Shown: positions 1-64,000 of the stretch, piece after piece
Position numbering within the stretch: position 1 is the stretch's first letter
Layout of the letters: each line of letters begins with the position of its first letter
DNA from: Marinobacterium halophilum
Lineage (GTDB): Bacteria; Pseudomonadota; Gammaproteobacteria; Pseudomonadales; Balneatricaceae
Reading direction: 5' to 3'
NCBI RefSeq assembly: GCF_003014615.1
Contig: NZ_PYGI01000010.1
Span: 62,001-126,000 of the forward strand
DNA: 64,000 bases
Position numbers and translations under genes: made by a program
The notes under the pieces: generated by a model
Databases searched by the model: none
What the model was told of the DNA's origin: nothing
Seen by the model: the letters and a program-made list of their open reading frames with translations, nothing else

Positions 1-2
1 GC

Positions 3-746
3 GGCCACCAGCCCCACGTGATACCACACGCCCAGCTGTTCCAGCTGCCCCACCCAGACCAGCACGCCGAGGGTGGCCAGTTGCAACATCCCAACGATCA
101 GCCTGTCGTGGCGGCCAAAGAGTACGGCGGTGGATTTGACCCCGATCTTGAGATCGTCGTCACGGTCGACCATGGCGTACTGGGTGTCGTAGGCCACGGT
201 CCACAGCAGCTTGGCGGCGTAGAGCAGCCAGGCGGTGAGCGGGATCTGCTCCTGAATGGCAGTGAATGCCATCGGAATGGCCCAGCCGAATGCCGCGCCC
301 AGCACCAGTTGTGGCAGGTGGGTGTAGCGTTTCATGAACGGGTAGATGAACGCCAGTGCCAGACCGCCGAACGACATCAGGATGGTCATTGTATTGGTCA
401 GCAGTACCAGCAGAAACGACACCAGCATCAGCCCGCAAAACAGATAGATCGCCTCGCGCTCGGTGACCCGGCCCGATGGCAGCGGGCGAGCGTGGGTGCG
501 CTTGACGTGGCCATCAATGTGGCGATCGGCATAGTCGTTGATGACGCAACCGGCGGAGCGGGTCAGGAACACGCCGAGACTGAAGATGAGCAGCAGGTCC
601 AGCGCCGGGACACCTTCGGCGGCGATCCACAGCGCCCACAGGGTTGGCCACAGCAGCAGATAGGTGCCGATCGGCTTGTCGGCCCGCATCAGCTGGATGT
701 AGGCGGTCAGACGTGTGCGCAGTGAGGGCGTGGATAAAGTCGACAA
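3..746 (-). CDS. ubiA: 4-hydroxybenzoate polyprenyltransferase, 3' end missing
   Basis: This integral membrane enzyme attaches the polyprenyl chain to 4-hydroxybenzoate in ubiquinone synthesis. About 248 residues are visible; the C-terminus lies beyond the left edge of the window. Both UbiA aspartate-rich sites are present: [15 protein letters not shown], and later [14 protein letters not shown], which bind the Mg-diphosphate of the prenyl donor. I chose the TTG start at 746 because CAGGAG lies just upstream and the protein then begins [19 protein letters not shown], normal for the family. It follows ubiC, which makes its substrate, by a short gap on the same strand. Confidence 0.93.
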
Positions 747-768
747 GGCGGGCTCCTGAGGGTCGCGG

Positions 769-1353
769 TCAGAGCGGGTATTGTACGTGCTCCATGGCCG
801 GGAGAAAAACCTCGCACACCAGCAGCGGCTTGCCGTGCAGACGGAACACTGAACGCCGGGCCCAGTAAGGCTTTCCAGCGGCGGCAGACAGGCAGCAGGC
901 CTGCAATGGACTGCGCTGCAGGCTTGGGTCACTGAACATCAATGAGCCCAGAGAGCGGTTGCCGAGCAGCTTGAGTCGGCGTTCACGGCCGGTCAGCGTG
1001 GTGGCGGGCAGCACCGAGCGGGCGTAGACCCAGGCAGTTCCTTCGTGTCCCAGCAACTCAACTTCGCGAATCAGGGCGACCTGACGGCGAGGCATGCCCA
1101 GTGCGCGCGCCTCGTCGGCAGTGGGCATGGCCCAGCGCTGGGACAGGACGCGGACGCCAAACTGGCCCTGTGCCGCACGGGTCAGACGGCGCGTCAGCGA
1201 GCCGTTGTCCTGTAGCCAGGGACGCCAATGACGGGGCGCACGCAGGGCGCTGTCGGCGGGCATCCAGCGGGGCGGGGTACGGGGATTGAGCAGAGCGTTG
1301 CGGGCGGACACGGGTACCTGTTCCATCATGGGGATAAGGCCCGAGTGTATCAT
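769..1353 (-). CDS. ubiC: chorismate pyruvate-lyase
   Basis: This enzyme removes pyruvate from chorismate to give 4-hydroxybenzoate, the ubiquinone ring precursor used by the adjacent ubiA product. Family signatures are visible: [23 protein letters not shown] and a C-terminal [17 protein letters not shown] segment. The start is uncertain. The ATG at 1353 sits only three bases after a strong hairpin and has no ribosome binding site. The ATGs at 1329 and 1326 (MMEQVPV) are equally plausible and give a protein closer to the usual length of about 165-190 residues. Confidence 0.88.
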
Positions 1354-1356
1354 GTT

Positions 1357-1385
1357 GCCGCTGCCGGCAGCGTACCGGCAGCGGC
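1357..1385 (-). terminator. hairpin between phoU and ubiC
   Basis: An 11-bp perfect stem (gccgctgccgg at 1357-1367 pairing with ccggcagcggc at 1375-1385) with a 7-base loop begins five bases after the phoU stop codon. No T run follows on the minus strand. It may be a weak or factor-dependent terminator, or an mRNA-stabilising 3' end. Confidence 0.55.
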
Positions 1386-1389
1386 GGAC

Positions 1390-2151
1390 TTACTCGTCGT
1401 TGCCGTCGTCGTCGAGCAGGCTGCCGGCGGACTCTTCCTGCACCGTGCGCTTGATCTGTTTCAGGCTCTGATGGCGCACATCGGTACCGCTGACCTGATA
1501 GATCAGGTGCTCACCCAAGTTGCGGGCATGGTCACCGATGCGTTCCAGACTGCGCAGCACCCAGATCACGTTGAGCACGTTGGAGATGGCGCGGGCGTCC
1601 TCCATCATGTAGGTGACCAGCGAGCGCATGGCGGTGCGGTATTCCAGATCCACGTTCTTGTCCTGCTTGGCGACGCGGTAGGCCATCTCCAGATCGTTGC
1701 GGGCGAACGCGGTGAGCACATCCTTGACCATGTCGCGCACCAGATTGCCGATATGGCGCACTTCCTGGAAGCCACGCTGGTTGACACCGCTGTCAGCGAG
1801 TTCGATCGCCATGGTGCAGATACGCGTCGCTTCGTCACCGATGCGCTCCAGATCGGACACCGCACGGCTGATCGAGACGATCAGGCGCAAGTCGCTGGCG
1901 GCTGGCTGGCGGCGGGCGATAGTGGTCGTACACTGCTCGTCGATCATCAGTTCCATGGCGTTGGTCTGCTGGTCGATGCGGCGCGACTGTTCGGCCAGTT
2001 CCACATCACCGGTCAGCAAGGCCTCGACGGCATCGCTGACCTGACGTTCGACAATGCCGCCCATGGTCAGCATCTGCGTACGGATTTTCTCCAGTTCCTC
2101 GTTGAACTGCTGCGAGATATGGGTCGAGTAGTTATCGTTTTCGAGTTCCAC
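1390..2151 (-). CDS. phoU: phosphate signalling protein PhoU
   Basis: PhoU links the Pst transporter to the PhoR-PhoB system and keeps the Pho regulon off when phosphate is plentiful. It is an all-helical protein with two repeats of a three-helix bundle. The N-terminal HISQQFNEELEKIRTQMLTM and the repeated ERIGDEATRI / ERIGDHARNL metal-cluster motifs identify it. I prefer the GTG at 2151 because GGAGAG lies seven bases upstream and the protein then starts MELENDNYSTHIS, matching family length. The ATG at 2175 would add eight residues and has no clear ribosome site. It is last of the pst genes, close behind pstB. Confidence 0.95.
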   Translation of the reverse strand: MELENDNYSTHISQQFNEELEKIRTQMLTMGGIVERQVSDAVEALLTGDVELAEQSRRIDQQTNAMELMIDEQCTTTIARRQPAASDLRLIVSISRAVSDLERIGDEATRICTMAIELADSGVNQRGFQEVRHIGNLVRDMVKDVLTAFARNDLEMAYRVAKQDKNVDLEYRTAMRSLVTYMMEDARAISNVLNVIWVLRSLERIGDHARNLGEHLIYQVSGTDVRHQSLKQIKRTVQEESAGSLLDDDGNDE

Positions 2152-2184
2152 GGTCGGTCTCTCCGTTGCGTGCATGGGCCATCA

Positions 2185-3018
2185 TTAACCGTAACGGCCA
2201 GTGATGTAATCTTCGGTCTGTTTCTTTTCCGGTTTGGTGAACAGTGCATCCGTGGCACCAAACTCGATCAGGTCGCCCATGTACATGAACGCGGTGTAGT
2301 CGGAGACACGGGCCGCCTGCTGCATGTTATGGGTAACGATGACGATGGTGAAATCCTTTTTAAGCTCGTGGATCAGCTCCTCGATCTTCAGTGTGGAGAT
2401 CGGGTCCAGTGCCGAGGCCGGTTCGTCCAGCAACAGGACTTCCGGCTTTACCGCCACGGTGCGGGCGATGACCAGACGCTGCTGCTGACCGCCGGACATG
2501 CCCAGCGCGCTCTCGTGCAGACGGTCCTTGACCTCATCCCAGAGTGCGGCGGAGCGCAAGGCCCACTCGACGGTTTCGTCGATGACGCGCTTCTTGTTGA
2601 TCCCCTGAATGCGCAGGCCGTAGGCCACGTTTTCATAAATCGACTTGGGGAAGGGGTTGGGCTTCTGGAACACCATGCCGACCCGGCGACGCAGGTCAGC
2701 CACGTTGACGGTGCGGTCGTAAATGTTGTCGCCGTCGAGCAGGATCTGGCCGTTGATGTTGCAGCCGTCAACCAGATCATTCATGCGATTGAAGCAGCGC
2801 AGCAGCGTGGACTTGCCGCAACCGGACGGGCCGATGAAGGCGGTCACCCGGTTCTGCGGGATATCCATGTTGATGCCGTGCAGGGCTTCCTTGTCGCCGT
2901 AGCTCAGGCGCAGGTCCTTCACCTGCAGGGTGATCTGTTCGTCACCCAGGTTCAGGTTGCGATCGCCGCGCTGCAGGGCGGCGATGTCGATGGCGTGGGT
3001 CTTTGCTTCGCTAGTCAT
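2185..3018 (-). CDS. pstB: phosphate ABC transporter ATPase
   Basis: This is the cytoplasmic ATPase of the PstSCAB phosphate importer. At 277 residues, the Walker [10 protein letters not shown] lies near residues 63-71, the Q-loop in VFQKPNPF, the signature MSGGQQQRL near 174-182, and Walker [14 protein letters not shown] near 194-206, followed by the switch histidine in [10 protein letters not shown] slightly extended N-terminus precedes the ABC core. AAGG lies upstream of the ATG. It lies between pstA and phoU, so transcription with both is likely. Confidence 0.97.
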
Positions 3019-3056
3019 AGTGGTAAACCTTCAAATCAAAATGCTTAAGCCGGCGG

Positions 3057-4745
3057 TTACATTTCAAGCGCTTTGTACTTTTCGCGCAAATGGTTGCGGA
3101 TCGCGATGGCCGAAAAGTTCAGCAGCGCAATCACCACGACCAGCAGAAACGCGGTCGCATAGACCAGCGGTCGGGCCGCTTCGACATTGGGGCTCTGGAA
3201 GCCGACATCATAGATGTGGAAACCCAGGTGCATGAACTTCTGATCCAGATGCAGGAACGGGTAGTTGCCATCCAGCGGCAGGCTCGGGGCCAGTTTGACC
3301 ACACCGACCAGCATCAGCGGGGCCACTTCACCGGCGGCACGGGCAATCGCCAGAATCACACCGGTCATCATCGCCGGGCTGGCCATCGGCAGTACCACTT
3401 TCATCAGGGTCTCGAACTTGGTCGCGCCCAATGCCAGCGAGCCTTCACGGACCGAGCGCGGAATGCGGGCCAGGCCCTCTTCCGTCGCCACGATCACGAC
3501 CGGTACGGTCAGCAGCGCCAGAGTAATGGAAGCCCACATCAGACCGCCGGTACCAAAGGTCGGTGCCGGTTTGGCTTCGGCGAAGAACAGATCGTCGATG
3601 CTGCCGCCGAGGAAGTAGACGAAGAAGCCAAGGCCAAATACACCGTAGACGATGGACGGTACACCGGCCAGGTTGTTGACCGCAATGCGGATCAGACGGG
3701 TGATAAAGCCCTGCTTGGCGTATTCACGCAGGTAAACCGCCGCGATCACGCCGAACGGGGTTACCAGCACCGACATCAGGATCACCATCATCACGGTGCC
3801 GAAAATCGCCGGGAAAATGCCGCCTTCGGTGTTGGCTTCACGCGGTTCGTCGGACAGGAACTCCCACAGCTTGGCACCGTAATGCAGCAGTTTGTCGCTG
3901 GTGCCCATGTCGTTCGGCTGGAAGGCGCGCACGACCTTGGCAACATCGATCTGGACCTCACGGCCGTCGGCGATTTCGGCGACAAAGCTGTCACGGTTGA
4001 TCTGGGTGTAGAGGTCGATCAGCTCCTGCTGCAGGACTTCGTAATCGGCGTTCAGCTCGGCACGCTGAGTTTCGATCTCGGCGTAAGCCTGGGCATCGGT
4101 GGACTGCTCCAGCTCCAGAGAACGCTCCTGCAGACGCAGGCGCTCCAGCGCATAGTTGATGCTGCCGATCTTGTGCTTTTCGATATCCAGAATCTGCTCA
4201 CGGATCTCCAGCACCCGGTCGAGCCGCTGCTGGAATTCGGTCCAGAGATCCAGGTACTCATCGGACTTGGCGTAGCCGTCATGGCGGATCACGGTTTCGC
4301 CACTCTCGCGGACTTCGCGCAGGTAGCCGTAGAAATTGCCCCACTCCAGGCGCTCGGCGACCATGACCATCTCGGGATAGGCCTTGTCGGTGATCAGGTT
4401 ATCCATGGCCCAGACAAAGTCGGCGGCACCGAAGTCACGGTTACCGACCTTGAGCAGATCGCGGCGCATGGTTTCAACACCTTCGGGAACCTCGACACCG
4501 GCCCCGCGCAGCTGGTCAGCGGGAACCATCTCCTGCTGCACCAGTTCGCCCATGATACGGCTGTCTTGCTCACCCTGGGTATAGGTCGCCTGCATCACGT
4601 CGGCAGGCCAGAAGTGAGCCAGGCCGCGCGCGGCGATCAGGCCGAGCAGCCCTACCACCATGATCACGCAGATGGCAACGGCACCGGCATTGAGCCAGAC
4701 CCATGGGGAGCCGGATTTGGTCCATTCGTTTACTGAATAACGCAT
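3057..4745 (-). CDS. pstA: phosphate ABC transporter permease PstA, long form
   Basis: This is one of the two membrane permeases of the phosphate importer. At 562 residues it is nearly twice the length of the E. coli protein. After a first membrane segment (about residues 17-42) comes a long soluble, partly coiled-coil region (to about 300) rich in Glu, Gln and Arg. The usual permease domain with the EAA-type loop (EGSLALGATKFETLMKVVLP) follows. Long PstA proteins of this kind are known in pseudomonads. GAGGA lies nine bases upstream of the start. It is 24 bases behind pstC. Confidence 0.95.
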   Translation of the reverse strand: MRYSVNEWTKSGSPWVWLNAGAVAICVIMVVGLLGLIAARGLAHFWPADVMQATYTQGEQDSRIMGELVQQEMVPADQLRGAGVEVPEGVETMRRDLLKVGNRDFGAADFVWAMDNLITDKAYPEMVMVAERLEWGNFYGYLREVRESGETVIRHDGYAKSDEYLDLWTEFQQRLDRVLEIREQILDIEKHKIGSINYALERLRLQERSLELEQSTDAQAYAEIETQRAELNADYEVLQQELIDLYTQINRDSFVAEIADGREVQIDVAKVVRAFQPNDMGTSDKLLHYGAKLWEFLSDEPREANTEGGIFPAIFGTVMMVILMSVLVTPFGVIAAVYLREYAKQGFITRLIRIAVNNLAGVPSIVYGVFGLGFFVYFLGGSIDDLFFAEAKPAPTFGTGGLMWASITLALLTVPVVIVATEEGLARIPRSVREGSLALGATKFETLMKVVLPMASPAMMTGVILAIARAAGEVAPLMLVGVVKLAPSLPLDGNYPFLHLDQKFMHLGFHIYDVGFQSPNVEAARPLVYATAFLLVVVIALLNFSAIAIRNHLREKYKALEM

Positions 4746-4769
4746 CTATCTAATCCTCACTCTCACCGA

Positions 4770-7034
4770 TCACAGGGAACCGTATTTCTTGCGCAGGTGC
4801 TGGCGGATGGTCTCGGCCAGGGTGTTCACCACGAAGGTAAACAGGAACAGCACGAAGGCGGCCAGGAACAGGGTGCGGTAGTGGGTACTGCCGACTTCCG
4901 ATTCCGGCATCTCGACCGCAATGTTCGCGGCCAGCGTACGCATGCCTTCGAAGATGTTCACATCCATGATCGGCGTGTTGCCGGTGGCCATCAGCACGAT
5001 CATGGTTTCACCGACGGCGCGGCCCATGCCGATCATCAGCGCCGAGAAGATACCCGGGCTGGCGGTCGGCAGGATGACGCGGGTCAGGGTCTGCCAGGCG
5101 GTGGCACCCAATGCCAGTGAGCCGTAGCTCAGGTGTTTGGGCACCGCGAAGATGGCATCTTCGGTAATCGAGAAGATGGTCGGGATCACGGCAAAGCCCA
5201 TGGCGATACCGACCACCAGGGCGTTGCGCTGGTCATAGGGGATACCCACTTCGTTGGTCAGCCAGGTTGGCATGTCGCCGCCGAAGAGCATGTGCTCGAT
5301 CGGACCGGCGATCGCCAGGCCCAGCCAGGTGGCCAGAATCACCACCGGGATCAACAGAGCGGCATCCCAACCATCCGGAATCAGGAAACGGATCTTGTTG
5401 GGCATGTTGTTCCAGGCGAAACCGAAGAGCACGATCGCGACCGGAATCACCAGCAGACAGACAAAGATACCGGCCAGGTTGGCTTCCATGAACGGGGCCA
5501 GCCAGAGACCGGCGAGGAAGCCCAGGATGACCGTCGGCAGCGCTTCCATCAGCTCGATGAACGGCTTCACCTTGCGGCGCATGCTTGGCACCATGAAGTA
5601 GGCGGTATAGATCGCCCCGGCGATGGCCAGCGGTGTCGCCAGCAGCATGGCGTAGAACGCGGCTTTCAGGGTGCCGAAGGCCAGCGGCATCAGGCTGTAT
5701 TTGGGTTCGAAATCGTTGTTGGAGGCGGACGACTGCCAGGTATATTCCGGCTCTTCGTAGCCTTCATACCAGACTTTTTCCCAGTAGGCGCTCCAGGAAA
5801 TCTCCGGATGTTCGTTATCGACGTGCCAGAAGCTCAGTTGGTCACCATGCTGTACCAGCAGGGCATTGGCCCGCGGTGCCAGTGCGATGGCATCGGCGGC
5901 ACTGCTGAACAGCGGCTCGCGCAGGGCATTGCGGTTGGCGGTGCTGCTGTACAGGTTCAGGGTGCCGTCGGCGTCCAGGGTAATAATGCCCTTGCGACGC
6001 TGTTCGGTGGTCAGATTGGTGACGGCGCTGTCACCGTGTTCGAAGCTGCGAATATGGGTCAGCTGGAACTGGTTGGTTTCGTCGCGGACGAAGAACCACT
6101 GCGACAGCTTGCCCTTGGCATCACCGATGATCAGTGAACTGCCGCCGAGCAGCAGCTCGAAGCTGGTGATATCGGTCTTTGAGACTTCGATCAGCTGGGT
6201 AACTTCAGGGGTGTTGCTCAGTGTCATCACGGCAACCTTGCCCTGAGGCACGCTGGCCAGCAGCCAGCGCTGGTCCGGTGTCATCAGCAGTTTGCGCGGT
6301 TTGACACCGAATGACGGCAGGCTGCGGTGACTCTGTTCCACTTCGACGTCACCGGTCAGGAAGTTCTCGGTCATCGACAGGGTCAGCTCAGTGAGCTGGT
6401 CGCCGCTCAGGGCGATCAGGGTCCACTCGTCGCTGTCCTGGTTCAGGGTCAGGCGCTCGACGGGACCGGCCGCGACTTGCAGCGGTGCTTCGCCCAGCGG
6501 GTAGACCAACTCCGGGTTAAGTACACGTTGGCCGTTGGGGTAGGTCGCCTTGTAATTGTGCTTGACCACCTTGACGCTGCCATCACTGAGGCCGAACGCA
6601 AAACTTTGGCTGGCTTCTGACACCAGTGCAAAGCTGCTGATGGTGACGCCGTCCGTGAGGCTCAGTGCCTCGCTCAGCAGAGTGCGGCCACTGGTGGTAT
6701 CGAAAAACAGCATCTCGCCACGATCGGTGACGCGGAAACCGATCTCGGCCTGTTCTTCTACCGCGAGGTAGAGCGTTTTACCCTGTCCGGGCACAGCATA
6801 GCTGACCTCCTCCTGACCGCCCCAGGGCTCGATACTGGCCGAGCGGAACAGCGGTGCAACCTCGTACAGGAGGTAGAAGAAGATCATGACAACGGCGAGG
6901 ATAACGCTGATACCACCGACGGCGATGCCACCTGCGGCCAGTTTGTCCTTCAGCATGCGCGCTTTGCGCAGACGGCGCTGGGCTGGGGTGTTGAAGTCCA
7001 GCTCAGGCACGGTGTTGGTTTGCTCAATACTCAT
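4770..7034 (-). CDS. pstC: phosphate ABC transporter permease PstC, long form
   Basis: This is the second permease of the Pst importer. At 754 residues it is far longer than the roughly 320 residues of E. coli PstC. A membrane segment near residues 32-60 is followed by a soluble region of about 350 residues that reads like repeated beta-propeller blades (for example HGDSAVTNLTTEQRRKGIITL). The permease domain fills the last 300 residues, with the EAA loop YGSLALGATAWQTLTRVILP. The likely location of the extra domain is the periplasm, on topology grounds. It is the first gene of pstCAB-phoU, behind a terminator that separates it from pstS. Confidence 0.94.
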   Translation of the reverse strand: MSIEQTNTVPELDFNTPAQRRLRKARMLKDKLAAGGIAVGGISVILAVVMIFFYLLYEVAPLFRSASIEPWGGQEEVSYAVPGQGKTLYLAVEEQAEIGFRVTDRGEMLFFDTTSGRTLLSEALSLTDGVTISSFALVSEASQSFAFGLSDGSVKVVKHNYKATYPNGQRVLNPELVYPLGEAPLQVAAGPVERLTLNQDSDEWTLIALSGDQLTELTLSMTENFLTGDVEVEQSHRSLPSFGVKPRKLLMTPDQRWLLASVPQGKVAVMTLSNTPEVTQLIEVSKTDITSFELLLGGSSLIIGDAKGKLSQWFFVRDETNQFQLTHIRSFEHGDSAVTNLTTEQRRKGIITLDADGTLNLYSSTANRNALREPLFSSAADAIALAPRANALLVQHGDQLSFWHVDNEHPEISWSAYWEKVWYEGYEEPEYTWQSSASNNDFEPKYSLMPLAFGTLKAAFYAMLLATPLAIAGAIYTAYFMVPSMRRKVKPFIELMEALPTVILGFLAGLWLAPFMEANLAGIFVCLLVIPVAIVLFGFAWNNMPNKIRFLIPDGWDAALLIPVVILATWLGLAIAGPIEHMLFGGDMPTWLTNEVGIPYDQRNALVVGIAMGFAVIPTIFSITEDAIFAVPKHLSYGSLALGATAWQTLTRVILPTASPGIFSALMIGMGRAVGETMIVLMATGNTPIMDVNIFEGMRTLAANIAVEMPESEVGSTHYRTLFLAAFVLFLFTFVVNTLAETIRQHLRKKYGSL

Positions 7035-7100
7035 GGCTGAGAATCCCGAGAAGTGTCGAACTTGATATGGCCGCTACAATAAGTCAAAGACATGACTGTT

Positions 7101-7118
7101 TTGTTACAGCTGTAACAA
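7101..7118. promoter_or_regulatory. 18-bp perfect palindrome before pstC
   Basis: TTGTTACAGCTGTAACAA is a perfect inverted repeat lying between the pstS terminator and pstC. It could be an operator for a separate pstC promoter, or it could extend the terminator structure. The identity of any binding protein cannot be told from the sequence. Confidence 0.45.
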
Positions 7119-7125
7119 AAACAAA

Positions 7126-7150
7126 AAGGGGAGCCAATATGGCTCCCCTT
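7126..7150 (-). terminator. rho-independent terminator after pstS
   Basis: A 10-bp stem (aaggggagcc with ggctcccctt) and 5-base loop is followed on the minus strand by TTTTTGTTTTTG. This is a classic intrinsic terminator, 21 bases past the pstS stop. It probably lets pstS be made in excess of the membrane components. Confidence 0.88.
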
Positions 7151-7171
7151 CGGGTGTGCGGATGCGGGTAG

Positions 7172-8140
7172 TTACAGACCCAGGTCCTGCATCTGCTTCT
7201 CGACAACCTTGGCCGGCAGCGGGATGTAGCCATCTTTCACGACCACTTCCTGGCCGACCTTGGACAGCACCAGCTTCAGGAACTCACGCTCCAGCGGCTG
7301 CAACGGCTGGCCCGGCTTCTTGTTGATGTAGACGTACAGTGAGCGCGCCAGCGGGTATTTGCCAGTGATGGCATTTTCCGGAGTCGGTTCAACGAAGTTG
7401 GTACCGGACTTGGACAGCGGCAGGGCACGGACAGATGCCGTCTTGTAGCCGATGCCGGAGTAGCCCAGTGCATTCACGGAGGTGGATACGGACTGGACAA
7501 CAGAGGCAGAGCCCGGCTGTTCGTTAACGCTGTTCTTGAAGTCGCCTTTACACAGGGCAACCTTCTTGAAGTAGCCGTAGGTACCGGATACGGAGTTACG
7601 ACCGAACAGCTGGATGCTCTGGTCGGCCAGAGAACCGCCGATGCCCAGATCGCTCCACTTGCTGGCGTCCTGCTCGGCACCGCACTTGCGGGTGGAGGAG
7701 AACACGGCGTCAACCTGGTCGATGCTCATGCCCTGGATCGGGTTGTCCTTGTGCGCGAACACGGCCAGCGCATCGATTGCCACGGCGACCGGGGTCGGCT
7801 TGTAGCCGTACTTCTTCTCGAAAGACTCGATCTCCTTGTCCTTCATTTTACGGCTCATCGGGCCGATATTGGACGTCCCTTCTGTCAGTGCGGGCGGCGC
7901 AGTTGAGGAACCGGCGGCCTGAATCTGAATGTTGACGTTCGGGTAGCTGCGTTTGAACTCTTCCGCCCACAGGGTCATCAGGTTGGCCAGGGTATCGGAG
8001 CCAACGCTGGACAGGTTGCCGGAAACGCCAGAGGCCTTTTCATAGACCGGCAGGTTCGGGTCGAGGAGATCACTGGCGTGTGCGGTGAAGCAGGTGGCAG
8101 TCATGGCGACCGCTGCGAACAGCTTTTTCATCGGTTTCAT
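7172..8140 (-). CDS. pstS: periplasmic phosphate-binding protein
   Basis: This protein binds phosphate in the periplasm and hands it to PstCA. It is 322 residues long with a signal peptide ([23 protein letters not shown]). Phosphate-site segments are visible, including [23 protein letters not shown] and [15 protein letters not shown] chose the ATG at 8140 because AGGAG lies seven bases upstream and a proper signal peptide begins there. An upstream ATG at 8230 in the same frame would lie beyond the PhoB box and promoter, so it is rejected. It is the first Pst gene and is followed by a strong terminator. Confidence 0.96.
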
Positions 8141-8186
8141 TGTCGGCTCCTGGTGCGGAAACGGGTTATTGAATGAACATGCACGC

Positions 8187-8220
8187 ACTATAGGCAAGGT
8201 TTGTGACGGGAAGATGACAC
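8187..8220 (-). promoter_or_regulatory. PhoB box and -10 element of pstS
   Basis: On the minus strand GTGTCAT-CTTC-CCGTCAC gives two 7-base half sites in 11-base register, close to the PhoB consensus CTGTCAT-N4-CTGTCAT (plus strand 8203-8220). Ten bases later comes TATAGT (plus strand 8187-8192), the same spacing as in the E. coli pstS promoter, where PhoB replaces the -35 contact. Phosphate-starvation control of pstS by PhoB is therefore very likely. Confidence 0.85.
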
Positions 8221-8348
8221 TGACGGCCATTGCTGTCAGTTGTGGCGGCAGGCGTTTTGGGGGCTATTCTTTGTGTTAAACCTTAGTATTATATGCGCTG
8301 CAGCATAAAGGGGCGCAGGCCTCGTATTCAATTGAGCGGGATCCGATA

Positions 8349-8756
8349 ATGACAACAAGCGAAGATCAGCTGCTCATGCCCGACGGCGAGCTGAGTCTGC
8401 AACTGCCGGCCGGTGCGGATGCAGTCAACATGTTTGGTGATGTGTATGGTGGCTGGGTGGCTTCACAGCTGGTGCTGGCCAGCGAAATACGGGCGGGTCA
8501 GGAAGCCTGCGGGCGGGTTGCGACAGTATCGGTGGGGCGGATGGGATTCATGTCGCCGGTTTTACGCGGCACAGTGCTGAGCTTCCATACGCGTATTATT
8601 GAGCGTGGGCATAGCTCGTTGCGTATTCAGGTCGAGGTGTGGGGACGTTGTCCCGATGGGAATGAATTGCGCAAGGTAACGGGGGCCGAGTGTGTGCAGG
8701 TCGCGATCGATCCGCAGGGACGCATTCGTCGATTGCCGTTGCCCGAGGTGGGCTGA
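8349..8756 (+). CDS. YciA-like acyl-CoA thioesterase
   Basis: This is a 135-residue single hotdog-fold protein of the YciA/acyl-CoA thioesterase group, expected to hydrolyse acyl-CoA esters in the cytoplasm. The segment NMFGDVYGGWVASQLVLAS matches the catalytic GDxxGGW helix of YciA, with the conserved Asp. The central strand VATVSVGRMGFMSPVLRGTVL is also typical. The ribosome site is weak. It is transcribed away from pstS and convergently with the SLC13 transporter. Substrate chain length cannot be read from the sequence. Confidence 0.85.
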   Translation: MTTSEDQLLMPDGELSLQLPAGADAVNMFGDVYGGWVASQLVLASEIRAGQEACGRVATVSVGRMGFMSPVLRGTVLSFHTRIIERGHSSLRIQVEVWGRCPDGNELRKVTGAECVQVAIDPQGRIRRLPLPEVG

Positions 8757-8785
8757 GCCGGACGAGGTCCGGCCCAGGTCGTGCG

Positions 8786-10120
8786 TTAGAGCAGCATCCA
8801 GGCACCGCCGGCGATAATGGCGGTCATCATGACGTTGAGTACTGCACCAGCGCGCATCATTTCACGTTGTGGCAGGTAGCCGGAGCCATAGACGATGGCG
8901 TTGGGCGGCGTTGCGACCGGGAGCATGAAGGCGCAGGACGCTGCAATCGCGATCACCACTGCCATGATCTCGGTCGGCAAGCCCATGCTGCCGGCAATAC
9001 CGACGAAAATAGGCACCAGCAGGGCGCTGCTGGCGGTGTTGCTGGCGATTTCGGTCAGCATGACCACGAACGCAGCCACAGCCAGCAGGAACAACGGGGC
9101 TGATGCATCGGCCATCATCGTGCTCAAGCCTTCAGCCAGGAAGGCGCTGGCACCAGTGGCCTTGAGCATGGCCGACAGGGTCAGACCACCGCCGAACAGC
9201 AGCAACACGCCCCAGTCCGCCGACTTCTCGATCTGCTTCCAGGTGACCAGCTGCAGCATGCACAGCATCAGGATGGCGTTCATCGCAATGATCGAATCCA
9301 GGCCCTTGCTGATGCCGATCAGACCGGCCAGCGGCTTGCTGAACAGCCACATGGCGACGGTCAGTACAAATACGCCCAGCGTCATCCACTGTTTGCCGTT
9401 GAGCGGTTCGTGACGGTGGACTTCGTGGAAGCGGTGGTTCATGTCCGGACGGCACATGAAGTAGAGCACCACGATCATCAGCGGCAACGATACGATGACG
9501 GTGGGGATGCCGAACTTCAGCCAGTCGGTGAAGCTGAGCCCGACTTCGGCGGCGGCAATGGCGTTGGGCGGTGAGCCCACGAGCGTACCGATACCACCGA
9601 TGTTGGCCGAGTAGGCCACACCCAACAGCACGAACCAGTAGGTGCGCTCGTTGTTCTCATAGGGCAGCTGACGCAGCAGACCCAGTGCCAGCGGCAGCAT
9701 CATCGCAGCAGTGGCGGTGTTGGAGATCCACATCGACAGTCCGGCTGCGGTCAGGAACAGCAGAATGGAGGCGGTGCCCAGACGGCCTCGGGCCAGGCGG
9801 ATGACATGCCCGGCGATATATTTGTCCAGCCCCTGGGCATTCAGTGCGGCCGCCAGGCCGAAACCGCCAAGGAACAGGAAGATGATCGGGTTGGCGAAGT
9901 TTCTCAGTGCGTCAGACACAGTGAACACGCCGGCGACCACCGTCAACACCGGCACCAGCAGTGCGGTTACGGTGATGTTGAAGGTTTCGGTCATCCACAG
10001 GATGGCGATAACCGCCAGAATGGCGAGGCCGGTGCGCAGTTCAGGCGCCAGCGGTGCCAGAAACCAGATGCCTGCAGCACTTAGGACTGCCAGCAGAAAG
10101 GTCATCCACTTGCTGGTCAT
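8786..10120 (-). CDS. SLC13/DASS family sodium:carboxylate symporter
   Basis: This inner-membrane secondary transporter of about 444 residues belongs to the divalent anion:Na+ symporter family, which imports succinate, malate, citrate or related anions. The two repeated family signatures are present: WISNTATAAMMLPLALGLL near residue 130 and EIASNTASSALLVPIFVG near residue 360. About eleven hydrophobic segments are visible. I prefer the ATG at 10120 because GGGAGA lies four to five bases upstream; the TTG at 10123 is also possible. It lies 116 bases downstream of the SpmAB-like gene on the same strand. The substrate is unknown. Confidence 0.88.
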   Translation of the reverse strand: MTSKWMTFLLAVLSAAGIWFLAPLAPELRTGLAILAVIAILWMTETFNITVTALLVPVLTVVAGVFTVSDALRNFANPIIFLFLGGFGLAAALNAQGLDKYIAGHVIRLARGRLGTASILLFLTAAGLSMWISNTATAAMMLPLALGLLRQLPYENNERTYWFVLLGVAYSANIGGIGTLVGSPPNAIAAAEVGLSFTDWLKFGIPTVIVSLPLMIVVLYFMCRPDMNHRFHEVHRHEPLNGKQWMTLGVFVLTVAMWLFSKPLAGLIGISKGLDSIIAMNAILMLCMLQLVTWKQIEKSADWGVLLLFGGGLTLSAMLKATGASAFLAEGLSTMMADASAPLFLLAVAAFVVMLTEIASNTASSALLVPIFVGIAGSMGLPTEIMAVVIAIAASCAFMLPVATPPNAIVYGSGYLPQREMMRAGAVLNVMMTAIIAGGAWMLL

Positions 10121-10235
10121 CAATCTCTCCCAGACGTGTTTTTAAGGGGTTAAAAGAAGCGCGAATTCTACACAGTTGTTTCCAGCGGAGCTACTTTGGT
10201 CGAAGCTTATTCACCTTTTTTCTGTGGGGCTTTAT

Positions 10236-11465
10236 CTAGCCGAAGAACCAGTAGCCACAGAGGATAGCGGCAATGATGCCGGCCAGGTCGGCACTCAGTC
10301 CGCACCAGAGCGCATGGCGGCTGTGACGAATACCGACCGCACCGAAGTAGACCGCCAGCACATAGAAGGTGGTTTCGGTGGAGCCCTGAATAATTGACGC
10401 CACCTGGGCGGCGAATGAGTCCACGCCGTGGGTGTTCATGGTTTCCAGCATCATCGCCCGAGCGCCGGAGCCGGACAGTGGCTTCATCAAGGCGGTCGGC
10501 AAAGCGTCGGCAAAGCGGGTATCCAGTCCGAACAAGCCAATGCCTTCACGTAGCAGCCAGATAAAGCCTTCCAGCGCGCCGCTTTCGCGCAACACCCCGA
10601 TCGCAACCAGCATCGCCAGCAGATAGGGGATGATCATGATCGCCGTCTCGAAACCCTGTTTGGCACCTTCAATGAAGGTTTCGTAAACGTTGACCTGTTT
10701 GCGGTGAGCCAGCAACAGAAACAGGATGATGGTACTGAACAGCAGCAGATTGCCGGTCAGGGCGGATTGGCGCTGCAGCTCATCGACGCTGAGGGTGGCA
10801 AAATAGCCGACAAAGGCCAGCAGCAGGCTGATACCGGCACCGAACCAGAGCAGCAGCGTGCGTTGCAGCAGGTTGATCCGCTGCACCCAGCTGGTGACGA
10901 GCAGGCCAACCAAAGTGGAGCAGCTGGTGGCGATCAGAATGGGGATGAACACCGCGGTGGGGTCGTTGGAGCCCTGCTGGGCGCGGTAGAGAAAGACGGT
11001 GATCGGGAACAGGGTCACCGACGAGGTGTTGAGCACCAGAAACAGGATCTGGGCGTTGCTGGCGGTGTGTTTGTCCGGGTTGAGTGTCTGCAGGTCCTGC
11101 ATCGCCTTCAGCCCCAATGGAGTGGCGGCGTTGTCGAGACCGAGCAGGTTGGCGGACAGGTTCATGGTCATGGAGCCGATCGCCGGGTGGCGCGGAGGCA
11201 CCTCCGGCATCAGTCGGGTAAACACCGGCCCCAGCGCGCGGGCCAGAGTATCGACCAGGCCCGAGGCTTCGGCCAGTTTCATCATGCCCAGCCAGAAGGC
11301 AAGGGTGCCGATCAGGCCGATGGCCAGCTCTACGGTCAGTTTCGACATGCTGAAGGTGCTTTCCACCATGCGCTGGAAGACACCGGAGTCGCCTAATGCA
11401 AGCCACTGCCAAAGGGCAGCGGCGAAGGCGGTCAAAAAGAAGCCGAGCCAGATCCGGTGCAGCAT
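10236..11465 (-). CDS. fused SpmA/SpmB-type nucleoside-recognition membrane protein
   Basis: This 409-residue membrane protein carries two Gate/nucleoside-recognition domains. The first half resembles SpmA (GSMTMNLSANLLGLDNAATPLG near residues 96-118). The second resembles SpmB (GFETAIMIIPYLLAMLVAIG and SIIQGSTETTFYVLAVYFGAVG). In Bacillus these are separate spore-maturation proteins; single-chain fusions occur in non-sporulating Gram-negative bacteria, where the role is not settled. It lies between ovoA and the SLC13 transporter on the same strand, so it may be cotranscribed with ovoA. Transported substrate, if any, is unknown. Confidence 0.85.
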   Translation of the reverse strand: MLHRIWLGFFLTAFAAALWQWLALGDSGVFQRMVESTFSMSKLTVELAIGLIGTLAFWLGMMKLAEASGLVDTLARALGPVFTRLMPEVPPRHPAIGSMTMNLSANLLGLDNAATPLGLKAMQDLQTLNPDKHTASNAQILFLVLNTSSVTLFPITVFLYRAQQGSNDPTAVFIPILIATSCSTLVGLLVTSWVQRINLLQRTLLLWFGAGISLLLAFVGYFATLSVDELQRQSALTGNLLLFSTIILFLLLAHRKQVNVYETFIEGAKQGFETAIMIIPYLLAMLVAIGVLRESGALEGFIWLLREGIGLFGLDTRFADALPTALMKPLSGSGARAMMLETMNTHGVDSFAAQVASIIQGSTETTFYVLAVYFGAVGIRHSRHALWCGLSADLAGIIAAILCGYWFFG

Positions 11466-11512
11466 GGGGAGGGTCCTGTTGGGAAAACCTCCCTGATTCT
11501 AGCGACCCCGGC

Positions 11513-11528
11513 GCGGTGTGACCACCGC
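11513..11528. repeat. short hairpin in the ovoA-spmAB gap
   Basis: A 6-bp stem (gcggtg with caccgc) and 4-base loop lies in the 77-base gap between the ovoA stop and the SpmAB-like start. There is no T run on either side. It is weak as a terminator, so read-through is likely. Confidence 0.3.
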
Positions 11529-11542
11529 ACCGAAGTGCTGTA

Positions 11543-13648
11543 TCAGTCGCGTAGTCGCCAGCAGGTGACCTCGGACAAGGTATGCTGGAACTTGCGCTTG
11601 GTTTCGCGGATCACGAATGGCACGGCTTCCGGCCCCCGAATCAACTCGAAATGTTCATCCAGCACGGCATGCAGGCCATCCAGCGTGGTGACATTCTCGC
11701 CGTCACGTTTGAAACCGCCGATCCATTCCTCTTTGGGTGTGTGCTCTTCCAGCCAGGTGTAGGGTGAGGCCAGCATCAGCATGCCACCGGCGTTGAGGCG
11801 CTCATGTGCACGGCTGAGGAACTGGCGCGGACTGTACAGGCGATCGATCAGGTTGGCCGCCAGAATCAGGTCATAGCCGGTCAGAATCGGTTTGAGGTTG
11901 CAGGCATCGCCTTGCATGAAGCTAACGCGTTCGGCCACCTCAGACAGTCCCAGCGAGGCCAGATCACGCTCATGGTAGCTGACCAGTTCGCCTTCGTCGG
12001 GCAGGGTGTAGCGCAAGCGGCCCTGCTGCTGCAGCTGTACGCCCAGATTGATCAGACGGGCGGAGAAATCAACGCCGTCGACATGATCAAAGTGACGGGC
12101 CAGCTCGAAACTGGCACGGCCGGTCGCGCAGCCCAGATCCAGCGCCTTGTCCGCCTTGCCTTCGGCACAGACGTCGATCGCCAGTTGTGCCAGTGTTTGC
12201 GGGAAGTTGGCCACGCCGAAGGGTGCATCACCGTAGTGGAACTCGGCATACTGGGAAGCCAGGTCATCGCTTTCGTAGCGTGAGTCGGGCACGGCGGTGG
12301 GTGCTGCACCGGCGACATAGCGGAAACCGGCATGCTGAAAAAAGTGGCGGCGGAAGGCGTAACGCGCACTGCGCAGACTCTCGTTGCCGCAGGCGATCCA
12401 GCTGCCGCCCTTGATCAGGTTATGGCGATCATCAAAGGTGGGCGTGGTGAAATCGTCGTAATAGGGGTGTACTTCAAAGCCGTCAAGCGGATAGATCGGG
12501 GTCTGCGTCCACTGCCAGACATTGCCGCTGACGTCATAGAGGTCGCCCTGGGCGAAGCGATAGACCGGGCAGGAGGAGGCGAAGTGGTCCAGGTGCAGGT
12601 TGGCGTTGACCGCTCCGGTGTTGTCCGGCTCGGCGACCCGTGAAAGATCATACAGGCGATACCATTCGTCTTCGCTGGGCAGGCGGATTGGCGTGCCGGT
12701 CTGCGCGGCTTTCCAGCGGCAGAACGCTTCGGCTTCGTGACAGTTGACTTCGACCGGCCAGTCCCAGGGCATGTACACCTGCTCGCACATCAGGCGCAGT
12801 TGCCAGTCATCACCGCTGCGGACCCAAAAGGTCGGATGTTCGGCAGCGGCAAAGCGGCACCATTCGCGGCCTTCGTCACTCCACCATTGCGTGTCGGCAT
12901 AACCGCCCGCCTCCACGAAGGCCAGAAACTCCTGGTTGGACACCAGCATCTGTGCCGCCTGGAATGCGTCCAGCTCGACCTCGCGGTGGCCATATTCGTT
13001 GTCCCAGCCGTAATGGGCGTCGTCACGGGTCTTGCCCAGCGTGACGGTACCGGCGGGGATGTCGATCAGCTGATTGGCCGGTGCCGATCCGGAATCGCGG
13101 CATGCAGGCCAGGCAGGATGCGGCTGGACGTACTTGAGATCATGTTGGCGGATCAGCACCGATGAGGTTTCCAGGTGGATACGCTCGTGCTCGATGCCCA
13201 TGATCAGGGTCCACCAGGGGTGCTCCCAGTTGATCGGCCCGTTCAAGGGAGCTTCACGGATCAGTTGCTCCAGCGTCTGACGAACCTGTTGGCGGTAGGC
13301 TTTTACTTCGGCAACGCTGGGCCATTGATAATGCTGGTCATTGAGATCGTCCCAGCTCATTTCGTCGACGCCGACAGCAAAAATGGATTCAAAGTGCGGG
13401 TTGATGCGTGTGTCGATCAGGCCTGCCAGCAGCAATTTGTTGATGAAGAAGGTGGCGGTATGGCCGTAATAGAAAATCAGTGGGTGGCGCAACGCGATTG
13501 GCTTGACGAGATAGGCTTCGTCACAGGTCAGCACCTCGAACAGTTGCTCGTAACGGTCGCAGGTGGTTTGGAAATAGCTCAGGATCTCGCCGCGCAGGGC
13601 GTCGGTATCGGGGTTATCCAGCCGAGGGGTACGGGTAAGGCGTTCCAT
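11543..13648 (-). CDS. ovoA: ovothiol synthase OvoA (sulfoxide synthase plus methyltransferase)
   Basis: OvoA joins cysteine to histidine with oxygen to give 5-histidylcysteine sulfoxide, the first step to ovothiol. Its C-terminal domain then methylates the imidazole. The 701 residues show three parts: a DinB-like domain with the iron-binding HxxxHxE site HERIHLE at residues 154-160, a formylglycine-generating-enzyme-like domain (about 195-450, with GNVWQWTQTPI and IKGGSWIACGN), and a Rossmann methyltransferase domain with the SAM loop ALDLGCATGRASFELA. This is full family length. AGGA lies seven bases before the ATG. No OvoB-type lyase is seen nearby, so the sulfoxide lyase must be encoded elsewhere. 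Confidence 0.93.
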   Translation of the reverse strand: MERLTRTPRLDNPDTDALRGEILSYFQTTCDRYEQLFEVLTCDEAYLVKPIALRHPLIFYYGHTATFFINKLLLAGLIDTRINPHFESIFAVGVDEMSWDDLNDQHYQWPSVAEVKAYRQQVRQTLEQLIREAPLNGPINWEHPWWTLIMGIEHERIHLETSSVLIRQHDLKYVQPHPAWPACRDSGSAPANQLIDIPAGTVTLGKTRDDAHYGWDNEYGHREVELDAFQAAQMLVSNQEFLAFVEAGGYADTQWWSDEGREWCRFAAAEHPTFWVRSGDDWQLRLMCEQVYMPWDWPVEVNCHEAEAFCRWKAAQTGTPIRLPSEDEWYRLYDLSRVAEPDNTGAVNANLHLDHFASSCPVYRFAQGDLYDVSGNVWQWTQTPIYPLDGFEVHPYYDDFTTPTFDDRHNLIKGGSWIACGNESLRSARYAFRRHFFQHAGFRYVAGAAPTAVPDSRYESDDLASQYAEFHYGDAPFGVANFPQTLAQLAIDVCAEGKADKALDLGCATGRASFELARHFDHVDGVDFSARLINLGVQLQQQGRLRYTLPDEGELVSYHERDLASLGLSEVAERVSFMQGDACNLKPILTGYDLILAANLIDRLYSPRQFLSRAHERLNAGGMLMLASPYTWLEEHTPKEEWIGGFKRDGENVTTLDGLHAVLDEHFELIRGPEAVPFVIRETKRKFQHTLSEVTCWRLRD

Positions 13649-13686
13649 GTGCAGTCCTGATCCGGTGGGCGACAGTGTGTCGGTTC

Positions 13687-13692
13687 AGTATA
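13687..13692 (-). promoter_or_regulatory. candidate -10 element of ovoA
   Basis: TATACT on the minus strand lies about 40 bases before the ovoA start. No good -35 box is seen at 17-18 bases, so this is only a candidate. Confidence 0.35.
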
Positions 13693-13776
13693 GACAGCCG
13701 GAAGGGACGCGTAATGACAGTTTCCGGCCGCAGTTCAGTGCAATAGGATACTGTATTGGACGGGATTTGGATCAGT

Positions 13777-13802
13777 CGGGAGCGGGGGGTAACCCGCTCC
13801 CG
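13777..13802 (-). terminator. hairpin after ilvD
   Basis: A 10-bp stem (cgggagcggg with cccgctcccg) and 6-base loop lies just past the ilvD stop. On the minus strand only a weak T content follows. It probably ends ilvD transcription before the ovoA promoter. Confidence 0.65.
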
Positions 13803-13808
13803 TCAGGC

Positions 13809-15641
13809 TTAGTCGAGCATGCTCAGGTCACGCACCGCACCCTTGTCGGCGGAGGTGGCCAGCAGGGCGTAGGCCTTGAGTGCAGCCGAGACCTTGCGCG
13901 GACGTTCCTGGACCGGTTTCCAGCCCAGTTTGTCCTGCTCGGCACGGCGCAGGGCCAGCTCTTCGTCGGACAGCAGCACGTTCATGGTGCGGTTGGGGAT
14001 GTCGATGCGAATCAGATCGCCCTGACGTACCAGACCGATGGCACCACCGGCAGCGGCTTCCGGGGATACGTGGCCGATCGACAGGCCTGAAGTACCGCCG
14101 GAGAAACGACCGTCGGTCAGCAGCGCACATTCCTTGCCCAGCCCCTTCGACTTCAGGTAGGAGGTCGGGTAGAGCATCTCCTGCATGCCGGGGCCGCCCT
14201 TCGGGCCTTCGTAGCGGATGACCACGACTTCGCCCGGCTTGACCTTGTCTTCCAGTACGTTGCTGACCGCTTCGTCCTGGGACTCGACCACGTGAGCCGG
14301 GCCTTCGAACACCAGAATGGAGTCATCGACACCTGCGGTTTTCACTACACAACCGTCGAGGGCGATGTTGCCGTACAGCACGGCCAGACCGCCTTCCAGC
14401 GAGAATGCGTGTTCCAGCGAGCGGATGCAGCCGTTGGCACGGTCACCGTCCAGCGTGGGCCAGCGGGTGGCCTGACTGAAGGCGGTCTGGGTCGGGATGC
14501 CCGCGGGGCCGGCCTTGTAGAACTCGACGACCGCAGGGGACGGGTTACGCATGATGTCCCATTCGTCCAGCGCATCTTTCATGCTGGCGCTGTATACGGT
14601 CGGCAGATCCGTGTGCAGGCGACCGGCACGGTCCAGTTCGCCGAGGATGGCCATGATGCCACCGGCACGGTGAACGTCTTCAATGTGGTATTTCGGCGTG
14701 TTCGGCGCGACTTTACACAGCTGCGGCACTTCGCGGGAGAGGCGGTCGATATCCTTCATGGTGAAGTCGATCTCCGCTTCCTGGGCGATCGCCAACAGGT
14801 GCAGGATGGTATTGGTGGAACCGCCCATGGCGATATCCAGGGTCATGGCATTCTCGAACGCGCGCAGGCCGATGGAACGCGGCAGTACGCGTGCATCGTC
14901 GCCTTCATAGTAGCGCTTGGCCATTTCGACGATGGTGTGACCGGCGCGCTTGAACAGCTGCTCGCGGTCGGCGTGGGTAGCCAGCATGGTGCCGTTGCCG
15001 GGCAGGGACAGGCCCAGAGCCTCGGTCAGGCAGTTCATCGAGTTGGCGGTGAACATGCCGGAGCAGGAGCCGCAGGTGGGGCAGGCGGAACGCTCGACTT
15101 CGGCAACCATCTCGTCGGAGGCGGTCGGGTCGGCGGCCAGGACCATGGCGTCAACCAGGTCCAGCTTGTGCTCGGACAGCTTGGTCTTGCCTGCTTCCAT
15201 CGGGCCGCCGGAGACGAAAATGACCGGAATGTCGAGGCGCATGGCGGCCATCAGCATTCCCGGAGTGATCTTGTCGCAGTTGGAGATGCAGACCAGCGCG
15301 TCGGCACAGTGAGCGTTGACCATGTACTCGACGGAGTCGGCAATGATGTCGCGGCTCGGCAGTGAGTAGAGCATGCCGTCGTGACCCATGGCGATACCGT
15401 CATCTACCGCGATGGTGTTGAATTCCTTGGCGACGCCGCCGGCGGCCTCGATTTCACGGGCAACCAGCTGGCCCATGTCCTTGAGGTGGACATGGCCGGG
15501 CACGAACTGGGTGAAGGAGTTGGCCACGGCGATAATCGGTTTGTGGAAGTCTTCGTCCTTCATGCCAGTGGCACGCCAAAGGGCACGGGCACCAGCCATG
15601 TTACGGCCGGCGGTGGAGGTCTTGGAACGATACTCAGGCAT
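13809..15641 (-). CDS. ilvD: dihydroxy-acid dehydratase
   Basis: This iron-sulfur enzyme makes the 2-keto acids in the third step of valine, leucine and isoleucine synthesis. The 610 residues match the usual length. Cluster cysteines are in [12 protein letters not shown] and [19 protein letters not shown]. The C-terminal [20 protein letters not shown] motif is present. GGGAG lies just upstream of the ATG. It is a single-gene unit, with a hairpin after it and the divergent ald gene before it. Confidence 0.98.
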
Positions 15642-15772
15642 GGGGCTCCCTCGAAAATCCGATTCAAATAAGCTCGAGTATATCAGATAAACAGCGTACG
15701 CCGAGGGCGATGGACGGTGTGGTTTATCGTCTACACTGAGACATGAAAAAAGCCGCCGGAAGGGGTATGAAC

Positions 15773-16894
15773 ATGCGTGTTGGTGTACCGAAAGAGATCA
15801 AGAATCATGAGTATCGTGTGGGCATGACCCCGATGGGCGTGCGCGAGCTGGTGGAGCAGGGGCATCAGGTTCAGATTGAGCAGAACGCGGGCATTGCGGC
15901 CGGTTTCAGTGATGTGGCCTATGAGCAGGCTGGCGCGGTGCTGGTGGATGATCCCCGTGGGGTTTTCTCCTGGGCCGACTTGATCGTCAAGGTGAAGGAG
16001 CCGCAAGCCAACGAGTGTGGCTGGCTCAGTGCCGATCAGGTGCTGTTTACCTATCTGCATTTGGCGGCAGACCGGGCGTTGACCGAAGCGCTATTGGCCA
16101 GCGGCTGTACCGCTATCGCTTATGAGACGGTTCAGGACCTGCACGGCGGGCTGCCGCTGCTGGCGCCGATGAGCGAGGTTGCCGGTCGGATGGCGGTACA
16201 GGCCGGTGCCCATTGTCTGGAGAAGGCTCAGGGTGGGCGCGGTGTACTGCTCGGCGGCGTGCCGGGCGTTGGCCCCGGGCGGGTGCTGATTATTGGTGGT
16301 GGCGTGGTCGGTGAGAATGCCGCGGCTATTGCGTTGGGCATGGGCGCACAGGTGAGTTTGCTGGACAAGTCGATTCCGCGGCTGCGTCAGCTGGATGAGC
16401 GCTTCAACGGTGCGCTGATAACGCTCTATTCGACGCGGGAGAATATCGAACAACAGCTGGCACAGGCTGATCTGGTTATCGGTGCCGTGCTGCTGCCCGG
16501 CGCGGCGGCACCGAAACTGGTCACCCGTGAGATGCTGGGTCTGATGCAGCCCGGCGCGGTGCTGGTGGATGTGGCGATTGATCAGGGCGGCTGCTTCGAA
16601 ACCAGCCGACCTACAACCCATACAGACCCGGTGTTCGAGGTCGAAGGTATTGTTCATTACTGTGTTGCCAATATGCCGGGCGCGCTGGCGCGGACATCGA
16701 CGCTGGCATTGACCAACGCGACCCTGCCCTATGTGGAGCAGTTGGCACACCACGGCTGGCGTCGAGCGCTGCAGGATGTGCCGGGGCTGCTGGCGGGGTT
16801 GAATATCCACTCGGGCCGCATCACCTGCCCGGGAGTCGCTGATGCTTTTGCGCTACCGTGCCACGCACCGCTGGACGAGCTGGGCAGTGCTTGA
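15773..16894 (+). CDS. ald: L-alanine dehydrogenase
   Basis: This NAD-dependent enzyme interconverts L-alanine with pyruvate and ammonia. The protein begins [20 protein letters not shown], followed by the substrate lysine in VKVKEPQ and histidine in YLHLA, and a Rossmann loop [12 protein letters not shown] near residue 170. I chose the ATG at 15773 because AAGGGG lies seven bases upstream; ATGs at 15767 and 15743 are in frame but fit worse. At 373 residues it is the normal length. Two small membrane-protein genes follow closely on the same strand. Confidence 0.93.
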
Positions 16895-16943
16895 AACCGG
16901 CCGCCGCTCACTTTATGCTCAGAGGCTATATAAGGGGTTTCTG

Positions 16944-17180
16944 ATGCACACTAACAACAATATTCGTTCAGATCTCTGGCTCAAACGCATGGCGTGGCTG
17001 GGTATTCCATTGGCGCTGGTCTGCGTGCTCAGTCTGTGGGCGGGCCAATGGTTGGGCAGTGGCGGGTTGGGCCGGGTGTTCATTTTGACCTTGCCGCCGG
17101 TGCTGGTGATCGGTTTTGCCTACAATATCCGCTACCTGCTGCTGGTGCAGCGCGCTCGGCGCGCTTCATCGCGTTCGTAA
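16944..17180 (+). CDS. small two-span membrane protein, unknown function
   Basis: This predicted 78-residue protein starts at the ATG at 16944, with AAGGGG six bases upstream. It has a basic N-terminus (SDLWLKRM), two hydrophobic helices (AWLGIPLALVCVLSLWAG and FILTLPPVLVIGFAY) and a basic tail (RARRASSRS). I do not recognise a family. It sits 49 bases after ald and just before a DUF2892 protein, so the three may be cotranscribed. Confidence 0.6.
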   Translation: MHTNNNIRSDLWLKRMAWLGIPLALVCVLSLWAGQWLGSGGLGRVFILTLPPVLVIGFAYNIRYLLLVQRARRASSRS

Positions 17181-17208
17181 CATCCTGTTGTTCGACGAGG
17201 GTATAACC

Positions 17209-17400
17209 ATGGAAACAAATATCGGCATTCTGGACCAGCTGGTGCGTGTTCTGATCGGTATGGTCTTCATCATTCTGATCTTTTTCGGTCCGCAGACCTG
17301 GTGGGGGCTGATCGGGGTGCCGATCATCGCGATTGCGATCTCCGGCACCTGTCCGCTGTACAGCCTGCTGGGTATCCGAACCTGTCGCCGCAAGGGCTGA
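17209..17400 (+). CDS. DUF2892 small membrane protein
   Basis: This 63-residue protein begins METNIGILDQLVRVLIGM, has two hydrophobic spans and ends CPLYSLLGIRTCRRKG, the hallmark of DUF2892, which is also found at the C-terminus of the rhodanese YgaP. GAGGG lies upstream of the ATG at 17209. Its role is not established. It is 28 bases behind the preceding small membrane protein. Confidence 0.8.
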   Translation: METNIGILDQLVRVLIGMVFIILIFFGPQTWWGLIGVPIIAIAISGTCPLYSLLGIRTCRRKG

Positions 17401-17498
17401 AATTCATCCGCCATTCAGACCCTGCTCTCTAGGCTGGTGGGCAATTTTCAATTTACTGAATGCCTGTAGCACAATGGCAACATCATGGAGATCAGGTC

Positions 17499-17852
17499 TT
17501 GGCGGGACAGAATGGATCAGCATACAACCGGCGTCGGCAGCAATGGTGGCCGGTCGCCGGGCTGTTTGTCATGCTGGGGGCAGGGATGCCCGGCTACGCA
17601 GAATTACCCGATGCAGTTCCCGAGGCGTCCGTGACCCCTGCCGATGCTGCCAGCAGAGTTAACCTGCTGCAGGCATCTGAACTAGCTCAGCAGATGGTCG
17701 GCGGCGAGATCATCAAGGCGGAGCTGACCCGATACCGGGATAGTGATGTCTATCTGGTGCGCTTGCTGGATCAGGGTCGGGTGCGTGATGTATTGGTCGA
17801 TACGGCTACAGGCCGGATGTTATTGCCCTTGCAGGCGGAGATTGCCGAATGA
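17499..17852 (+). CDS. exported PepSY-domain protein
   Basis: This small exported protein has an Arg-rich N-region (NRRRQQWW), a hydrophobic segment (VAGLFVMLGAGM) and a single PepSY-like domain (ELAQQMVGGEIIKAELTRYRDSDVYLVRLLD...GRVRDVLVDTATGRML). Such genes often precede PhoPQ-like systems and may tune the sensor in the periplasm; that role is inference. The TTG at 17499 is chosen for the GGAG eight bases upstream; the ATG at 17460 would add 13 residues. Its stop overlaps the response regulator start (ATGA), so translation is coupled. Confidence 0.7.
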   Translation: MAGQNGSAYNRRRQQWWPVAGLFVMLGAGMPGYAELPDAVPEASVTPADAASRVNLLQASELAQQMVGGEIIKAELTRYRDSDVYLVRLLDQGRVRDVLVDTATGRMLLPLQAEIAE

Positions 17853-18535
17853 AAGCACTGATAGTGGAAGATGATGCTGACCTGAGACGGCAGCTCAAGC
17901 TGCAGCTCGAGCAGCGCGGGTATACCATCGAAGAGACCGGGAGTGGGCGTGAAGCGCTCTATTTCGGCCAGGAATATGAGTACGACATCGCGATTGTCGA
18001 TATCGGCCTGCCGGAAGTGTCCGGCCTGGACGTAATCCGGCAGTGGCGGGCGGAGGGCAATACAGTACCGGTGCTGGTGCTGACGGCGCGGGGTGACTGG
18101 CAGGATAAAGTGGCGGGTCTGGAAGCCGGTGCCGACGATTATCTGGCCAAGCCGTTCCATGCCGAAGAGTTGCTGGCGCGCCTGAACGCACTGGTACGCC
18201 GGGCTTCCGGTCATGCCAGTCCGGTGCTCAAGTTTGGTCCGCTGGAACTGGATACGGCAGCGCGAGTGGTGACCCGGGAAGGCGGTGAAGTACGCCTGAC
18301 CAGCTACGAGTATCGTACGCTTGAATATCTGATGTTGAATGCGGGTAAAACCATCTCCAAGGCGGAACTGACCGAACACCTTTATCACCAGGACTATGAC
18401 CGCGACAGCAATGTACTGGAGGTGTTTATTCGTCGCCTGCGGCAGAAACTGGACCCTGAGCAATCATTGCAGCCGATCATCACGGTGCGCGGCTTGGGGT
18501 ATCGCTTTGCGCTGGAAGACGTTCGTCAGGCGTGA
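17849..18535 (+). CDS. OmpR/PhoP-family response regulator
   Basis: This 228-residue DNA-binding regulator has an N-terminal receiver with the acidic pair EDDADLR, the phosphorylated Asp in IVDIGLPEVSG near residue 51 and the conserved Lys in LAKPF. The C-terminal winged-helix domain (LTSYEYRTLEYLMLNAGKTISKAELTEHL ... VRGLGYRF) is of the OmpR/PhoP type. It lies between the PepSY gene and its kinase with four-base overlaps on both sides. The signal and targets are not readable here. Confidence 0.92.
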   Translation: MKALIVEDDADLRRQLKLQLEQRGYTIEETGSGREALYFGQEYEYDIAIVDIGLPEVSGLDVIRQWRAEGNTVPVLVLTARGDWQDKVAGLEAGADDYLAKPFHAEELLARLNALVRRASGHASPVLKFGPLELDTAARVVTREGGEVRLTSYEYRTLEYLMLNAGKTISKAELTEHLYHQDYDRDSNVLEVFIRRLRQKLDPEQSLQPIITVRGLGYRFALEDVRQA

Positions 18536-19917
18536 CCGATACCGATTCCCGTGTCCCTCTGTCCCTGCGTGGGCGCCTGCTGCGCGCCTCCGCAGTCATC
18601 CTGCCGTTGGTCATTGTGCTGGCGGGTTTGGCCCTGCTCAAGGCCTTTCATTCCAGCCTTGAAAGTGCTGAAGCCTCGCAGGCGCGGCTGCAGGTATACC
18701 TGCTGCTGGGCGCACTGGAAGTGGAGGATGGCCGGCTGACCCTGCCGAGTACGGTGCTGGAACCCGGATTCAACCGGCCCAACTCCGGTGTGTATGGTTT
18801 TATTCACGGTGAAGACCGTCGCCTGTTCTGGCGCTCGGGTTCCAGTCTGGCCCTGCCCGACACGTTGGTACAACGCTTGCCCAGCTCACTGCTCAAACCG
18901 GGGCAGTCGCTGCTCAGTCATTTGCCGGAGCAACAGCTGTACCTGTTTCAGTATCCGGTGATCTGGGAAAGTGCGGCCGGTGAAATGCGCTTGCTGATTT
19001 CGGTGCTGCGCAGTGATGAGTCGGTCCGTAGCGCAATGAAGGCGTTCAGCCTGCAGCTGCTGGGCTGGCTCAGTGGCATTTGTCTGGTGGCCCTGCTGGC
19101 GCAATACTTCATCATGCGCTGGGGCCTGCGGCCGCTGGACTTGCTGACCCGTGACCTCAAACGTATCGAAGACGGCGAATCCGACCAGTTGGAACACCAG
19201 TATCCGGTTGAAGTTCAGGGCGTGACCGATAGCCTTAATCGTTTGATCGAGTCCGAGCGCAAACAGCGCGAACGCTACCGCAACACGCTGGGTGATTTGG
19301 CGCACAGTCTGAAAACGCCACTGGCGGTAATCCACGGGGCCGGTGATGAAGGCCTGGATTTCGACAGTTATCGCCAGCAGGTGGAAGAACAGGCTCAGCG
19401 GATGCAGCAGATCGTGCAGTATCAGCTGGCGCGTGCGGTGAAGACGGAAGGGCGCACGCTGGCACAGACGTTGCCGGTCGCGCCGGTAGTGGACCGGCTG
19501 TTACGGGTCATGGAAAAGGTTTATGCCCGTCAGCCCAAGGATATTGAAGCGGTGCTGGACCCGGAAGCCGGGTTTGCCGGTGATGAGCGCGACCTGATGG
19601 AGCTGCTGGGCAACCTGATCGACAATGCCTTCAAGTATGGTGATGGCCGTGTACGGGTGGTCGTTGAACTGGCTGGGCCGCTGGTGCAGATTGAGGTCAG
19701 TGATGATGGTCGGGGCGTGGCACCCAGGCAGCGTCAGGTGATTCTGCAGCGGGGTGCCCGGCTCGATACTCAGGCACCGGGACAAGGGATCGGTTTGGCC
19801 GTGGCCCTGGATATTGTCAGCAGCTACGACGGCGCGCTCGAGGTCAGTGAATCCGACCTCGGCGGCGCCTGTTTCCGAGTTTCGCTGCCGGGCGGGCCGG
19901 TTATGCCAGCGGTTTGA
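18532..19917 (+). CDS. PhoQ-like sensor histidine kinase
   Basis: This 461-residue membrane sensor starts at a GTG overlapping the regulator stop. It has a first membrane helix (about residues 20-42), a periplasmic sensor of about 130 residues, a second helix near residue 175, a HAMP linker, the phospho-accepting His in DLAHSLKTPLAVI near residue 258, and an ATPase domain with ELLGNLIDNAFKYG and DDGRGV. The H-box type is that of PhoQ. Its 3' end overlaps the convergent argA by 17 bases. Confidence 0.92.
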   Translation: MTDTDSRVPLSLRGRLLRASAVILPLVIVLAGLALLKAFHSSLESAEASQARLQVYLLLGALEVEDGRLTLPSTVLEPGFNRPNSGVYGFIHGEDRRLFWRSGSSLALPDTLVQRLPSSLLKPGQSLLSHLPEQQLYLFQYPVIWESAAGEMRLLISVLRSDESVRSAMKAFSLQLLGWLSGICLVALLAQYFIMRWGLRPLDLLTRDLKRIEDGESDQLEHQYPVEVQGVTDSLNRLIESERKQRERYRNTLGDLAHSLKTPLAVIHGAGDEGLDFDSYRQQVEEQAQRMQQIVQYQLARAVKTEGRTLAQTLPVAPVVDRLLRVMEKVYARQPKDIEAVLDPEAGFAGDERDLMELLGNLIDNAFKYGDGRVRVVVELAGPLVQIEVSDDGRGVAPRQRQVILQRGARLDTQAPGQGIGLAVALDIVSSYDGALEVSESDLGGACFRVSLPGGPVMPAV

Positions 19918-21235
19918 AGAACACCTTGGAGTTGCGCTGGAAGTTGTACAACGCCTTTTTCTCTTGTGGCAGCTGATCCAGATCGGCGGCGGCAAAGCCA
20001 CGCTCGACAAACCAGTGTGCCGTACGCGTAGTCAGTACAAACAGGCGCTGCAGCCCCAGCGTTCGGGCCTGGGCTTCGATTGCGTCGAGCAGGCGGTCCC
20101 CACGCTGGCCGCCACGGTAGCTCTGGTCAATGGCGACACAGGCAAGTTCACCGATCGCCTCGTCCTTGAAGGGGTAAAGCGCCGCGCAGCCGATGATCGC
20201 GCCGTCACGCTCGACCACGGTGAACTGTTCGATTTCGCTTTCCAGGTACTCGCGTGAGCGTCGCACCAGAACTCCTTTTTCCTCCAGTGGAGCAATCAGC
20301 TCCAGAATGCCGCCGACATCCTCAATGTTGGCCGGGCGCACCTGTTCATAGGAATGGCTGACTACCATGGTGCCCTGGCCATCACGGGTAAACAGCTCGC
20401 TGAGCAGCGCGCCGTCCTGTTGATAGCTGATTAAATGACAGCGGGGGACGCCCTCTTCACAGGCCGTCGCTGCCGCTTCCAGCAGGCAGGCGGTCTCGCT
20501 GTAGGGCTGCTCCGGGTCATCCACCCGCGCCATATACTGTTGCACCAGCCGGGACGCGGTTTCAGCCAGCAGTTCGCTGCGCAGTTCGCCACGGCTGTCA
20601 TGGATACCCACTTTGGAGCCGAACAGGATCAGTTTGTCGGCCTTGAGTGCCACCGCCGTGCGGGTGGCGACCTCTTCCGCTGACAGGTTGAACACCTCGC
20701 CGGTGGGTGAAAACCCCAAATTGGACAGCAATACGATCTGGTTCAGGTCCAGCAGCCGACGAATGCCCTCGTGATCGACCCGGCGCAATTCGCCGGTATG
20801 GCCCATGTCGATGCCATCCAGCACGCCGACGGGACGGGCGGTCACGAAATTGCCGCTGCATATGCGGATGCGGGCGCCGTGCATCGGTGTATTGGCCAGC
20901 CCCATCGACAGACGCGCTTCGAGTTCGGTGCGCAGAGTGCCGACCGCTTCGATGACGCATTCCAGGATGGCGCTGCTGGTGACCCTCAGGTCGTGATGCA
21001 GCCGGGTTTCAATGCCGCGAGCCTGCAGCCGCTGTTCGGCCTGAGGGCGGGCGCCATGCACCAGCACCAGGCGGACGCCAAGGCTGTTGAGCAGAGCGAT
21101 GTCATGAACGGTGTTGGCAAAGTTTGCATCCGCAATCGCTTCACCGCTCAACATCAGCACAAAGGTCTTGCCGCGATGTGCATTGATGTAGGGAGACGAG
21201 TGGCGGAACCAGTTGACGTAATCGGTGGTGCTCAA
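19901..21235 (-). CDS. argA: N-acetylglutamate synthase
   Basis: This enzyme acetylates glutamate in the first step of arginine synthesis and is normally feedback inhibited by arginine. The N-terminal half is an amino-acid-kinase-like domain (VHGARPQAEQRL, LSNLGFSPTGEVFNL); the C-terminal GNAT domain has the acetyl-CoA loop VAIDQSYRGGQRGDRLLDAIE. I chose the TTG at 21235 because CAGGAG lies six bases upstream and the 444-residue product MSTTDYVNWFRHSSPYIN matches the family in length and start. Much longer in-frame readings extend through the upstream hairpin and are rejected. Confidence 0.94.
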   Translation of the reverse strand: MSTTDYVNWFRHSSPYINAHRGKTFVLMLSGEAIADANFANTVHDIALLNSLGVRLVLVHGARPQAEQRLQARGIETRLHHDLRVTSSAILECVIEAVGTLRTELEARLSMGLANTPMHGARIRICSGNFVTARPVGVLDGIDMGHTGELRRVDHEGIRRLLDLNQIVLLSNLGFSPTGEVFNLSAEEVATRTAVALKADKLILFGSKVGIHDSRGELRSELLAETASRLVQQYMARVDDPEQPYSETACLLEAAATACEEGVPRCHLISYQQDGALLSELFTRDGQGTMVVSHSYEQVRPANIEDVGGILELIAPLEEKGVLVRRSREYLESEIEQFTVVERDGAIIGCAALYPFKDEAIGELACVAIDQSYRGGQRGDRLLDAIEAQARTLGLQRLFVLTTRTAHWFVERGFAAADLDQLPQEKKALYNFQRNSKVFFKPLA

Positions 21236-21308
21236 GGTCAGCTCCTGATCAGGCTGGGTATACAGCCTGCATTGTGCAACCTTTGCGCCACGGGGTCCAT
21301 GATTGGCT

Positions 21309-21332
21309 GCGGCGGCCCGGGCGGGCCGCCGC
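21309..21332 (-). terminator. GC-rich hairpin after the PiT gene
   Basis: A 10-bp stem (gcggcggccc with gggccgccgc) and 4-base loop lies six bases past the PiT stop. No T run follows. It may be a weak terminator separating the PiT gene from argA. Confidence 0.55.
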
Positions 21333-21338
21333 GATAGC

Positions 21339-22604
21339 TCAGGAGAAGATGCCCTTGAACATGAAGAAGAACAGAATGGACAGAATGGCACCTGCCGGCA
21401 GAGTGACGATCCAGGACACGAAGATGGTACCGACAACCTTCAGGTTGAGGGCCGCCAGACCGCGCGCCAGACCAACACCCAGAACGGCACCCACCAGTGT
21501 ATGGGTGGTCGAGATCGGCAGGCCGGTACCGGATGCAACGACCACGGTGGAGGCTGCGGCCAGCGTAGCGGCAAAGCCGCGGCTCGGGGTCAGCTCAGTG
21601 ATATTCTGGCCCACGGTCGCGATCACTTTGTGACCATACATCACCAGACCGGCGACGATACCGGCGCCACCCAACAGCAGAATCCAGGCGGGCATGGCGG
21701 CCTTCTGTGCGACTTCACCGCTGTTGTGCACGATGCCGACGATGGCGGCCAGCGGACCAACGGCATTGGCCACATCATTGGAACCGTGGGCAAAGGCCAT
21801 GGCGCAGGCGGTGAACATCATCAGTACACCAAACACCTTTTCGACACTGGTGAAGTGGTATTCACGGTCGGCGTCGACATCAATCTTGATGTTACGCTGC
21901 ATAAACATGCCCAGGCCCATGGTCAGCAGACCAATGACCACGGAAATGCCCGCGCTTTGCAACCAGCTCAGATGCAGGCCGATATGCTTCAGGCCCTTGG
22001 TAAACGTCACCATGGCGATGATGAAGCCGACCAGAAAGATGTAATAGGGCACGTAGCGCTTGGCGTTGGCAAAAGGATTCTCGGTATCGAGGATCAGTTT
22101 CTGCACGCTGCGGAACAGGAAAAAGGCGAGGATGCCTGCAGTGACCGGCGAGACGACCCAGCTGGCCACGATCGAGCCGACCTTGGACCAGTGTACGGCA
22201 TCCACGGAAATGCCCACGGCGGCAAAGCCGACGATGGCACCGACGATGGAGTGCGTGGTCGAAACGGGCCAACCGAAGTGGGTTGCGATCAGCAGCCAGA
22301 CGCCTGCGGCCAGCAGGGATGCCATCATGCCATAGACCAGCAATTCGGGGTTGGCGGAGAGCATCGAGGGCTCGATGATGCCTTTGCGAATGGTCTCGGT
22401 AACTGCGCCACCCGCCAGATAGGCACCGGCGAATTCGAACAGGATAGCGATAACGATCGCCTGCTTCAGGGTCAGGGCGCGGGAGCCGACAGAGGTCCCC
22501 ATTGCGTTGGCGACATCATTGGCGCCTACACCCCAGGCCATGAAGAAGCCGAAGACACAGGCCATAATGACCATGATGTTGCCGTACTGAGCAATGATAT
22601 CCAT
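21339..22604 (-). CDS. low-affinity PiT-family phosphate transporter
   Basis: This inner-membrane symporter of 421 residues imports inorganic phosphate or its metal complex. The two repeated PiT signatures are clear: GVGANDVANAMGTSVGSRALT near residues 25-45 and AHGSNDVANAVGPLAAIVGI in the second half, each within a cluster of hydrophobic helices. It follows its DUF47 partner by 23 bases in one operon. The organism therefore has both PiT and Pst uptake routes in this window. Confidence 0.93.
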   Translation of the reverse strand: MDIIAQYGNIMVIMACVFGFFMAWGVGANDVANAMGTSVGSRALTLKQAIVIAILFEFAGAYLAGGAVTETIRKGIIEPSMLSANPELLVYGMMASLLAAGVWLLIATHFGWPVSTTHSIVGAIVGFAAVGISVDAVHWSKVGSIVASWVVSPVTAGILAFFLFRSVQKLILDTENPFANAKRYVPYYIFLVGFIIAMVTFTKGLKHIGLHLSWLQSAGISVVIGLLTMGLGMFMQRNIKIDVDADREYHFTSVEKVFGVLMMFTACAMAFAHGSNDVANAVGPLAAIVGIVHNSGEVAQKAAMPAWILLLGGAGIVAGLVMYGHKVIATVGQNITELTPSRGFAATLAAASTVVVASGTGLPISTTHTLVGAVLGVGLARGLAALNLKVVGTIFVSWIVTLPAGAILSILFFFMFKGIFS

Positions 22605-22627
22605 TGTGTAGCCTTGGTCGTTTTAGT

Positions 22628-23305
22628 TTAACGTGCGAGGAGCAGTTGCAGGCGGTTACCAACCTGCTGGGCACGGTTGGCCAGATCGCCAACCCACTGA
22701 ATAACCTGGTAGAGGAACATGACGTCGATCGGATAGAGATCGCGTTCAACGGCAAACAGCGACGAACGCAGTTCACGTTCATGCTCATCGGCCTTGTGTT
22801 CCAGATCGTCCAGGCCGGTGATCAGGCGTTCGACGATATCGACTTCATGACCACGGAAACCGGCGGTCAACAGTTCGTCCAGCTCACGCAGGGCCAGTAC
22901 GGCCTGTTCAATCGCCATCAGTGTTGTCTGCAGCAGGCCCAGCAATTCAGCCTGAATTGGCTGCGGGATCTGCATCTGCCGTCCTAGCATCAGACCGGCA
23001 ATATCCTTGGCACGATTGGCGATTTTGTCCTGCATGCGCAGGAGATCGAGCAGATCGGTACGCGGGACAGGCAAAAAGATACTCGCTGGCAAACGCTGGC
23101 GGATATCGCGTTTGAGATCGTCCGCTTCGTTCTCCAGTTCAGCAATGCGCTGCTGGCATGCAGCGGCGGTGTTCCAGTCGTTTTTCATGACTGCTTCGAA
23201 AAACGGGATCAGTTCAGCGGCGCTTTCCTGTGCCTTGACGATATGCTCCTGCATCGGCTTGAACGGGGAACGTGCAAACATCTGCAGAATAGGGCTGTTA
23301 ACCAT
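22628..23305 (-). CDS. DUF47/PhoU-like protein (TIGR00153 family)
   Basis: This 225-residue cytoplasmic helical protein is related to PhoU and almost always precedes a PiT transporter, as here; it is thought to regulate the transporter. It begins MVNSPILQMFARSPFKPMQEH and has the helical pattern with RMQDKIANRAKDIAGLML and LDDLEHKADEHERELR. The ATG at 23305 has AGGA upstream and matches family length. An in-frame start at 23464 is rejected because it would overlap the divergent gene. Confidence 0.9.
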   Translation of the reverse strand: MVNSPILQMFARSPFKPMQEHIVKAQESAAELIPFFEAVMKNDWNTAAACQQRIAELENEADDLKRDIRQRLPASIFLPVPRTDLLDLLRMQDKIANRAKDIAGLMLGRQMQIPQPIQAELLGLLQTTLMAIEQAVLALRELDELLTAGFRGHEVDIVERLITGLDDLEHKADEHERELRSSLFAVERDLYPIDVMFLYQVIQWVGDLANRAQQVGNRLQLLLAR

Positions 23306-23456
23306 GTTGCGTTCCTGTTGCAGGTGAAAACTCGGCGCAGTATACGTGCTGATGTCATTTATCTGTAGTGATAGCGTCACAAAAAATGGTGAAATCTGAC
23401 GCCCATCAGCGCAAATCCTTGGGTACACTGGTAAAAAATTTACAGGTGTTTGAATA

Positions 23457-24089
23457 ATGGCCACAGAAACGGAACTGAAACTGCTGTTGACCGAGGCGGA
23501 TATCGAGGGGCTGCGTACACATCCGCGGTTGCAGGCCGGTGCGGCTCGTGGGTGTCAAACCCTGTTTAACACCTATTATGATAGTCCTGATCTGGCGTTG
23601 GCACAGGCCAAGGTGGCCTTGCGCCTGCGCCGTCAGGGTTCGCGGGTGATTCAGACATTGAAAACCCGAGGGCAGAGCGTCAACGGTCTGCATCAGCGCG
23701 GCGAATGGGAATGGGAGCGCGACCAGGCGACTCTCGACCCTGCACTGCTGGTCGGTGATGTCTGGCCCGAGGGCTTGCCGCCTGCCGCAGAGTTGCACCT
23801 GTTACCGGTATTCACGACCGATTTCGAGCGTGAGCTTTGGGATGTGCGTTACCGTAATGCCGACATCGAAGTGGCACTGGATCGTGGCCGGATCAGCTGT
23901 GACGGCTGCGCGAGGGAAGACACCATTCTCGAGTTGGAACTGGAGCTCAAGTCCGGCGATGCCTTGGAGTTGCTGGCGCTGGCCGATGAGTTGGGTCGAC
24001 AAGTCACGCTGCAGCCGTTCGACCTGAGCAAGGCGCAACGCGGCTATCAGTTGTATCAACAGTGCCGGGATACGGATCAGGCAGGATAA
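23457..24089 (+). CDS. CYTH-domain inorganic triphosphatase-like protein
   Basis: This 210-residue protein has a CYTH domain, the tunnel-fold phosphohydrolase family. The ExExK metal and phosphate motif is visible in ETELKLLL at the N-terminus, with further basic strands KVALRLRRQG and IQTLKTRG. In E. coli the equivalent ygiF (triphosphatase with an extra CHAD domain) also sits directly before glnE. This copy lacks CHAD. It is ten bases ahead of glnE and likely cotranscribed with it. Confidence 0.87.
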   Translation: MATETELKLLLTEADIEGLRTHPRLQAGAARGCQTLFNTYYDSPDLALAQAKVALRLRRQGSRVIQTLKTRGQSVNGLHQRGEWEWERDQATLDPALLVGDVWPEGLPPAAELHLLPVFTTDFERELWDVRYRNADIEVALDRGRISCDGCAREDTILELELELKSGDALELLALADELGRQVTLQPFDLSKAQRGYQLYQQCRDTDQAG

Positions 24090-24099
24090 GGAGAAGGCC

Positions 24100-27012
24100 A
24101 TGCAACAGGCTGGTGAAAGTTATACCCCGGTGCCGACGGCACTGAGTGCGCTGTTGGTGCGCAATCAAGCCCGCGTTGAAGACGCGTTGGCACGGCTGGA
24201 TACGCAGCCCGAGTGGCTGCAGGCACAGCTGGATCACGTGCTGATCGGCAGCGATTATGTGGCCGAGCAACTGCAGCGGCATCCGGAGTGGCTGGCCGAA
24301 CTGATTGACAGTGGTGACCTGCAGCAGGCCTACGCGGACAGTACTTATGCGCAACGGCTGCAGGCATTGCTGGCAGTGACGACAGACGAAAAGGAACTGC
24401 ATCGGCAGCTGCGCCTGTTCCGCCAGCGCGAGATGGTGCGCCTGGTCTGGCGTGATCTTAACCGGCTGACGGACATGCGCGGTACCACCCGTGAACTGTC
24501 GCGGCTGGCCGATGCCTGTATCGACCGCACCCTGGACTGGCTGTATGGCCAGGCCTGTGAACGCTGGGGCACGCCCTACTCGCGTGCTGATGCTGACGGC
24601 GTGCGCCATCCGCAGCGGATGGTGGTACTGGGCATGGGCAAGCTGGGGGCGGACGAACTCAACCTGTCGTCTGATATCGATCTGATCTTCACTTTTCCGG
24701 CCAACGGTGAAACCGAAGGTGCACGTAGGGCACTGGAAAATCAGGACTTCTTTATCCGTTTGGGGCAGAAGCTGATTCAGGCGCTCGACAATGTAACCCT
24801 GGACGGTTTCGTCTTCCGCGTCGACATGCGCCTGCGCCCCTTCGGTTCGTCGGGGCCGCTGGCGAGCAGCTTCGCTTCCATGGAAAATTACTACCAGAAT
24901 CAGGGCCGTGACTGGGAACGTTACGCCATGATCAAGGCGCGGGTGGTGGCTGGTGATACCGTCGCCGGTGCGGAACTGATTCAGCTGTTGCGGCCGTTCG
25001 TGTACCGCAAGTACATCGACTTCAGTGCGTTCGAGTCATTGCGTGACATGAAGGCGATGATCAATCGCGAAGTCCGACGCAAGGGCCTGGACCAGAACGT
25101 CAAGCTGGGGGCTGGCGGTATCCGTGAAGTAGAGTTCATCGCGCAGGCGTTCCAGTTGATCCGCGGGGGGCGCGACGCCGAACTGCAACAGCGCGAACTG
25201 CTCAACATCCTGCCGCAGTTGCCGGAAAAGGTCGGTATGCCGGACACGGCCGTCACCGAGCTGACCGAGGCGTATGTGTTCCTGCGCAATGTGGAACATG
25301 GCATCCAGGCCATTGCCGACAGGCAGACCCAGGAACTGCCGGACGATGATGAAGGGCGGGCTCGCCTGGCCTGGGCGCAGGGCTTTGCCGACTGGACGGC
25401 GCTGACCGATGCGCTGCACAACGCCCGCGCCGCCGTGTCCCGCCACTTTGCCGACGTCATTGCCCCGGCGGACGAGGGTGAAGAGACCGCAGACGACCAG
25501 CGCACCGAGTGGCTGGCTCTGTGGCAGGGAGAGATGGATGACGACAGCAGCAGCGCGTTTCTGCGTGAGCAGGGCTACCAGCAGCCGGAGGTGGCACTCA
25601 AGGCGCTGCAGGACCTGAAAGGGCTGCGCACCGTGCAGATGCTGCAGAAGGTTGCACTGGAACGACTGGAGGTGGTGTTGCCGCCACTGCTGGAGCAGGT
25701 GGGCTTGTGTGATAACGCCGAGACCACGCTGGAGCGGGTGCTGGTACTGGTACAGGCGGTGCTGCGCCGCTCGGCTTACTTCGTGCTGCTGTCGGAGAAC
25801 CCGGCGGCACTGAAGCAGCTGGTCCGGTTGTGTTCGGCCAGTGCCTGGTTTGCCGAGCAGTTGTCCCGGCAACCGGTACTGCTCGACGAGCTGATCGACC
25901 CGCGGACCCTCTATGCTCCGCCGGATCTGACCGCGCTGCGCACCGAATTGCGGCAGCAACTGCTGCGCATCCCGGAAGATGATATCGAGCAGCTGATGGA
26001 AACGCTGCGTTACTTCAAGCATGCACATATGCTGCGGGTAGCGGCGTCTGACATCACCGGTGTGCTGCCGTTGATGAAGGTCAGCGATTACCTGACCTGG
26101 CTGGCGGAAGCGGTGCTGGAGGCGGTGCTGGAGATCGCCTGGCGCAATCTGACCGAAAAGCATGGCGTGCCGATGCGAGCGCCGGGTGTGCCCTGCGACC
26201 CCGATTTTATTGTGGTCGGTTACGGCAAGGTGGGTGGGATCGAGCTGTCCTACGGTTCGGATCTGGATCTGGTGTTCCTGCATGATGCCGCTTCCAATCT
26301 GGAGACCGACGGTGGCCGGCCGCTAGCCAATAGCGTGTTTTTCAACCGCCTGGGCCAGCGCATCATTCATATTCTCAACACCTTTACCCCGTCCGGCATT
26401 CTCTATGAAGTCGATATGCGGCTGCGCCCGTCGGGCAATTCGGGGCTGCTGGTCAGCTCGCTGAGTGCCTTTCGTGACTACCAGCACAAGGATGCGTGGA
26501 CCTGGGAGCATCAGGCATTGGTGCGGGCGCGGGTCGTGGCCGGCAGTCCGGCACTGGCCGAGCGGTTCGAGCAGGTGCGCCACGAGATTCTGCAGCAACC
26601 CCGCGATGCCGCAACACTGGGCACCGAGGTGGCCGACATGCGTGAGAAGATGCGCGAGCATCTGGGCAGCAAGAACACCGGCGATACGGAGCACCCGGTA
26701 TTCAATCTGAAGCAGGACCGTGGTGGCATCGTCGATATTGAGTTCATGGTGCAGTATCTGGTGCTGCGGCATGCTGCAGCACGCCCAGAACTGCTGCGCT
26801 GGACTGACAATATCCGCATTCTGGACAGTTTGGAGGCTGCCGGTTTGTTGGCAGCGGACGATGCCGAGCTGCTGCGTGAAGCCTACAAGGCCTTCCGGGC
26901 GGCGGGGCATCGGCTGACGCTGCAGAACCTGTCCGGCGTGCTGGATGAGGAGGAGATGCGCGAATATCGCGAGGGCGTGGCCGCTATCTGGCAGCGCCTG
27001 ATGGCCGCCTGA
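24100..27012 (+). CDS. glnE: glutamine synthetase adenylyltransferase/adenylyl-removing enzyme
   Basis: This bifunctional enzyme adds AMP to, and removes it from, glutamine synthetase under control of PII. The 970 residues contain two nucleotidyltransferase domains. The N-terminal (deadenylylating) domain has GMGKLGADELNLSSDIDLIF near residue 180. The C-terminal (adenylylating) domain has GYGKVGGIELSYGSDLDLVF near residue 706. Each is followed by a helical domain. GGAG precedes the ATG. It ends at a shared terminator with convergent ilvE. Confidence 0.97.
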   Translation: MQQAGESYTPVPTALSALLVRNQARVEDALARLDTQPEWLQAQLDHVLIGSDYVAEQLQRHPEWLAELIDSGDLQQAYADSTYAQRLQALLAVTTDEKELHRQLRLFRQREMVRLVWRDLNRLTDMRGTTRELSRLADACIDRTLDWLYGQACERWGTPYSRADADGVRHPQRMVVLGMGKLGADELNLSSDIDLIFTFPANGETEGARRALENQDFFIRLGQKLIQALDNVTLDGFVFRVDMRLRPFGSSGPLASSFASMENYYQNQGRDWERYAMIKARVVAGDTVAGAELIQLLRPFVYRKYIDFSAFESLRDMKAMINREVRRKGLDQNVKLGAGGIREVEFIAQAFQLIRGGRDAELQQRELLNILPQLPEKVGMPDTAVTELTEAYVFLRNVEHGIQAIADRQTQELPDDDEGRARLAWAQGFADWTALTDALHNARAAVSRHFADVIAPADEGEETADDQRTEWLALWQGEMDDDSSSAFLREQGYQQPEVALKALQDLKGLRTVQMLQKVALERLEVVLPPLLEQVGLCDNAETTLERVLVLVQAVLRRSAYFVLLSENPAALKQLVRLCSASAWFAEQLSRQPVLLDELIDPRTLYAPPDLTALRTELRQQLLRIPEDDIEQLMETLRYFKHAHMLRVAASDITGVLPLMKVSDYLTWLAEAVLEAVLEIAWRNLTEKHGVPMRAPGVPCDPDFIVVGYGKVGGIELSYGSDLDLVFLHDAASNLETDGGRPLANSVFFNRLGQRIIHILNTFTPSGILYEVDMRLRPSGNSGLLVSSLSAFRDYQHKDAWTWEHQALVRARVVAGSPALAERFEQVRHEILQQPRDAATLGTEVADMREKMREHLGSKNTGDTEHPVFNLKQDRGGIVDIEFMVQYLVLRHAAARPELLRWTDNIRILDSLEAAGLLAADDAELLREAYKAFRAAGHRLTLQNLSGVLDEEEMREYREGVAAIWQRLMAA

Positions 27013-27024
27013 TCGACAACGCAA

Positions 27025-27047
27025 AAGCCGACCCTGGAGGTCGGCTT
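27025..27047. terminator. bidirectional terminator between glnE and ilvE
   Basis: A 9-bp stem (aagccgacc with ggtcggctt) and 5-base loop is followed by GTTTA on the plus strand and by TTGCG on the minus strand, after A:T pairs at the stem base. It can serve both convergent genes. Confidence 0.75.
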
Positions 27048-27074
27048 GTTTACATCAAGCGCTGTGATGCCCGA

Positions 27075-28070
27075 TCAGATGCTGGTCAGCCAGCCGTGAG
27101 TATCGTCGGCCTTGCCCCACTGGATATCGTTGAGGGCGCGGCGCAGACGCAGTGTGGTTTCGCCGATGCCGCCATTGCCGACCGGATATTCCTTGCCCTG
27201 GTAGATCAGGGTGCCAACGGCGGTCAGGACGGCGGCGGTGCCGGACAGGGCAGCTTCACAGCCCGGACGGGCGCTGCGCTCAAGCAGCTCTTCAACGCTC
27301 AGCTCTCGTTCCTGTACATCCATGCCCATGTCGCGGGCCAGGGTCAGAATGGAGTCGCGGGTCACGCCGTGCAGGAACGATGAGTCCAGCGCCTTGGTGA
27401 TGATCTCGTTGCCGTCGATCAGCAGGAAGTTGGCTGCGCCGGTCTCCTGGACATCGCCACCCGGGCAAAACAGTACCTGATCGGCCTGGAATTCGGCGCG
27501 GGCCTTCATGATCGGCTGCAGCGCACCGGCGTAGTTGCCGCCGGACTTGACCATGCCCATGTGCGGCGGACAGCGCATGCCTTCGTCGTCCAGCAGCAGG
27601 CGCAGCGCCTTGTCGCCACCGGTGAAGTAATCGCCGACCGGCGATAGCAGTACGTACAGGCAGGAGGTCAGCGATGGCACGGCAGCCTTGCCGATAGCCG
27701 GTTCAGTGCCGATATGGGTCGGACGGATATACATGGAGCCCGGCGGTGAAGGCACTTCGTCGGCGAAGCGGGCGACGATGTCGCGGATCATGTCAGCCAT
27801 CACCGCTTCGTCGAATGCCGGCAGGGCCAGCAGTTCAGAGCTCTGAGCCAGGCGGCTGATGTTCTTGTCCATACGGAAAACCTTGACCGAGCCGTCTTCG
27901 TGGCGGAACGCCTTCAGGCCTTCGAAACAGGTGCTGGAATAGTGCAGCACGTGGGCACCCGGATGCAGCTGAAGGCTGTCGCTCGAGACCACGTCGGTGT
28001 CGCTCCATTGTGAGCCGTCGAACCAGGAGATCGCCATTTCAGGCATGAACACGGAACCAAAAGCAGACAT
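27075..28070 (-). CDS. ilvE: branched-chain amino acid aminotransferase
   Basis: This PLP enzyme of fold type IV performs the last step of valine, leucine and isoleucine synthesis. The 331 residues are of the longer, BCAT-like type: HYSSTCFEGLKAFRHEDG near residue 43, the PLP lysine in MVKSGGNYAGA near residue 178, and QETGAANFLLI. GGAAGG lies four bases before the ATG. In pseudomonads ilvE also lies between glnE and the LPS core genes. Confidence 0.94.
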   Translation of the reverse strand: MSAFGSVFMPEMAISWFDGSQWSDTDVVSSDSLQLHPGAHVLHYSSTCFEGLKAFRHEDGSVKVFRMDKNISRLAQSSELLALPAFDEAVMADMIRDIVARFADEVPSPPGSMYIRPTHIGTEPAIGKAAVPSLTSCLYVLLSPVGDYFTGGDKALRLLLDDEGMRCPPHMGMVKSGGNYAGALQPIMKARAEFQADQVLFCPGGDVQETGAANFLLIDGNEIITKALDSSFLHGVTRDSILTLARDMGMDVQERELSVEELLERSARPGCEAALSGTAAVLTAVGTLIYQGKEYPVGNGGIGETTLRLRRALNDIQWGKADDTHGWLTSI

Positions 28071-28284
28071 AAGACCTTCCTAACAAGCAGGGTTGAGAGA
28101 GACCGGTGGGCGCAACCGCAGCGACATGGTGCGGGCACGGCAGCAGCCTAGATTGTATGCATTCACGGCAAAAATGGAATGACCCGAAGGGCGTAAATAG
28201 TGTTGCACGCTTCGTTGCATCGCGCCGCTAATGGTACCATAGGTGTTTTGGCAGCATGTAGCGGTTGCAGGGGATTGAGCGCGG

Positions 28285-29184
28285 GTGAATGACGTAACAC
28301 AGGCAAAACAGATCTGGATTGTCAGTGATGGCAAGCCGGGACATCTGAACCAGTCCCGTGGCCTTGCCGAAGCGATCGCGCGCCAGCGTGAGGTGGTGAT
28401 CAGTGAACAGCCGCCCATGAGCAGGCTGCAGGCGCTGCGGCTCTGTTTCAGCGGCTTTTTGCCGACGCTGGACGACAAGCCGGCGCTGCTGATTGGTGCC
28501 GGCCACGCCACCCATTTGACCCTGCTGGCCTTGCGCCGGCTGTATGGGGTGCCTGCAGTGGTGTTGATGCAGCCGTCGATTCCGATGGGATTTTTCGATC
28601 TCTGTCTGGTCCCCGAGCACGACCAGCCGCCGTCGCGCCCGAACATTATTCCCACGCGAGGCGCATTGAACCGCATGCAGCCGGGTGCCAAAACGCCGGG
28701 TAGCGGGGTGGTCCTGATCGGCGGGCCGTCAAAGCATTTCGATTGGGACGAACCCCGTGTGCTGGAGCAGGTGGAATCCTTGCTGGCCGCAGGTGCCCGT
28801 GACTGGTTGATCGGCTCATCACGGCGCACACCGGCCAGTACTGAACAGGCGCTGGCCGCACTGGTCGGCGAGCGTTTCGTGCCCGCGGCCAACACCGGCG
28901 CTGACTGGCTGCCTGAACAGCTGGGCAGGGCCGAGGTGTGCTGGGTAACCGAAGACAGTGCCTCAATGGTGTATGAAGCCCTGACGGCCGGGTGTCGGGT
29001 GGGTGTTTTGGGGCCTGCGGACCGGGTGGATAATCGTTTGAGTCGAGGACTTGAAGGGCTGGCATCACAGGGGCAGATTACCCGTGCGCCGGACTGGTTG
29101 ATGCAGCAACTGAGCAATGAGCACGGCGCCTTCAACGAAGCAGCGCGCTGTGCCGATGCAATATTAAAGAGAGAATGGTTGTGA
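28285..29184 (+). CDS. ELM1/GtrOC1-type putative glycosyltransferase
   Basis: This 299-residue protein of the ELM1 (former DUF1022) family begins IWIVSDGKPGHLNQSRGLAEAI and has the C-terminal nucleotide-sugar region VTEDSASMVYEALTAGCRVGVL, like a GT-B glycosyltransferase. It opens the cell-surface cluster and overlaps the next glycosyltransferase by 10 bases, which supports a role in LPS or core assembly. It starts at a GTG preceded by GGGG. The acceptor and sugar are unknown. Confidence 0.75.
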   Translation: MNDVTQAKQIWIVSDGKPGHLNQSRGLAEAIARQREVVISEQPPMSRLQALRLCFSGFLPTLDDKPALLIGAGHATHLTLLALRRLYGVPAVVLMQPSIPMGFFDLCLVPEHDQPPSRPNIIPTRGALNRMQPGAKTPGSGVVLIGGPSKHFDWDEPRVLEQVESLLAAGARDWLIGSSRRTPASTEQALAALVGERFVPAANTGADWLPEQLGRAEVCWVTEDSASMVYEALTAGCRVGVLGPADRVDNRLSRGLEGLASQGQITRAPDWLMQQLSNEHGAFNEAARCADAILKREWL

Positions 29185-30293
29185 AAGTGGTACAGGTATT
29201 ACCGGCGCTGGAGCTGGGCGGAGTCGAACGTGGCACGCTGGAAGTCGCGCGAGGCCTGGTCGCGGCAGGTCATGAGTCGGTGGTGGTATCCGCCGGTGGT
29301 CGCCTGGTTGAACAGCTGGAGCGCGAAGGCAGTCGTCATGTGCCGTGGGAGCTGGGCAAGAAATCCCTGCTCACCTTCCTGCAGGTCCCGAAGTTCCGGC
29401 GCTGGCTGGCACAGGAACAGCCCGACATCGTGCATGTGCGCTCCCGCATGCCGGCATGGGTGGTATGGCTGGCCTGGCGGACGATGGATCCAGCCAGGCG
29501 GCCGCGGTTTATCACCACTTTGCACGGCATGCACTCGATCAATCGTTACAGTGCCATCATGGGCCGGGGCGAGCGTGTTATCGCGGTCTCTGAAACGGCC
29601 AAACGCTATCTGCTGGACAATTTTTCCGGCGTGGATCCGGCAAAGGTGACGGTGATTCATCGCGGTATCGATCCCAACGAATTTCCGCCCGGCTATCAGC
29701 CCGCTGATGCGTGGAAAGAGCAACTGTTCAGTGATTATCCCGCTGCCAAAAACAAGCATTTGATCTGTTTTCCGGGTCGCATCACCCGCTGGAAAGGACA
29801 TCTGGATCTGGTCAAGGTAGTTGCAGAACTGTGCCGTCAGCGTCAGGATTTCCATGTGTTGGTGGTGGGCAGTGACCCCAAGGACAAGTTCATCCATGAG
29901 GTGAAAACCGCCATTAGTGAGGCCGGGCTGGATGCTTATTTCTCGTTTCTTGGTACCCGCTCCGATATGAAAGAGCTATACGCCGTGGCTGACGTGACAT
30001 TGTCGTTGACTTCAACAACCGCCGAGGCCTTTGGTCGTACGGTGGTTGAGTGTCTGTCCGTTGGCACGCCGGTGATCGGCTATGCCCATGGTGCAGTGGC
30101 GGAAACCTTGGGGGCGATTTACCCGCAGGGAAAAGTGGAGACAGGTGACGTTCAGGCTGTTGTGCGCAAAGTGGCTGCCGTTATCGAGGGCGAGTCCGCA
30201 CCGATACAGGACAACCCGTTTGTGCAGCACCGGATGCTCACTGAAACTTTGAATCTATACACCGACGTCACAGGAGCCGGCACGCCGTCATGA
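29175..30293 (+). CDS. GT4-family glycosyltransferase
   Basis: This 372-residue GT-B enzyme of family GT4 has the N-terminal glycine loop ELGGVERGTLEVARGL, the linker FPGRITRWKGHLDLVKVV and the C-terminal donor site with acidic residue in SLTSTTAEAFGRTVVECLSVGTPVIG. It is likely to add a sugar to the LPS core or O-unit on the cytoplasmic face. It overlaps its neighbours on both sides (ELM1-type gene and ligase-like gene), so these genes form one operon. Confidence 0.85.
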   Translation: MVVKVVQVLPALELGGVERGTLEVARGLVAAGHESVVVSAGGRLVEQLEREGSRHVPWELGKKSLLTFLQVPKFRRWLAQEQPDIVHVRSRMPAWVVWLAWRTMDPARRPRFITTLHGMHSINRYSAIMGRGERVIAVSETAKRYLLDNFSGVDPAKVTVIHRGIDPNEFPPGYQPADAWKEQLFSDYPAAKNKHLICFPGRITRWKGHLDLVKVVAELCRQRQDFHVLVVGSDPKDKFIHEVKTAISEAGLDAYFSFLGTRSDMKELYAVADVTLSLTSTTAEAFGRTVVECLSVGTPVIGYAHGAVAETLGAIYPQGKVETGDVQAVVRKVAAVIEGESAPIQDNPFVQHRMLTETLNLYTDVTGAGTPS

Positions 30294-31531
30294 GTACCTT
30301 ATCATTGCCCACTTCACGAGGCGGGTTGTTGGCCGTAGGCTTGATGGCCTGTTTTGTGCTGTTATTGCCGCTGACGGAAGCGGTGCATATTGTACCGCTG
30401 TTGCTGATACTGGGCAGCGTGTTCATGCGCAACCAGCTCACCAGGTTTGAGGGTTTTAACCAATTTCTGGCAATTGCCCTGTTGTTGACGGTGCCTGCGG
30501 CCATTGCCGCCATCGGTGCGCGGGATGTGGAAAAAACCTTGATCGATGCCGTGCGTATCGGGCTCTATTTCTATGCCGGTCTGGTATTGCTGATGCTGAA
30601 TCGGGAGGCACTCTCGGCGCGGTTGTCGGATCTGCTGTTTTACCTGGTCCTGCTGATCTCGCTGGCCTGGAGTGCTGATGCCATTATCCAGTATGCCAGC
30701 GGCAAGAACCTGCTGGGTTTCGAATACAACAATTACCGCGTGACCGGTGTGTTCCATCCCAAAATGCGGATCGGCATCGTTCTGGCCCATTTGCTGCCTT
30801 TCTCGATCGAAGCCTGTCGCCGCTGGTCCGCTTACCGAGTTGGCAGTCTGTCATGGTTGCTGCTGATACCGATTCTGTTTGTCATCATTATTGGCGGCAG
30901 TCGTTCATCCTGGCTGGTGGCGGTAGCGGCTATCTTTGGCTATATGCTGTTCTTCGTGTGGCAGGGTGTCGTGTCCAGAAAAGCCGTGCTGGTCGGCTTG
31001 GTCATCAGCACGGCAGCTGCGCTGGCGGCCTACGAATGGGTGCCCCAGTTTCAGCAGCGCATGGATCGTACCGCACAGATTTTTGATCTGAGCGAAGACT
31101 CGCTGAATGCGGCAACGTCCATGCGTGGCGAAGTCTGGGCTGCGGCCTGGTCGCTGTTCAAGGACGACCCGATTAACGGCATTGGCCAGGGTGCCATGGC
31201 CAGCATGACCGAAGAGCAGCAGTTGGCCAGTCGAGGCTATCCTCACGCGCATTTCTTTGGTCTGGATGTTCTGATGTATGCCGGACTGATCGGTTTTGTC
31301 GCCTATATGCTGGCGTTTGCGGTGTTGATGCAGCGTTGGTGGCAGGCCGCGCGGGGGGGGCGTTGTGGTGACTTTGCACTGACCTTTGCCGCCGTGCTGA
31401 TGGCGATGCCGATCAATACGCACTGGGGCATTTATTCGACGCTGTCGTCGTCGATCATGTGCATGTTGATTATTGTCAGCTTTCTGCGGACACAGGAATC
31501 TGAGCGCTCTGTCGTTGGAGCCGGCGCATGA
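30290..31531 (+). CDS. O-antigen ligase (WaaL/Wzy-C) family membrane protein
   Basis: This 413-residue protein has ten or more hydrophobic helices and the WaaL/Wzy_C pattern: a central Arg-containing loop (VIIIGGSRSSWLVAVAAIFG) and a long periplasmic loop with the His in GYPHAHFFGLDVLMYAG. Such proteins join O-antigen or another glycan from undecaprenyl diphosphate to lipid A-core. Assignment as ligase rather than polymerase rests on the core-cluster context. ATGA overlaps join it to both neighbours. Confidence 0.8.
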   Translation: MSTLSLPTSRGGLLAVGLMACFVLLLPLTEAVHIVPLLLILGSVFMRNQLTRFEGFNQFLAIALLLTVPAAIAAIGARDVEKTLIDAVRIGLYFYAGLVLLMLNREALSARLSDLLFYLVLLISLAWSADAIIQYASGKNLLGFEYNNYRVTGVFHPKMRIGIVLAHLLPFSIEACRRWSAYRVGSLSWLLLIPILFVIIIGGSRSSWLVAVAAIFGYMLFFVWQGVVSRKAVLVGLVISTAAALAAYEWVPQFQQRMDRTAQIFDLSEDSLNAATSMRGEVWAAAWSLFKDDPINGIGQGAMASMTEEQQLASRGYPHAHFFGLDVLMYAGLIGFVAYMLAFAVLMQRWWQAARGGRCGDFALTFAAVLMAMPINTHWGIYSTLSSSIMCMLIIVSFLRTQESERSVVGAGA

Positions 31532-32208
31532 TTGACTTGCACGGGCTGACTCCGTTCGCCAGCGGCGGCAATCGCCACTGTTACATTCACCCCGAGGATG
31601 CGGGCAAGTGTGTCAAGGTGGCACGCCAGGAAGTGATCGACAAGCGCTTCAAGGGATCGTCCTGGATCAAGCGCCAGCAGGGGCGTGATCGGCTGGATGA
31701 CAACCTGCAGGAGCTGAAGGGGTATCGGCAGCTGCGTAAAGTGGCCGCCAGTCCGCAGCTGTATGACCATATCCCGCAGCTCTGGGGGCGTGAGCTGACC
31801 TCTGAAGGGATGGCCAACGTCAGTGAACTGATCACAACCGCGACGGGGGAGGTGGCACCGAATCTGTCGCAATGGCTGGTACAGCAGGGCATGGATGAGG
31901 CGACCACGGTTGCCATTCGTGAGTTCCAGTCCTGGTTGCGCGCGCACCAGGTGCTGACGCGGAACCTGCTGCCGCATAACCTTGCGGTCAAATCGGGGCC
32001 GCAGGGGATACGTCTGTACATTATCGACGGCTTGGGTGCGCCGGACTTTCTGGCGCTGTTATACCCGTTGCGCTCCTGGCGACAACAGTACATTGAACGC
32101 AAGATCCGCAACATGAACCTGCGTATTCAATGGGAGCTGGACGGACGTCCGGGCCAGTGGCGTACAGCGCAGAAGGCGATCATTGCGCGCAGCAAGCACT
32201 CGAAATGA
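31528..32208 (+). CDS. YrbL-family kinase-like protein
   Basis: This 226-residue protein resembles YrbL, a member of the PhoP regulatory network in enterics. It keeps a kinase-like N-lobe (FASGGNRHCYIHPEDAGKCVKVAR, with a candidate ATP lysine), a helix with LQELKGYRQLRKV, and a C-lobe loop NLLPHNLAVKS in the catalytic-loop position, followed by LYIIDGLGAPDF with an Asp where kinases bind metal. It overlaps the ligase-like gene. A core-sugar kinase role is an inference from context; no experimental function is known to me. Confidence 0.75.
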   Translation: MIDLHGLTPFASGGNRHCYIHPEDAGKCVKVARQEVIDKRFKGSSWIKRQQGRDRLDDNLQELKGYRQLRKVAASPQLYDHIPQLWGRELTSEGMANVSELITTATGEVAPNLSQWLVQQGMDEATTVAIREFQSWLRAHQVLTRNLLPHNLAVKSGPQGIRLYIIDGLGAPDFLALLYPLRSWRQQYIERKIRNMNLRIQWELDGRPGQWRTAQKAIIARSKHSK

Positions 32209-32221
32209 TCGCGCTCCGCTG

Positions 32222-33274
32222 TTAGCCCTCCGCCTGCATGCGCCGATACAGGTCAATATAGGCCTGCATCACGGGGGCCGTGGCATAGTGACGGTTTAGG
32301 GTTTCGTAGCCATTGTGGATTAGTTGCTGGCGCAACGCTTCATCATCGGCAAGTCGCATGATGTGCCTTACCAGTGCAGCACTGTCATCTTTGGGGAAGA
32401 TCAGCGCGTTGTCTTCGTGGCGTGTAATGGCGCTCGCCCCCTGTGAATCCGAACTGACCAGCGGCAGCTGGTGTGACCAGGCTTCGAGCAGAACGCTGCC
32501 AAAGGGTTCGTGTCGGGATGGCACGATGAACAGGTCGCTGATATGGCAGTATTGGGAAATGTTGTCGGTCCAGCCGACAAAGTGTACCCGCTGTTGTAAT
32601 CCCAGCTGCGTGACCTGCTGTTGCAGTGATGCTTCCTCCGGGCCTTGCCCCGCAATAATGTAGACGTACTGTTCAGGCAGCTGCGTGAGCGCGGCAATGG
32701 CCGTATCCAGCCCTTTGACGCCATGCAGGCGGGCTGGTGTGAACAGGACTTTCTTGCCTTCAAGCCTCAGTTGCTGGCGCAGGCGCTGCGAGCATTGCGG
32801 ATCCTCCGGCTTCGCTGGATTGACGAAGTTCGGGATCACGGCAGTGCGTTCAGCAGGGTGTCCACCGTCGCGAATGTGTCGGGCGAGATCATCGGTTGCG
32901 CCCACCAGCCAGTGCATGCGAGTAAAGTTCTTCAGTGCATAATAGCCACCCAGTCGTCCCAGATTCAGCGTGCCGTCCACGCGGGGCATGAGGCTGGCGG
33001 CACGGCTCATCCAGCACTGTGCAACCTGGGCCTGCTCCCGCTGCGCAATGCGCTTAAGTTGATAGCGGGTGTAAAGATCCCAGCGGGCCATGAACGGTAA
33101 TTCATATACCCGCACCGAGGTGGCCTTGAACTGCTCTGCCAGCCATGACCCCTTACGGACAACGGCTATGACGCGCACGGCTTCGGTATGGTCCAGCGCG
33201 AGACAAAAACGCAGGAAATGGGATTCGGCACCGCCGGGCTTGTTGGCGCCGCAGACCTGCATCACTGTAATCAT
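32222..33274 (-). CDS. GT4-family glycosyltransferase
   Basis: This 350-residue GT-B enzyme has the acceptor-side glycine loop ANKPGGAESHFLRFC, the linker FTPARLHGVKGLDTAIAAL and the donor site FIVPSRHEPFGSVLLEAWSHQLPLVSS. It is likely another LPS or core sugar transferase. It overlaps the upstream acyltransferase by four bases (ATGA), so the two are translationally coupled. It runs convergently to the YrbL-like gene with a 13-base gap. Donor and acceptor are unknown. Confidence 0.85.
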   Translation of the reverse strand: MITVMQVCGANKPGGAESHFLRFCLALDHTEAVRVIAVVRKGSWLAEQFKATSVRVYELPFMARWDLYTRYQLKRIAQREQAQVAQCWMSRAASLMPRVDGTLNLGRLGGYYALKNFTRMHWLVGATDDLARHIRDGGHPAERTAVIPNFVNPAKPEDPQCSQRLRQQLRLEGKKVLFTPARLHGVKGLDTAIAALTQLPEQYVYIIAGQGPEEASLQQQVTQLGLQQRVHFVGWTDNISQYCHISDLFIVPSRHEPFGSVLLEAWSHQLPLVSSDSQGASAITRHEDNALIFPKDDSAALVRHIMRLADDEALRQQLIHNGYETLNRHYATAPVMQAYIDLYRRMQAEG

Positions 33275-34215
33275 CGGGACTCCGGTTGGTCAGCGGACGA
33301 GCGGTAAAGGTACCCCTTGCCCTTGGGATGGGTCTTGAAACGTCGATGAACCCACATGTATTGCGCCGGATCCTTGCGGATGGCACGCTCGATTTCGGCA
33401 TTGATACGCGCGGCATCCGCTGCTTCATCCCCTGTCGGAAACGGGGTGATGACCGGAAACAGTTCAAGTTCGTAGCCGGAATCATCCGGCAGACGATGTT
33501 GGGCAAGCATCAGGATTGGCGATTTGTTCAGTTTGACCATCCGCGTGGTGGCCGTGATGGTGGCGGCCGGGATGCCGAAAAACGGAGCGTATACCGACTG
33601 CTTGCTGCCGAAATCCTGATCCGGCGCATACCAGATAATATGATTCTGGCGCAGTCCTTTGATCACACTGCGGATATCGGAGCGCTCAATGGTCATATCA
33701 AAGAAGCGGTTGCGTCCGCGGGTAATGATCTGCTCCATCAACGGGTTGTTATGGCGGCGATACATGGCATCGACGGGATAGAATTCGGAAAACAACAACC
33801 CGCCAAGGTCGAGGGTGGAAAAGTGCGCGCCCAGCAAAATAACCCCGTTCTTCTGTTGCAGAGCGGCGTCCAGGTGTTCGCGTCCCTTGAGAGTGACGTG
33901 GTTACGCAAGCATTTGCGCGGTGTCCACCACGCCATGGCGGTTTCGAAGATGCCAATGCCGTTGTTGGCAAACACCGCCTTGACCATCTGCTCCTGCTCG
34001 GTGTCGCTCAGCTCCGGGAAACACAAGCGGATATTGGTACGTGTGACGTGACGCCGTTTGCCGTTAAGCAGATACAGTCCGCGCCCCAGAATTCGGCCGA
34101 GACGTATCTGCCACCGCCATGGCAGGCGGTTGAGCATCCAGAGGATTCCGAATCCCAGCCAGACAGGCCAGAAGCGCGGGCTGATGAAATGTTTAGCGGT
34201 ACGGTCGTGGCTCAC
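33271..34215 (-). CDS. lipid A acyltransferase, LpxL/LpxM (HtrB/MsbB) family
   Basis: This inner-membrane enzyme transfers a secondary acyl chain to Kdo-lipid A precursors. It begins with a membrane anchor (FWPVWLGFGILWML) and has the catalytic HX4D motif HFSTLDLGG, the upstream FETAMAWW segment and the conserved IIWYAPDQDFG. I prefer the GTG at 34215, giving 314 residues. The ATG at 34320 would add an unusual Pro/Thr-rich extension and nearly reach the divergent ugd start. Which chain it adds cannot be told. Confidence 0.87.
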   Translation of the reverse strand: MSHDRTAKHFISPRFWPVWLGFGILWMLNRLPWRWQIRLGRILGRGLYLLNGKRRHVTRTNIRLCFPELSDTEQEQMVKAVFANNGIGIFETAMAWWTPRKCLRNHVTLKGREHLDAALQQKNGVILLGAHFSTLDLGGLLFSEFYPVDAMYRRHNNPLMEQIITRGRNRFFDMTIERSDIRSVIKGLRQNHIIWYAPDQDFGSKQSVYAPFFGIPAATITATTRMVKLNKSPILMLAQHRLPDDSGYELELFPVITPFPTGDEAADAARINAEIERAIRKDPAQYMWVHRRFKTHPKGKGYLYRSSADQPESR

Positions 34216-34376
34216 GGATACACCGATGGCTGTGGCTGTGTGGTGAATTGTATCGTTGCATGCAAGGGGCGGCAAACCCGGCCCGGGTGCTGTGCGGAAG
34301 GGGAAACGGCGCGGTGACACGAGTCATGTTATGATGCGCCCTTGTACCGCTGATAAAAGATCTGAGTAGGTAGCAG

Positions 34377-35546
34377 ATGAAAATAGCCGTAGCAGGAACG
34401 GGTTATGTCGGACTTTCCAATGCTGTGCTGCTGGCACAGCATAACGAAGTCGTGGCGCTGGATATCGTACCCGAGAAGGTTGAGTTGCTGAATGCAGGCC
34501 AGGCTCCGATCGAGGATGCCGAGATCAGTGCATATTTGGCGTCGGGTGCGTTGAACCTGCGGGCAACGCTGGACAAGGATGACGCCTATGCCGGCGCTGA
34601 CTTCGTCATTATTGCCACGCCGACCGATTATGATCCGCAAACCAATTATTTCAACACACGCAGTGTAGAGGCGGTGGTTGAAGATGTGATGGCGCTGAAT
34701 CCACAAGCGGTGATGGTAATCAAATCGACCGTGCCGGTTGGTTTCACCCGTGCGCTATCCGAGCGTTTGGGGACCTCAAACCTGCTGTTCTCTCCCGAAT
34801 TCCTGCGTGAAGGGCTGGCGCTATACGACAACCTGTATCCGTCCCGCATCATTGTGGGCGAGCGTTCGGAGCGGGGCGAGAACTTTGCCCGCCTGTTGCA
34901 GCAGGGTGCCAAGAAAGAGACGATTCCGCTGCTGTTTACAGACTCGACAGAAGCCGAAGCGATCAAGCTGTTTGCCAATACCTATCTGGCCATGCGGGTG
35001 GCGTATTTCAATGAGCTCGACACCTATGCCGAGGTGCATGGGCTGGATGCACGCCAGATTATCGAAGGCGTGGGACTCGACCCGCGTATCGGCACGCACT
35101 ACAACAACCCGTCCTTCGGATATGGCGGTTATTGCCTGCCCAAGGATACCAAGCAGCTGCTGGCCAACTATGATCAGGTGCCGAATAACCTGATCCGGGC
35201 CATTGTCGATGCCAATACGACCCGCAAGGATTTCATTGCCGAGTCGGTGCTGCGCCTTAACCCTGCCGTCGTGGGTATCTATCGACTGGTGATGAAGGCG
35301 GGCTCAGACAATTTCCGTGCCTCGGCCATTCAGGGCGTGATGAAGCGGATCAAGGCGAAAGGGGTCGAAGTGGTGGTCTATGAGCCAGTTCTTGATGCCG
35401 AAGATTTCTTCAATTCGCGGGTCATTCAGGATCTGGACGAGTTCAAGGCGACCAGCGATGTCATTATTGCCAACCGCTTGACCGACGACCTGCGCGACTG
35501 TGCAGACAAGGTCTATACGCGGGACCTGTTTGGCGGCGACGCCTGA
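34377..35546 (+). CDS. ugd: UDP-glucose 6-dehydrogenase
   Basis: This enzyme oxidises UDP-glucose to UDP-glucuronate, a precursor for core sugars, capsules and L-Ara4N. The 389 residues have the N-terminal NAD loop [21 protein letters not shown], the catalytic Cys in [15 protein letters not shown] near residue 254, and match the 388-residue E. coli enzyme. It opens a plus-strand unit ugd-msbA-GT39. No arnA, arnB or arnD homologue is in the window. Confidence 0.94.
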
Positions 35547-35600
35547 GTCCTGTTTCCCTTCAAGCGGTTAGTCAGACCGAATAGCAGAGATACTTCTACC

Positions 35601-37382
35601 ATGTCCGCACACGAGCAGAACAGCCCCTCCGTTTCCGGTGCGTCCGAAATCAGTGCCTGGCAGATCTATCGGCGTCTGTTGGGTTATGCGAAGCACCTAT
35701 GGCCGGTGTTTCTTGTATGTTTTATCGGTTTTGCCATCTATGGTGCCGGGCAGGCGCTGTCAGCCAAGTGGCTGGAGATGGTGGTGGATACGGTGCAAAA
35801 AGGCGCTTACGACCAGCGCTACTTTCTTGCCAGTGCGGTCTTGGGCATTTTCGTGCTGCGGGGCGTGGGTGCCTTCATCGGCAACTACAGTATTGCCTAT
35901 GTTGGCCGGGAAGTGATTCACCGTTTGCGTACTCAGGTATTTGAACAGTTGTTGCTGCTGCCGTCCCAATATTACAGCCATCACTCCAGTGGCGAGCTGC
36001 TGGCCAAGTTGACCTACAACGTCGAGCAGGTCACCGAGTCTGTCACCAATGCGATCAAGGTGCTGTTCCGTGAAGGTCTGACCGTGGTGGGCTTGTTGGG
36101 CTACATGTTCTATCTCAACTGGAAGCTGACGCTCATCTTTGTGGCGGCGGGTCCGTTGATCGGACTGGTGGTTTCCATGGCGGCACGGCGGATGCGCAAG
36201 CTGAGCAAGCGTATTCAGGAGTCGGTGGGTGACATTACCGAAGCCGCGTCAGAATCCATCAAGGGCTATCAGGTCGTCCGTATCTTCGGGGGTACGGAAG
36301 CAGAGAAGCAACGTTTTGAAACGGCCAGTATCAAGAACAAGCAACAGTTCATGAAGCTGGTGGTGACCAAGTCGCTGAACACGCCGATCATCCAGATGCT
36401 GGTGGCGCTGGCATTATCCATGCTGCTGTTTCTGGCGATGCATCCGGATGTGATGGGAACCATGAGTACGGGCGGTTTTGTCGCTTTTCTGACGGCGGCG
36501 GGCATGATTACCAAGCCGCTGCGACTGCTGACCGATGTCACCTCGATTGTGCAAAAGGGAATCGCGGCGGCAGAAAGCCTGTTTGAAGTCCTGGATGCAA
36601 CGGTGGAAGAAGACACCGGCGCTCGAGTGCTGGATGAAGTCGGCGAGATCGAATTTCGTCACCTTGGTTTTGCTTATCCCGGCACCGACAAGCAAGTGCT
36701 GCAGGACATCTGCCTGCGCTTGCCGCCGGGTAAAACGGTGGCGCTGGTGGGCCGTTCCGGCAGCGGCAAAACCACATTGGCGAGTTTGCTGCCGCGGTTC
36801 AATGACGGCTGGAGCGGCGACCTGCTGATCAATGGCGAGCCGCTGGAATCCTTTACGCTGGAAAGTCTGCGCAGCAACATCTCGCTGGTGAATCAGAACG
36901 TGGTGCTGTTCAACGGCACCATCGCCGAGAATATCGCCTATGGCAGCATGGCCGGTGCCAGTGAAACGGCGATTTTGGCGGCCGCCGAGGCGGCCCATGT
37001 GATGGAGTTTGTGGAGCGCCTGCCGGACGGATTACACACCCGCGTCGGTGAAAACGGCGTGCTGCTGTCCGGCGGTCAGCGCCAACGTATCGCCATTGCG
37101 CGCGCCATTCTCAATGATGCGCCGATCCTGATCCTGGACGAGGCAACATCGGCACTGGACACCACATCCGAACGTCATATTCAGGAAGCTCTGGAAGGGG
37201 TGATGCGCGGGCGTACCACGCTGGTGATTGCCCACCGCCTGTCTACGATTGAGAAGGCCGACATCATTGTGGTGATGGATAACGGCCGTATTGTGGAGCA
37301 GGGCTCCCATTCCGAACTGCTTGAACAGCAAGGTGCGTACGCCCAGTTCCACATCCTTCAGACTGATACTGATCCGAGCTAG
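35601..37382 (+). CDS. msbA: lipid A export ABC transporter/flippase
   Basis: This half-transporter flips lipid A-core across the inner membrane. It has 593 residues: six membrane helices to about residue 330, then the ATPase with Walker A GRSGSGKTT near residue 390, signature LSGGQRQR, Walker B ILILDEATSALDT and IVIAHRLST-type switch. Its place between ugd and a membrane glycosyltransferase, near an LpxL-type gene and waaA, supports msbA over other exporters. Confidence 0.92.
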   Translation: MSAHEQNSPSVSGASEISAWQIYRRLLGYAKHLWPVFLVCFIGFAIYGAGQALSAKWLEMVVDTVQKGAYDQRYFLASAVLGIFVLRGVGAFIGNYSIAYVGREVIHRLRTQVFEQLLLLPSQYYSHHSSGELLAKLTYNVEQVTESVTNAIKVLFREGLTVVGLLGYMFYLNWKLTLIFVAAGPLIGLVVSMAARRMRKLSKRIQESVGDITEAASESIKGYQVVRIFGGTEAEKQRFETASIKNKQQFMKLVVTKSLNTPIIQMLVALALSMLLFLAMHPDVMGTMSTGGFVAFLTAAGMITKPLRLLTDVTSIVQKGIAAAESLFEVLDATVEEDTGARVLDEVGEIEFRHLGFAYPGTDKQVLQDICLRLPPGKTVALVGRSGSGKTTLASLLPRFNDGWSGDLLINGEPLESFTLESLRSNISLVNQNVVLFNGTIAENIAYGSMAGASETAILAAAEAAHVMEFVERLPDGLHTRVGENGVLLSGGQRQRIAIARAILNDAPILILDEATSALDTTSERHIQEALEGVMRGRTTLVIAHRLSTIEKADIIVVMDNGRIVEQGSHSELLEQQGAYAQFHILQTDTDPS

Positions 37383-37387
37383 CCCTT

Positions 37388-38854
37388 ATGCCTACCCCTA
37401 CCGCCCCCGAGCGGGGCCTGCTGCGTCTGTTGATCGTATACTTTCTGGCCTGGGGGCTGCTCCCCGGGTTGCTGGTAGAAAGCCTGCCGCTGGATGTGGT
37501 TGAAGGCGTGTACTGGGGGCAGGAGTGGCAGTGGGGGTATTACAAACACCCGCCGCTGCCGGCCTGGGTTCTGTACCTGTTTGAGCGCGCTTTGGGTGAC
37601 GTTGGCCCCTTTGTACTCAGCCAGCTCTGTATTGCCTTGACGCTGTTCTGCGTCTGGCATATTGGCTGTCGGACGCTGGACCGGCCGCGTGCCGCGTTCG
37701 GCGTGCTGGCTCTGATGGGGGTGTATTTCTTTACGTGGCCGACCATCGAATTCAACCATAATGTGGCGCAAATGCCGATCTGGGCGGCAGCTGTGTTGCT
37801 GTTCCATCGCGGCATTACCCACTGGCGTCATACCGACTGGTTGCTGCTGGGGCTGGTGTCCGGGCTGGGGTTGCTGACCAAATATTCCTACATCATGCTG
37901 CTGGCGGCGATGTTCCTGTGGCTGGTGGTGCAGCCCTCGCTGCGGGCCGGATTGCTCAAGCTGCAGCCTTGGGCCGGTGTGCTGTTGATGGGGCTGGTAT
38001 TCCTGCCGCACCTGTTGTGGCTGGTGGAACATGATTTCCTGCCGTTCAGCTATGCCGCCGCGCGCTCGGAAGCCGCTGCAGCAACCGAATCCCGCTGGCT
38101 GGGGCCGCTGAAATTCCTGCTGGTACAGCTGGTTGATCATCTGCCGCTGTTGATTCTGTTGCTGCTGGCCGGTTTCTGGCGCCGGCGCTGCTGGCAGGCA
38201 CCGTTGGCGAGTTCCGCGTTCCTGTTCTGGATCGGCTTGATGCCGGCGCTGCTGACGGCACTGGGCGCGCTGCTGACAGGTGCCGGAACGCGCGACATGT
38301 GGGGCGCGCCGATGTGGAACCTGTCGGGACTGATGCTGGCGGCCCTGATGCCAGCGGCGGTGCTGGCACAGTACTGGCGTCGACTCTGTTGGGTGTTTAC
38401 CGGTTTCCTTGGCGTGTTGACGGTGCTGATGGTGCTGTTTGTCGGCTTCAAGGACCAGATTCGTGACAAGCCTTCTCGTACCGGCTGGCCCGATGCCGCA
38501 TTGGCCAATGGCCTCCAGCAACAGTGGCAGCAGCGCAGCGCCTGCCCCTTGTCACTGGTGGCGGGTGACTACTGGCTGGCCGAGACGGTGGCGATCAACC
38601 TGTCTCCCCGCGCTGCAGCGATCCCGGACGCCGATTTTACTCTGGCCCCCTGGGCTGATGCCGAGCGCTTGCGCAGGCAGGGAGGGCTGTTGATCTGGGC
38701 GTCGGGAGACCGGCGCTGGCAGCAGGCGTTGCCCGAAGCGGGGCACTGGGATGCCGAGGGCGAGCTGATGCTGCCCTGGCCGCGACTGCCTGAACGTGAG
38801 CCGTTGGCGGTTCAGTGGCGGCTCTGGCTACCTGAAGGCCGCTGTGACGATTGA
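37388..38854 (+). CDS. GT39/ArnT-like membrane glycosyltransferase
   Basis: This 488-residue GT-C enzyme has about eleven hydrophobic helices and the first periplasmic loop of the PMT/ArnT superfamily, with the acidic DVVEG followed by YYKHPPLPAW. Members take sugars from polyprenyl phosphate at the periplasmic face. It starts five bases after msbA and converges with a deacetylase, GtrA and GT2 set on the other strand. I infer it attaches the sugar made by those genes to lipid A or core. It is not ArnT itself by any motif I can see. Confidence 0.8.
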   Translation: MPTPTAPERGLLRLLIVYFLAWGLLPGLLVESLPLDVVEGVYWGQEWQWGYYKHPPLPAWVLYLFERALGDVGPFVLSQLCIALTLFCVWHIGCRTLDRPRAAFGVLALMGVYFFTWPTIEFNHNVAQMPIWAAAVLLFHRGITHWRHTDWLLLGLVSGLGLLTKYSYIMLLAAMFLWLVVQPSLRAGLLKLQPWAGVLLMGLVFLPHLLWLVEHDFLPFSYAAARSEAAAATESRWLGPLKFLLVQLVDHLPLLILLLLAGFWRRRCWQAPLASSAFLFWIGLMPALLTALGALLTGAGTRDMWGAPMWNLSGLMLAALMPAAVLAQYWRRLCWVFTGFLGVLTVLMVLFVGFKDQIRDKPSRTGWPDAALANGLQQQWQQRSACPLSLVAGDYWLAETVAINLSPRAAAIPDADFTLAPWADAERLRRQGGLLIWASGDRRWQQALPEAGHWDAEGELMLPWPRLPEREPLAVQWRLWLPEGRCDD

Positions 38855-38867
38855 TTGAACGATCAGA

Positions 38868-39656
38868 TCAGAGCAGCGCGGGGCGCTTGCTCAAGGTGCG
38901 CTGATGTTGCTGCAACGCATTGGCGCAGGCTGCACTGGCCAGCCAGTTACGCTCTTCTTCGCGCGCCCGTGCCAGGGGGGAGCGTCCATCGGTATATCCC
39001 GGATGACACATGATCAACCCCCCGTCCGGCAGCGTGTTGAACCAGTGTGTCATCATCGTTCCGAAGCCCGCTTCGGGCTGTAGCGAATACATGCCGGCAA
39101 AGTCGCGAGTGCCGGCGATGGCGTAACGCCGGCGCATGCGCTCAAATCCCACTCCCATCATGTTCAGAATCAACGCCTTGAAGCGTGCATCGTGGCCACT
39201 TAAGGCGGGTGTAGATACGCGGATCCAGGGGCAATTATGACCGTAACGGCGCGCCAGCGTTGTCAGTACGATCTGGCGGATGACGGGGAACATCTGGATA
39301 TGTTGGTGACCATCGACAAAGTCCGGCGCATGGCCAAGCTGCTGTTCGAACCGGTCCAGTTGAGTCTCCAGCGCCTGCTGGATGTGTTGGCGATCGATCC
39401 GTCCGCTCAGGCTCTGTTGCATCAGTTGCCCCAGAGGCGTGGCGTGATCACCCTCGGTCAGATTGAAGTGCAGGCCCAGAGCCGCCTTGCCATGCAGAGC
39501 CAGCAGTTCGGTAGCCGCTTCCGCGTGCCAGGCGGGCATGGTGGTCATGCAGCTGGTAGCGGACAGACGACCCTGGCGGATCAGTGCCAGAATGGCGCGG
39601 TTGATGCCTTCGGACAAACCAAAGTCATCCGCGCAGAGAACGAGTGAACGGCTCAT
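38868..39656 (-). CDS. YdjC/ChbG/NaxD-family carbohydrate deacetylase
   Basis: This 262-residue metal-dependent deacetylase has the family start LVLCADDFGLSEGINRAI, the metal histidines in VDGHQHIQMFP, LGLHFNLTEG and the late CHPGYTDGRSPLA loop. The family includes ChbG, hopanoid HpnK and Francisella NaxD, which deacetylates polyprenyl-phosphate-GalNAc before transfer to lipid A. The ATG at 39656 overlaps the GtrA stop (ATGA). Context favours a NaxD-like role; this is inference. Confidence 0.83.
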   Translation of the reverse strand: MSRSLVLCADDFGLSEGINRAILALIRQGRLSATSCMTTMPAWHAEAATELLALHGKAALGLHFNLTEGDHATPLGQLMQQSLSGRIDRQHIQQALETQLDRFEQQLGHAPDFVDGHQHIQMFPVIRQIVLTTLARRYGHNCPWIRVSTPALSGHDARFKALILNMMGVGFERMRRRYAIAGTRDFAGMYSLQPEAGFGTMMTHWFNTLPDGGLIMCHPGYTDGRSPLARAREEERNWLASAACANALQQHQRTLSKRPALL

Positions 39657-40024
39657 GCGAATGCCCAGAATTTGCCCAGCACATAGGTCAGTACCGCTAC
39701 GCTGCCCAGTACCAGCAGCATGGCGATGTCGTAGCGCAAGGGGGTGAACTGCAACAAGGCCCAATACAGGGCCTCATTCAGCATAAAGCTGCTGGCGGCA
39801 ACCGTGGCGAAGCGGGGCAGGGTGCGCCGGTGCGAACGCTCGCTGGCCTTGAAGGTCAGGTGGCGATGGCCGAAATAGCTGACGTTGAAGGCGACCAGAA
39901 AGGCGACCACATTGGCCAGCAGCGGGTGCAGCCCGACCAGTGGTACCAGTAACACCACGATCAGCCAGTGCGTCAGCAGTGCGCTGACGCCGACGAAGAT
40001 GAAACTCAGCGCTTCACGTGTCAT
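39653..40024 (-). CDS. GtrA-family membrane protein (putative polyprenyl-sugar flippase)
   Basis: This is a predicted 123-residue protein with four hydrophobic helices and the GtrA middle motif FLVAFNVSYFGHRHLTF. GtrA proteins are thought to move polyprenyl-phosphate-linked sugars across the membrane. The start MTREALSF at 40024 is preferred, overlapping the GT2 stop by 11 bases; the start at 40054 is possible. It lies between GT2 and the deacetylase, with overlaps on both sides. Confidence 0.83.
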   Translation of the reverse strand: MTREALSFIFVGVSALLTHWLIVVLLVPLVGLHPLLANVVAFLVAFNVSYFGHRHLTFKASERSHRRTLPRFATVAASSFMLNEALYWALLQFTPLRYDIAMLLVLGSVAVLTYVLGKFWAFA

Positions 40025-41057
40025 CGGTAGTGTCCGTTGCGGTGGTGCGGTCACGGAAAGAGTGACGACGGCTGACCAGATACAGGGGGCGGGCTTTCAC
40101 TTCCGAGAAGATGCGGGCGATATATTCGCCGAGGATACCGACCGAAAACAGTTGGATACCGCCCAGAAAGGCGATGCCGGCGGCAATGGTGGGCCAGCCG
40201 GGTACGTCCGAGCCGAACAGCAGGGTACGCATCACGATGAGGAACGCATAGAGCAGGGACAGCACGGATATGCCGGCCCCGATCAGCATCCACACCCGCA
40301 AGGGGGCACTGCTGAAGCTGGTGAAGCCGGTCAGCGCCAGCGAGGACAGATGACGCAGGCGGAAGTTGCTGGTGCCGCCCATGCGGGGTGCCACTGTGAA
40401 CGTGACCGCCTTGCTGGGAAAGCCGACCCAGGCGTAGAGGCCTTTCATCATCCGCGAACGCTCCGGCAGCTGGCGCAAAGCCAATACCACGCGACGGTCC
40501 AGCAGGCGGAAATCACCGGCATCGGGGTGAATGTCGATTTCGGCACTGCGGCTGAGGACTTTGTAGAACAGGTTGGTCAGGTGGCGCTTGGCTGCTGACT
40601 CATCGGCACGGTTGTCACGCACGCCAAACACCATGTCGTAGCCCTGACGCCAGTGATGAAAAAACTGATCGATCGCTTCCAGTGGATGTTGGCCATCGGC
40701 GTCCATCAGCAACACGACCTCACCCTCGGCATGGTCAATGCCTGCACTGAGCGCAGCCTCCTTGCCGAAATTGCGGGACAGCTGCAACACGGTGACCGGG
40801 TACTCATCGACCAGTGCCGCTGCCACGGCGACGGTCGCGTCCCGGCTGCCATCATCGATCACCAGCAATTCAATTTGGTCGGAAAAACGTTGCAGATAAG
40901 CGGTCAGCTCGGGAATGAGTCGGCCCAGATTTTCCGCTTCATTGTAGGCCGGCAGAATGCAGGTGAGGCTGGGCCGGTCTTGCCGTTGTACATCGGGGGA
41001 GGGGAAGGTGTTGTCGTCCATACTGATATCCACAGTCGCCGTCGCTTGAGCGGCCAT
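40014..41057 (-). CDS. GT2 polyprenyl-phosphate glycosyltransferase (GtrB/ArnC/FlmF-like)
   Basis: This 347-residue enzyme has an N-terminal GT-A domain (CILPAYNEAENLGRLIP, VIDDGSRDAT, LLMDADGQHP with the DxD) and two C-terminal membrane helices (VWMLIGAGISVLSLLYAFLI and IAAGIAFLGGIQLFSVGILG). This layout is typical of enzymes that load a sugar onto undecaprenyl phosphate on the cytoplasmic face. The start at 41057 leaves a 90-base divergent gap to waaA; the ATG at 41021 is an alternative. It heads the GT2-GtrA-deacetylase operon. Confidence 0.85.
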   Translation of the reverse strand: MAAQATATVDISMDDNTFPSPDVQRQDRPSLTCILPAYNEAENLGRLIPELTAYLQRFSDQIELLVIDDGSRDATVAVAAALVDEYPVTVLQLSRNFGKEAALSAGIDHAEGEVVLLMDADGQHPLEAIDQFFHHWRQGYDMVFGVRDNRADESAAKRHLTNLFYKVLSRSAEIDIHPDAGDFRLLDRRVVLALRQLPERSRMMKGLYAWVGFPSKAVTFTVAPRMGGTSNFRLRHLSSLALTGFTSFSSAPLRVWMLIGAGISVLSLLYAFLIVMRTLLFGSDVPGWPTIAAGIAFLGGIQLFSVGILGEYIARIFSEVKARPLYLVSRRHSFRDRTTATDTTDDT

Positions 41058-41147
41058 TGTGCTTGATCCTGCAGGGTTGTTCCAGCACTGTGCCTGGCAG
41101 GGCTGTGATACACTGCCGCTTTTGTCAGATGAAGCCTGCTGCCGTCG

Positions 41148-42419
41148 ATGAATGCCCTGCTGCTCAGCCTTTACAGCCTCCTGTTCTACGTGCTCACGCC
41201 GGTTCTGTTGCTGCGTCTGTGGTGGCGTGGGCGTACGGCTCCCGGTTATCGCCGCAACTGGCGTCAGCGGCTGGGTCTTGGAGCCGTCATTCACCAACCG
41301 GTGATCTGGGTACATGCGGTGTCGGTGGGCGAAACGGTCGCGATTGCGCCGCTGGTACGCTGGCTGCTGCAGCGTTATCCCGCACACCGCATTCTGATCA
41401 CCAACATGACGCCGACCGGTGCGGCGCAGGTGAAATCCCTGTTTGGAGATCGGGTGGAACAACGGTTCTGCCCCTGGGATCTGCCGCTGGCGCTGAGGGT
41501 GTTCTTGCGTCGGACACGACCGCAGCTGTGCATCATCGTGGAAACCGAGTTGTGGCCTAACCTGGTGGCACAGTGTGCCCGTGCCAAGGTGCCGGTGCTG
41601 TTGGCCAATGCACGGCTGTCGGCGCGTTCAGCCCGTGGCTATCGCAGGTTTGCCGTGCTGGCCCAACCGATGTTGCAGCACCTGGACCTGATCGCGGCAC
41701 AGAACCATGCCGATGCCGAGCGTTTTATCGCGCTGGGCATGCCGGCCGAGCGAGTTGAAGTCACCGGCAGCATCAAGTTTGATCTGCAGCCGGATGCAGG
41801 CAAGGTTGCAGCTGGCCGGCAGTTGCGTGAACGATTGGGGTCGGGTCGGCCGGTGCTGATTGGTGCCAGTACCCATCAGGGTGAAGACGAGATTCTGTTA
41901 CAGGCCTGGCAGCAGCTGCAGTCGGCGCATCCTGGTCTGGTGCTGATTCTGGTGCCGCGCCATCCCGAGCGGTTTGCCGATGTCGCCCGGTTGTGTCGTC
42001 AATACAGCGAGCGGCTGGTGTGCCGCAGCGAGGACGCGCAGCCGGATACACAGACCGAACTTTACCTGGGTGACACCATGGGCGAGTTGATGCTGCTGTA
42101 TGCCGCCGCCGATATCGCCTTTGTGGGCGGCAGTTTCAGTGGTACCGGCGGGCATAACCCGCTGGAACCCGCCGCGCTGGGGGTACCGGTGGTGATGGGG
42201 CCGGACTGTTTCAACTTCCAGAGCATTACCGATGCCCTGGGCGAAGCGGGTGGGTTGGTGCGGGTGGAGACCCCCGCCGCGCTGACCGACCAGTTGGCGC
42301 TGTGGCTGGAACGCGCGGACCAGCGCCGTGCGGCGGGTCGGCAAGGGGCCGATTTTGTCGCCGCCAATCGCGGCGCGCTGGGTCGGTTGCAACATGCTGT
42401 CGAGCGCTTGCTGCCCTGA
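41148..42419 (+). CDS. waaA: Kdo transferase
   Basis: WaaA adds Kdo from CMP-Kdo to the lipid A precursor. The 423 residues begin with a membrane anchor (LLLSLYSLLFYVLTPVLLL). The catalytic glutamate region is WVHAVSVGETVAIAPL, followed by FVETELWPN-type IIVETELWPNL and the donor region FVGGSFSGTGGHNPLEPAALGVPVVMG. It stands alone on the plus strand, converging with cyaY. Confidence 0.95.
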   Translation: MNALLLSLYSLLFYVLTPVLLLRLWWRGRTAPGYRRNWRQRLGLGAVIHQPVIWVHAVSVGETVAIAPLVRWLLQRYPAHRILITNMTPTGAAQVKSLFGDRVEQRFCPWDLPLALRVFLRRTRPQLCIIVETELWPNLVAQCARAKVPVLLANARLSARSARGYRRFAVLAQPMLQHLDLIAAQNHADAERFIALGMPAERVEVTGSIKFDLQPDAGKVAAGRQLRERLGSGRPVLIGASTHQGEDEILLQAWQQLQSAHPGLVLILVPRHPERFADVARLCRQYSERLVCRSEDAQPDTQTELYLGDTMGELMLLYAAADIAFVGGSFSGTGGHNPLEPAALGVPVVMGPDCFNFQSITDALGEAGGLVRVETPAALTDQLALWLERADQRRAAGRQGADFVAANRGALGRLQHAVERLLP

Positions 42420-42464
42420 CGCTGGGGTTGGTCAGACGGCAGCATCACCTGTCGGCGTCTAGAC

Positions 42465-42785
42465 TCAGAGGTCGCTGAAATCGAAGTTCTCGCCCGCCTG
42501 TTCGGCAAAGGCCTGGGCCAGTACTTCAGCCAGCGTGGCCTGGTCGGTATCGCGGTGCCACTGCTTGCCATCGTGGTCGAAATGGAAGCCGCCGTGGCGG
42601 GTGGCGACCCAAAGCTGCTTCAGCGGTGGCTGGCGGGTAAAGATGATCTGGCTGCCGTTTTCGCACTTCACCGTCATCATGCCGCCATTGCTCTCATAGT
42701 CGAGATCACTCTCGGCATCATCCAGAATATCTTCCAGCTGTTCCAGCGTCTGGTCCACTCGGGTCATGAATTCGGATTCGGTCAT
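42465..42785 (-). CDS. cyaY: frataxin-like iron protein CyaY
   Basis: This 106-residue frataxin homologue binds iron and modulates iron-sulfur cluster assembly. The acidic first helix (ESEFMTRVDQTLEQLEDILDDAESDLDYE) and QIIFTRQPPLKQLWVATRHGGFHF are diagnostic. The ATG at 42785 fits E. coli CyaY (MNDSEF); the GTG at 42788 would add one residue. As in pseudomonads it is divergent from lptM-lysA. Confidence 0.95.
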   Translation of the reverse strand: MTESEFMTRVDQTLEQLEDILDDAESDLDYESNGGMMTVKCENGSQIIFTRQPPLKQLWVATRHGGFHFDHDGKQWHRDTDQATLAEVLAQAFAEQAGENFDFSDL

Positions 42786-42865
42786 CACTGCATCTCTCTG
42801 CCTGCAAATATCGGTGAATGAGTATAACTCAGCTGCGAGCGGTACTCAGCCCCTGTGGCTGAGGG

Positions 42866-42887
42866 TATAATCGCGGGTTAAAACCCG
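42866..42887 (+). promoter_or_regulatory. -10 element and palindrome before lptM
   Basis: A perfect TATAAT (42866-42871) lies 44 bases before the lptM start, followed at once by the palindrome CGGGTTAAAACCCG (42874-42887). The -35 region (around tactca) is poor. The palindrome overlaps the expected transcription start and could be an operator or a 5' stem. Confidence 0.5.
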
Positions 42888-42909
42888 TCCTGTCAGGGGC
42901 GGCCAACCG

Positions 42910-43062
42910 ATGATGAAGGGATTGATGATGCTGAAACGCTGCTGGCCAGCCGTGCTGCTGGGTGCTCTGCTGCTGTCGGGTTGTGGCCAGAAGGGGCCGC
43001 TGTATCTGCCGGACGACACCGCCGCTCACCACATCAATCACAACGAGAGTTTCCATGGATAA
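42910..43062 (+). CDS. lptM: small lipoprotein LptM (YifL)
   Basis: This 50-residue lipoprotein has a hydrophobic signal (CWPAVLLGALLLSGC) with lipobox LLSGC and then GQKGPLYLPDD, the LptM/LppL hallmark. LptM assists maturation of the LPS translocon LptD. The start is uncertain: ATGs occur at 42910, 42913, 42925 and 42928. The last has AAGGG seven bases upstream and would give a normal 19-residue signal. Its stop overlaps the lysA start by eight bases, the classical arrangement. Confidence 0.88.
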   Translation: MMKGLMMLKRCWPAVLLGALLLSGCGQKGPLYLPDDTAAHHINHNESFHG

Positions 43063-44308
43063 TTTCGAATACCGCAACGGTCACCTGTACGCCGAAGAGG
43101 TGGCAGTGGACCGCATCGCCGAGGAATTCGGCACCCCGACGTACGTGTACTCCCGTGATGCGCTTGAGCGCGCCTATTTGAATTATGCACAGGCTCTGGA
43201 AGGCCGCGACGCACTGGTCTGCTATGCCGTAAAGGCCAACTCCAACTTGGCCGTGTTGAACGTGCTGGCGCGCCTCGGTGCCGGGTTCGATATTGTTTCG
43301 GCGGGTGAGCTGGAGCGTGTGCTGCGGGCCGGTGGTGATCCTGCCAAGGTAGTGTTTTCGGGTGTCGGCAAGCAGCCGGCGGAGATCCGCCGGGCGCTTG
43401 AAGTGGGCATTCTCTGCTTCAACATCGAGTCCGATACCGAGCTGGATCGCATCAACACGGTTGCCGGTGAGCTGGGCGTCAAGGCACCGGTCTCCTTCCG
43501 CGTCAACCCGGACGTGGATGCGGGCACCCACCCGTACATTTCCACCGGGCTGAAGGAAAACAAGTTTGGTATCGATATCGATACCGCCGTTGAGGTCTAT
43601 CGCCGTGCGGCGGCGATGGAGCACGTCAACGTCGTCGGCATGGATTGCCATATCGGCAGCCAGCTGACCGAAGTTAGCCCTTTCCTGGATGCCATCGATC
43701 GCCTGCTGGCGCTGCTGGATACGCTGGCGGCAGAGGGTATCCACATCCACCATCTTGATCTGGGTGGCGGCCTTGGCGTCTGCTACACCGATGAGGTACC
43801 GCCGACACCGGGCGAGTATATCGAGCAGGTGCTGAACAAGCTGGCCGGACGTGACTACAAGCTGATCTTCGAGCCGGGCCGTTCCATTGCCGCCAATGCA
43901 GGGGTAATGCTGACCCGGGTCGAGTTCCTCAAGCAGAGCGGCGACAAGAATTTCGCCATTATCGACGGTGCCATGAATGACCTGATCCGCCCGTCACTGT
44001 ACGGTGCCTATCAGGAGATTATCCCGGCGCAGCTGCGCGAAGAGGGTGATACCAAGGCCTGGGATCTGGTGGGACCGGTGTGTGAAACCGGTGACTTCCT
44101 TGGCAAGGACCGTCAGCTCAATCTGCAGGCGGGTGACCTGTTGGCCGTGTGTTCTGCCGGTGCCTACGGGTTTGTCATGGCGTCGAACTACAACACCCGC
44201 CCGCGTCCGGCCGAAGTCATGGTTGATGACAATCAGGCCTGTCTGGTGCGCGCGCGCGAGACCCTGGATGATCTTATGCGTGGCGAGCAATTGCTGCCCG
44301 AGACCTGA
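43055..44308 (+). CDS. lysA: diaminopimelate decarboxylase
   Basis: This PLP enzyme of the alanine-racemase fold decarboxylates meso-diaminopimelate to lysine. The PLP lysine is in CYAVKANSN near residue 60; GMDCHIGSQL and LDLGGGLGVCY follow. The C-terminal VCETGDFLGKDR contains the Cys of the second active-site half. The 417 residues match the family. Start ATG at 43055 has GAGAG upstream and sits inside the lptM stop. dapF follows, so these act in one pathway. Confidence 0.97.
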   Translation: MDNFEYRNGHLYAEEVAVDRIAEEFGTPTYVYSRDALERAYLNYAQALEGRDALVCYAVKANSNLAVLNVLARLGAGFDIVSAGELERVLRAGGDPAKVVFSGVGKQPAEIRRALEVGILCFNIESDTELDRINTVAGELGVKAPVSFRVNPDVDAGTHPYISTGLKENKFGIDIDTAVEVYRRAAAMEHVNVVGMDCHIGSQLTEVSPFLDAIDRLLALLDTLAAEGIHIHHLDLGGGLGVCYTDEVPPTPGEYIEQVLNKLAGRDYKLIFEPGRSIAANAGVMLTRVEFLKQSGDKNFAIIDGAMNDLIRPSLYGAYQEIIPAQLREEGDTKAWDLVGPVCETGDFLGKDRQLNLQAGDLLAVCSAGAYGFVMASNYNTRPRPAEVMVDDNQACLVRARETLDDLMRGEQLLPET

Positions 44309-44323
44309 GCGGAGTCGATACCC

Positions 44324-45154
44324 ATGCTGGTACGTTTTACCAAAATGCACGGACTGGGCAACGATTTCATGGTGATCGATGCGCTGTCGCAGCGTGTGCG
44401 GATCACGCCTCAGATCGTGCGCAACCTGTCGGATCGCCATCTGGGCATCGGTTTTGACCAGCTGTTGCTGGTGGAACCGCCGAGCCGCCCGGATATGGAT
44501 TTCCGTTACCGCATCTTCAATGCCGACGGCTCGGAAGTGGAGCATTGCGGTAATGGTGCCCGTTGCTTCGGCCGTTTCGTGCGTGAGCGCCGGTTGACGA
44601 CGAAGGACGAGATTCATGTGGAAACCGCCCGTGGCCATGCGGTACTTCACCTGCTGCCCGACCGCCAGGTCGATGTCGATATGGGTGCGCCTGAGCTGCA
44701 TCCGGCCGAAGTGCCGTTTACGGCCGAGCAGTCGGCGGTGAGCTACCCGGTCGAGGTGGATGGTGAGTACGTCGAACTGAGCGTTGTATCCATGGGCAAC
44801 CCGCACGGTGTGCTGGTGGTCGATGCTGTCGACAGCGCACCGGTCGAGCGTCTAGGACCGCTGCTGGAATCGCACCCACGCTTCCCGCAGCGCGCCAATA
44901 TCGGTTTCATGCAGGTGGTCAGCCGCAACGAGATCCGCCTGCGTGTCTATGAGCGCGGTGCCGGCGAGACGTTGGCCTGTGGCACCGGCGCTTGTGCGGC
45001 GGTGGTGGCCGGTCGGCTGCGGGGTTTGCTCGACGAGGAAGTGTTGGTACACCTGCCCGGCGGTGATCTGCGGATCTGCTGGCCGGGCGAAGGCCAGGCC
45101 GTCCGCATGACGGGGCCTGCGACAACTGTTTTCGAAGGGCAGATCTACCTATGA
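44324..45154 (+). CDS. dapF: diaminopimelate epimerase
   Basis: This cofactor-free epimerase makes meso-diaminopimelate for lysine and peptidoglycan. The two catalytic cysteines lie in [13 protein letters not shown] near residue 73 and [16 protein letters not shown] near residue 217. At 276 residues it is the usual length. It lies 15 bases after lysA and overlaps the next gene by four bases. Confidence 0.97.
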
Positions 45155-45849
45155 ATGACACTTCGGATGTACTCGAACAGCCGACGCTCAGTGCCGACCA
45201 AGTGGCGGACTACCTGGCCGGTCACCCCGACTTTTTCACTGAGCATACGCATCTGTTGGAAAAGCTGTACGTTCCGCATCAACGCGGCACGGCGGTTTCG
45301 CTGGTCGAGCGGCAGACATCGCTGCTGCGTGAGCGCAACCAGCAGTTGCACGGCCATCTGGCGGGCATGATCGACGCGGCACGGCACAACGATGTCCAGT
45401 TCGAGAAGACCAAGCGCATGGTGCTGGCGCTGCTGGAGGCCTGGACGCTGGATGACGTGGCGGTTGCGGTCGAGGAGAGCCTGTGTCGCGACTTCTACGG
45501 TGACGAGACCGAAGTGCTGCTGTTCAGCGAGCGTTCTCTGGGCAGCAACAGCATCCGCACGCTGGCGCGCGCCGAAGATTCACTGGTGCAGCCGTTGATC
45601 GAGACCAACCTGCCCAGCTGCGGTCAGCTGTCCGAGGCGATGAACCGTTTCCTGTTTCAGGAGCGCAGCGTCAAGGTACAGTCGGCGGCGGTGGTGCCGC
45701 TGGTCAAGGGCGATACACTCGGCCTGCTGGCGATCGGCAGCTACGATCCGCATTACTTTCAAAGCAGCCAGGGCACACTGTTCCTGAGCTATGTCGGTGA
45801 AGTGCTCAGTCGGGTGCTGTTCCGCGTCCTGCAGGAGCAGGAGGCCTGA
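45151..45849 (+). CDS. DUF484 family protein
   Basis: This 232-residue protein has an N-terminal helix pair ([22 protein letters not shown]), a coiled-coil stretch ([21 protein letters not shown]) and a GAF-like domain ending [18 protein letters not shown]484 (E. coli YigA) genes sit between dapF and xerC in many gammaproteobacteria, but the function is unknown. It overlaps dapF by four bases and is one base ahead of xerC. Confidence 0.92.
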
Positions 45850-45850
45850 G

Positions 45851-46759
45851 ATGGCCGTGCCGGCCGAAGCGGACTGGCCGCAGCATTTTATCCACTACCT
45901 GCGGGTAGAGCGCCAGCTCTCCCCGCATACGCTGAACAACTATCAGCGCGACCTGTCGACGCTGGCGGCCACGCTGTCCGCTGATATCGCCATATGGAGC
46001 GCTCTGGACGAAGCCTCATTGCGCTACGCCATCGGTGCATTGCATGCTCAGGGGCAGTCGGGGCGCAGCCTGCAGCGGCTGCTCTCGGCCACTCGTACGT
46101 TCTACCGTTTTCTGGCCCGCGAAGGCTGGGTCAGCCGCAACCCGGCGCTCTCGGTGCAGGCTCCGAAGGCCGCTCGGCGGCTGCCGCAGACGCTGGATAC
46201 CGAACAGGTCGGTGCGCTGCTGACGGTGCCGGGCGACGAGCCACTGGATATTCGTGACCGCGCGATCATGGAGTTGATCTACTCTTCAGGGCTGCGCGTA
46301 TCCGAGCTGGTCGGTGTAGACCTGCGTGATCTGGACCCCGCCGATGGCGTGATTACGGTGCTGGGCAAGGGTAACAAAATGCGTCGTTTGCCCGTCGGTC
46401 GCCTGGCCCGCGAAGCCTTGCGGCGGTGGCTACCGGTGCGCAACACGCTGGCGGCCGCGGATGAAACCGCCCTGTTTGTCGGTTTGCGTGGGCAGCGGCT
46501 GACCACGCGCGCCGTCGAACAGCGCCTGCGCAAGCGCGGCGCCGAGCAGGGGACGCAGGGGCGAGTGTATCCACACCGACTGCGGCACAGCTTTGCCAGT
46601 CATCTGCTGGAATCCAGTGGTGATCTGCGTGCGGTGCAGGAGCTGCTCGGCCATGCCAATATCAGTACTACCCAGATCTATACCCACCTCGACTTCCAGC
46701 ATTTGATGGATGTCTACGAACAAGCTCACCCACGTGCGAAGGAACAGCAGGATGATTAA
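45851..46759 (+). CDS. xerC: tyrosine recombinase XerC
   Basis: XerC with XerD resolves chromosome dimers at dif. The 302 residues have the SAM-like core-binding domain (about 1-95) and the catalytic domain with Arg in SGLRVSELVG, Lys in GKGNKMRRLP, HRLRHSFASHLL, LGHANISTTQ and the tyrosine in IYTHLDF. The start at 45851 (MAVPAEADW) follows the DUF484 stop directly. Its chromosomal operon position shows it is the housekeeping enzyme, not an element integrase. Confidence 0.95.
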   Translation: MAVPAEADWPQHFIHYLRVERQLSPHTLNNYQRDLSTLAATLSADIAIWSALDEASLRYAIGALHAQGQSGRSLQRLLSATRTFYRFLAREGWVSRNPALSVQAPKAARRLPQTLDTEQVGALLTVPGDEPLDIRDRAIMELIYSSGLRVSELVGVDLRDLDPADGVITVLGKGNKMRRLPVGRLAREALRRWLPVRNTLAAADETALFVGLRGQRLTTRAVEQRLRKRGAEQGTQGRVYPHRLRHSFASHLLESSGDLRAVQELLGHANISTTQIYTHLDFQHLMDVYEQAHPRAKEQQDD

Positions 46760-47486
46760 ATGTGTCACCTTTGATCTGGACGATACGCTTTGGGCTGTCG
46801 ATCCGGTGATCCGTGAAGCCAATCGAACGCTTTGGCAGTGGCTGGATGATAATGCCCCCCTGTTCACGGCCGGTCACCAGCTGACGGATATGGCGGAAGG
46901 GTCGGCACTGCGCCGTGAGTTGTTGGAGGAGATGCCGGAGATCGCCCACAGTGTCAGCCTGATCCGGATCAAGCTGCTGGAGCGGGGCTGTCTGGCGGCC
47001 GGTTACACGGCCACTGAAGCGATCATATTGGCTGAGCGTGCGTTCGAAGTGTTTATGCAGGCCCGACATCAGGTTGAGTTGTTTGAGCATGCCCAGGCGA
47101 TGCTGGAACAGTTGCGGCGTGAGGGCTACATCATCGGTGCGCTCAGCAACGGCAATGCGGATGTGGGCCAGACCCTGCTGGGTAACCTGTTTGATTTTCA
47201 GTACAACGCCGAGCATGTCGGTTATGCCAAGCCGCACCCGCGCCTGTTCGAGCAGGCGCTGCAGTATACCGGGCTGCGCCCTGAACAGGTGGTCCACATC
47301 GGTGACCATCCGCTCAATGATGTGCGGGCTGCGCGGGACGCGGGACTGTGGACGATATGGGTCAACCTGCCGGGGCAGCAGTGGCCACAACCGGCTCGAG
47401 CGGATGCCCGAGTCAGCTGCCTGTCAGCCATCCCCGAGGAGGTCACGCGGCTGGCGGCCAGAGCTGACCGCCGCGTGACCCTCTAG
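46752..47486 (+). CDS. HAD-family phosphatase, YigB-like
   Basis: This 244-residue HAD hydrolase has motif I FDLDDTLWAVD at the N-terminus, motif II LSNGNAD, the Lys in VGYAKPHPRLF and motif III HIGDHPLNDVRAARDAG. E. coli YigB, in the same place after xerC, is an FMN phosphatase; that substrate is inferred here. It overlaps xerC by eight bases and starts at ATG 46752 with GGAA upstream. Confidence 0.9.
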   Translation: MIKCVTFDLDDTLWAVDPVIREANRTLWQWLDDNAPLFTAGHQLTDMAEGSALRRELLEEMPEIAHSVSLIRIKLLERGCLAAGYTATEAIILAERAFEVFMQARHQVELFEHAQAMLEQLRREGYIIGALSNGNADVGQTLLGNLFDFQYNAEHVGYAKPHPRLFEQALQYTGLRPEQVVHIGDHPLNDVRAARDAGLWTIWVNLPGQQWPQPARADARVSCLSAIPEEVTRLAARADRRVTL

Positions 47487-47492
47487 GATGAC

Positions 47493-49400
47493 TCAGGTGC
47501 GGAAACTGGCCACGGCATTTTGCAGATCGGCGGCCTGCTGCGCTACCAGCTGACTGGCATCGGCATTCTGCCCGACCTGATCATTGGCCCCGGCCATGAT
47601 CGCACGAATATGCTCGATGTTTCGTGTGATTTCAGCCGCCACGGCGGCCTGCTCCTCGGTGGCGGAGGCAACCTGCGTGGTCATGTCGACGATGCTGGCG
47701 GCCCCGCGGGTGATGGTGCTCAGGGCCTCAATGGTTTCGCTGGCCTGCTCGGCACTGAGTTCGCTGTCGCGGACACTTTCCTGCATCAGGCGACTGACAT
47801 TGTGCGTCTGTTCCTGCAGGCTCAGGGTCATCTGTTCGATCTCGGCGGCGGAGTGCTGCGAACGTGATGCGAGCGTACGCACCTCATCGGCAACTACGGC
47901 AAAGCCACGTCCCTGTTCACCGGCGCGAGCGGCTTCGATGGACGCATTCAGCGCCAGCAGATTGGTCTGATCGGCAATATCCTTGATTACCTCGAGCATG
48001 GTCGCGATACGGTCGCTGTCGTTGCGCAACTGTTCAACCACGCTCGCGGTTTCACGCGCTTTCCCTGCCATCAATTGCAAGGCGTCGATGCTGCTGCTGA
48101 CGCGCGCGGTACTGTCGGCGGCATTCTGCTCGGCTTGGGCCGCGGTGGCGGCGGTGCTTTCGGTGTTGCCGGCAATTTCCTGCATGGAACTTTCCATCTG
48201 CTGCACCGCTGCAGCTACCTGGAGTACCTGGTTCTGCTGTTTGCTGATGCCATCGGCCGTGTCCTGTGTGGTTGATGACAGCTGTCCAGCAGCCGTTGCC
48301 AGCTGCGCTGATGTGCCGGCGACACGGGCAATCAGATCGCGAAAGCTATCCATCATATGATTGAAGTCGCCAGCCATCTGCCCGACTTCATCCTGGCTGT
48401 CGGTAGTAAATCTCAGTGTCAGGTCATGTTCGTCACTGGCCTGTTTCATGGTGCGTGCCAGGGCATTGATCGGGCGCAGGATGCTGCGACCCAGCAACAG
48501 TGCCGGAATCACGGTAGCGAGTATGGCGATCAGAATGGCGACTATGGCGGTCATCAGCAGGCGCTGCTGTTCGGCTTCCAGGCGCTGTTCCAGATGGTGT
48601 TCCAGTGCGTTCTGGATCTCATCAGTGCTTTTGACCGCATTGCGCATCTCGCCCATCAAGCCCTGCTCAACACTCAGGCCCAGGCGGCGGTAAGAGTCGA
48701 CCAATTGGGTGAAGGCATTCTGGTATTCATCCAGCAGTGGATGCAGGTAAGCACTTTGCGAGGGCAGCAACAACATGTCGATCTGCTGTTGCAGACGCGT
48801 CATTTCCTGCTGAAAGCGGTCCAGATACTTGGCGTCCAGGCGGAGCATGAAATCTTTCTCGTGACGGCGCATCTGTAACAGCGTGCTGAGCAGGTCACTG
48901 TTGTCGGTGGCGCGGATCTCGCGTTCGACGGAGTGGATCGCTTGGCGTACCTGGCCACGCAAGCCGGTATCGGGGGTGAGGCCGATATCGGTTCTCAGTG
49001 TGCTGACAGCAGTGAAGGTCTGGCGGTAGGTCTGCATGCGCTGTGCGAAGGTGTTCAACTGGTCGTCGAGCGCGGCACCTTCAAGCAGCTGCTGAAGTGC
49101 CCTCAACTGGGTGTTGAAGGTGTCATAGGTGCTGTCAAAGCGGGTCAGATAGTCGGTATCCAGGCGCGCCAGGAAGTCTTTTTCGTAGCGGCGCAGATCG
49201 AGCTTGCGGGTTTCCACCTGGGTCAAAGTCTGGCTGGTCATGACCAGTTCACGGTACTGCCCCAGGGTGTAATGAATAATCAGACCCATGCCAATGAAGC
49301 CTGCCAGAATCAGGGCGATCAGGGTGGTCAATTTTTGTTTGATGGTCATGCCGAAGGGCGTCCAGAGTTCAGTTACTGCATCCATGAACCGGGTGAGCAC
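47493..49400 (-). CDS. methyl-accepting chemotaxis protein, HBM-type sensor
   Basis: This 635-residue chemoreceptor has a first membrane helix (about 25-48), a periplasmic all-helical sensor of about 240 residues, a second helix ([23 protein letters not shown]), HAMP and a signalling hairpin with the conserved tip [20 protein letters not shown]. The sensor has the duplicated motif [19 protein letters not shown] / [19 protein letters not shown], typical of helical bimodular (HBM) domains such as McpS, which sense organic acids. The GTG at 49400 follows hemW by three bases; later ATGs at 49385 and 49349 are possible. The ligand is unknown. Confidence 0.9.
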
Positions 49401-49403
49401 GCT

Positions 49404-50546
49404 TCAATCCAGGAAGAGTGCCAGCAGATCGTTCAAGAACAGGCGTCCCTGAGGGGTGGGGGCCAGCAGCGACCTGTCGTCGACCAGCAAACCCATCTGC
49501 CGAGCTCTGTTCAAGACAGGCTCTAAAGTGGACACGGTAACCCCGGTGCGGGTCTTAAACAAGTCTACAGACGTGCCTGAAGTCAAACGCAGAGCATTTA
49601 GCATGAATTCGAAGCCGCGATCATCGAGCGCGATGCTTTCTTCCCCGGCCAGTCGGCGGGCGGGCTCGAAATACCCCTTGGGCTGGCGCTGCTTGTGGCG
49701 GCGCAGGATCTGCAGCTGGCCATCGTTATCGTAATGGCTGATCTTGCCATGGGCGCCGGCACCAATGCCTAAGTAGTCGCCGAACTGCCAATAATTGAGG
49801 TTGTGTCGGGCTTGCTGTTCCGGGCGGGCATAGGCCGAGATCTCGTACTGGGCATAGCCCCGTGTGTCGAGCAGCGCCTGGCCTTGCTCTTGAATATCCC
49901 ACAGGGATTCGTCCACCGGCAGCTGCGGCGGGCGGGCATGAAATTCGGTATTGGGTTCGATGGTGAGCTGATACCAGGACAGGTGGCCGGGGTCGAAATC
50001 CAGTGCCTGTTTCAGATCGCTTAGTGCCTGCTCGACACTCTGTCCCGGCAGACCGTGCATCAGGTCCAGATTGACGCGCGGGAATATCGCTACGGCGGCA
50101 TCGGCCGCACGCAGGGCGTCGTCCGGATTATGGACGCGGCCCAGGCGCTGCAGATGTTCAGCGTTGAAGCTTTGCACGCCGATTGACAGGCGATTGATGC
50201 CAGCGGCGTGATAGCCTTCGAAACGCGCCCGTTCAAAGGTACCGGGGTTGGCTTCCAGGGTGATTTCGGCGTCCGCGACCAGTGCGATCCGTTGGCGAAT
50301 ACCCTGCAGCAGACGGTCGATCGCGGCAGCACTGAACAGGCTGGGCGTGCCGCCACCGATGAAGATCGATTGCAGGGGGCGCCCTGCCGCCAGAGGCAGT
50401 TCGGCGTCCAGATCCTCCAGCAAGGCGTCCACATAAGCGGCCTCGGGCAGCTGCTCCGGCGCGGCATGGGAGTTGAAGTCGCAATAGGGGCATTTGCGTA
50501 TGCACCAGGGGATATGCACATACAACGACAGTGGCGGCAGACTCAT
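49404..50546 (-). CDS. hemW: HemW-type radical SAM heme chaperone
   Basis: HemW is a radical SAM protein related to coproporphyrinogen dehydrogenase and is thought to deliver heme. The cluster cysteines are in WCIRKCPYCDFNSHA; FIGGGTPSLF and RLSIGVQSF follow, with a C-terminal HemN-type domain. I chose the ATG at 50546, which overlaps the rdgB stop (ATGA) and gives MSLPPLSLYVHIPWC, as in E. coli. The ATG at 50561 would add five residues. Confidence 0.92.
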   Translation of the reverse strand: MSLPPLSLYVHIPWCIRKCPYCDFNSHAAPEQLPEAAYVDALLEDLDAELPLAAGRPLQSIFIGGGTPSLFSAAAIDRLLQGIRQRIALVADAEITLEANPGTFERARFEGYHAAGINRLSIGVQSFNAEHLQRLGRVHNPDDALRAADAAVAIFPRVNLDLMHGLPGQSVEQALSDLKQALDFDPGHLSWYQLTIEPNTEFHARPPQLPVDESLWDIQEQGQALLDTRGYAQYEISAYARPEQQARHNLNYWQFGDYLGIGAGAHGKISHYDNDGQLQILRRHKQRQPKGYFEPARRLAGEESIALDDRGFEFMLNALRLTSGTSVDLFKTRTGVTVSTLEPVLNRARQMGLLVDDRSLLAPTPQGRLFLNDLLALFLD

Positions 50547-51151
50547 GCGTGGCTGAGCCATGGGCCGATAGCGGCGATGAACTGGCGCACGGCCTTGCCG
50601 CGGTGGCTGTATTGCTGCTTCTGCTCGGGGTTGAGTTCGGCGCTGGCGCAGTCGGCTTCCGGCACGTAAAACAGCGGGTCGTAGCCGAAGCCGTTATGGC
50701 CGTGAGGTGCGGTCAGAATACGGCCTTCCCAGCTGCCCTGGCAGATCAGCGGGGTCGGGTCTTCGGCGTGGCGCATGAACACCAGTACGCACTGGAAACG
50801 GGCCGTGCGTTGTTCGGCGGGCACCTGTACCAGGGCCTGCAGCAGTTTGGCATTGTTTTCGTCATCGCCACAGCCTTCACCGGCATAGCGTGCCGAGTAG
50901 ATTCCCGGTGCGCCATTGAGGGCATCGACCTCAAGGCCGGAATCATCCGCCAGTGCAGGCAGTCCGGTGATGCGCGCGGCATGGCGCGCCTTGAGAATGG
51001 CGTTTTCAACGAAGCTGAGCCCGGTTTCCTCGGCATCCTGTACGGCGAATGCCGATTGCGGCATCACCTCAATCTGCAGGGGGGCAAAAATCTCGCCGAA
51101 TTCCTTCAGTTTGCCGCGGTTGCCGCTGGCCAGAACAATCTTGTCTATCAT
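50543..51151 (-). CDS. rdgB: dITP/XTP pyrophosphatase
   Basis: This housecleaning enzyme hydrolyses ITP, dITP and XTP to keep deaminated purines out of nucleic acids. The 202 residues begin MIDKIVLASGNRGKLKEF, contain the catalytic LADDSGLEVDAL and GFGYDPLFYVPE, and end with the SHRGKAVRQF segment. It lies 12 bases after a DUF4426 gene and overlaps hemW by four bases. Confidence 0.96.
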   Translation of the reverse strand: MIDKIVLASGNRGKLKEFGEIFAPLQIEVMPQSAFAVQDAEETGLSFVENAILKARHAARITGLPALADDSGLEVDALNGAPGIYSARYAGEGCGDDENNAKLLQALVQVPAEQRTARFQCVLVFMRHAEDPTPLICQGSWEGRILTAPHGHNGFGYDPLFYVPEADCASAELNPEQKQQYSHRGKAVRQFIAAIGPWLSHA

Positions 51152-51163
51152 GCGGTGTACTAC

Positions 51164-51616
51164 TCAGTCGACGTAAAAGCGTTGATCAAATTCGATGTTG
51201 TACGCCGGGCGGTTCGGGTCCGGCTGCACACGTAACGTGATTTTCAGTTGTTCATCTTCGGTGAAGCGGAAGCTGCCGATGTAATACAGCGCGTTGCCTT
51301 CATCGATCTTCTTGAACTCCAGCTGCTGAGCCTGGCCGAGCAGGTTGGCGGCCTGGCCGGAGACAATGGCGGTGGTCGGCTGCTTGTTGCCGTCTGCGCC
51401 AATTTCCAGTACCGAGACGTTGACCAGTGCCCGGTACTTGCTGCGGACCAGGCCGTTCTGTTGTGCCACTTCAGGGGTGATGAAGCTGGAGTTGAAAGCG
51501 TTGTAGTGAATTTCGTAACGGCCATCGGCCATGGACTGTTCGGCCAGCGCCATGGGGCTGAAGACCAGTGCGGCGATGGCCAGCAGACGGCTCAGGGTTG
51601 CAGGATAAAAACGCAT
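51164..51616 (-). CDS. DUF4426 periplasmic protein
   Basis: This 150-residue protein has a clear signal peptide (LLAIAALVFSPMALAEQ) and one beta-rich domain (YEIHYNAFNSSFITPEVAQ ... FEFDQRFYVD-type end) typical of DUF4426. The function is unknown. AAGGAGG precedes the ATG, a near-perfect ribosome site. In many related genomes it lies between metW and rdgB, as here. Confidence 0.9.
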   Translation of the reverse strand: MRFYPATLSRLLAIAALVFSPMALAEQSMADGRYEIHYNAFNSSFITPEVAQQNGLVRSKYRALVNVSVLEIGADGNKQPTTAIVSGQAANLLGQAQQLEFKKIDEGNALYYIGSFRFTEDEQLKITLRVQPDPNRPAYNIEFDQRFYVD

Positions 51617-51641
51617 GTTGTCCTCCTTGGTATCGGGTGCC

Positions 51642-52232
51642 CTAGCGGGTGATACGGTAGATGGCGATTTCGCCGAGCATGTTGGGCCACAATTTTATCC
51701 ACCAGCGGTGCCGGTGGGTGTGGTCAACGACGGTACGCTCCAGAATCTCGATGTTGCGGTCAACACACAGGTTCTCGAAATCCTTGAAGGTGCAGAAGTG
51801 GATGTTCGGCGTGTTGTACCAAGTATAGGGCAGAAACTTGGATACCGGCATCTTGCCGCGGAAGGCAAGATAGCCCCGTGCGCGCCAGTGCGCGAAGTTG
51901 GGGAAGGTGACGATGCATTCGCGGCCGATGCGCAGCATTTCGTCGACGATCAGGTCCGGGCGGTGCATGCTCTGCAGTGCCTGAGTCATGATGACGGTGT
52001 CAAAGCTGGCGTTGCCGATTGAGGCGAGGCCGTCGTCGATATCCTTTTCGATCACGCTGACGCCCTTGTCGATACAGGCCGTCAGGTTGTCGTGGTCGAT
52101 TTCCAGACCGTAGCCGGATACGTTTTTCTTGGCTTTCAGGTGGGCCAGCAGCTCGCCGTCGCCACAGCCGAGGTCGAGTACCCGCGAGTCGGGGCGAACC
52201 CACTCGTTGATGATTTCCAGATCAGCGCGCAT
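51642..52232 (-). CDS. metW: methionine biosynthesis protein MetW
   Basis: This 196-residue methyltransferase-like protein accompanies MetX in proteobacteria and supports homoserine acylation. The Rossmann loop is [29 protein letters not shown] and [16 protein letters not shown] are family features. The ATG at 52232 has AGGAGG eight bases upstream; the GTG at 52241 is too close to that site. It overlaps metX by 11 bases. Confidence 0.94.
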
Positions 52233-53397
52233 GGTCGGCACCTCCTTTGGCTTGGGGCAGGGCGTTGGCGATCCGGTTCATGTAACTGCGGAACACCTCC
52301 ATGTAACGCGGGATCGGAATGAGGAAGGCATCATGGCCCTGGGGCGCGTCGATTTCGGCATAGCTGACCGGCTTGCCGGCGGCGATCAGGCCGTCGACCA
52401 GCTCGCGTGAGCGCTCCGGCGAGAAACGCCAGTCCGTAGTGAACGACACCACCAGAAAGTCGCACTGTGCCGGACTCAGCGCAGCGGCGAGGTCGTGGCC
52501 CTGTTCGCCGGCGGGATCAAAGTAGTCCAGTGCCTTGGTCATCAACAGATAGGTGTTGGCATCAAAAGAGGAGGAGAAGCGTTCGCCCTGATACTGCAGG
52601 TAGGACTCCACCTCGAACTGGGGGTTGAAGTCGAAGCTGAGCTTGCCGTCCTTGAGTTCGCGGCCGAACTTGTCACGCATGCCGTCATCGGACAGATAGG
52701 TGATGTGGCCGACCATGCGCGCCAGCATCAACCCGGTGCGTGGTACGGTCTCGTGTTCGTAATAGTGACCGTCGTGGAATTCCGGGTCTTTGCTGATCGC
52801 CTGACGTGCGACTTCGTTGAAGGCGATGTTCTGGGCGCTGAGCTTGGCTGCCGAGGCGATCACGGCACAGTGACGCAATCGGTTCGGATAGCTGATCGCC
52901 CATTGCAGGGCCTGCATGCCGCCTAGACTGCCACCGACGACCGCTGCCCATTGCTCAATACCCAGACGATCGGCGAGGCGGGCCTGGCTGTCGACCCAGT
53001 CCTTTACGGTCATGATCGGGAAATCGGGGCCATAGGGCTTGCCGGTATCCGGGTTCAGCGTGTTGGGGCCGGTGGAACCGTGGCAGCCGCCCAGATTGTT
53101 GACGCCGACGACGAAGAAACGGTTGGTGTCGATCACCTTGCCGGGGCCAATGGCGGAGTCCCACCAGCCGGGCTTGCGCTCGTCCATGCTGTGATAACCG
53201 GCGACATGGTGATGGCCGGACAGGGCATGGCAGATCAGCACGGCGTTGGAGGCGTCTGCATTGAGCTCACCGTAGGTCTCGATCATCAGATCCCAGGTGT
53301 TCAGGCTGCGGCCGCAGCTCAAGGGCAGGGGTTGGTCGAAATGGATGCGTTGGGGGCTGACCAGCCCCACACTGTCATCGGGTATTACAGCAGGCAT
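52222..53397 (-). CDS. metX: homoserine O-acyltransferase MetX
   Basis: This alpha/beta-hydrolase-fold enzyme acylates homoserine in methionine synthesis. The 391 residues contain [14 protein letters not shown], the nucleophile Ser in [14 protein letters not shown] near residue 151, and the late Asp and His in FSPERSRE and [10 protein letters not shown]. MetX proteins paired with MetW in gammaproteobacteria may use succinyl-CoA rather than acetyl-CoA, so I leave the donor open. The 137-base leader holds only a 5-bp GC hairpin; I see no known riboswitch. Confidence 0.93.
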
Positions 53398-53534
53398 GGT
53401 GATGTCTCACTCGTCAAGGATGCAGAAACGGCTTGAGGGTGGCGCGCAGGCGCCGGGGTGATTGAGCATCACATGTCGTAGTGCAGAGCCCGACAGAGCA
53501 TCAGAAACCTGGCTGTAAACAACGTCTATTCCCT

Positions 53535-53831
53535 TTAGTCCGATGAGAGGGCGAGGCCGTCGGGGAATTTGACGGGGGCTTGAATGCGCACCCGTTTTTC
53601 CCGTCCCGATTCGCCACTGAGAATGCTGACATCGCGCTTGGCAACGCCAAACGCCTTGGCCAAAAACTTGATCAGGGCCGTGTTGGCACGCCCGTCGATG
53701 GGCGGTGCCGCAATACGGATCTTAACACTGTCACCGTGCAGTCCGGAAATCTCGTCTCGGGACGCTTTCGGCTGCAGGTGACAGCGCAGGATCAGGTCTC
53801 CGTCCTGCCATTGATAGTAGGACGCGGCCAT
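53535..53831 (-). CDS. DUF167 family protein (YggU)
   Basis: This small protein of 98 residues has the DUF167 core [36 protein letters not shown] in its first half. Function is unknown. The start MAASYYQW at 53831 is one base after the yggT stop; an in-frame start at 53846 is less likely. It is cotranscribed with yggT and proC in many relatives. Confidence 0.92.
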
Positions 53832-53832
53832 C

Positions 53833-54396
53833 TCAGATAATAACAAAGGCTTTCAGATACCCCTGCACGATCTGGATCAGCAGGAAGATCAGGATCGGTG
53901 ACAGGTCGAGACCACCGATCGGTGGAATCACCTTGCGTACCAGCGCAAACAGCGGCTCGGTCAACTGCAGCAACAGCTGCGGTGCCGGGTGATAGCTGTC
54001 AGGCGCGACCCAGCTGATGATCACGGCACCCAACGAGGCCCAGAAATAGATCGTCAACAGGGTATCGAGCGTGCCGGTCAGGGCAAAGATCATCAGGTGT
54101 AGCGGATTGATCGAGTCGGCATTGGCCGCAAACAGCGGCGAAAACTGTACCAGCAGCAGAATGGCGACGGCCTTCACGGCGATGGCGACGATCAGGGTGG
54201 CAATGTCGAAGCGGCCCTTGGGGCGCAGCACGCGCTGCAGCGGACTGACGACCGGTTGGGTCAGGCGTACCACGGATTGTGCGATGGGGTTGTAGTAGTC
54301 GGTCTGTGAGAGCTGCAGAGCGAAGCGCATCACCAGCAGGAAGGAGAAAATACCTCCAACCAGACTGATGATCAATGTAATCGGATCCTGTCCCAT
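53833..54396 (-). CDS. YggT family membrane protein
   Basis: This 187-residue protein has two copies of the YggT domain, each with two hydrophobic helices and the motif [12 protein letters not shown] / [12 protein letters not shown]. The family is linked to osmotic or cell-envelope functions, but the mechanism is unclear. AGGA lies seven bases before the ATG. It lies between proC and the DUF167 gene. Confidence 0.92.
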
Positions 54397-54418
54397 GAGA
54401 TGTCCTGTCGTCTGTTGC

Positions 54419-55243
54419 TTATTGGTTGCACAGCTCGTCGGCCAGCTCGATCGAGCGGTCGCGACAGGCCGTCAGTGCGGTATCTACCAGCGTTTCGAAG
54501 CCGCCGGCCTGAAATGTCTGGATAGCGCGTTCGGTGGTGCCCTTGGGCGAGGTTACACGGCGGCGCAACTCGGCGGCATCAACGTCGCTGGCTGCGGCCA
54601 TGCGGGCGGCACCCAGTGCGGTCTGCAGGGTCAGGTCGCGGGCGGTGGTTTCACTCAGCCCCAGCTTGACGCCGGCGGCGGTCATCGCTTCCATCATCAG
54701 GAAGTAATAGGCCGGTCCTGACCCGGATACTGCAGTTACCGCATCCAGCTCGGCTTCATTCTGCACCCAGAGGGCGATGCCAACAGCTTCCAGTACTTCG
54801 GTCGCCTGGGCGCGCTGCAGCTCGCTAACACGGGCATTGGCGAACAGGCCGCTGGCACCGGTTTGCACCAGCGATGGCGTATTGGGCATGCAGCGGACCA
54901 GACGAACATCACCGCCCAGCCACTGATCCAATGCGGCCAGCGTGATACCTGCAGCAATGGATACGAACAGCGGCTGGTGCTGCTGTGCCGCGGGTGCAAG
55001 GTCACGTGTGACTGCTTGCATGATCTGCGGTTTCACGGCCAAAACCACCAGGTCGGCGGCGGCAACGGCGGTGGCGTTATCGGTGGTCGTGTTGAGGCCC
55101 TGCGCGGCCAGATCTTCCAGGCGTTCGGCATCCGGTTCGGCGGCCCAGATATTGGCCGGGGCAAAGCCGTTTTCGAGCAGGCCGCCGATAATGGCACGTG
55201 CCATGTTACCGGCACCGATAAATGCAACTACGGGTTGTTGGCT
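54419..55243 (-). CDS. proC: pyrroline-5-carboxylate reductase
   Basis: ProC makes proline from pyrroline-5-carboxylate with NAD(P)H. The NAD loop is VAFIGAGNMARAIIGGL; VRCMPNTPSLVQTGASGLF and VSGSGPAYYFLMMEAM are diagnostic. The ATG at 55243 has AGGAG eight bases upstream and yields 274 residues. It follows yggS in the conserved yggS-proC-yggT-yggU order. Confidence 0.96.
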   Translation of the reverse strand, partial: SQQPVVAFIGAGNMARAIIGGLLENGFAPANIWAAEPDAERLEDLAAQGLNTTTDNATAVAAADLVVLAVKPQIMQAVTRDLAPAAQQHQPLFVSIAAGITLAALDQWLGGDVRLVRCMPNTPSLVQTGASGLFANARVSELQRAQATEVLEAVGIALWVQNEAELDAVTAVSGSGPAYYFLMMEAMTAAGVKLGLSETTARDLTLQTALGAARMAAASDVDAAELRRRVTSPKGTTERAIQTFQAGGFETLVDTALTACRDRSIELADELCNQ

Positions 55244-55263
55244 CATGCCGTTACTCCTGTGGG

Positions 55264-55965
55264 TCAAAGATGGGCGGGCGCGTACTGACGCGGCCCGAAC
55301 AAGGCTGTACCGATGCGCACTATGGTAGCACCTTCGGCAATGGCTGCCTCCAGATCGCCGGACATGCCCATGGATAGCGTGTCCGGTTGCGTTCCCTCAA
55401 GGTGCAGGGCTGCCAACTGGGCGCGCACCTGGGCAAATATCGCGCGTTGACGCGCCGGATCGGTTTCCGCTTCCGGAATCGCCATCAGCCCGCGCAAACG
55501 CAGGTTGGGCAGGGCTGCAACGGTACGGGCCAGTTCCGGCAATGCCTCCGGTGCGCAACCGGACTTGCTGGCTTCGCCACTGATATTGACCTGCAGGCAG
55601 ATATTCAGCGGCGGCAGGTGATCAGGGCGCTGTTCGGACAGCCGCCGAGCAACCTTCAGTCGGTCGACACTGTGGACCCAATCGAAGTGTTCGGCGATTG
55701 TACGCGTCTTGTTGGACTGGATCGGGCCGATGAAGTGCCACTCCAGTGGCAGATCCCGCAGAGCATCAATCTTGTCCAGCGCCTCCTGTAGATAATTCTC
55801 GCCGAAAGCGGTTTGGCCACAGGCATGCAACTCGCGAATTTCGTCCGCGCTGCGCGTTTTGCTGACCGCCAATAGCTGTACACTGTCAGGCGTGCGTTGA
55901 CAGCCCTGACAGGCCGCCAGAATTTGTTCCCGGACACGGTTATAGTTGTCTACTAACATAATCAC
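55264..55965 (-). CDS. PLP homeostasis protein YggS/PLPBP
   Basis: This 233-residue alanine-racemase-fold protein binds PLP without known catalysis and helps vitamin B6 balance. The PLP lysine is in LLAVSKTRSADEI; GENYLQEALDKI, WHFIGPIQSNKTR and LSMGMSGDLEAAIAEGATIVRIG follow. It is divergent from pilT across about 90 bases. Confidence 0.95.
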   Translation of the reverse strand: MIMLVDNYNRVREQILAACQGCQRTPDSVQLLAVSKTRSADEIRELHACGQTAFGENYLQEALDKIDALRDLPLEWHFIGPIQSNKTRTIAEHFDWVHSVDRLKVARRLSEQRPDHLPPLNICLQVNISGEASKSGCAPEALPELARTVAALPNLRLRGLMAIPEAETDPARQRAIFAQVRAQLAALHLEGTQPDTLSMGMSGDLEAAIAEGATIVRIGTALFGPRQYAPAHL

Positions 55966-56056
55966 CCATGAATACTGACGGCTGTCATTGGCAGGTTATG
56001 CCTATTCTGCTAGAACACTAAAGTTTAATGGAAGCTGCTTCGGATCTCGACTGCTT

Positions 56057-57091
56057 ATGGATATTACAGAACTTTTATCATTCTCGGTGCAACAGGGTGC
56101 CTCCGACTTGCACCTCACCGCCGGCATGCCCCCCATGATTCGTGTGGACGGTGACGTTCGGCGCATCAAGCTGCCTGCGTTTGAGCACAAACAGGTGCAC
56201 TCACTTGTCTATGACATCATGAACGACAAGCAGCGCAAGGAGTTTGAAGAGAACTACGAAGCTGACTTCTCGTTTGAAGTGCCCAATCTGGCCCGTTTCC
56301 GTGTCAATGCCTTTAACCAGCATCGGGGCGCGGCAGCTGTATTCCGTACTGTACCCAGCAAGGTGCTGACCATGGACGACCTGGGCATGGGCAAGGTGTT
56401 TCAGGACCTGTCCGATCAGGCACGCGGCCTGGTACTGGTAACCGGCCCGACCGGTTCGGGCAAGAGTACGACGCTGGCGGCGATGATCGACTACGTCAAC
56501 GACACCCGCTCTGACCATATTCTGACGATCGAGGACCCGATCGAATTCGTCCACGAGAGCAAGAAATGCCTGATCAACCAGCGTGAAGTCCACCGCGACA
56601 CCCACAGCTTTGCCAACGCGCTGCGCTCGGCGCTGCGTGAAGACCCGGACGTCATTCTGGTTGGCGAGATGCGAGATCTGGAAACCATCCGTCTGGCCCT
56701 GACCGCTGCAGAGACCGGCCATCTGGTGTTTGGCACCCTGCACACCACCTCGGCGGCCAAAACCATCGACCGTATCATTGACGTATTCCCGGCGGCAGAG
56801 AAAGACATGGTGCGCTCGATGCTGTCGGAGTCGCTGTCCGGCGTTATTTCGCAGACCCTGCTGAAAAAACCGAAGGGTGGCCGAGTGGCCGCGCATGAAA
56901 TCATGATCGGCACCCCGGCGGTACGTAACCTGATCCGTGAAGACAAGGTGGCGCAGATGTATTCCGCCATCCAGACCGGCGCAGCCTATGGCATGAAGAC
57001 CCTGGATCAGTCGCTGACCGAGCTGATGCACAAGGGGCAAATCTCGCGTGAAACGGCCCGTGACAAGGCGAAAAACCCGGCGGCATTCTAA
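56057..57091 (+). CDS. pilT: type IV pilus retraction ATPase PilT
   Basis: PilT powers pilus retraction and twitching. The 344 residues, same as in Pseudomonas aeruginosa, show Walker A GPTGSGKST near residue 132, Walker B DVILVGEMRDLETI, the His box GHLVFGTLHTTSA and the retraction motif AVRNLIRE near 290. I chose the ATG at 56057 (MDITELLSFS); the 55988 start would add an unsupported extension. Confidence 0.97.
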   Translation: MDITELLSFSVQQGASDLHLTAGMPPMIRVDGDVRRIKLPAFEHKQVHSLVYDIMNDKQRKEFEENYEADFSFEVPNLARFRVNAFNQHRGAAAVFRTVPSKVLTMDDLGMGKVFQDLSDQARGLVLVTGPTGSGKSTTLAAMIDYVNDTRSDHILTIEDPIEFVHESKKCLINQREVHRDTHSFANALRSALREDPDVILVGEMRDLETIRLALTAAETGHLVFGTLHTTSAAKTIDRIIDVFPAAEKDMVRSMLSESLSGVISQTLLKKPKGGRVAAHEIMIGTPAVRNLIREDKVAQMYSAIQTGAAYGMKTLDQSLTELMHKGQISRETARDKAKNPAAF

Positions 57092-57116
57092 TGCCGGCTG
57101 ACTCAGGAGCAAGACA

Positions 57117-58289
57117 GTGGATTTTACCCAACTATTGAAGGTCATGGTCGATCGCGGCGCCTCCGACCTTTTCGTCACGGCCGGTGCGGCTCCCTCGATC
57201 AAGGTTGACGGCACCATCCGTCCCTTGACCAAGGAAACGCTGAAACCGAGCCAGACCCGTGCGCTGGTCTACAGCACCATGAACGACAAGCAGTTGGCGG
57301 AGTTTGAAGGCACCAGCGAGTGTAATTTCGCCATCAGTGCGCCGGGGATCGGCCGCTTCCGTGTCAGTGCCTTCATGCAGCGCAACACCCCGGGGATGGT
57401 GTTGCGTTCGATCAACAACCATATTCCGTCGATGGACGAGCTCAAACTGCCGACCGTGCTGCGCGACCTGTCGATGACCAAGCGTGGCCTGATCCTGTTC
57501 GTGGGCGGAACCTCAACCGGTAAATCGACCTCGCTGGCATCGATGATCGACTACCGCAACGATAATCATGCCGGGCACATCATCACCATCGAAGACCCGA
57601 TCGAATATATCCACAGCCACAAGAAGAGCATCATCACTCAGCGTGAAGTGGGGATTGATACCGAATCGTTTGAGGTCGCGCTGAAAAACACGCTGCGTCA
57701 GGCTCCGGACGTGATTCTGATGGGTGAGATCCGCTCGGCGGAAACGATGAAATACGCACTTGCCTTTGCCGAAACCGGCCACCTGTGTCTGGCGACATTG
57801 CACGCCAACAATGCCAACCAGGCGCTGGACCGCATCATCTCCTTCTTCGGCCCCGAGCATCATGATCAGGTGTGGATGGACATGTCGCTCAACCTGAAGG
57901 CGATTATCGCCCAGCAGCTGCTGCCGACTGTCGATGGCAAGGGCCGCAGGGCCGCTATCGAGGTGATGATCAATACGCCGCTGATCCAGGACCACGTGCG
58001 CAAGGGCGAAGTGCACGAAATCAAGGAAGTGATCAAGAAGTCCACCAACCTGGGCATGCGCACCTTCGATCAGGCACTGTTTGAGCTGTATCGCGACGGC
58101 GTGATTACGTATGAAGTGGCGCTGGCACATGCAGACTCGGCCAACGACCTGCGCCTGATGATCAAGCTGGATGCGGAAACCAGTGGCAACAAGGACGTGA
58201 AGCAGGAGTCGGATATGCCGAGCTTCACCCTGCAGGAAGAGGAAGACAACCTCAACATCGGCGATGATCTCGGCATCAAAGGGATGTAA
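57117..58289 (+). CDS. pilU: PilT-like accessory retraction ATPase PilU
   Basis: PilU is the second retraction ATPase and assists PilT. The 390 residues begin MDFTQLLKVMVDRGASDLFVTAG from a GTG start with AGGAG upstream. Walker A is the variant GGTSTGKST, Walker B ILMGEIRSAETM and the His box GHLCLATLHANNAN. An acidic tail (QEEEDNLNIGDDLG) extends past PilT length. It lies 25 bases after pilT. Confidence 0.96.
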   Translation: MDFTQLLKVMVDRGASDLFVTAGAAPSIKVDGTIRPLTKETLKPSQTRALVYSTMNDKQLAEFEGTSECNFAISAPGIGRFRVSAFMQRNTPGMVLRSINNHIPSMDELKLPTVLRDLSMTKRGLILFVGGTSTGKSTSLASMIDYRNDNHAGHIITIEDPIEYIHSHKKSIITQREVGIDTESFEVALKNTLRQAPDVILMGEIRSAETMKYALAFAETGHLCLATLHANNANQALDRIISFFGPEHHDQVWMDMSLNLKAIIAQQLLPTVDGKGRRAAIEVMINTPLIQDHVRKGEVHEIKEVIKKSTNLGMRTFDQALFELYRDGVITYEVALAHADSANDLRLMIKLDAETSGNKDVKQESDMPSFTLQEEEDNLNIGDDLGIKGM

Positions 58290-58296
58290 TCGAACC

Positions 58297-58325
58297 GGTG
58301 AGGGGCTTGTTTGATGCCTCTCACC
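58297..58325 (+). terminator. hairpin after pilU
   Basis: A 10-bp stem with one G-T pair (ggtgaggggc with gcctctcacc) and 9-base loop lies eight bases after the pilU stop. There is no strong T run. It probably ends the pilTU transcript. Confidence 0.5.
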
Positions 58326-58388
58326 ATTAGAACGGCAAGGCCTGGAAGTAAAGACGCTGCTGTCAGGATCTGTTATATCGAGTGGGCA

Positions 58389-59846
58389 TTAGAATGCCAC
58401 ATTGCCGCCTAACATCAGGATATTCGAGTTGGCATCGGCATTGCTGTGGGTCTGAGTCGGATCCGTATGGTTTCCGCCAGAAATGAAGTTCAATGGCGCA
58501 TAGCCCTCAGTATGGATGAACTCGGCGAAGAATTTGGCCGAGGGTGTTGGGTAGCTGGCGATGCCTAGGACCCACTGGTCCTGCCGCTCCCAAGGTGAGC
58601 CGCTCGGGCCTGCAATAAAGCGACTGAAATCGGCTGATAAATCCATATCGTAGCCGCCAAGGCTGGTACTGTATTTGGTGCCCAACCCCCAGCTTGTCAC
58701 TTTGGATGCAGCATAGTCCGGTAACGCCGGGTTATAAGTGCCAGGCCACTCATCTTCGGTGGTGGCATATTCTGCTTGGACCATCCAAGGCCCTTGGTGC
58801 CATTGGGCATAGGCGTCCCAGGCACCGTTCTCATCATCACAGGCACTAAAGTGTGTAACCGGATAACCTTGGCAATAGGCGCTGCCTTTCAGGTAAGAGG
58901 TGCCTAGCAAAAGAGTCGAATTAGCTCCGGTGGGAAAGGTGTAGTTGGCATCCAAACTGTAGTTGTTCAGCTTGCTGGGAATATTGCTGCCATCAACTGG
59001 TACATTGGCGGCACGGAACTGAGCGCCGCCCTGAACCCCCATCAGACGGATGTTGATGCCATCATTCAGGTATCCCACTTTAATGCCATTGGCCAGTCCT
59101 CCATAGGCATGCCAGACCGTGGATGCGGTAAATGGGTTGGGGGTGTCGGTCAGACCGAAGGGAATAGCCATTTTACCGACCGAGGCATACCAAGGTGATG
59201 TATTGAGGTTCCCCAGCATGATGTACGCGTGGCGTACTTGTACCTGGTTGCGGTTCAGGTCGGTATTGGTACCTGCGCCAAAACTCTGCTGAGGGTCATA
59301 CAGCATTTCTGTATAGGCAGTCACCCAGTCACCCAAATTGGCAGTGATGGCTAACTGCGCCGAATGAATAGCGGCTTCAGATACTTCGTCGGTGCGTTGG
59401 TTATTGGCGGTAGGATGACGCATCAGATAACCAAACTGATCTTCGCTATTACTCTTTTGGATATTGGCGATGGCGGTCACCGCGCTGCTAAGGTAAACCC
59501 GGTCGGTATCGAGATCCCCTCGCGCCTTGCGCAGCAGTATCTCTTCCTGCTTGCGGGTAATACGCGTCGTTGGGTCTAGAATGTCAAAACTGTAAGTAGG
59601 GTCCAGTGCCAACAGCGACTCGTTGGAAATGATAGGGGGCGACTTGGAAGCCAGGGGGGCATTATTGGCTGTAGGAAAACTTTTACTTTCCAATTCCATC
59701 ATGCGGGTACGGAGCTGAGCGTTTTCTGTGGCGAGATCGTTCAGTTTGCTTTCAAGCTCCTCCAACGTCAGCGCAGATGCTGAAGGGGCTAGGAAAATGC
59801 TTGCCAAAGTCAGCACAATGGCTGTTTTTTGAGATCGGGGTATCAT
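58389..59846 (-). CDS. outer-membrane porin-like protein with N-terminal coiled coil
   Basis: This exported protein of 485 residues has a signal peptide (TAIVLTLASIFLAPSASA), a short coiled coil (LTLEELESKLNDLATENAQLRTRMMELES) and then beta-barrel-like sequence ending in Phe (MLGGNVAF). Coiled-coil porins of the LbtU/FslE siderophore type share this layout, so that is the best guess, but substrate is unknown. The ATG at 59846 has AAGGA upstream. Base composition looks more AT rich than its neighbours, which suggests transfer. Confidence 0.72.
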   Translation of the reverse strand: MIPRSQKTAIVLTLASIFLAPSASALTLEELESKLNDLATENAQLRTRMMELESKSFPTANNAPLASKSPPIISNESLLALDPTYSFDILDPTTRITRKQEEILLRKARGDLDTDRVYLSSAVTAIANIQKSNSEDQFGYLMRHPTANNQRTDEVSEAAIHSAQLAITANLGDWVTAYTEMLYDPQQSFGAGTNTDLNRNQVQVRHAYIMLGNLNTSPWYASVGKMAIPFGLTDTPNPFTASTVWHAYGGLANGIKVGYLNDGINIRLMGVQGGAQFRAANVPVDGSNIPSKLNNYSLDANYTFPTGANSTLLLGTSYLKGSAYCQGYPVTHFSACDDENGAWDAYAQWHQGPWMVQAEYATTEDEWPGTYNPALPDYAASKVTSWGLGTKYSTSLGGYDMDLSADFSRFIAGPSGSPWERQDQWVLGIASYPTPSAKFFAEFIHTEGYAPLNFISGGNHTDPTQTHSNADANSNILMLGGNVAF

Positions 59847-60011
59847 TGAGCATCCTTGCGTTGATGAGAATCGAGCCAGAGACCAGCTCATAAATTTTTC
59901 CCAGCCCTGAGCGACTGTGGCAGCAGAATGGTAGCGTTTTTGTTTTACGGGTAAGCAAATAATATTGTGTGATTTGCGTCGATAATTGTGCCGTTAATAT
60001 GTCATGGATTA

Positions 60012-60053
60012 TCTATATTGCGCCAGCCTCATTTGTATCAAACGTTTCAAACG
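60012..60053 (-). promoter_or_regulatory. candidate porin promoter with tandem 9-mers
   Basis: On the minus strand TTGATA (60036-60041) and TATAGA (60012-60017) are separated by 18 bases, a fair sigma-70 pair for the porin gene. The -35 is the end of a tandem repeat CGTTTGAAA-CGTTTGATA (60036-60053). Direct repeats over a -35 are typical of OmpR-family regulator sites, and an OmpR-type gene ends right beside it. Confidence 0.5.
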
Positions 60054-60063
60054 CTTGTAAAAA

Positions 60064-60771
60064 CTATTGATTCAGATCACGGAAAACGAGTCCTTTGCCG
60101 AAAATGGCGCGTATCGGCAGCGTGACTGCCTGCTTGCGTGCCTTGGTGCGCAAACGGCTGAGAATGACACTGATACGGTGGGTGTTGGGGTCGTTTTCAT
60201 AGCCGAACAGCAGATCGTGCAGGAGCTCTTTACTGCAGACTTCATTGCGGTGGCGCAGCAGCACATCAATGAGGCTATATTCCTGTGGTGTGAGAGCGAG
60301 AGCGATGCCGGACGGTGTCGTCAAACTATCGTTATTCAAGGCCCAGGTGCTTGAATCGCGGGTGGCGCTCACCGGTGTGTCGGGTACTGAGGCCTGTTCA
60401 CGCATGCGATGCCAGAGGCTTCTGATAGCGTTGCACAGACTGGAAAAGTTGACCGGTTTGAGCATATACAGATCGGCACCCAAACCGAGGCCGCGCTGTT
60501 TGAACTGCTCGGAGTCATGTGCGGTGATGGCAATCAGACCGTAATTGCCCAAGTGTGAAAGGTATTCAAGCACACTGAAGCCGTCTTCGCCGGGCAGGGA
60601 GATATCGATCAGAACAATGTCGGCCGGGGTTCGGTGGAGCTGTTTCCAGAACGCCTCTGCGCTGCCGGCTCCCCAGGCAGAAAAGCCCTGAGTCTGCAGG
60701 AAGAAAAGCAGTTCTTCCCTCAGATCGGGATTGTCTTCAATGATGGCAATACGTGCACAGGTGTCGTTCAT
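60064..60771 (-). CDS. orphan OmpR-family response regulator
   Basis: This 235-residue regulator has a receiver domain (IIEDNPDLREEL, phospho-Asp in IVLIDISLPGEDG, Lys in MLKPVNF) and a winged-helix DNA-binding domain (ALTPQEYSLIDVLLRHRNEV ... RTKARKQAVTLPIRAIFGKGLVF). No kinase gene is adjacent. The start MNDTCARIA at 60771 is chosen; the ATG at 60786 would add five residues. It lies just upstream of the porin gene on the same strand. Confidence 0.85.
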   Translation of the reverse strand: MNDTCARIAIIEDNPDLREELLFFLQTQGFSAWGAGSAEAFWKQLHRTPADIVLIDISLPGEDGFSVLEYLSHLGNYGLIAITAHDSEQFKQRGLGLGADLYMLKPVNFSSLCNAIRSLWHRMREQASVPDTPVSATRDSSTWALNNDSLTTPSGIALALTPQEYSLIDVLLRHRNEVCSKELLHDLLFGYENDPNTHRISVILSRLRTKARKQAVTLPIRAIFGKGLVFRDLNQ

Positions 60772-60864
60772 GCGAGGGTGTTGCATCCTTTGTTACAGCG
60801 TCAGGAGTGTTTGAATGATGGGACGGTAACCGATGGGGGACGGTCAGCGGCGTAGTACCAAGGT

Positions 60865-60954
60865 ATGGCCATCATGGGTGGCCATTCATGCATTGTTCTG
60901 TGTTCATGAATGTCGAACAGAGTATATCGTTGTTCGAATGAAAATGAACAGAGT
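60865..60954. repeat. cluster of inverted and direct repeats before the orphan regulator
   Basis: Within 90 bases are the inverted repeat atggcca (60865-60871)/tggccat (60879-60885), the inverted repeat cattcatg (60883-60890)/catgaatg (60905-60912), and the direct repeat gaacagagt (60915-60923 and 60946-60954) spaced 31 bases, about three helical turns. The gap (60772-61006) holds no gene I can support. Confidence 0.5.
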
Positions 60955-60971
60955 CTGAATGGGTGTAAGGC

Positions 60972-60998
60972 GCGCATGGAGGTGGGGTCTCCATGCGC
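60972..60998 (-). terminator. hairpin after pyrC'
   Basis: A perfect 10-bp stem (gcgcatggag with ctccatgcgc) and 7-base loop lies eight bases past the pyrC' stop. No T run follows on the minus strand. It likely marks the end of the pyr transcript. Confidence 0.55.
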
Positions 60999-61006
60999 AG
61001 CGTTGT

Positions 61007-62281
61007 TCAGCGGCGGAACACGATTCTGCCATCCATCAGTGTGGCGTTGACGCGCCCTTTCAGGGTCTGGCCCAGGAAGGGTGTGTTTTTGCCGGCGGAT
61101 CTCAGGCTGTCTACATTGACGGTCCACTCGGCGTCAGGATCAAAGATGCAGATGTCCGCCTGTGAGCCGATGTTCAGGGTTCCGGCTTCAATGCCAAGGA
61201 TACGGGCCGGGGCGGCGGTCAGGGCTTCAATCAGTTGTGGCAAGGCCAGCAACTGTTGCTCGACCAGTGACAGGCTCAGCGGCAACAGCGTTTCCAGACC
61301 GCTCATGCCGGGCTCGGTTGCGGCAAAGGGTGCCTGCTTGGCGATGGGGTCGTGCGGCTGGTGATCGGAGCAGATCGCCGACAGGGTGCCGGTTACCAGT
61401 CCCTGACGCAGACCGGCACGGTCGAGCTGGCTGCGCAGCGGCGGTTGCAGGTGGTAGGCGGCATTGAAGCCGTTGACGTTTTCATCGGTCAGCAGCAGGT
61501 TCTGGATGGCCACGTCAGCACTGACGCTCAGGCCACGTTCGCGAGCGGCCGCTACCATCTGTACAGCGCGTTCGCAGGACAGCTGGCCGAAGTGGGCACG
61601 GACACCGGTCTGCTCCACCAACAGCAGGCAGCGGGACACTTCGATGGTCTCGGCCGCTTCCGGGATGCCGTTCAGGCCGAGGCGCGTCGAAGTCGTGTCG
61701 TCGTGCATGCAGCCGCTGGCGACCAGATCATTGTCCTGTGCCTGGAACACCACCAGCAGATCATGGGTGGCGGCATATTCCAGGCAGCGTAGCAGGGTCT
61801 GGCTGCTGTTGATGCTGTGGCGCATGTTGGTGAAGGCGATGCAGCCGGAGCTGGCCAAACCATGTAATGGGGCCAGCTGCTCGCCTTCCAGGCCTCGGGT
61901 CAGGGCACCCATCGGCAGTACGCGTGCCAAGCCGATATCGGCGGCACGGTCCTGGATCAGCTCGGCGACGGCGGCGGTTTCCACCAGCGGCTGGGTGTTC
62001 GGGGTAACGATCAGCGTGGTGATGCCACCGGCGGCGGCCGCTGCGGTTTCGCTGGCGATCGTGCCTTTTTGGGTGAGGCCGGGTTCGCGCAGGTGGGTGC
62101 AGAGATCGATCAGGCCAGGACAGACCACTTGGCCGCTGGCATCGATCACTTCCTCGACGACAAAACCTTCAGGCGCCTGGTCACGGGCGACAATTTCACC
62201 GTTGCTGACATACAGGTCGGTAATCTCGTCCCAGTCCTGTGTCGGGTCGATGACCCGACCGCCTTGAATCAGAATGTTCAT
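61007..62281 (-). CDS. dihydroorotase-like protein PyrC' (probably inactive)
   Basis: This 424-residue amidohydrolase-fold protein is like the Pseudomonas PyrC' that lacks dihydroorotase activity and is needed to hold aspartate carbamoyltransferase together. The usual metal motif DxHxH reads [10 protein letters not shown], so the first His is Cys. The late SDHQPHDP keeps the Asp of the catalytic segment. The strand AHFGQLSC retains a His. The start overlaps the pyrB stop by four bases, which fits a complex of the two products. Confidence 0.87.
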
Positions 62282-63288
62282 GCCTGCTCCTCCGCTTCTG
62301 CAAGCGCACCACGTTGTGCCAGCTGTCCGCTCATGGCCTTGGACATCACTGCCATGCGCACGGCAATACCGTTGGTAACCTGGTCGAGAATCAGCGAGCG
62401 CGGGCCGTCAGCCACCTCGGATTCGATCTCGACGCCGCGGTTGATCGGGCCGGGGTGCATGACCACGGCGTCCGGTTTGGCGTAGGCCAGCTTGTCGCGG
62501 TTAAGGCCGTAGAGTTTGTAGAATTCCGCTTCGCTGGGCAGCAGTGCGCTTTGCATGCGTTCCTTCTGCAGGCGCAGCATCATGATCACGTCGACATCGC
62601 GCAGGCCGGTAGCCATATCGGTGTAAACCTTGACGCCCAGCGCTTCAATATGACGCGGCAGCAGGGTTTTCGGTGCGATGACCCGGATTTCGTCGACCCC
62701 CAGAGTGCGCAGGGCGTGGATCTGTGAGCGAGCCACACGGGAGTGCAGAATATCGCCGACGATGGCCACTTTCAGCGGGGCGAAATCGCCCTTGTGGCGG
62801 CGGATGGTGAGCATGTCCAGCATCGCCTGGGTCGGGTGCGCATGGCGGCCGTCACCGGCGTTGATCACGGCCACATGAGGAGTCACGTGCTGGGCGATGA
62901 AATGGGCTGCGCCGCTGTCGGCATGACGCACCACGAACATGTCGGAGTGCATCGCTTCCAGGGTCATCAGCGTGTCTTTCAGGGTCTCGCCCTTTTTGGT
63001 CGACGAGGTGCTGATATTAAGGTTGAGCACGTCTGCGGACAGGCGCTTGGCGGCCAGTTCGAAGGTCGACAGGGTACGGGTACTGGCTTCAAAGAACAGA
63101 TTGACCACGGTCTTGCCGCGCAGCAGCGGGACTTTCTTGACCTGCTGTTGGCTCATGTCGACGAAGGAGTCGGCGGTATCAAGAATTTCGACCAACAGCT
63201 CGCGCGGCAGGCCTTCTGTAGTCAAAAAATGGCGCAGCTGGCCGTCAGTCGTCAGCTGCAGCGCGTTCGGGTCGTTAGCCTCAAACAT
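62278..63288 (-). CDS. pyrB: aspartate carbamoyltransferase catalytic chain
   Basis: PyrB joins carbamoyl phosphate and aspartate in pyrimidine synthesis. The carbamoyl-phosphate loop is [19 protein letters not shown], followed by [18 protein letters not shown] and [13 protein letters not shown]. It has 336 residues with a short N-terminal extension, typical of the Pseudomonas class that pairs with PyrC' and has no separate PyrI chain. The ribosome site is weak. pyrR precedes it by 20 bases. Confidence 0.95.
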
Positions 63289-63308
63289 GGTGATATGCTC
63301 TTGTCGTT

Positions 63309-63818
63309 TCAGTCACGCTGACTAATGGTCAGCGTCAGGGGATCAGGGCCGTTGAGTTTGACCTGCTGGTCGGGGCCCAGCGTCAGCGTGGCACCGATGA
63401 CATCAGCCTGGATCGGCAGGTCGCGACGCGGCAGGTCCAGCAGGGAGATCAGGGTGATCGATGCGGGACGGCCATAGTCGAAGAGTTCGTTCATGGCGGC
63501 ACGGATGGTACGTCCGCTCATGATCACGTCGTCCACCAGCAGAATGTCACGGCCTTCGGTCGGGCAGGGCAGCTGGGTGGGCTTGACCTTGGGGTTCATG
63601 CCGACCTGGGTGAAGTCGTCACGGTAAAAACTGATATCCAGCACCCCCAGCGGACTGGCCAATTCCAGCTGGGCATGCAGGCGCTCAGCCAGCCAGACGC
63701 CGCCGGTACGGATACCGATCATCAGCGGGTCCTTGAAGTTGCGCCGGGTGATCAGGGCGCGGGTGTCATTCGCCATCTTGTCGAGCAGTGCGTCAACGCT
63801 CAGCGGGTCCGGGACCAT
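63309..63818 (-). CDS. pyrR: PyrR bifunctional regulator/uracil phosphoribosyltransferase
   Basis: This 169-residue PRTase-fold protein has the PRPP loop [21 protein letters not shown]. In Bacillus PyrR binds pyr mRNA; in pseudomonads its role in pyr control is less direct. GGAGG lies six bases before the ATG. The reading frame overlaps the end of ruvX by 26 bases. Confidence 0.93.
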
Positions 63819-63999
63819 AAATGTCCTCCAGTCGAGTGTGGCTTGGGATGCGGTCGGTACTGTTGAACCAGTCTTCCAGAATCAGCTGGGCGGCAATACC
63901 GTCCACCGACTCCTGTTTGAAGTTGGTGCCGCCACCGGCATCCAGATGGATGCGTTTGGCTTCGGCCGTAGTCAGACGTTCGTCACAGAGGAAACAGGG
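63793..63999 (-). CDS. ruvX: Holliday junction resolvase-like RuvX/YqgF, C-terminal part
   Basis: Only the last 68 residues are in the window; the start is beyond the right edge. DERLTTAEAKRIHLDAGGG is the typical catalytic-end motif of the RuvX/YqgF RNase-H-fold family (rRNA 5' processing), then VDGIAAQLILEDWF. The stop TGA at 63795-63793 lies inside pyrR, so translation of pyrR is probably coupled. Confidence 0.9.
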   Translation of the reverse strand, partial: PCFLCDERLTTAEAKRIHLDAGGGTNFKQESVDGIAAQLILEDWFNSTDRIPSHTRLEDIYGPGPAER

Positions 64000-64000
64000 G

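Follow-up and report, generated by a model that had tools for sequence, protein, structure and literature searches.

Introduction

Decoration of lipid A with hexosamines is best known from pathogens. In the L-Ara4N route (ArnBCADTEF), an amino sugar is linked to a carrier, deprotected in the cytoplasm, flipped and transferred in the periplasm. The Francisella proteins act in the order FlmF2, NaxD and FlmK, NaxD being a member of the YdjC family; among the Bordetella proteins, LgmC is YdjC-like and LgmA is a GT2. FlmF2 is described as ArnC-like and specific for galactosamine (PMC8306577), and the glycosyltransferase genes flmF2 and flmK have been tied to the galactosamine of Francisella lipid A (PMC4688374). 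In Bordetella, addition of glucosamine to the lipid A phosphates is reported to require lgmA, lgmB and lgmC, the fourth clustered gene, lgmD, being non-essential (PMC4993483), and a title cited in PMC8306577 presents the Bordetella glucosamine transferase as an ArnT ortholog. Trios of GtrA, GtrB and a GT-C enzyme are described as classical modifiers of O-antigen (PMC11127046).

Here we describe a four-gene cassette from Marinobacterium halophilum, located in a window of 64,000 nucleotides (the whole stretch of DNA analysed). The best reading of this cassette resembles the Bordetella Lgm or Francisella NaxD/FlmK systems, a likeness drawn from gene families and published descriptions. We consider it probable that the four genes form a stand-alone system for adding an amino sugar to LPS outside the cytoplasm, with a lipid A phosphate as the likeliest acceptor. 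This would place a complete and compact version of such a system in environmental bacteria, where it is linked to msbA and waaA. No description of a GT2-GtrA-YdjC-GT39 set was found among the titles and abstract openings returned by searches of open-licence literature.

Results and discussion

Four membrane-sugar genes lie between msbA and waaA

The original prediction placed four membrane-sugar genes side by side, three of them in an overlapping minus-strand operon, with msbA, ugd, an LpxL-type acyltransferase gene and waaA as neighbours. The frames, strands and domains agreed with this description (Table 1). The GT2-gtrA-ydjC operon runs from 41057 to 38868 and starts 90 bp from the divergent waaA. 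GT2 and gtrA overlap by 11 nt when gtrA is read from its ATG, and gtrA and ydjC overlap by 4 nt; a longer gtrA starting at GTG 40054 is an alternative, the shorter ATG form agreeing with the matched lengths in relatives. GT39 lies directly downstream of msbA with a gap of 5 nt and converges with ydjC, their stop codons being separated by 13 nt. The neighbouring genes passed curated models, except that the ugd-type gene scored 679.9 with the Ugd equivalog PRK15057, under the cut-off of 757; the pathway proposed below needs no such gene.

Between 35400 and 41400, no promoter-like sites were found (1.8 expected) and terminator-like sites numbered 6 (4.8 expected). Genes for an O-antigen-ligase-like protein and a GT4 enzyme lie 6-8 kb from the cassette. 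Nothing pointed to a recent arrival by plasmid: a tblastn search of a plasmid collection with GT39 returned 4 partial matches with 27-31% identity, and the GC content is 0.618 in the cassette and 0.598 in the window.

Table 1 Features of the locus, with positions in the window and the supporting profile matches
Feature	Position	Strand	Profile match
GT39 (PMT_2), proposed periplasmic membrane glycosyltransferase	37388..38854	+	PF13231 PMT_2, 92.9 bits
YdjC-family deacetylase, proposed undecaprenyl-phosphate-HexNAc deacetylase	38868..39656	-	PF04794, 184.6 bits
GtrA-like membrane protein, proposed flippase	39653..40024	-	PF04138, 91.0 bits (frame from GTG 40054)
GT2 polyprenyl-phosphate sugar synthase, GtrB/ArnC kind	40014..41057	-	PF00535, 107.6 bits
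msbA, lipid A-core exporter	35601..37382	+	TIGR02203, 714 bits (cut-off 602)
waaA (Kdo transferase)	41148..42419	+	NF004388, 527.2 bits (cut-off 438)
LpxL-type lipid A acyltransferase (context)	33271..34320	-	TIGR02207 (LpxL/LpxP), 351.4 bits (cut-off 297.8)
ugd-type nucleotide-sugar dehydrogenase (context)	34377..35546	+	TIGR03026, 337.9 bits (cut-off 189.8)
O-antigen-ligase-like gene	30290-31531		

The YdjC protein falls outside the ChbG and HpnK models and is linked to the GT2

An alignment of 7 sequences showed that residues D10, D11, H63, D115, H117, H119 and H218 of YdjC are invariant, and inspection by eye revealed neither a signal peptide nor a membrane segment. ChbG or HpnK enzymes as closest homologues had been named as one outcome that would contradict the original prediction; YdjC scored far below both curated cut-offs, with 86 bits against 227 for the ChbG model PRK02134 (399.5 for the E. 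coli ChbG control) and 68.1 bits against 232.6 for the HpnK model TIGR03473. It is very improbable that YdjC acts on chitooligosaccharides (as ChbG) or in hopanoid metabolism (as HpnK) and lies here by chance. It does share Pfam family PF04794 with these enzymes, and a chitooligosaccharide deacetylase is its nearest solved structure (E 1.7e-13); against this stand the two failed scores, a genome in which squalene-hopene cyclase (PF13243) has no match (control matches in 2 of 14 genomes), and a gene that overlaps gtrA and recurs beside GT2 and GtrA. We therefore rejected ChbG on the failed PRK02134 cut-off, which the E. coli protein passes, and HpnK on the failed TIGR03473 cut-off together with the missing cyclase match.

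The best solved structure for the GT2 was GtrB 5ekp (E 7.7e-87), ArnC structures giving E 3.9e-37 to 1.2e-34. In a quick tree of 93 rows with several long branches, from which 17 loci had been removed in advance (nearly all duplicated family genomes, so that G006, G112 and G114 are absent), the cassette GT2 fell within a clade of 71 GT2s, every one with a YdjC at most 6 kb away (SH-aLRT 96). YdjC linkage was clustered on this tree, requiring 3 changes against 15.0 in shuffles, with 0 of 500 shuffles as low, and E. coli YfdH fell in a different clade. In one genus (g2), 9 of the 10 genomes had the YdjC match inside an open frame 525-559 aa long, and the two such frames examined carried GT2 and YdjC domains on one chain. 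This fusion fits a deacetylase acting on the product of the GT2. By homology, the cassette displays two NaxD/Lgm-type traits, a YdjC that is neither ChbG nor HpnK and an adjacent ArnC/GtrB-like GT2; its likeness to FlmF2/NaxD/FlmK is one of description.

GT39 has a predicted ArnT-like fold but does not match the ArnT equivalog model

GT39, the sole cassette protein modelled, gave an AlphaFold model with a pLDDT of 87.9. Its best listed fold match was ArnT 5f15 over the full length (Z 23.9, rmsd 4.5, 413 residues), nearly equalled by Pmt4 over the membrane part of the model (Z 22.9), and a profile alignment with ArnT-like proteins reached a probability of 97.8%. GT39 matched no NCBIfam model, including that of the ArnT equivalog, with which the E. 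coli ArnT control scored 805.6 bits (cut-off 567). GT39 is ArnT-like in its predicted fold; judged by profile, it is not an ArnT equivalog. In the profile alignment, K53-H54 of GT39 aligns to E-K of E. coli ArnT, which by our own mapping of the numbering corresponds to the two Cupriavidus ArnT residues reported to bind the phosphate of the carrier (PMC8306577). The carrier-phosphate residues of ArnT therefore seem not to be kept in GT39. We counted this substitution, the lack of an ArnT equivalog match and the near-equal match to Pmt4 against the best reading of the cassette.

The cassette was also compared with the L-Ara4N pathway, with which it shares the predicted ArnT fold of GT39. It departs from that pathway in that YdjC replaces ArnD and GtrA replaces ArnE/F, and neither a full-length ArnA nor an ArnT equivalog was found in the genome. 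A search of the whole genome with E. coli ArnA returned a match to the formyltransferase half (29% identical) and three weak fragments. The absence of arnA, which had been noted from the sequence, therefore holds genome-wide, and a plain L-Ara4N route was rejected on this absence and that of an ArnT equivalog match. The Lgm system, compared by description only, differs in that the cassette sits inside the msbA-waaA region and its GT39 fails the ArnT equivalog model.

The set is single-copy and tied to msbA and waaA in the family

Beyond those of the cassette, the genome has no PMT_2, GtrA or YdjC match, and only one GT2 in the genome matches the GT2 of genus-mate G001 at E<=1e-40. Among 116 genomes of the family, 16 contained both GT39 and YdjC, 5 GT39 only, 2 YdjC only and 93 neither (thresholds E<1e-100 for GT39 and E<1e-60 for YdjC; Fisher p = 1.6e-13, merely indicative since the genomes are related). 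The 5 genomes with GT39 and no YdjC count against the best reading. In 15 of the genomes with both, the two genes lay on a single contig, no more than about 6 kb apart; in the remaining one, G114, they were on separate contigs. When G001 is added to these 16 genomes, GT39 adjoined msbA in 16 of the 17, the locus of G080 being without msbA. The GT2 was head to head with waaA in 17 of 18 YdjC genomes; the exception, G067, has a more distant copy placed elsewhere. These linkages survive inversion of the block. Gene order was the same in genus-mates G003, G006 and G007 (protein identity 67-88%), while in G002, G004 and G005, genus-mates lacking the set, msbA and waaA adjoin each other.

A candidate pathway for hexosamine addition to lipid A

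The predicted pathway logic is supported by a GT2 of the GtrB/ArnC kind, a YdjC that is neither ChbG nor HpnK, an ArnT-like predicted fold for GT39 and the ties of the set to msbA and waaA seen in related genomes. We infer the following sugar, step order and acceptor, together with an effect on surface charge; the resistance to cationic peptides in the original prediction would be a further possible consequence. GT2 would load undecaprenyl phosphate with an N-acetylhexosamine taken from the UDP-sugar; GlcNAc is the likeliest sugar because UDP-GlcNAc is universal, and GalNAc is possible. The soluble YdjC would then deacetylate the carrier-linked sugar in the cytoplasm, exposing its amine, and GtrA would flip the resulting carrier-bound hexosamine to the periplasmic face of the inner membrane. 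In the periplasm, GT39 would transfer the hexosamine to newly exported lipid A-core, most likely to a lipid A phosphate, with the inner core as an alternative.

The same four-step chemistry could instead serve the core oligosaccharide or O-antigen in a GtrABC-like manner, which we regard as an unlikely but serious alternative. GtrA, a GtrB-kind GT2 and a GT-C enzyme in one locus form the three-component layout described for O-antigen glucosylation (PMC11127046), and both the nearby O-antigen-ligase-like and GT4 genes and the seeming loss of the ArnT carrier-phosphate residues point the same way. The cassette differs from this layout in its added deacetylase, in a GT2 of another clade than YfdH, and in having lipid A genes as neighbours. 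The family-wide ties of GT39 to msbA and of GT2 to waaA, and ArnT as the best full-length fold match of GT39, speak against this alternative.

The four-gene set recurs outside the family

We examined 80 named loci, the top-ranking hits to the YdjC of the cassette and hence biased towards such surroundings; they include Marinobacterium and Nitrincola species. All four kinds of gene lay within 6 kb in 48 of them (26 with this GT39 type, 22 with an ArnT-like type), and at least one part was missing in the other 32, some of which are cut by contig ends. As 14 of the 80 loci (12 complete) repeat family genomes, the complete count outside the family is 36 of 66. The set was found across beta- and gammaproteobacteria; none of the 10 Legionella loci had a GT39 nearby. 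The incomplete loci, those of Legionella among them, count against the best reading. The GtrA-like flippase, which had been predicted as an addition to the known systems, is indeed present but is no odd extra, being part of the set in those 48 loci. We propose it as the carrier flippase of the hexosamine pathway.

Flanking genes were surveyed at 27 loci of our choosing (100 proteins; 104 at 28 loci before the 4 proteins of L163 were left out). None of the 25 commonest of 108 flanking families was a lipid A-modifying family, an outcome that counts against the best reading. It is also in line with the improbable alternative that the sugar goes to another envelope molecule (protein, exopolysaccharide or phospholipid) and that the LPS neighbours are accidental. 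The membrane half of GT39 resembles protein O-mannosyltransferases (Z 22.9), and Pseudomonas aeruginosa has an amino-sugar phospholipid, made by gpgSDF, whose products are assigned to other families (PMC12713373). Such an acceptor is opposed by the GT39-msbA and GT2-waaA linkages, kept despite block inversion, and by G001, in which msbA, GT39, gtrA, GT2 and waaA follow one another on a single strand. MsbA-profile matches near the outside modules L112, L128, L133 and L145 scored 280-333 bits, against 650-1235 at most family loci. Nor did the survey reveal a link to regulators, 2 of the 100 flanking proteins having response-regulator domains and 3 histidine-kinase domains.

GT39 may accept a different donor arm in a genus-mate

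We tentatively suggest, as a possibility rather short of even, that GT39 is an acceptor-fixed enzyme with an exchangeable donor arm, supplying hexosamine in most genomes (GT2-GtrA-YdjC) and glucose in G001 (GtrA/GtrB), and that its C-terminal periplasmic domain reads the donor. If true, the swap in G001 would turn a cationic LPS decoration neutral, and the two close homologues would offer a natural test of donor choice by a GT-C enzyme. G001 has no YdjC, and its GtrA/GT2 pair resembles the bactoprenol-glucose pair of E. coli. Its GT39 is 72% identical to that of the cassette, the C-terminal part having diverged faster.

The four genes and their surroundings

Open frames and domains bore out the four genes that the original prediction had placed at 37388-41057. 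The GT39 gene is co-oriented with msbA and begins 5 nt after the msbA stop; GT2, gtrA and ydjC overlap one another on the opposite strand, convergent with GT39, and the starts of GT2 and waaA are divergent and 90 bp apart. In this genome of the Marinobacterium group (3.65 Mb, 47 contigs, 99.9% complete), PF13231, PF04138 and PF04794 each had one match genome-wide, all in the four-gene set, and the GT2 of the genus-mate G001 used as a query found one match at E<=1e-40, the GT2 of the set. The noted absence of arnA held, E. coli ArnA having no full-length counterpart genome-wide. Because of these single matches and the lack of a full-length ArnA, the four proteins most likely act together, barring partners of unknown families. 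Elsewhere in the window, a YrbL-like gene (PF10707, 93.9 bits) has an O-antigen-ligase-like gene on one side and a GT4 gene on the other.

Features in the window and in related loci (window or locus positions)
Feature	Locus	Positions	Strand	Remark
GT39	window	37388-38854	+	
YdjC	window	38868-39656	-	
GtrA	window	39653-40024	-	
GT2	window	40014-41057	-	
YrbL-like gene	window	31528-32208		
G001 locus	L036	7590-13594		msbA-GT39-gtrA-GT2-waaA, one strand
GT2-YdjC fusion	L042 (G008)	8277-9872		532 aa; GT2 N-terminal, YdjC C-terminal
GT2-YdjC fusion	L043 (G035)	7104-8699		532 aa; GT2 N-terminal, YdjC C-terminal
lpxL followed by GT39	L233 (G080)	5991-8767		
msbA-waaA interval, genus g16	L084	8851-13020		
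msbA-waaA interval, genus g16	L086	4099-7558		
Broken YdjC frame	L243 (G114 C83)	3053-3852		
GT2-gtrA-ydjC, then ArnT-like GT39	L041 (G037)	3157-8883		
EamA transporter	L125	5895-6887		
EamA transporter	L142	3359-4261		

Protein families and a proposed pathway

The best solved relatives of GT2 were Synechocystis GtrB (E 7.7e-87) and ArnC (E 3.9e-37 to 1.2e-34), and GtrA was assigned to PF04138. YdjC fell below the cut-offs of both ChbG and HpnK, whereas the control, E. coli ChbG, passed its own; by these cut-offs YdjC belongs to neither group. Residues D10, D11, H63, D115, H117, H119 and H218 were invariant in seven aligned sequences; such residues bind the metal in the YdjC family. Judging by the conserved ADD motif read directly at its start, YdjC should be cytoplasmic.

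In the best supported scheme, GT2 would load HexNAc on undecaprenyl phosphate, YdjC would deacetylate the lipid-linked HexNAc, GtrA would flip the lipid carrier and GT39 would transfer the sugar to LPS arriving through MsbA. Known parallels in GlcN or GalN addition are the Bordetella Lgm genes (PMC4993483) and Francisella FlmF2/FlmK (PMC4688374, PMC8306577), and GlcN is also present on Achromobacter lipid A (PMC9927164). A free amine would be predicted to bring resistance to cationic peptides.

By sequence, no solved structure matched GT39 at E<=1. The best fold match of its AlphaFold model (21 sequences, pLDDT 87.9, pTM 0.89) was Cupriavidus ArnT (Foldseek E 1.7e-07; Z 23.9, rmsd 4.5, 413 residues, model range 4..481), followed by Pmt4 (Z 22.9, residues 1..361 only). 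GT39 failed the ArnT equivalog model and, in a profile alignment, has K-H opposite the E-K of E. coli ArnT; both results count against the proposed pathway.

Distribution and position in the family

GT39 (E<1e-100) was found in 21 of 116 family genomes and YdjC (E<1e-60) in 18, with both in 16 (Fisher p = 1.6e-13, an indicative value only, as these genomes share ancestry). Gene order in relatives takes two forms, related by an inversion of the block ydjC-gtrA-GT2-waaA: in one, msbA and waaA flank all four genes; in the other, GT2-gtrA-ydjC lies beyond waaA. msbA adjoins GT39 in 16/17 genomes (the 16 with both genes, and G001). Because of this linkage and the ArnT fold, lipid A phosphate may be taken as the first-choice acceptor; the main rival is the core in its place. 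In the exception, G080, GT39 directly follows lpxL, and msbA, there in relatives, is absent from the locus.

Of the 18 genomes with YdjC, 17 have waaA facing GT2; one of the 17, G112, is 84% complete, yielded no match to GT39 and has a contig that stops at waaA. G067 departs from this pattern: its YdjC, which shares 35% identity with that of the window, is encoded at another site, next to GT2 and a PMT_2 protein. msbA and waaA are direct neighbours in the genus-mates G002, G004 and G005. A tree built from four housekeeping proteins shows repeated gain or loss of the set: the gene-set label must change 5 times, and starred branches force no fewer than 3 of these changes.

In another genus, g16, other genes (HldE-like, aldo-keto reductase and oxidoreductase, named by eye) fill the msbA-waaA interval, which is therefore a variable slot in the family. 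A broken YdjC frame in G114, a draft genome 87% complete, may be an assembly error. In G037, GT2-gtrA-ydjC and an ArnT-like GT39 are followed by a response regulator and a histidine kinase, recognised by eye; of the loci inspected, this one comes closest to a regulated operon for lipid A modification that includes a YdjC deacetylase. In genus g2, YdjC matched in ten genomes, nine times in frames of 525-559 aa, and both proteins examined were GT2-YdjC fusions.

GT39 without YdjC and a possible change of donor

In G001, G013, G027 and G025, GT39 occurs without YdjC, with GT2 and GtrA adjacent, which counts against the proposed pathway; in the fifth such genome, G130, the surroundings of GT39 are too fragmented to judge. 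G001 had no YdjC match genome-wide. Its GT39 is 72% identical to the window's and nested among those of four-gene species (100/100 support). Its GtrA is 48.7% identical to E. coli YfdG, and its GT2 shares 66.3% identity with E. coli YfdH, which is annotated as a bactoprenol glucosyl transferase and is sister to the G001 protein in the GT2 tree. Owing to this resemblance of GT2, glucose is likely, though not certain, to be the donor sugar in G001, where GT39 would be fed lipid-linked glucose instead of hexosamine. In a four-species comparison, G001 GT39 had unique changes in 20/365 columns of the membrane part and 21/119 of the C-terminal part, against 35 and 10 for the other three lineages summed (Fisher p 0.007, an after-the-fact test of one lineage with the cut at residue 365 picked from the model). 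The C-terminal part thus appears to have changed fast.

The module outside the family

The best 80 of 486 YdjC relatives in named genomes were collected with the window's own YdjC, a choice that favours similar surroundings; all four kinds of gene lay within 6 kb in 48 of these loci. Of the 48, 26 had a GT39 of the window type and 22 an ArnT-like protein, the latter in Chromobacterium, Aquitalea, Pseudogulbenkiania, Pseudomonas otitidis and others. Family genomes recur in 14/80 loci and 12/48 complete ones, leaving 36/66 complete outside the family (14 with GT39, 22 with the ArnT-like protein). The 32 incomplete loci, some cut by contig ends, comprise 14 with GT2 and GtrA but no GT39 (10 of them Legionella), 11 with GT2 alone, 3 lacking one other part and 4 with none. 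Where parts of three modules were scanned with Pfam, the outcome agreed with this census.

Lipid A genes were not enriched beside the outside modules among the 25 commonest of 108 families, which counts against the proposed pathway; MsbA-profile matches of 280-333 bits lay near four of these modules.

Beside GT2-YdjC, two betaproteobacterial MAGs (L125, L142) carry an EamA transporter in the place taken by GtrA at other loci, with no GT39 near. The L142 MAG is titled Bordetella parapertussis, and very short GT2 branches separate it from MAGs whose titles name Alcaligenaceae, Burkholderiaceae and Methylopumilus; these titles can hardly all be right. The Legionella locus L116 has both EamA and GtrA.
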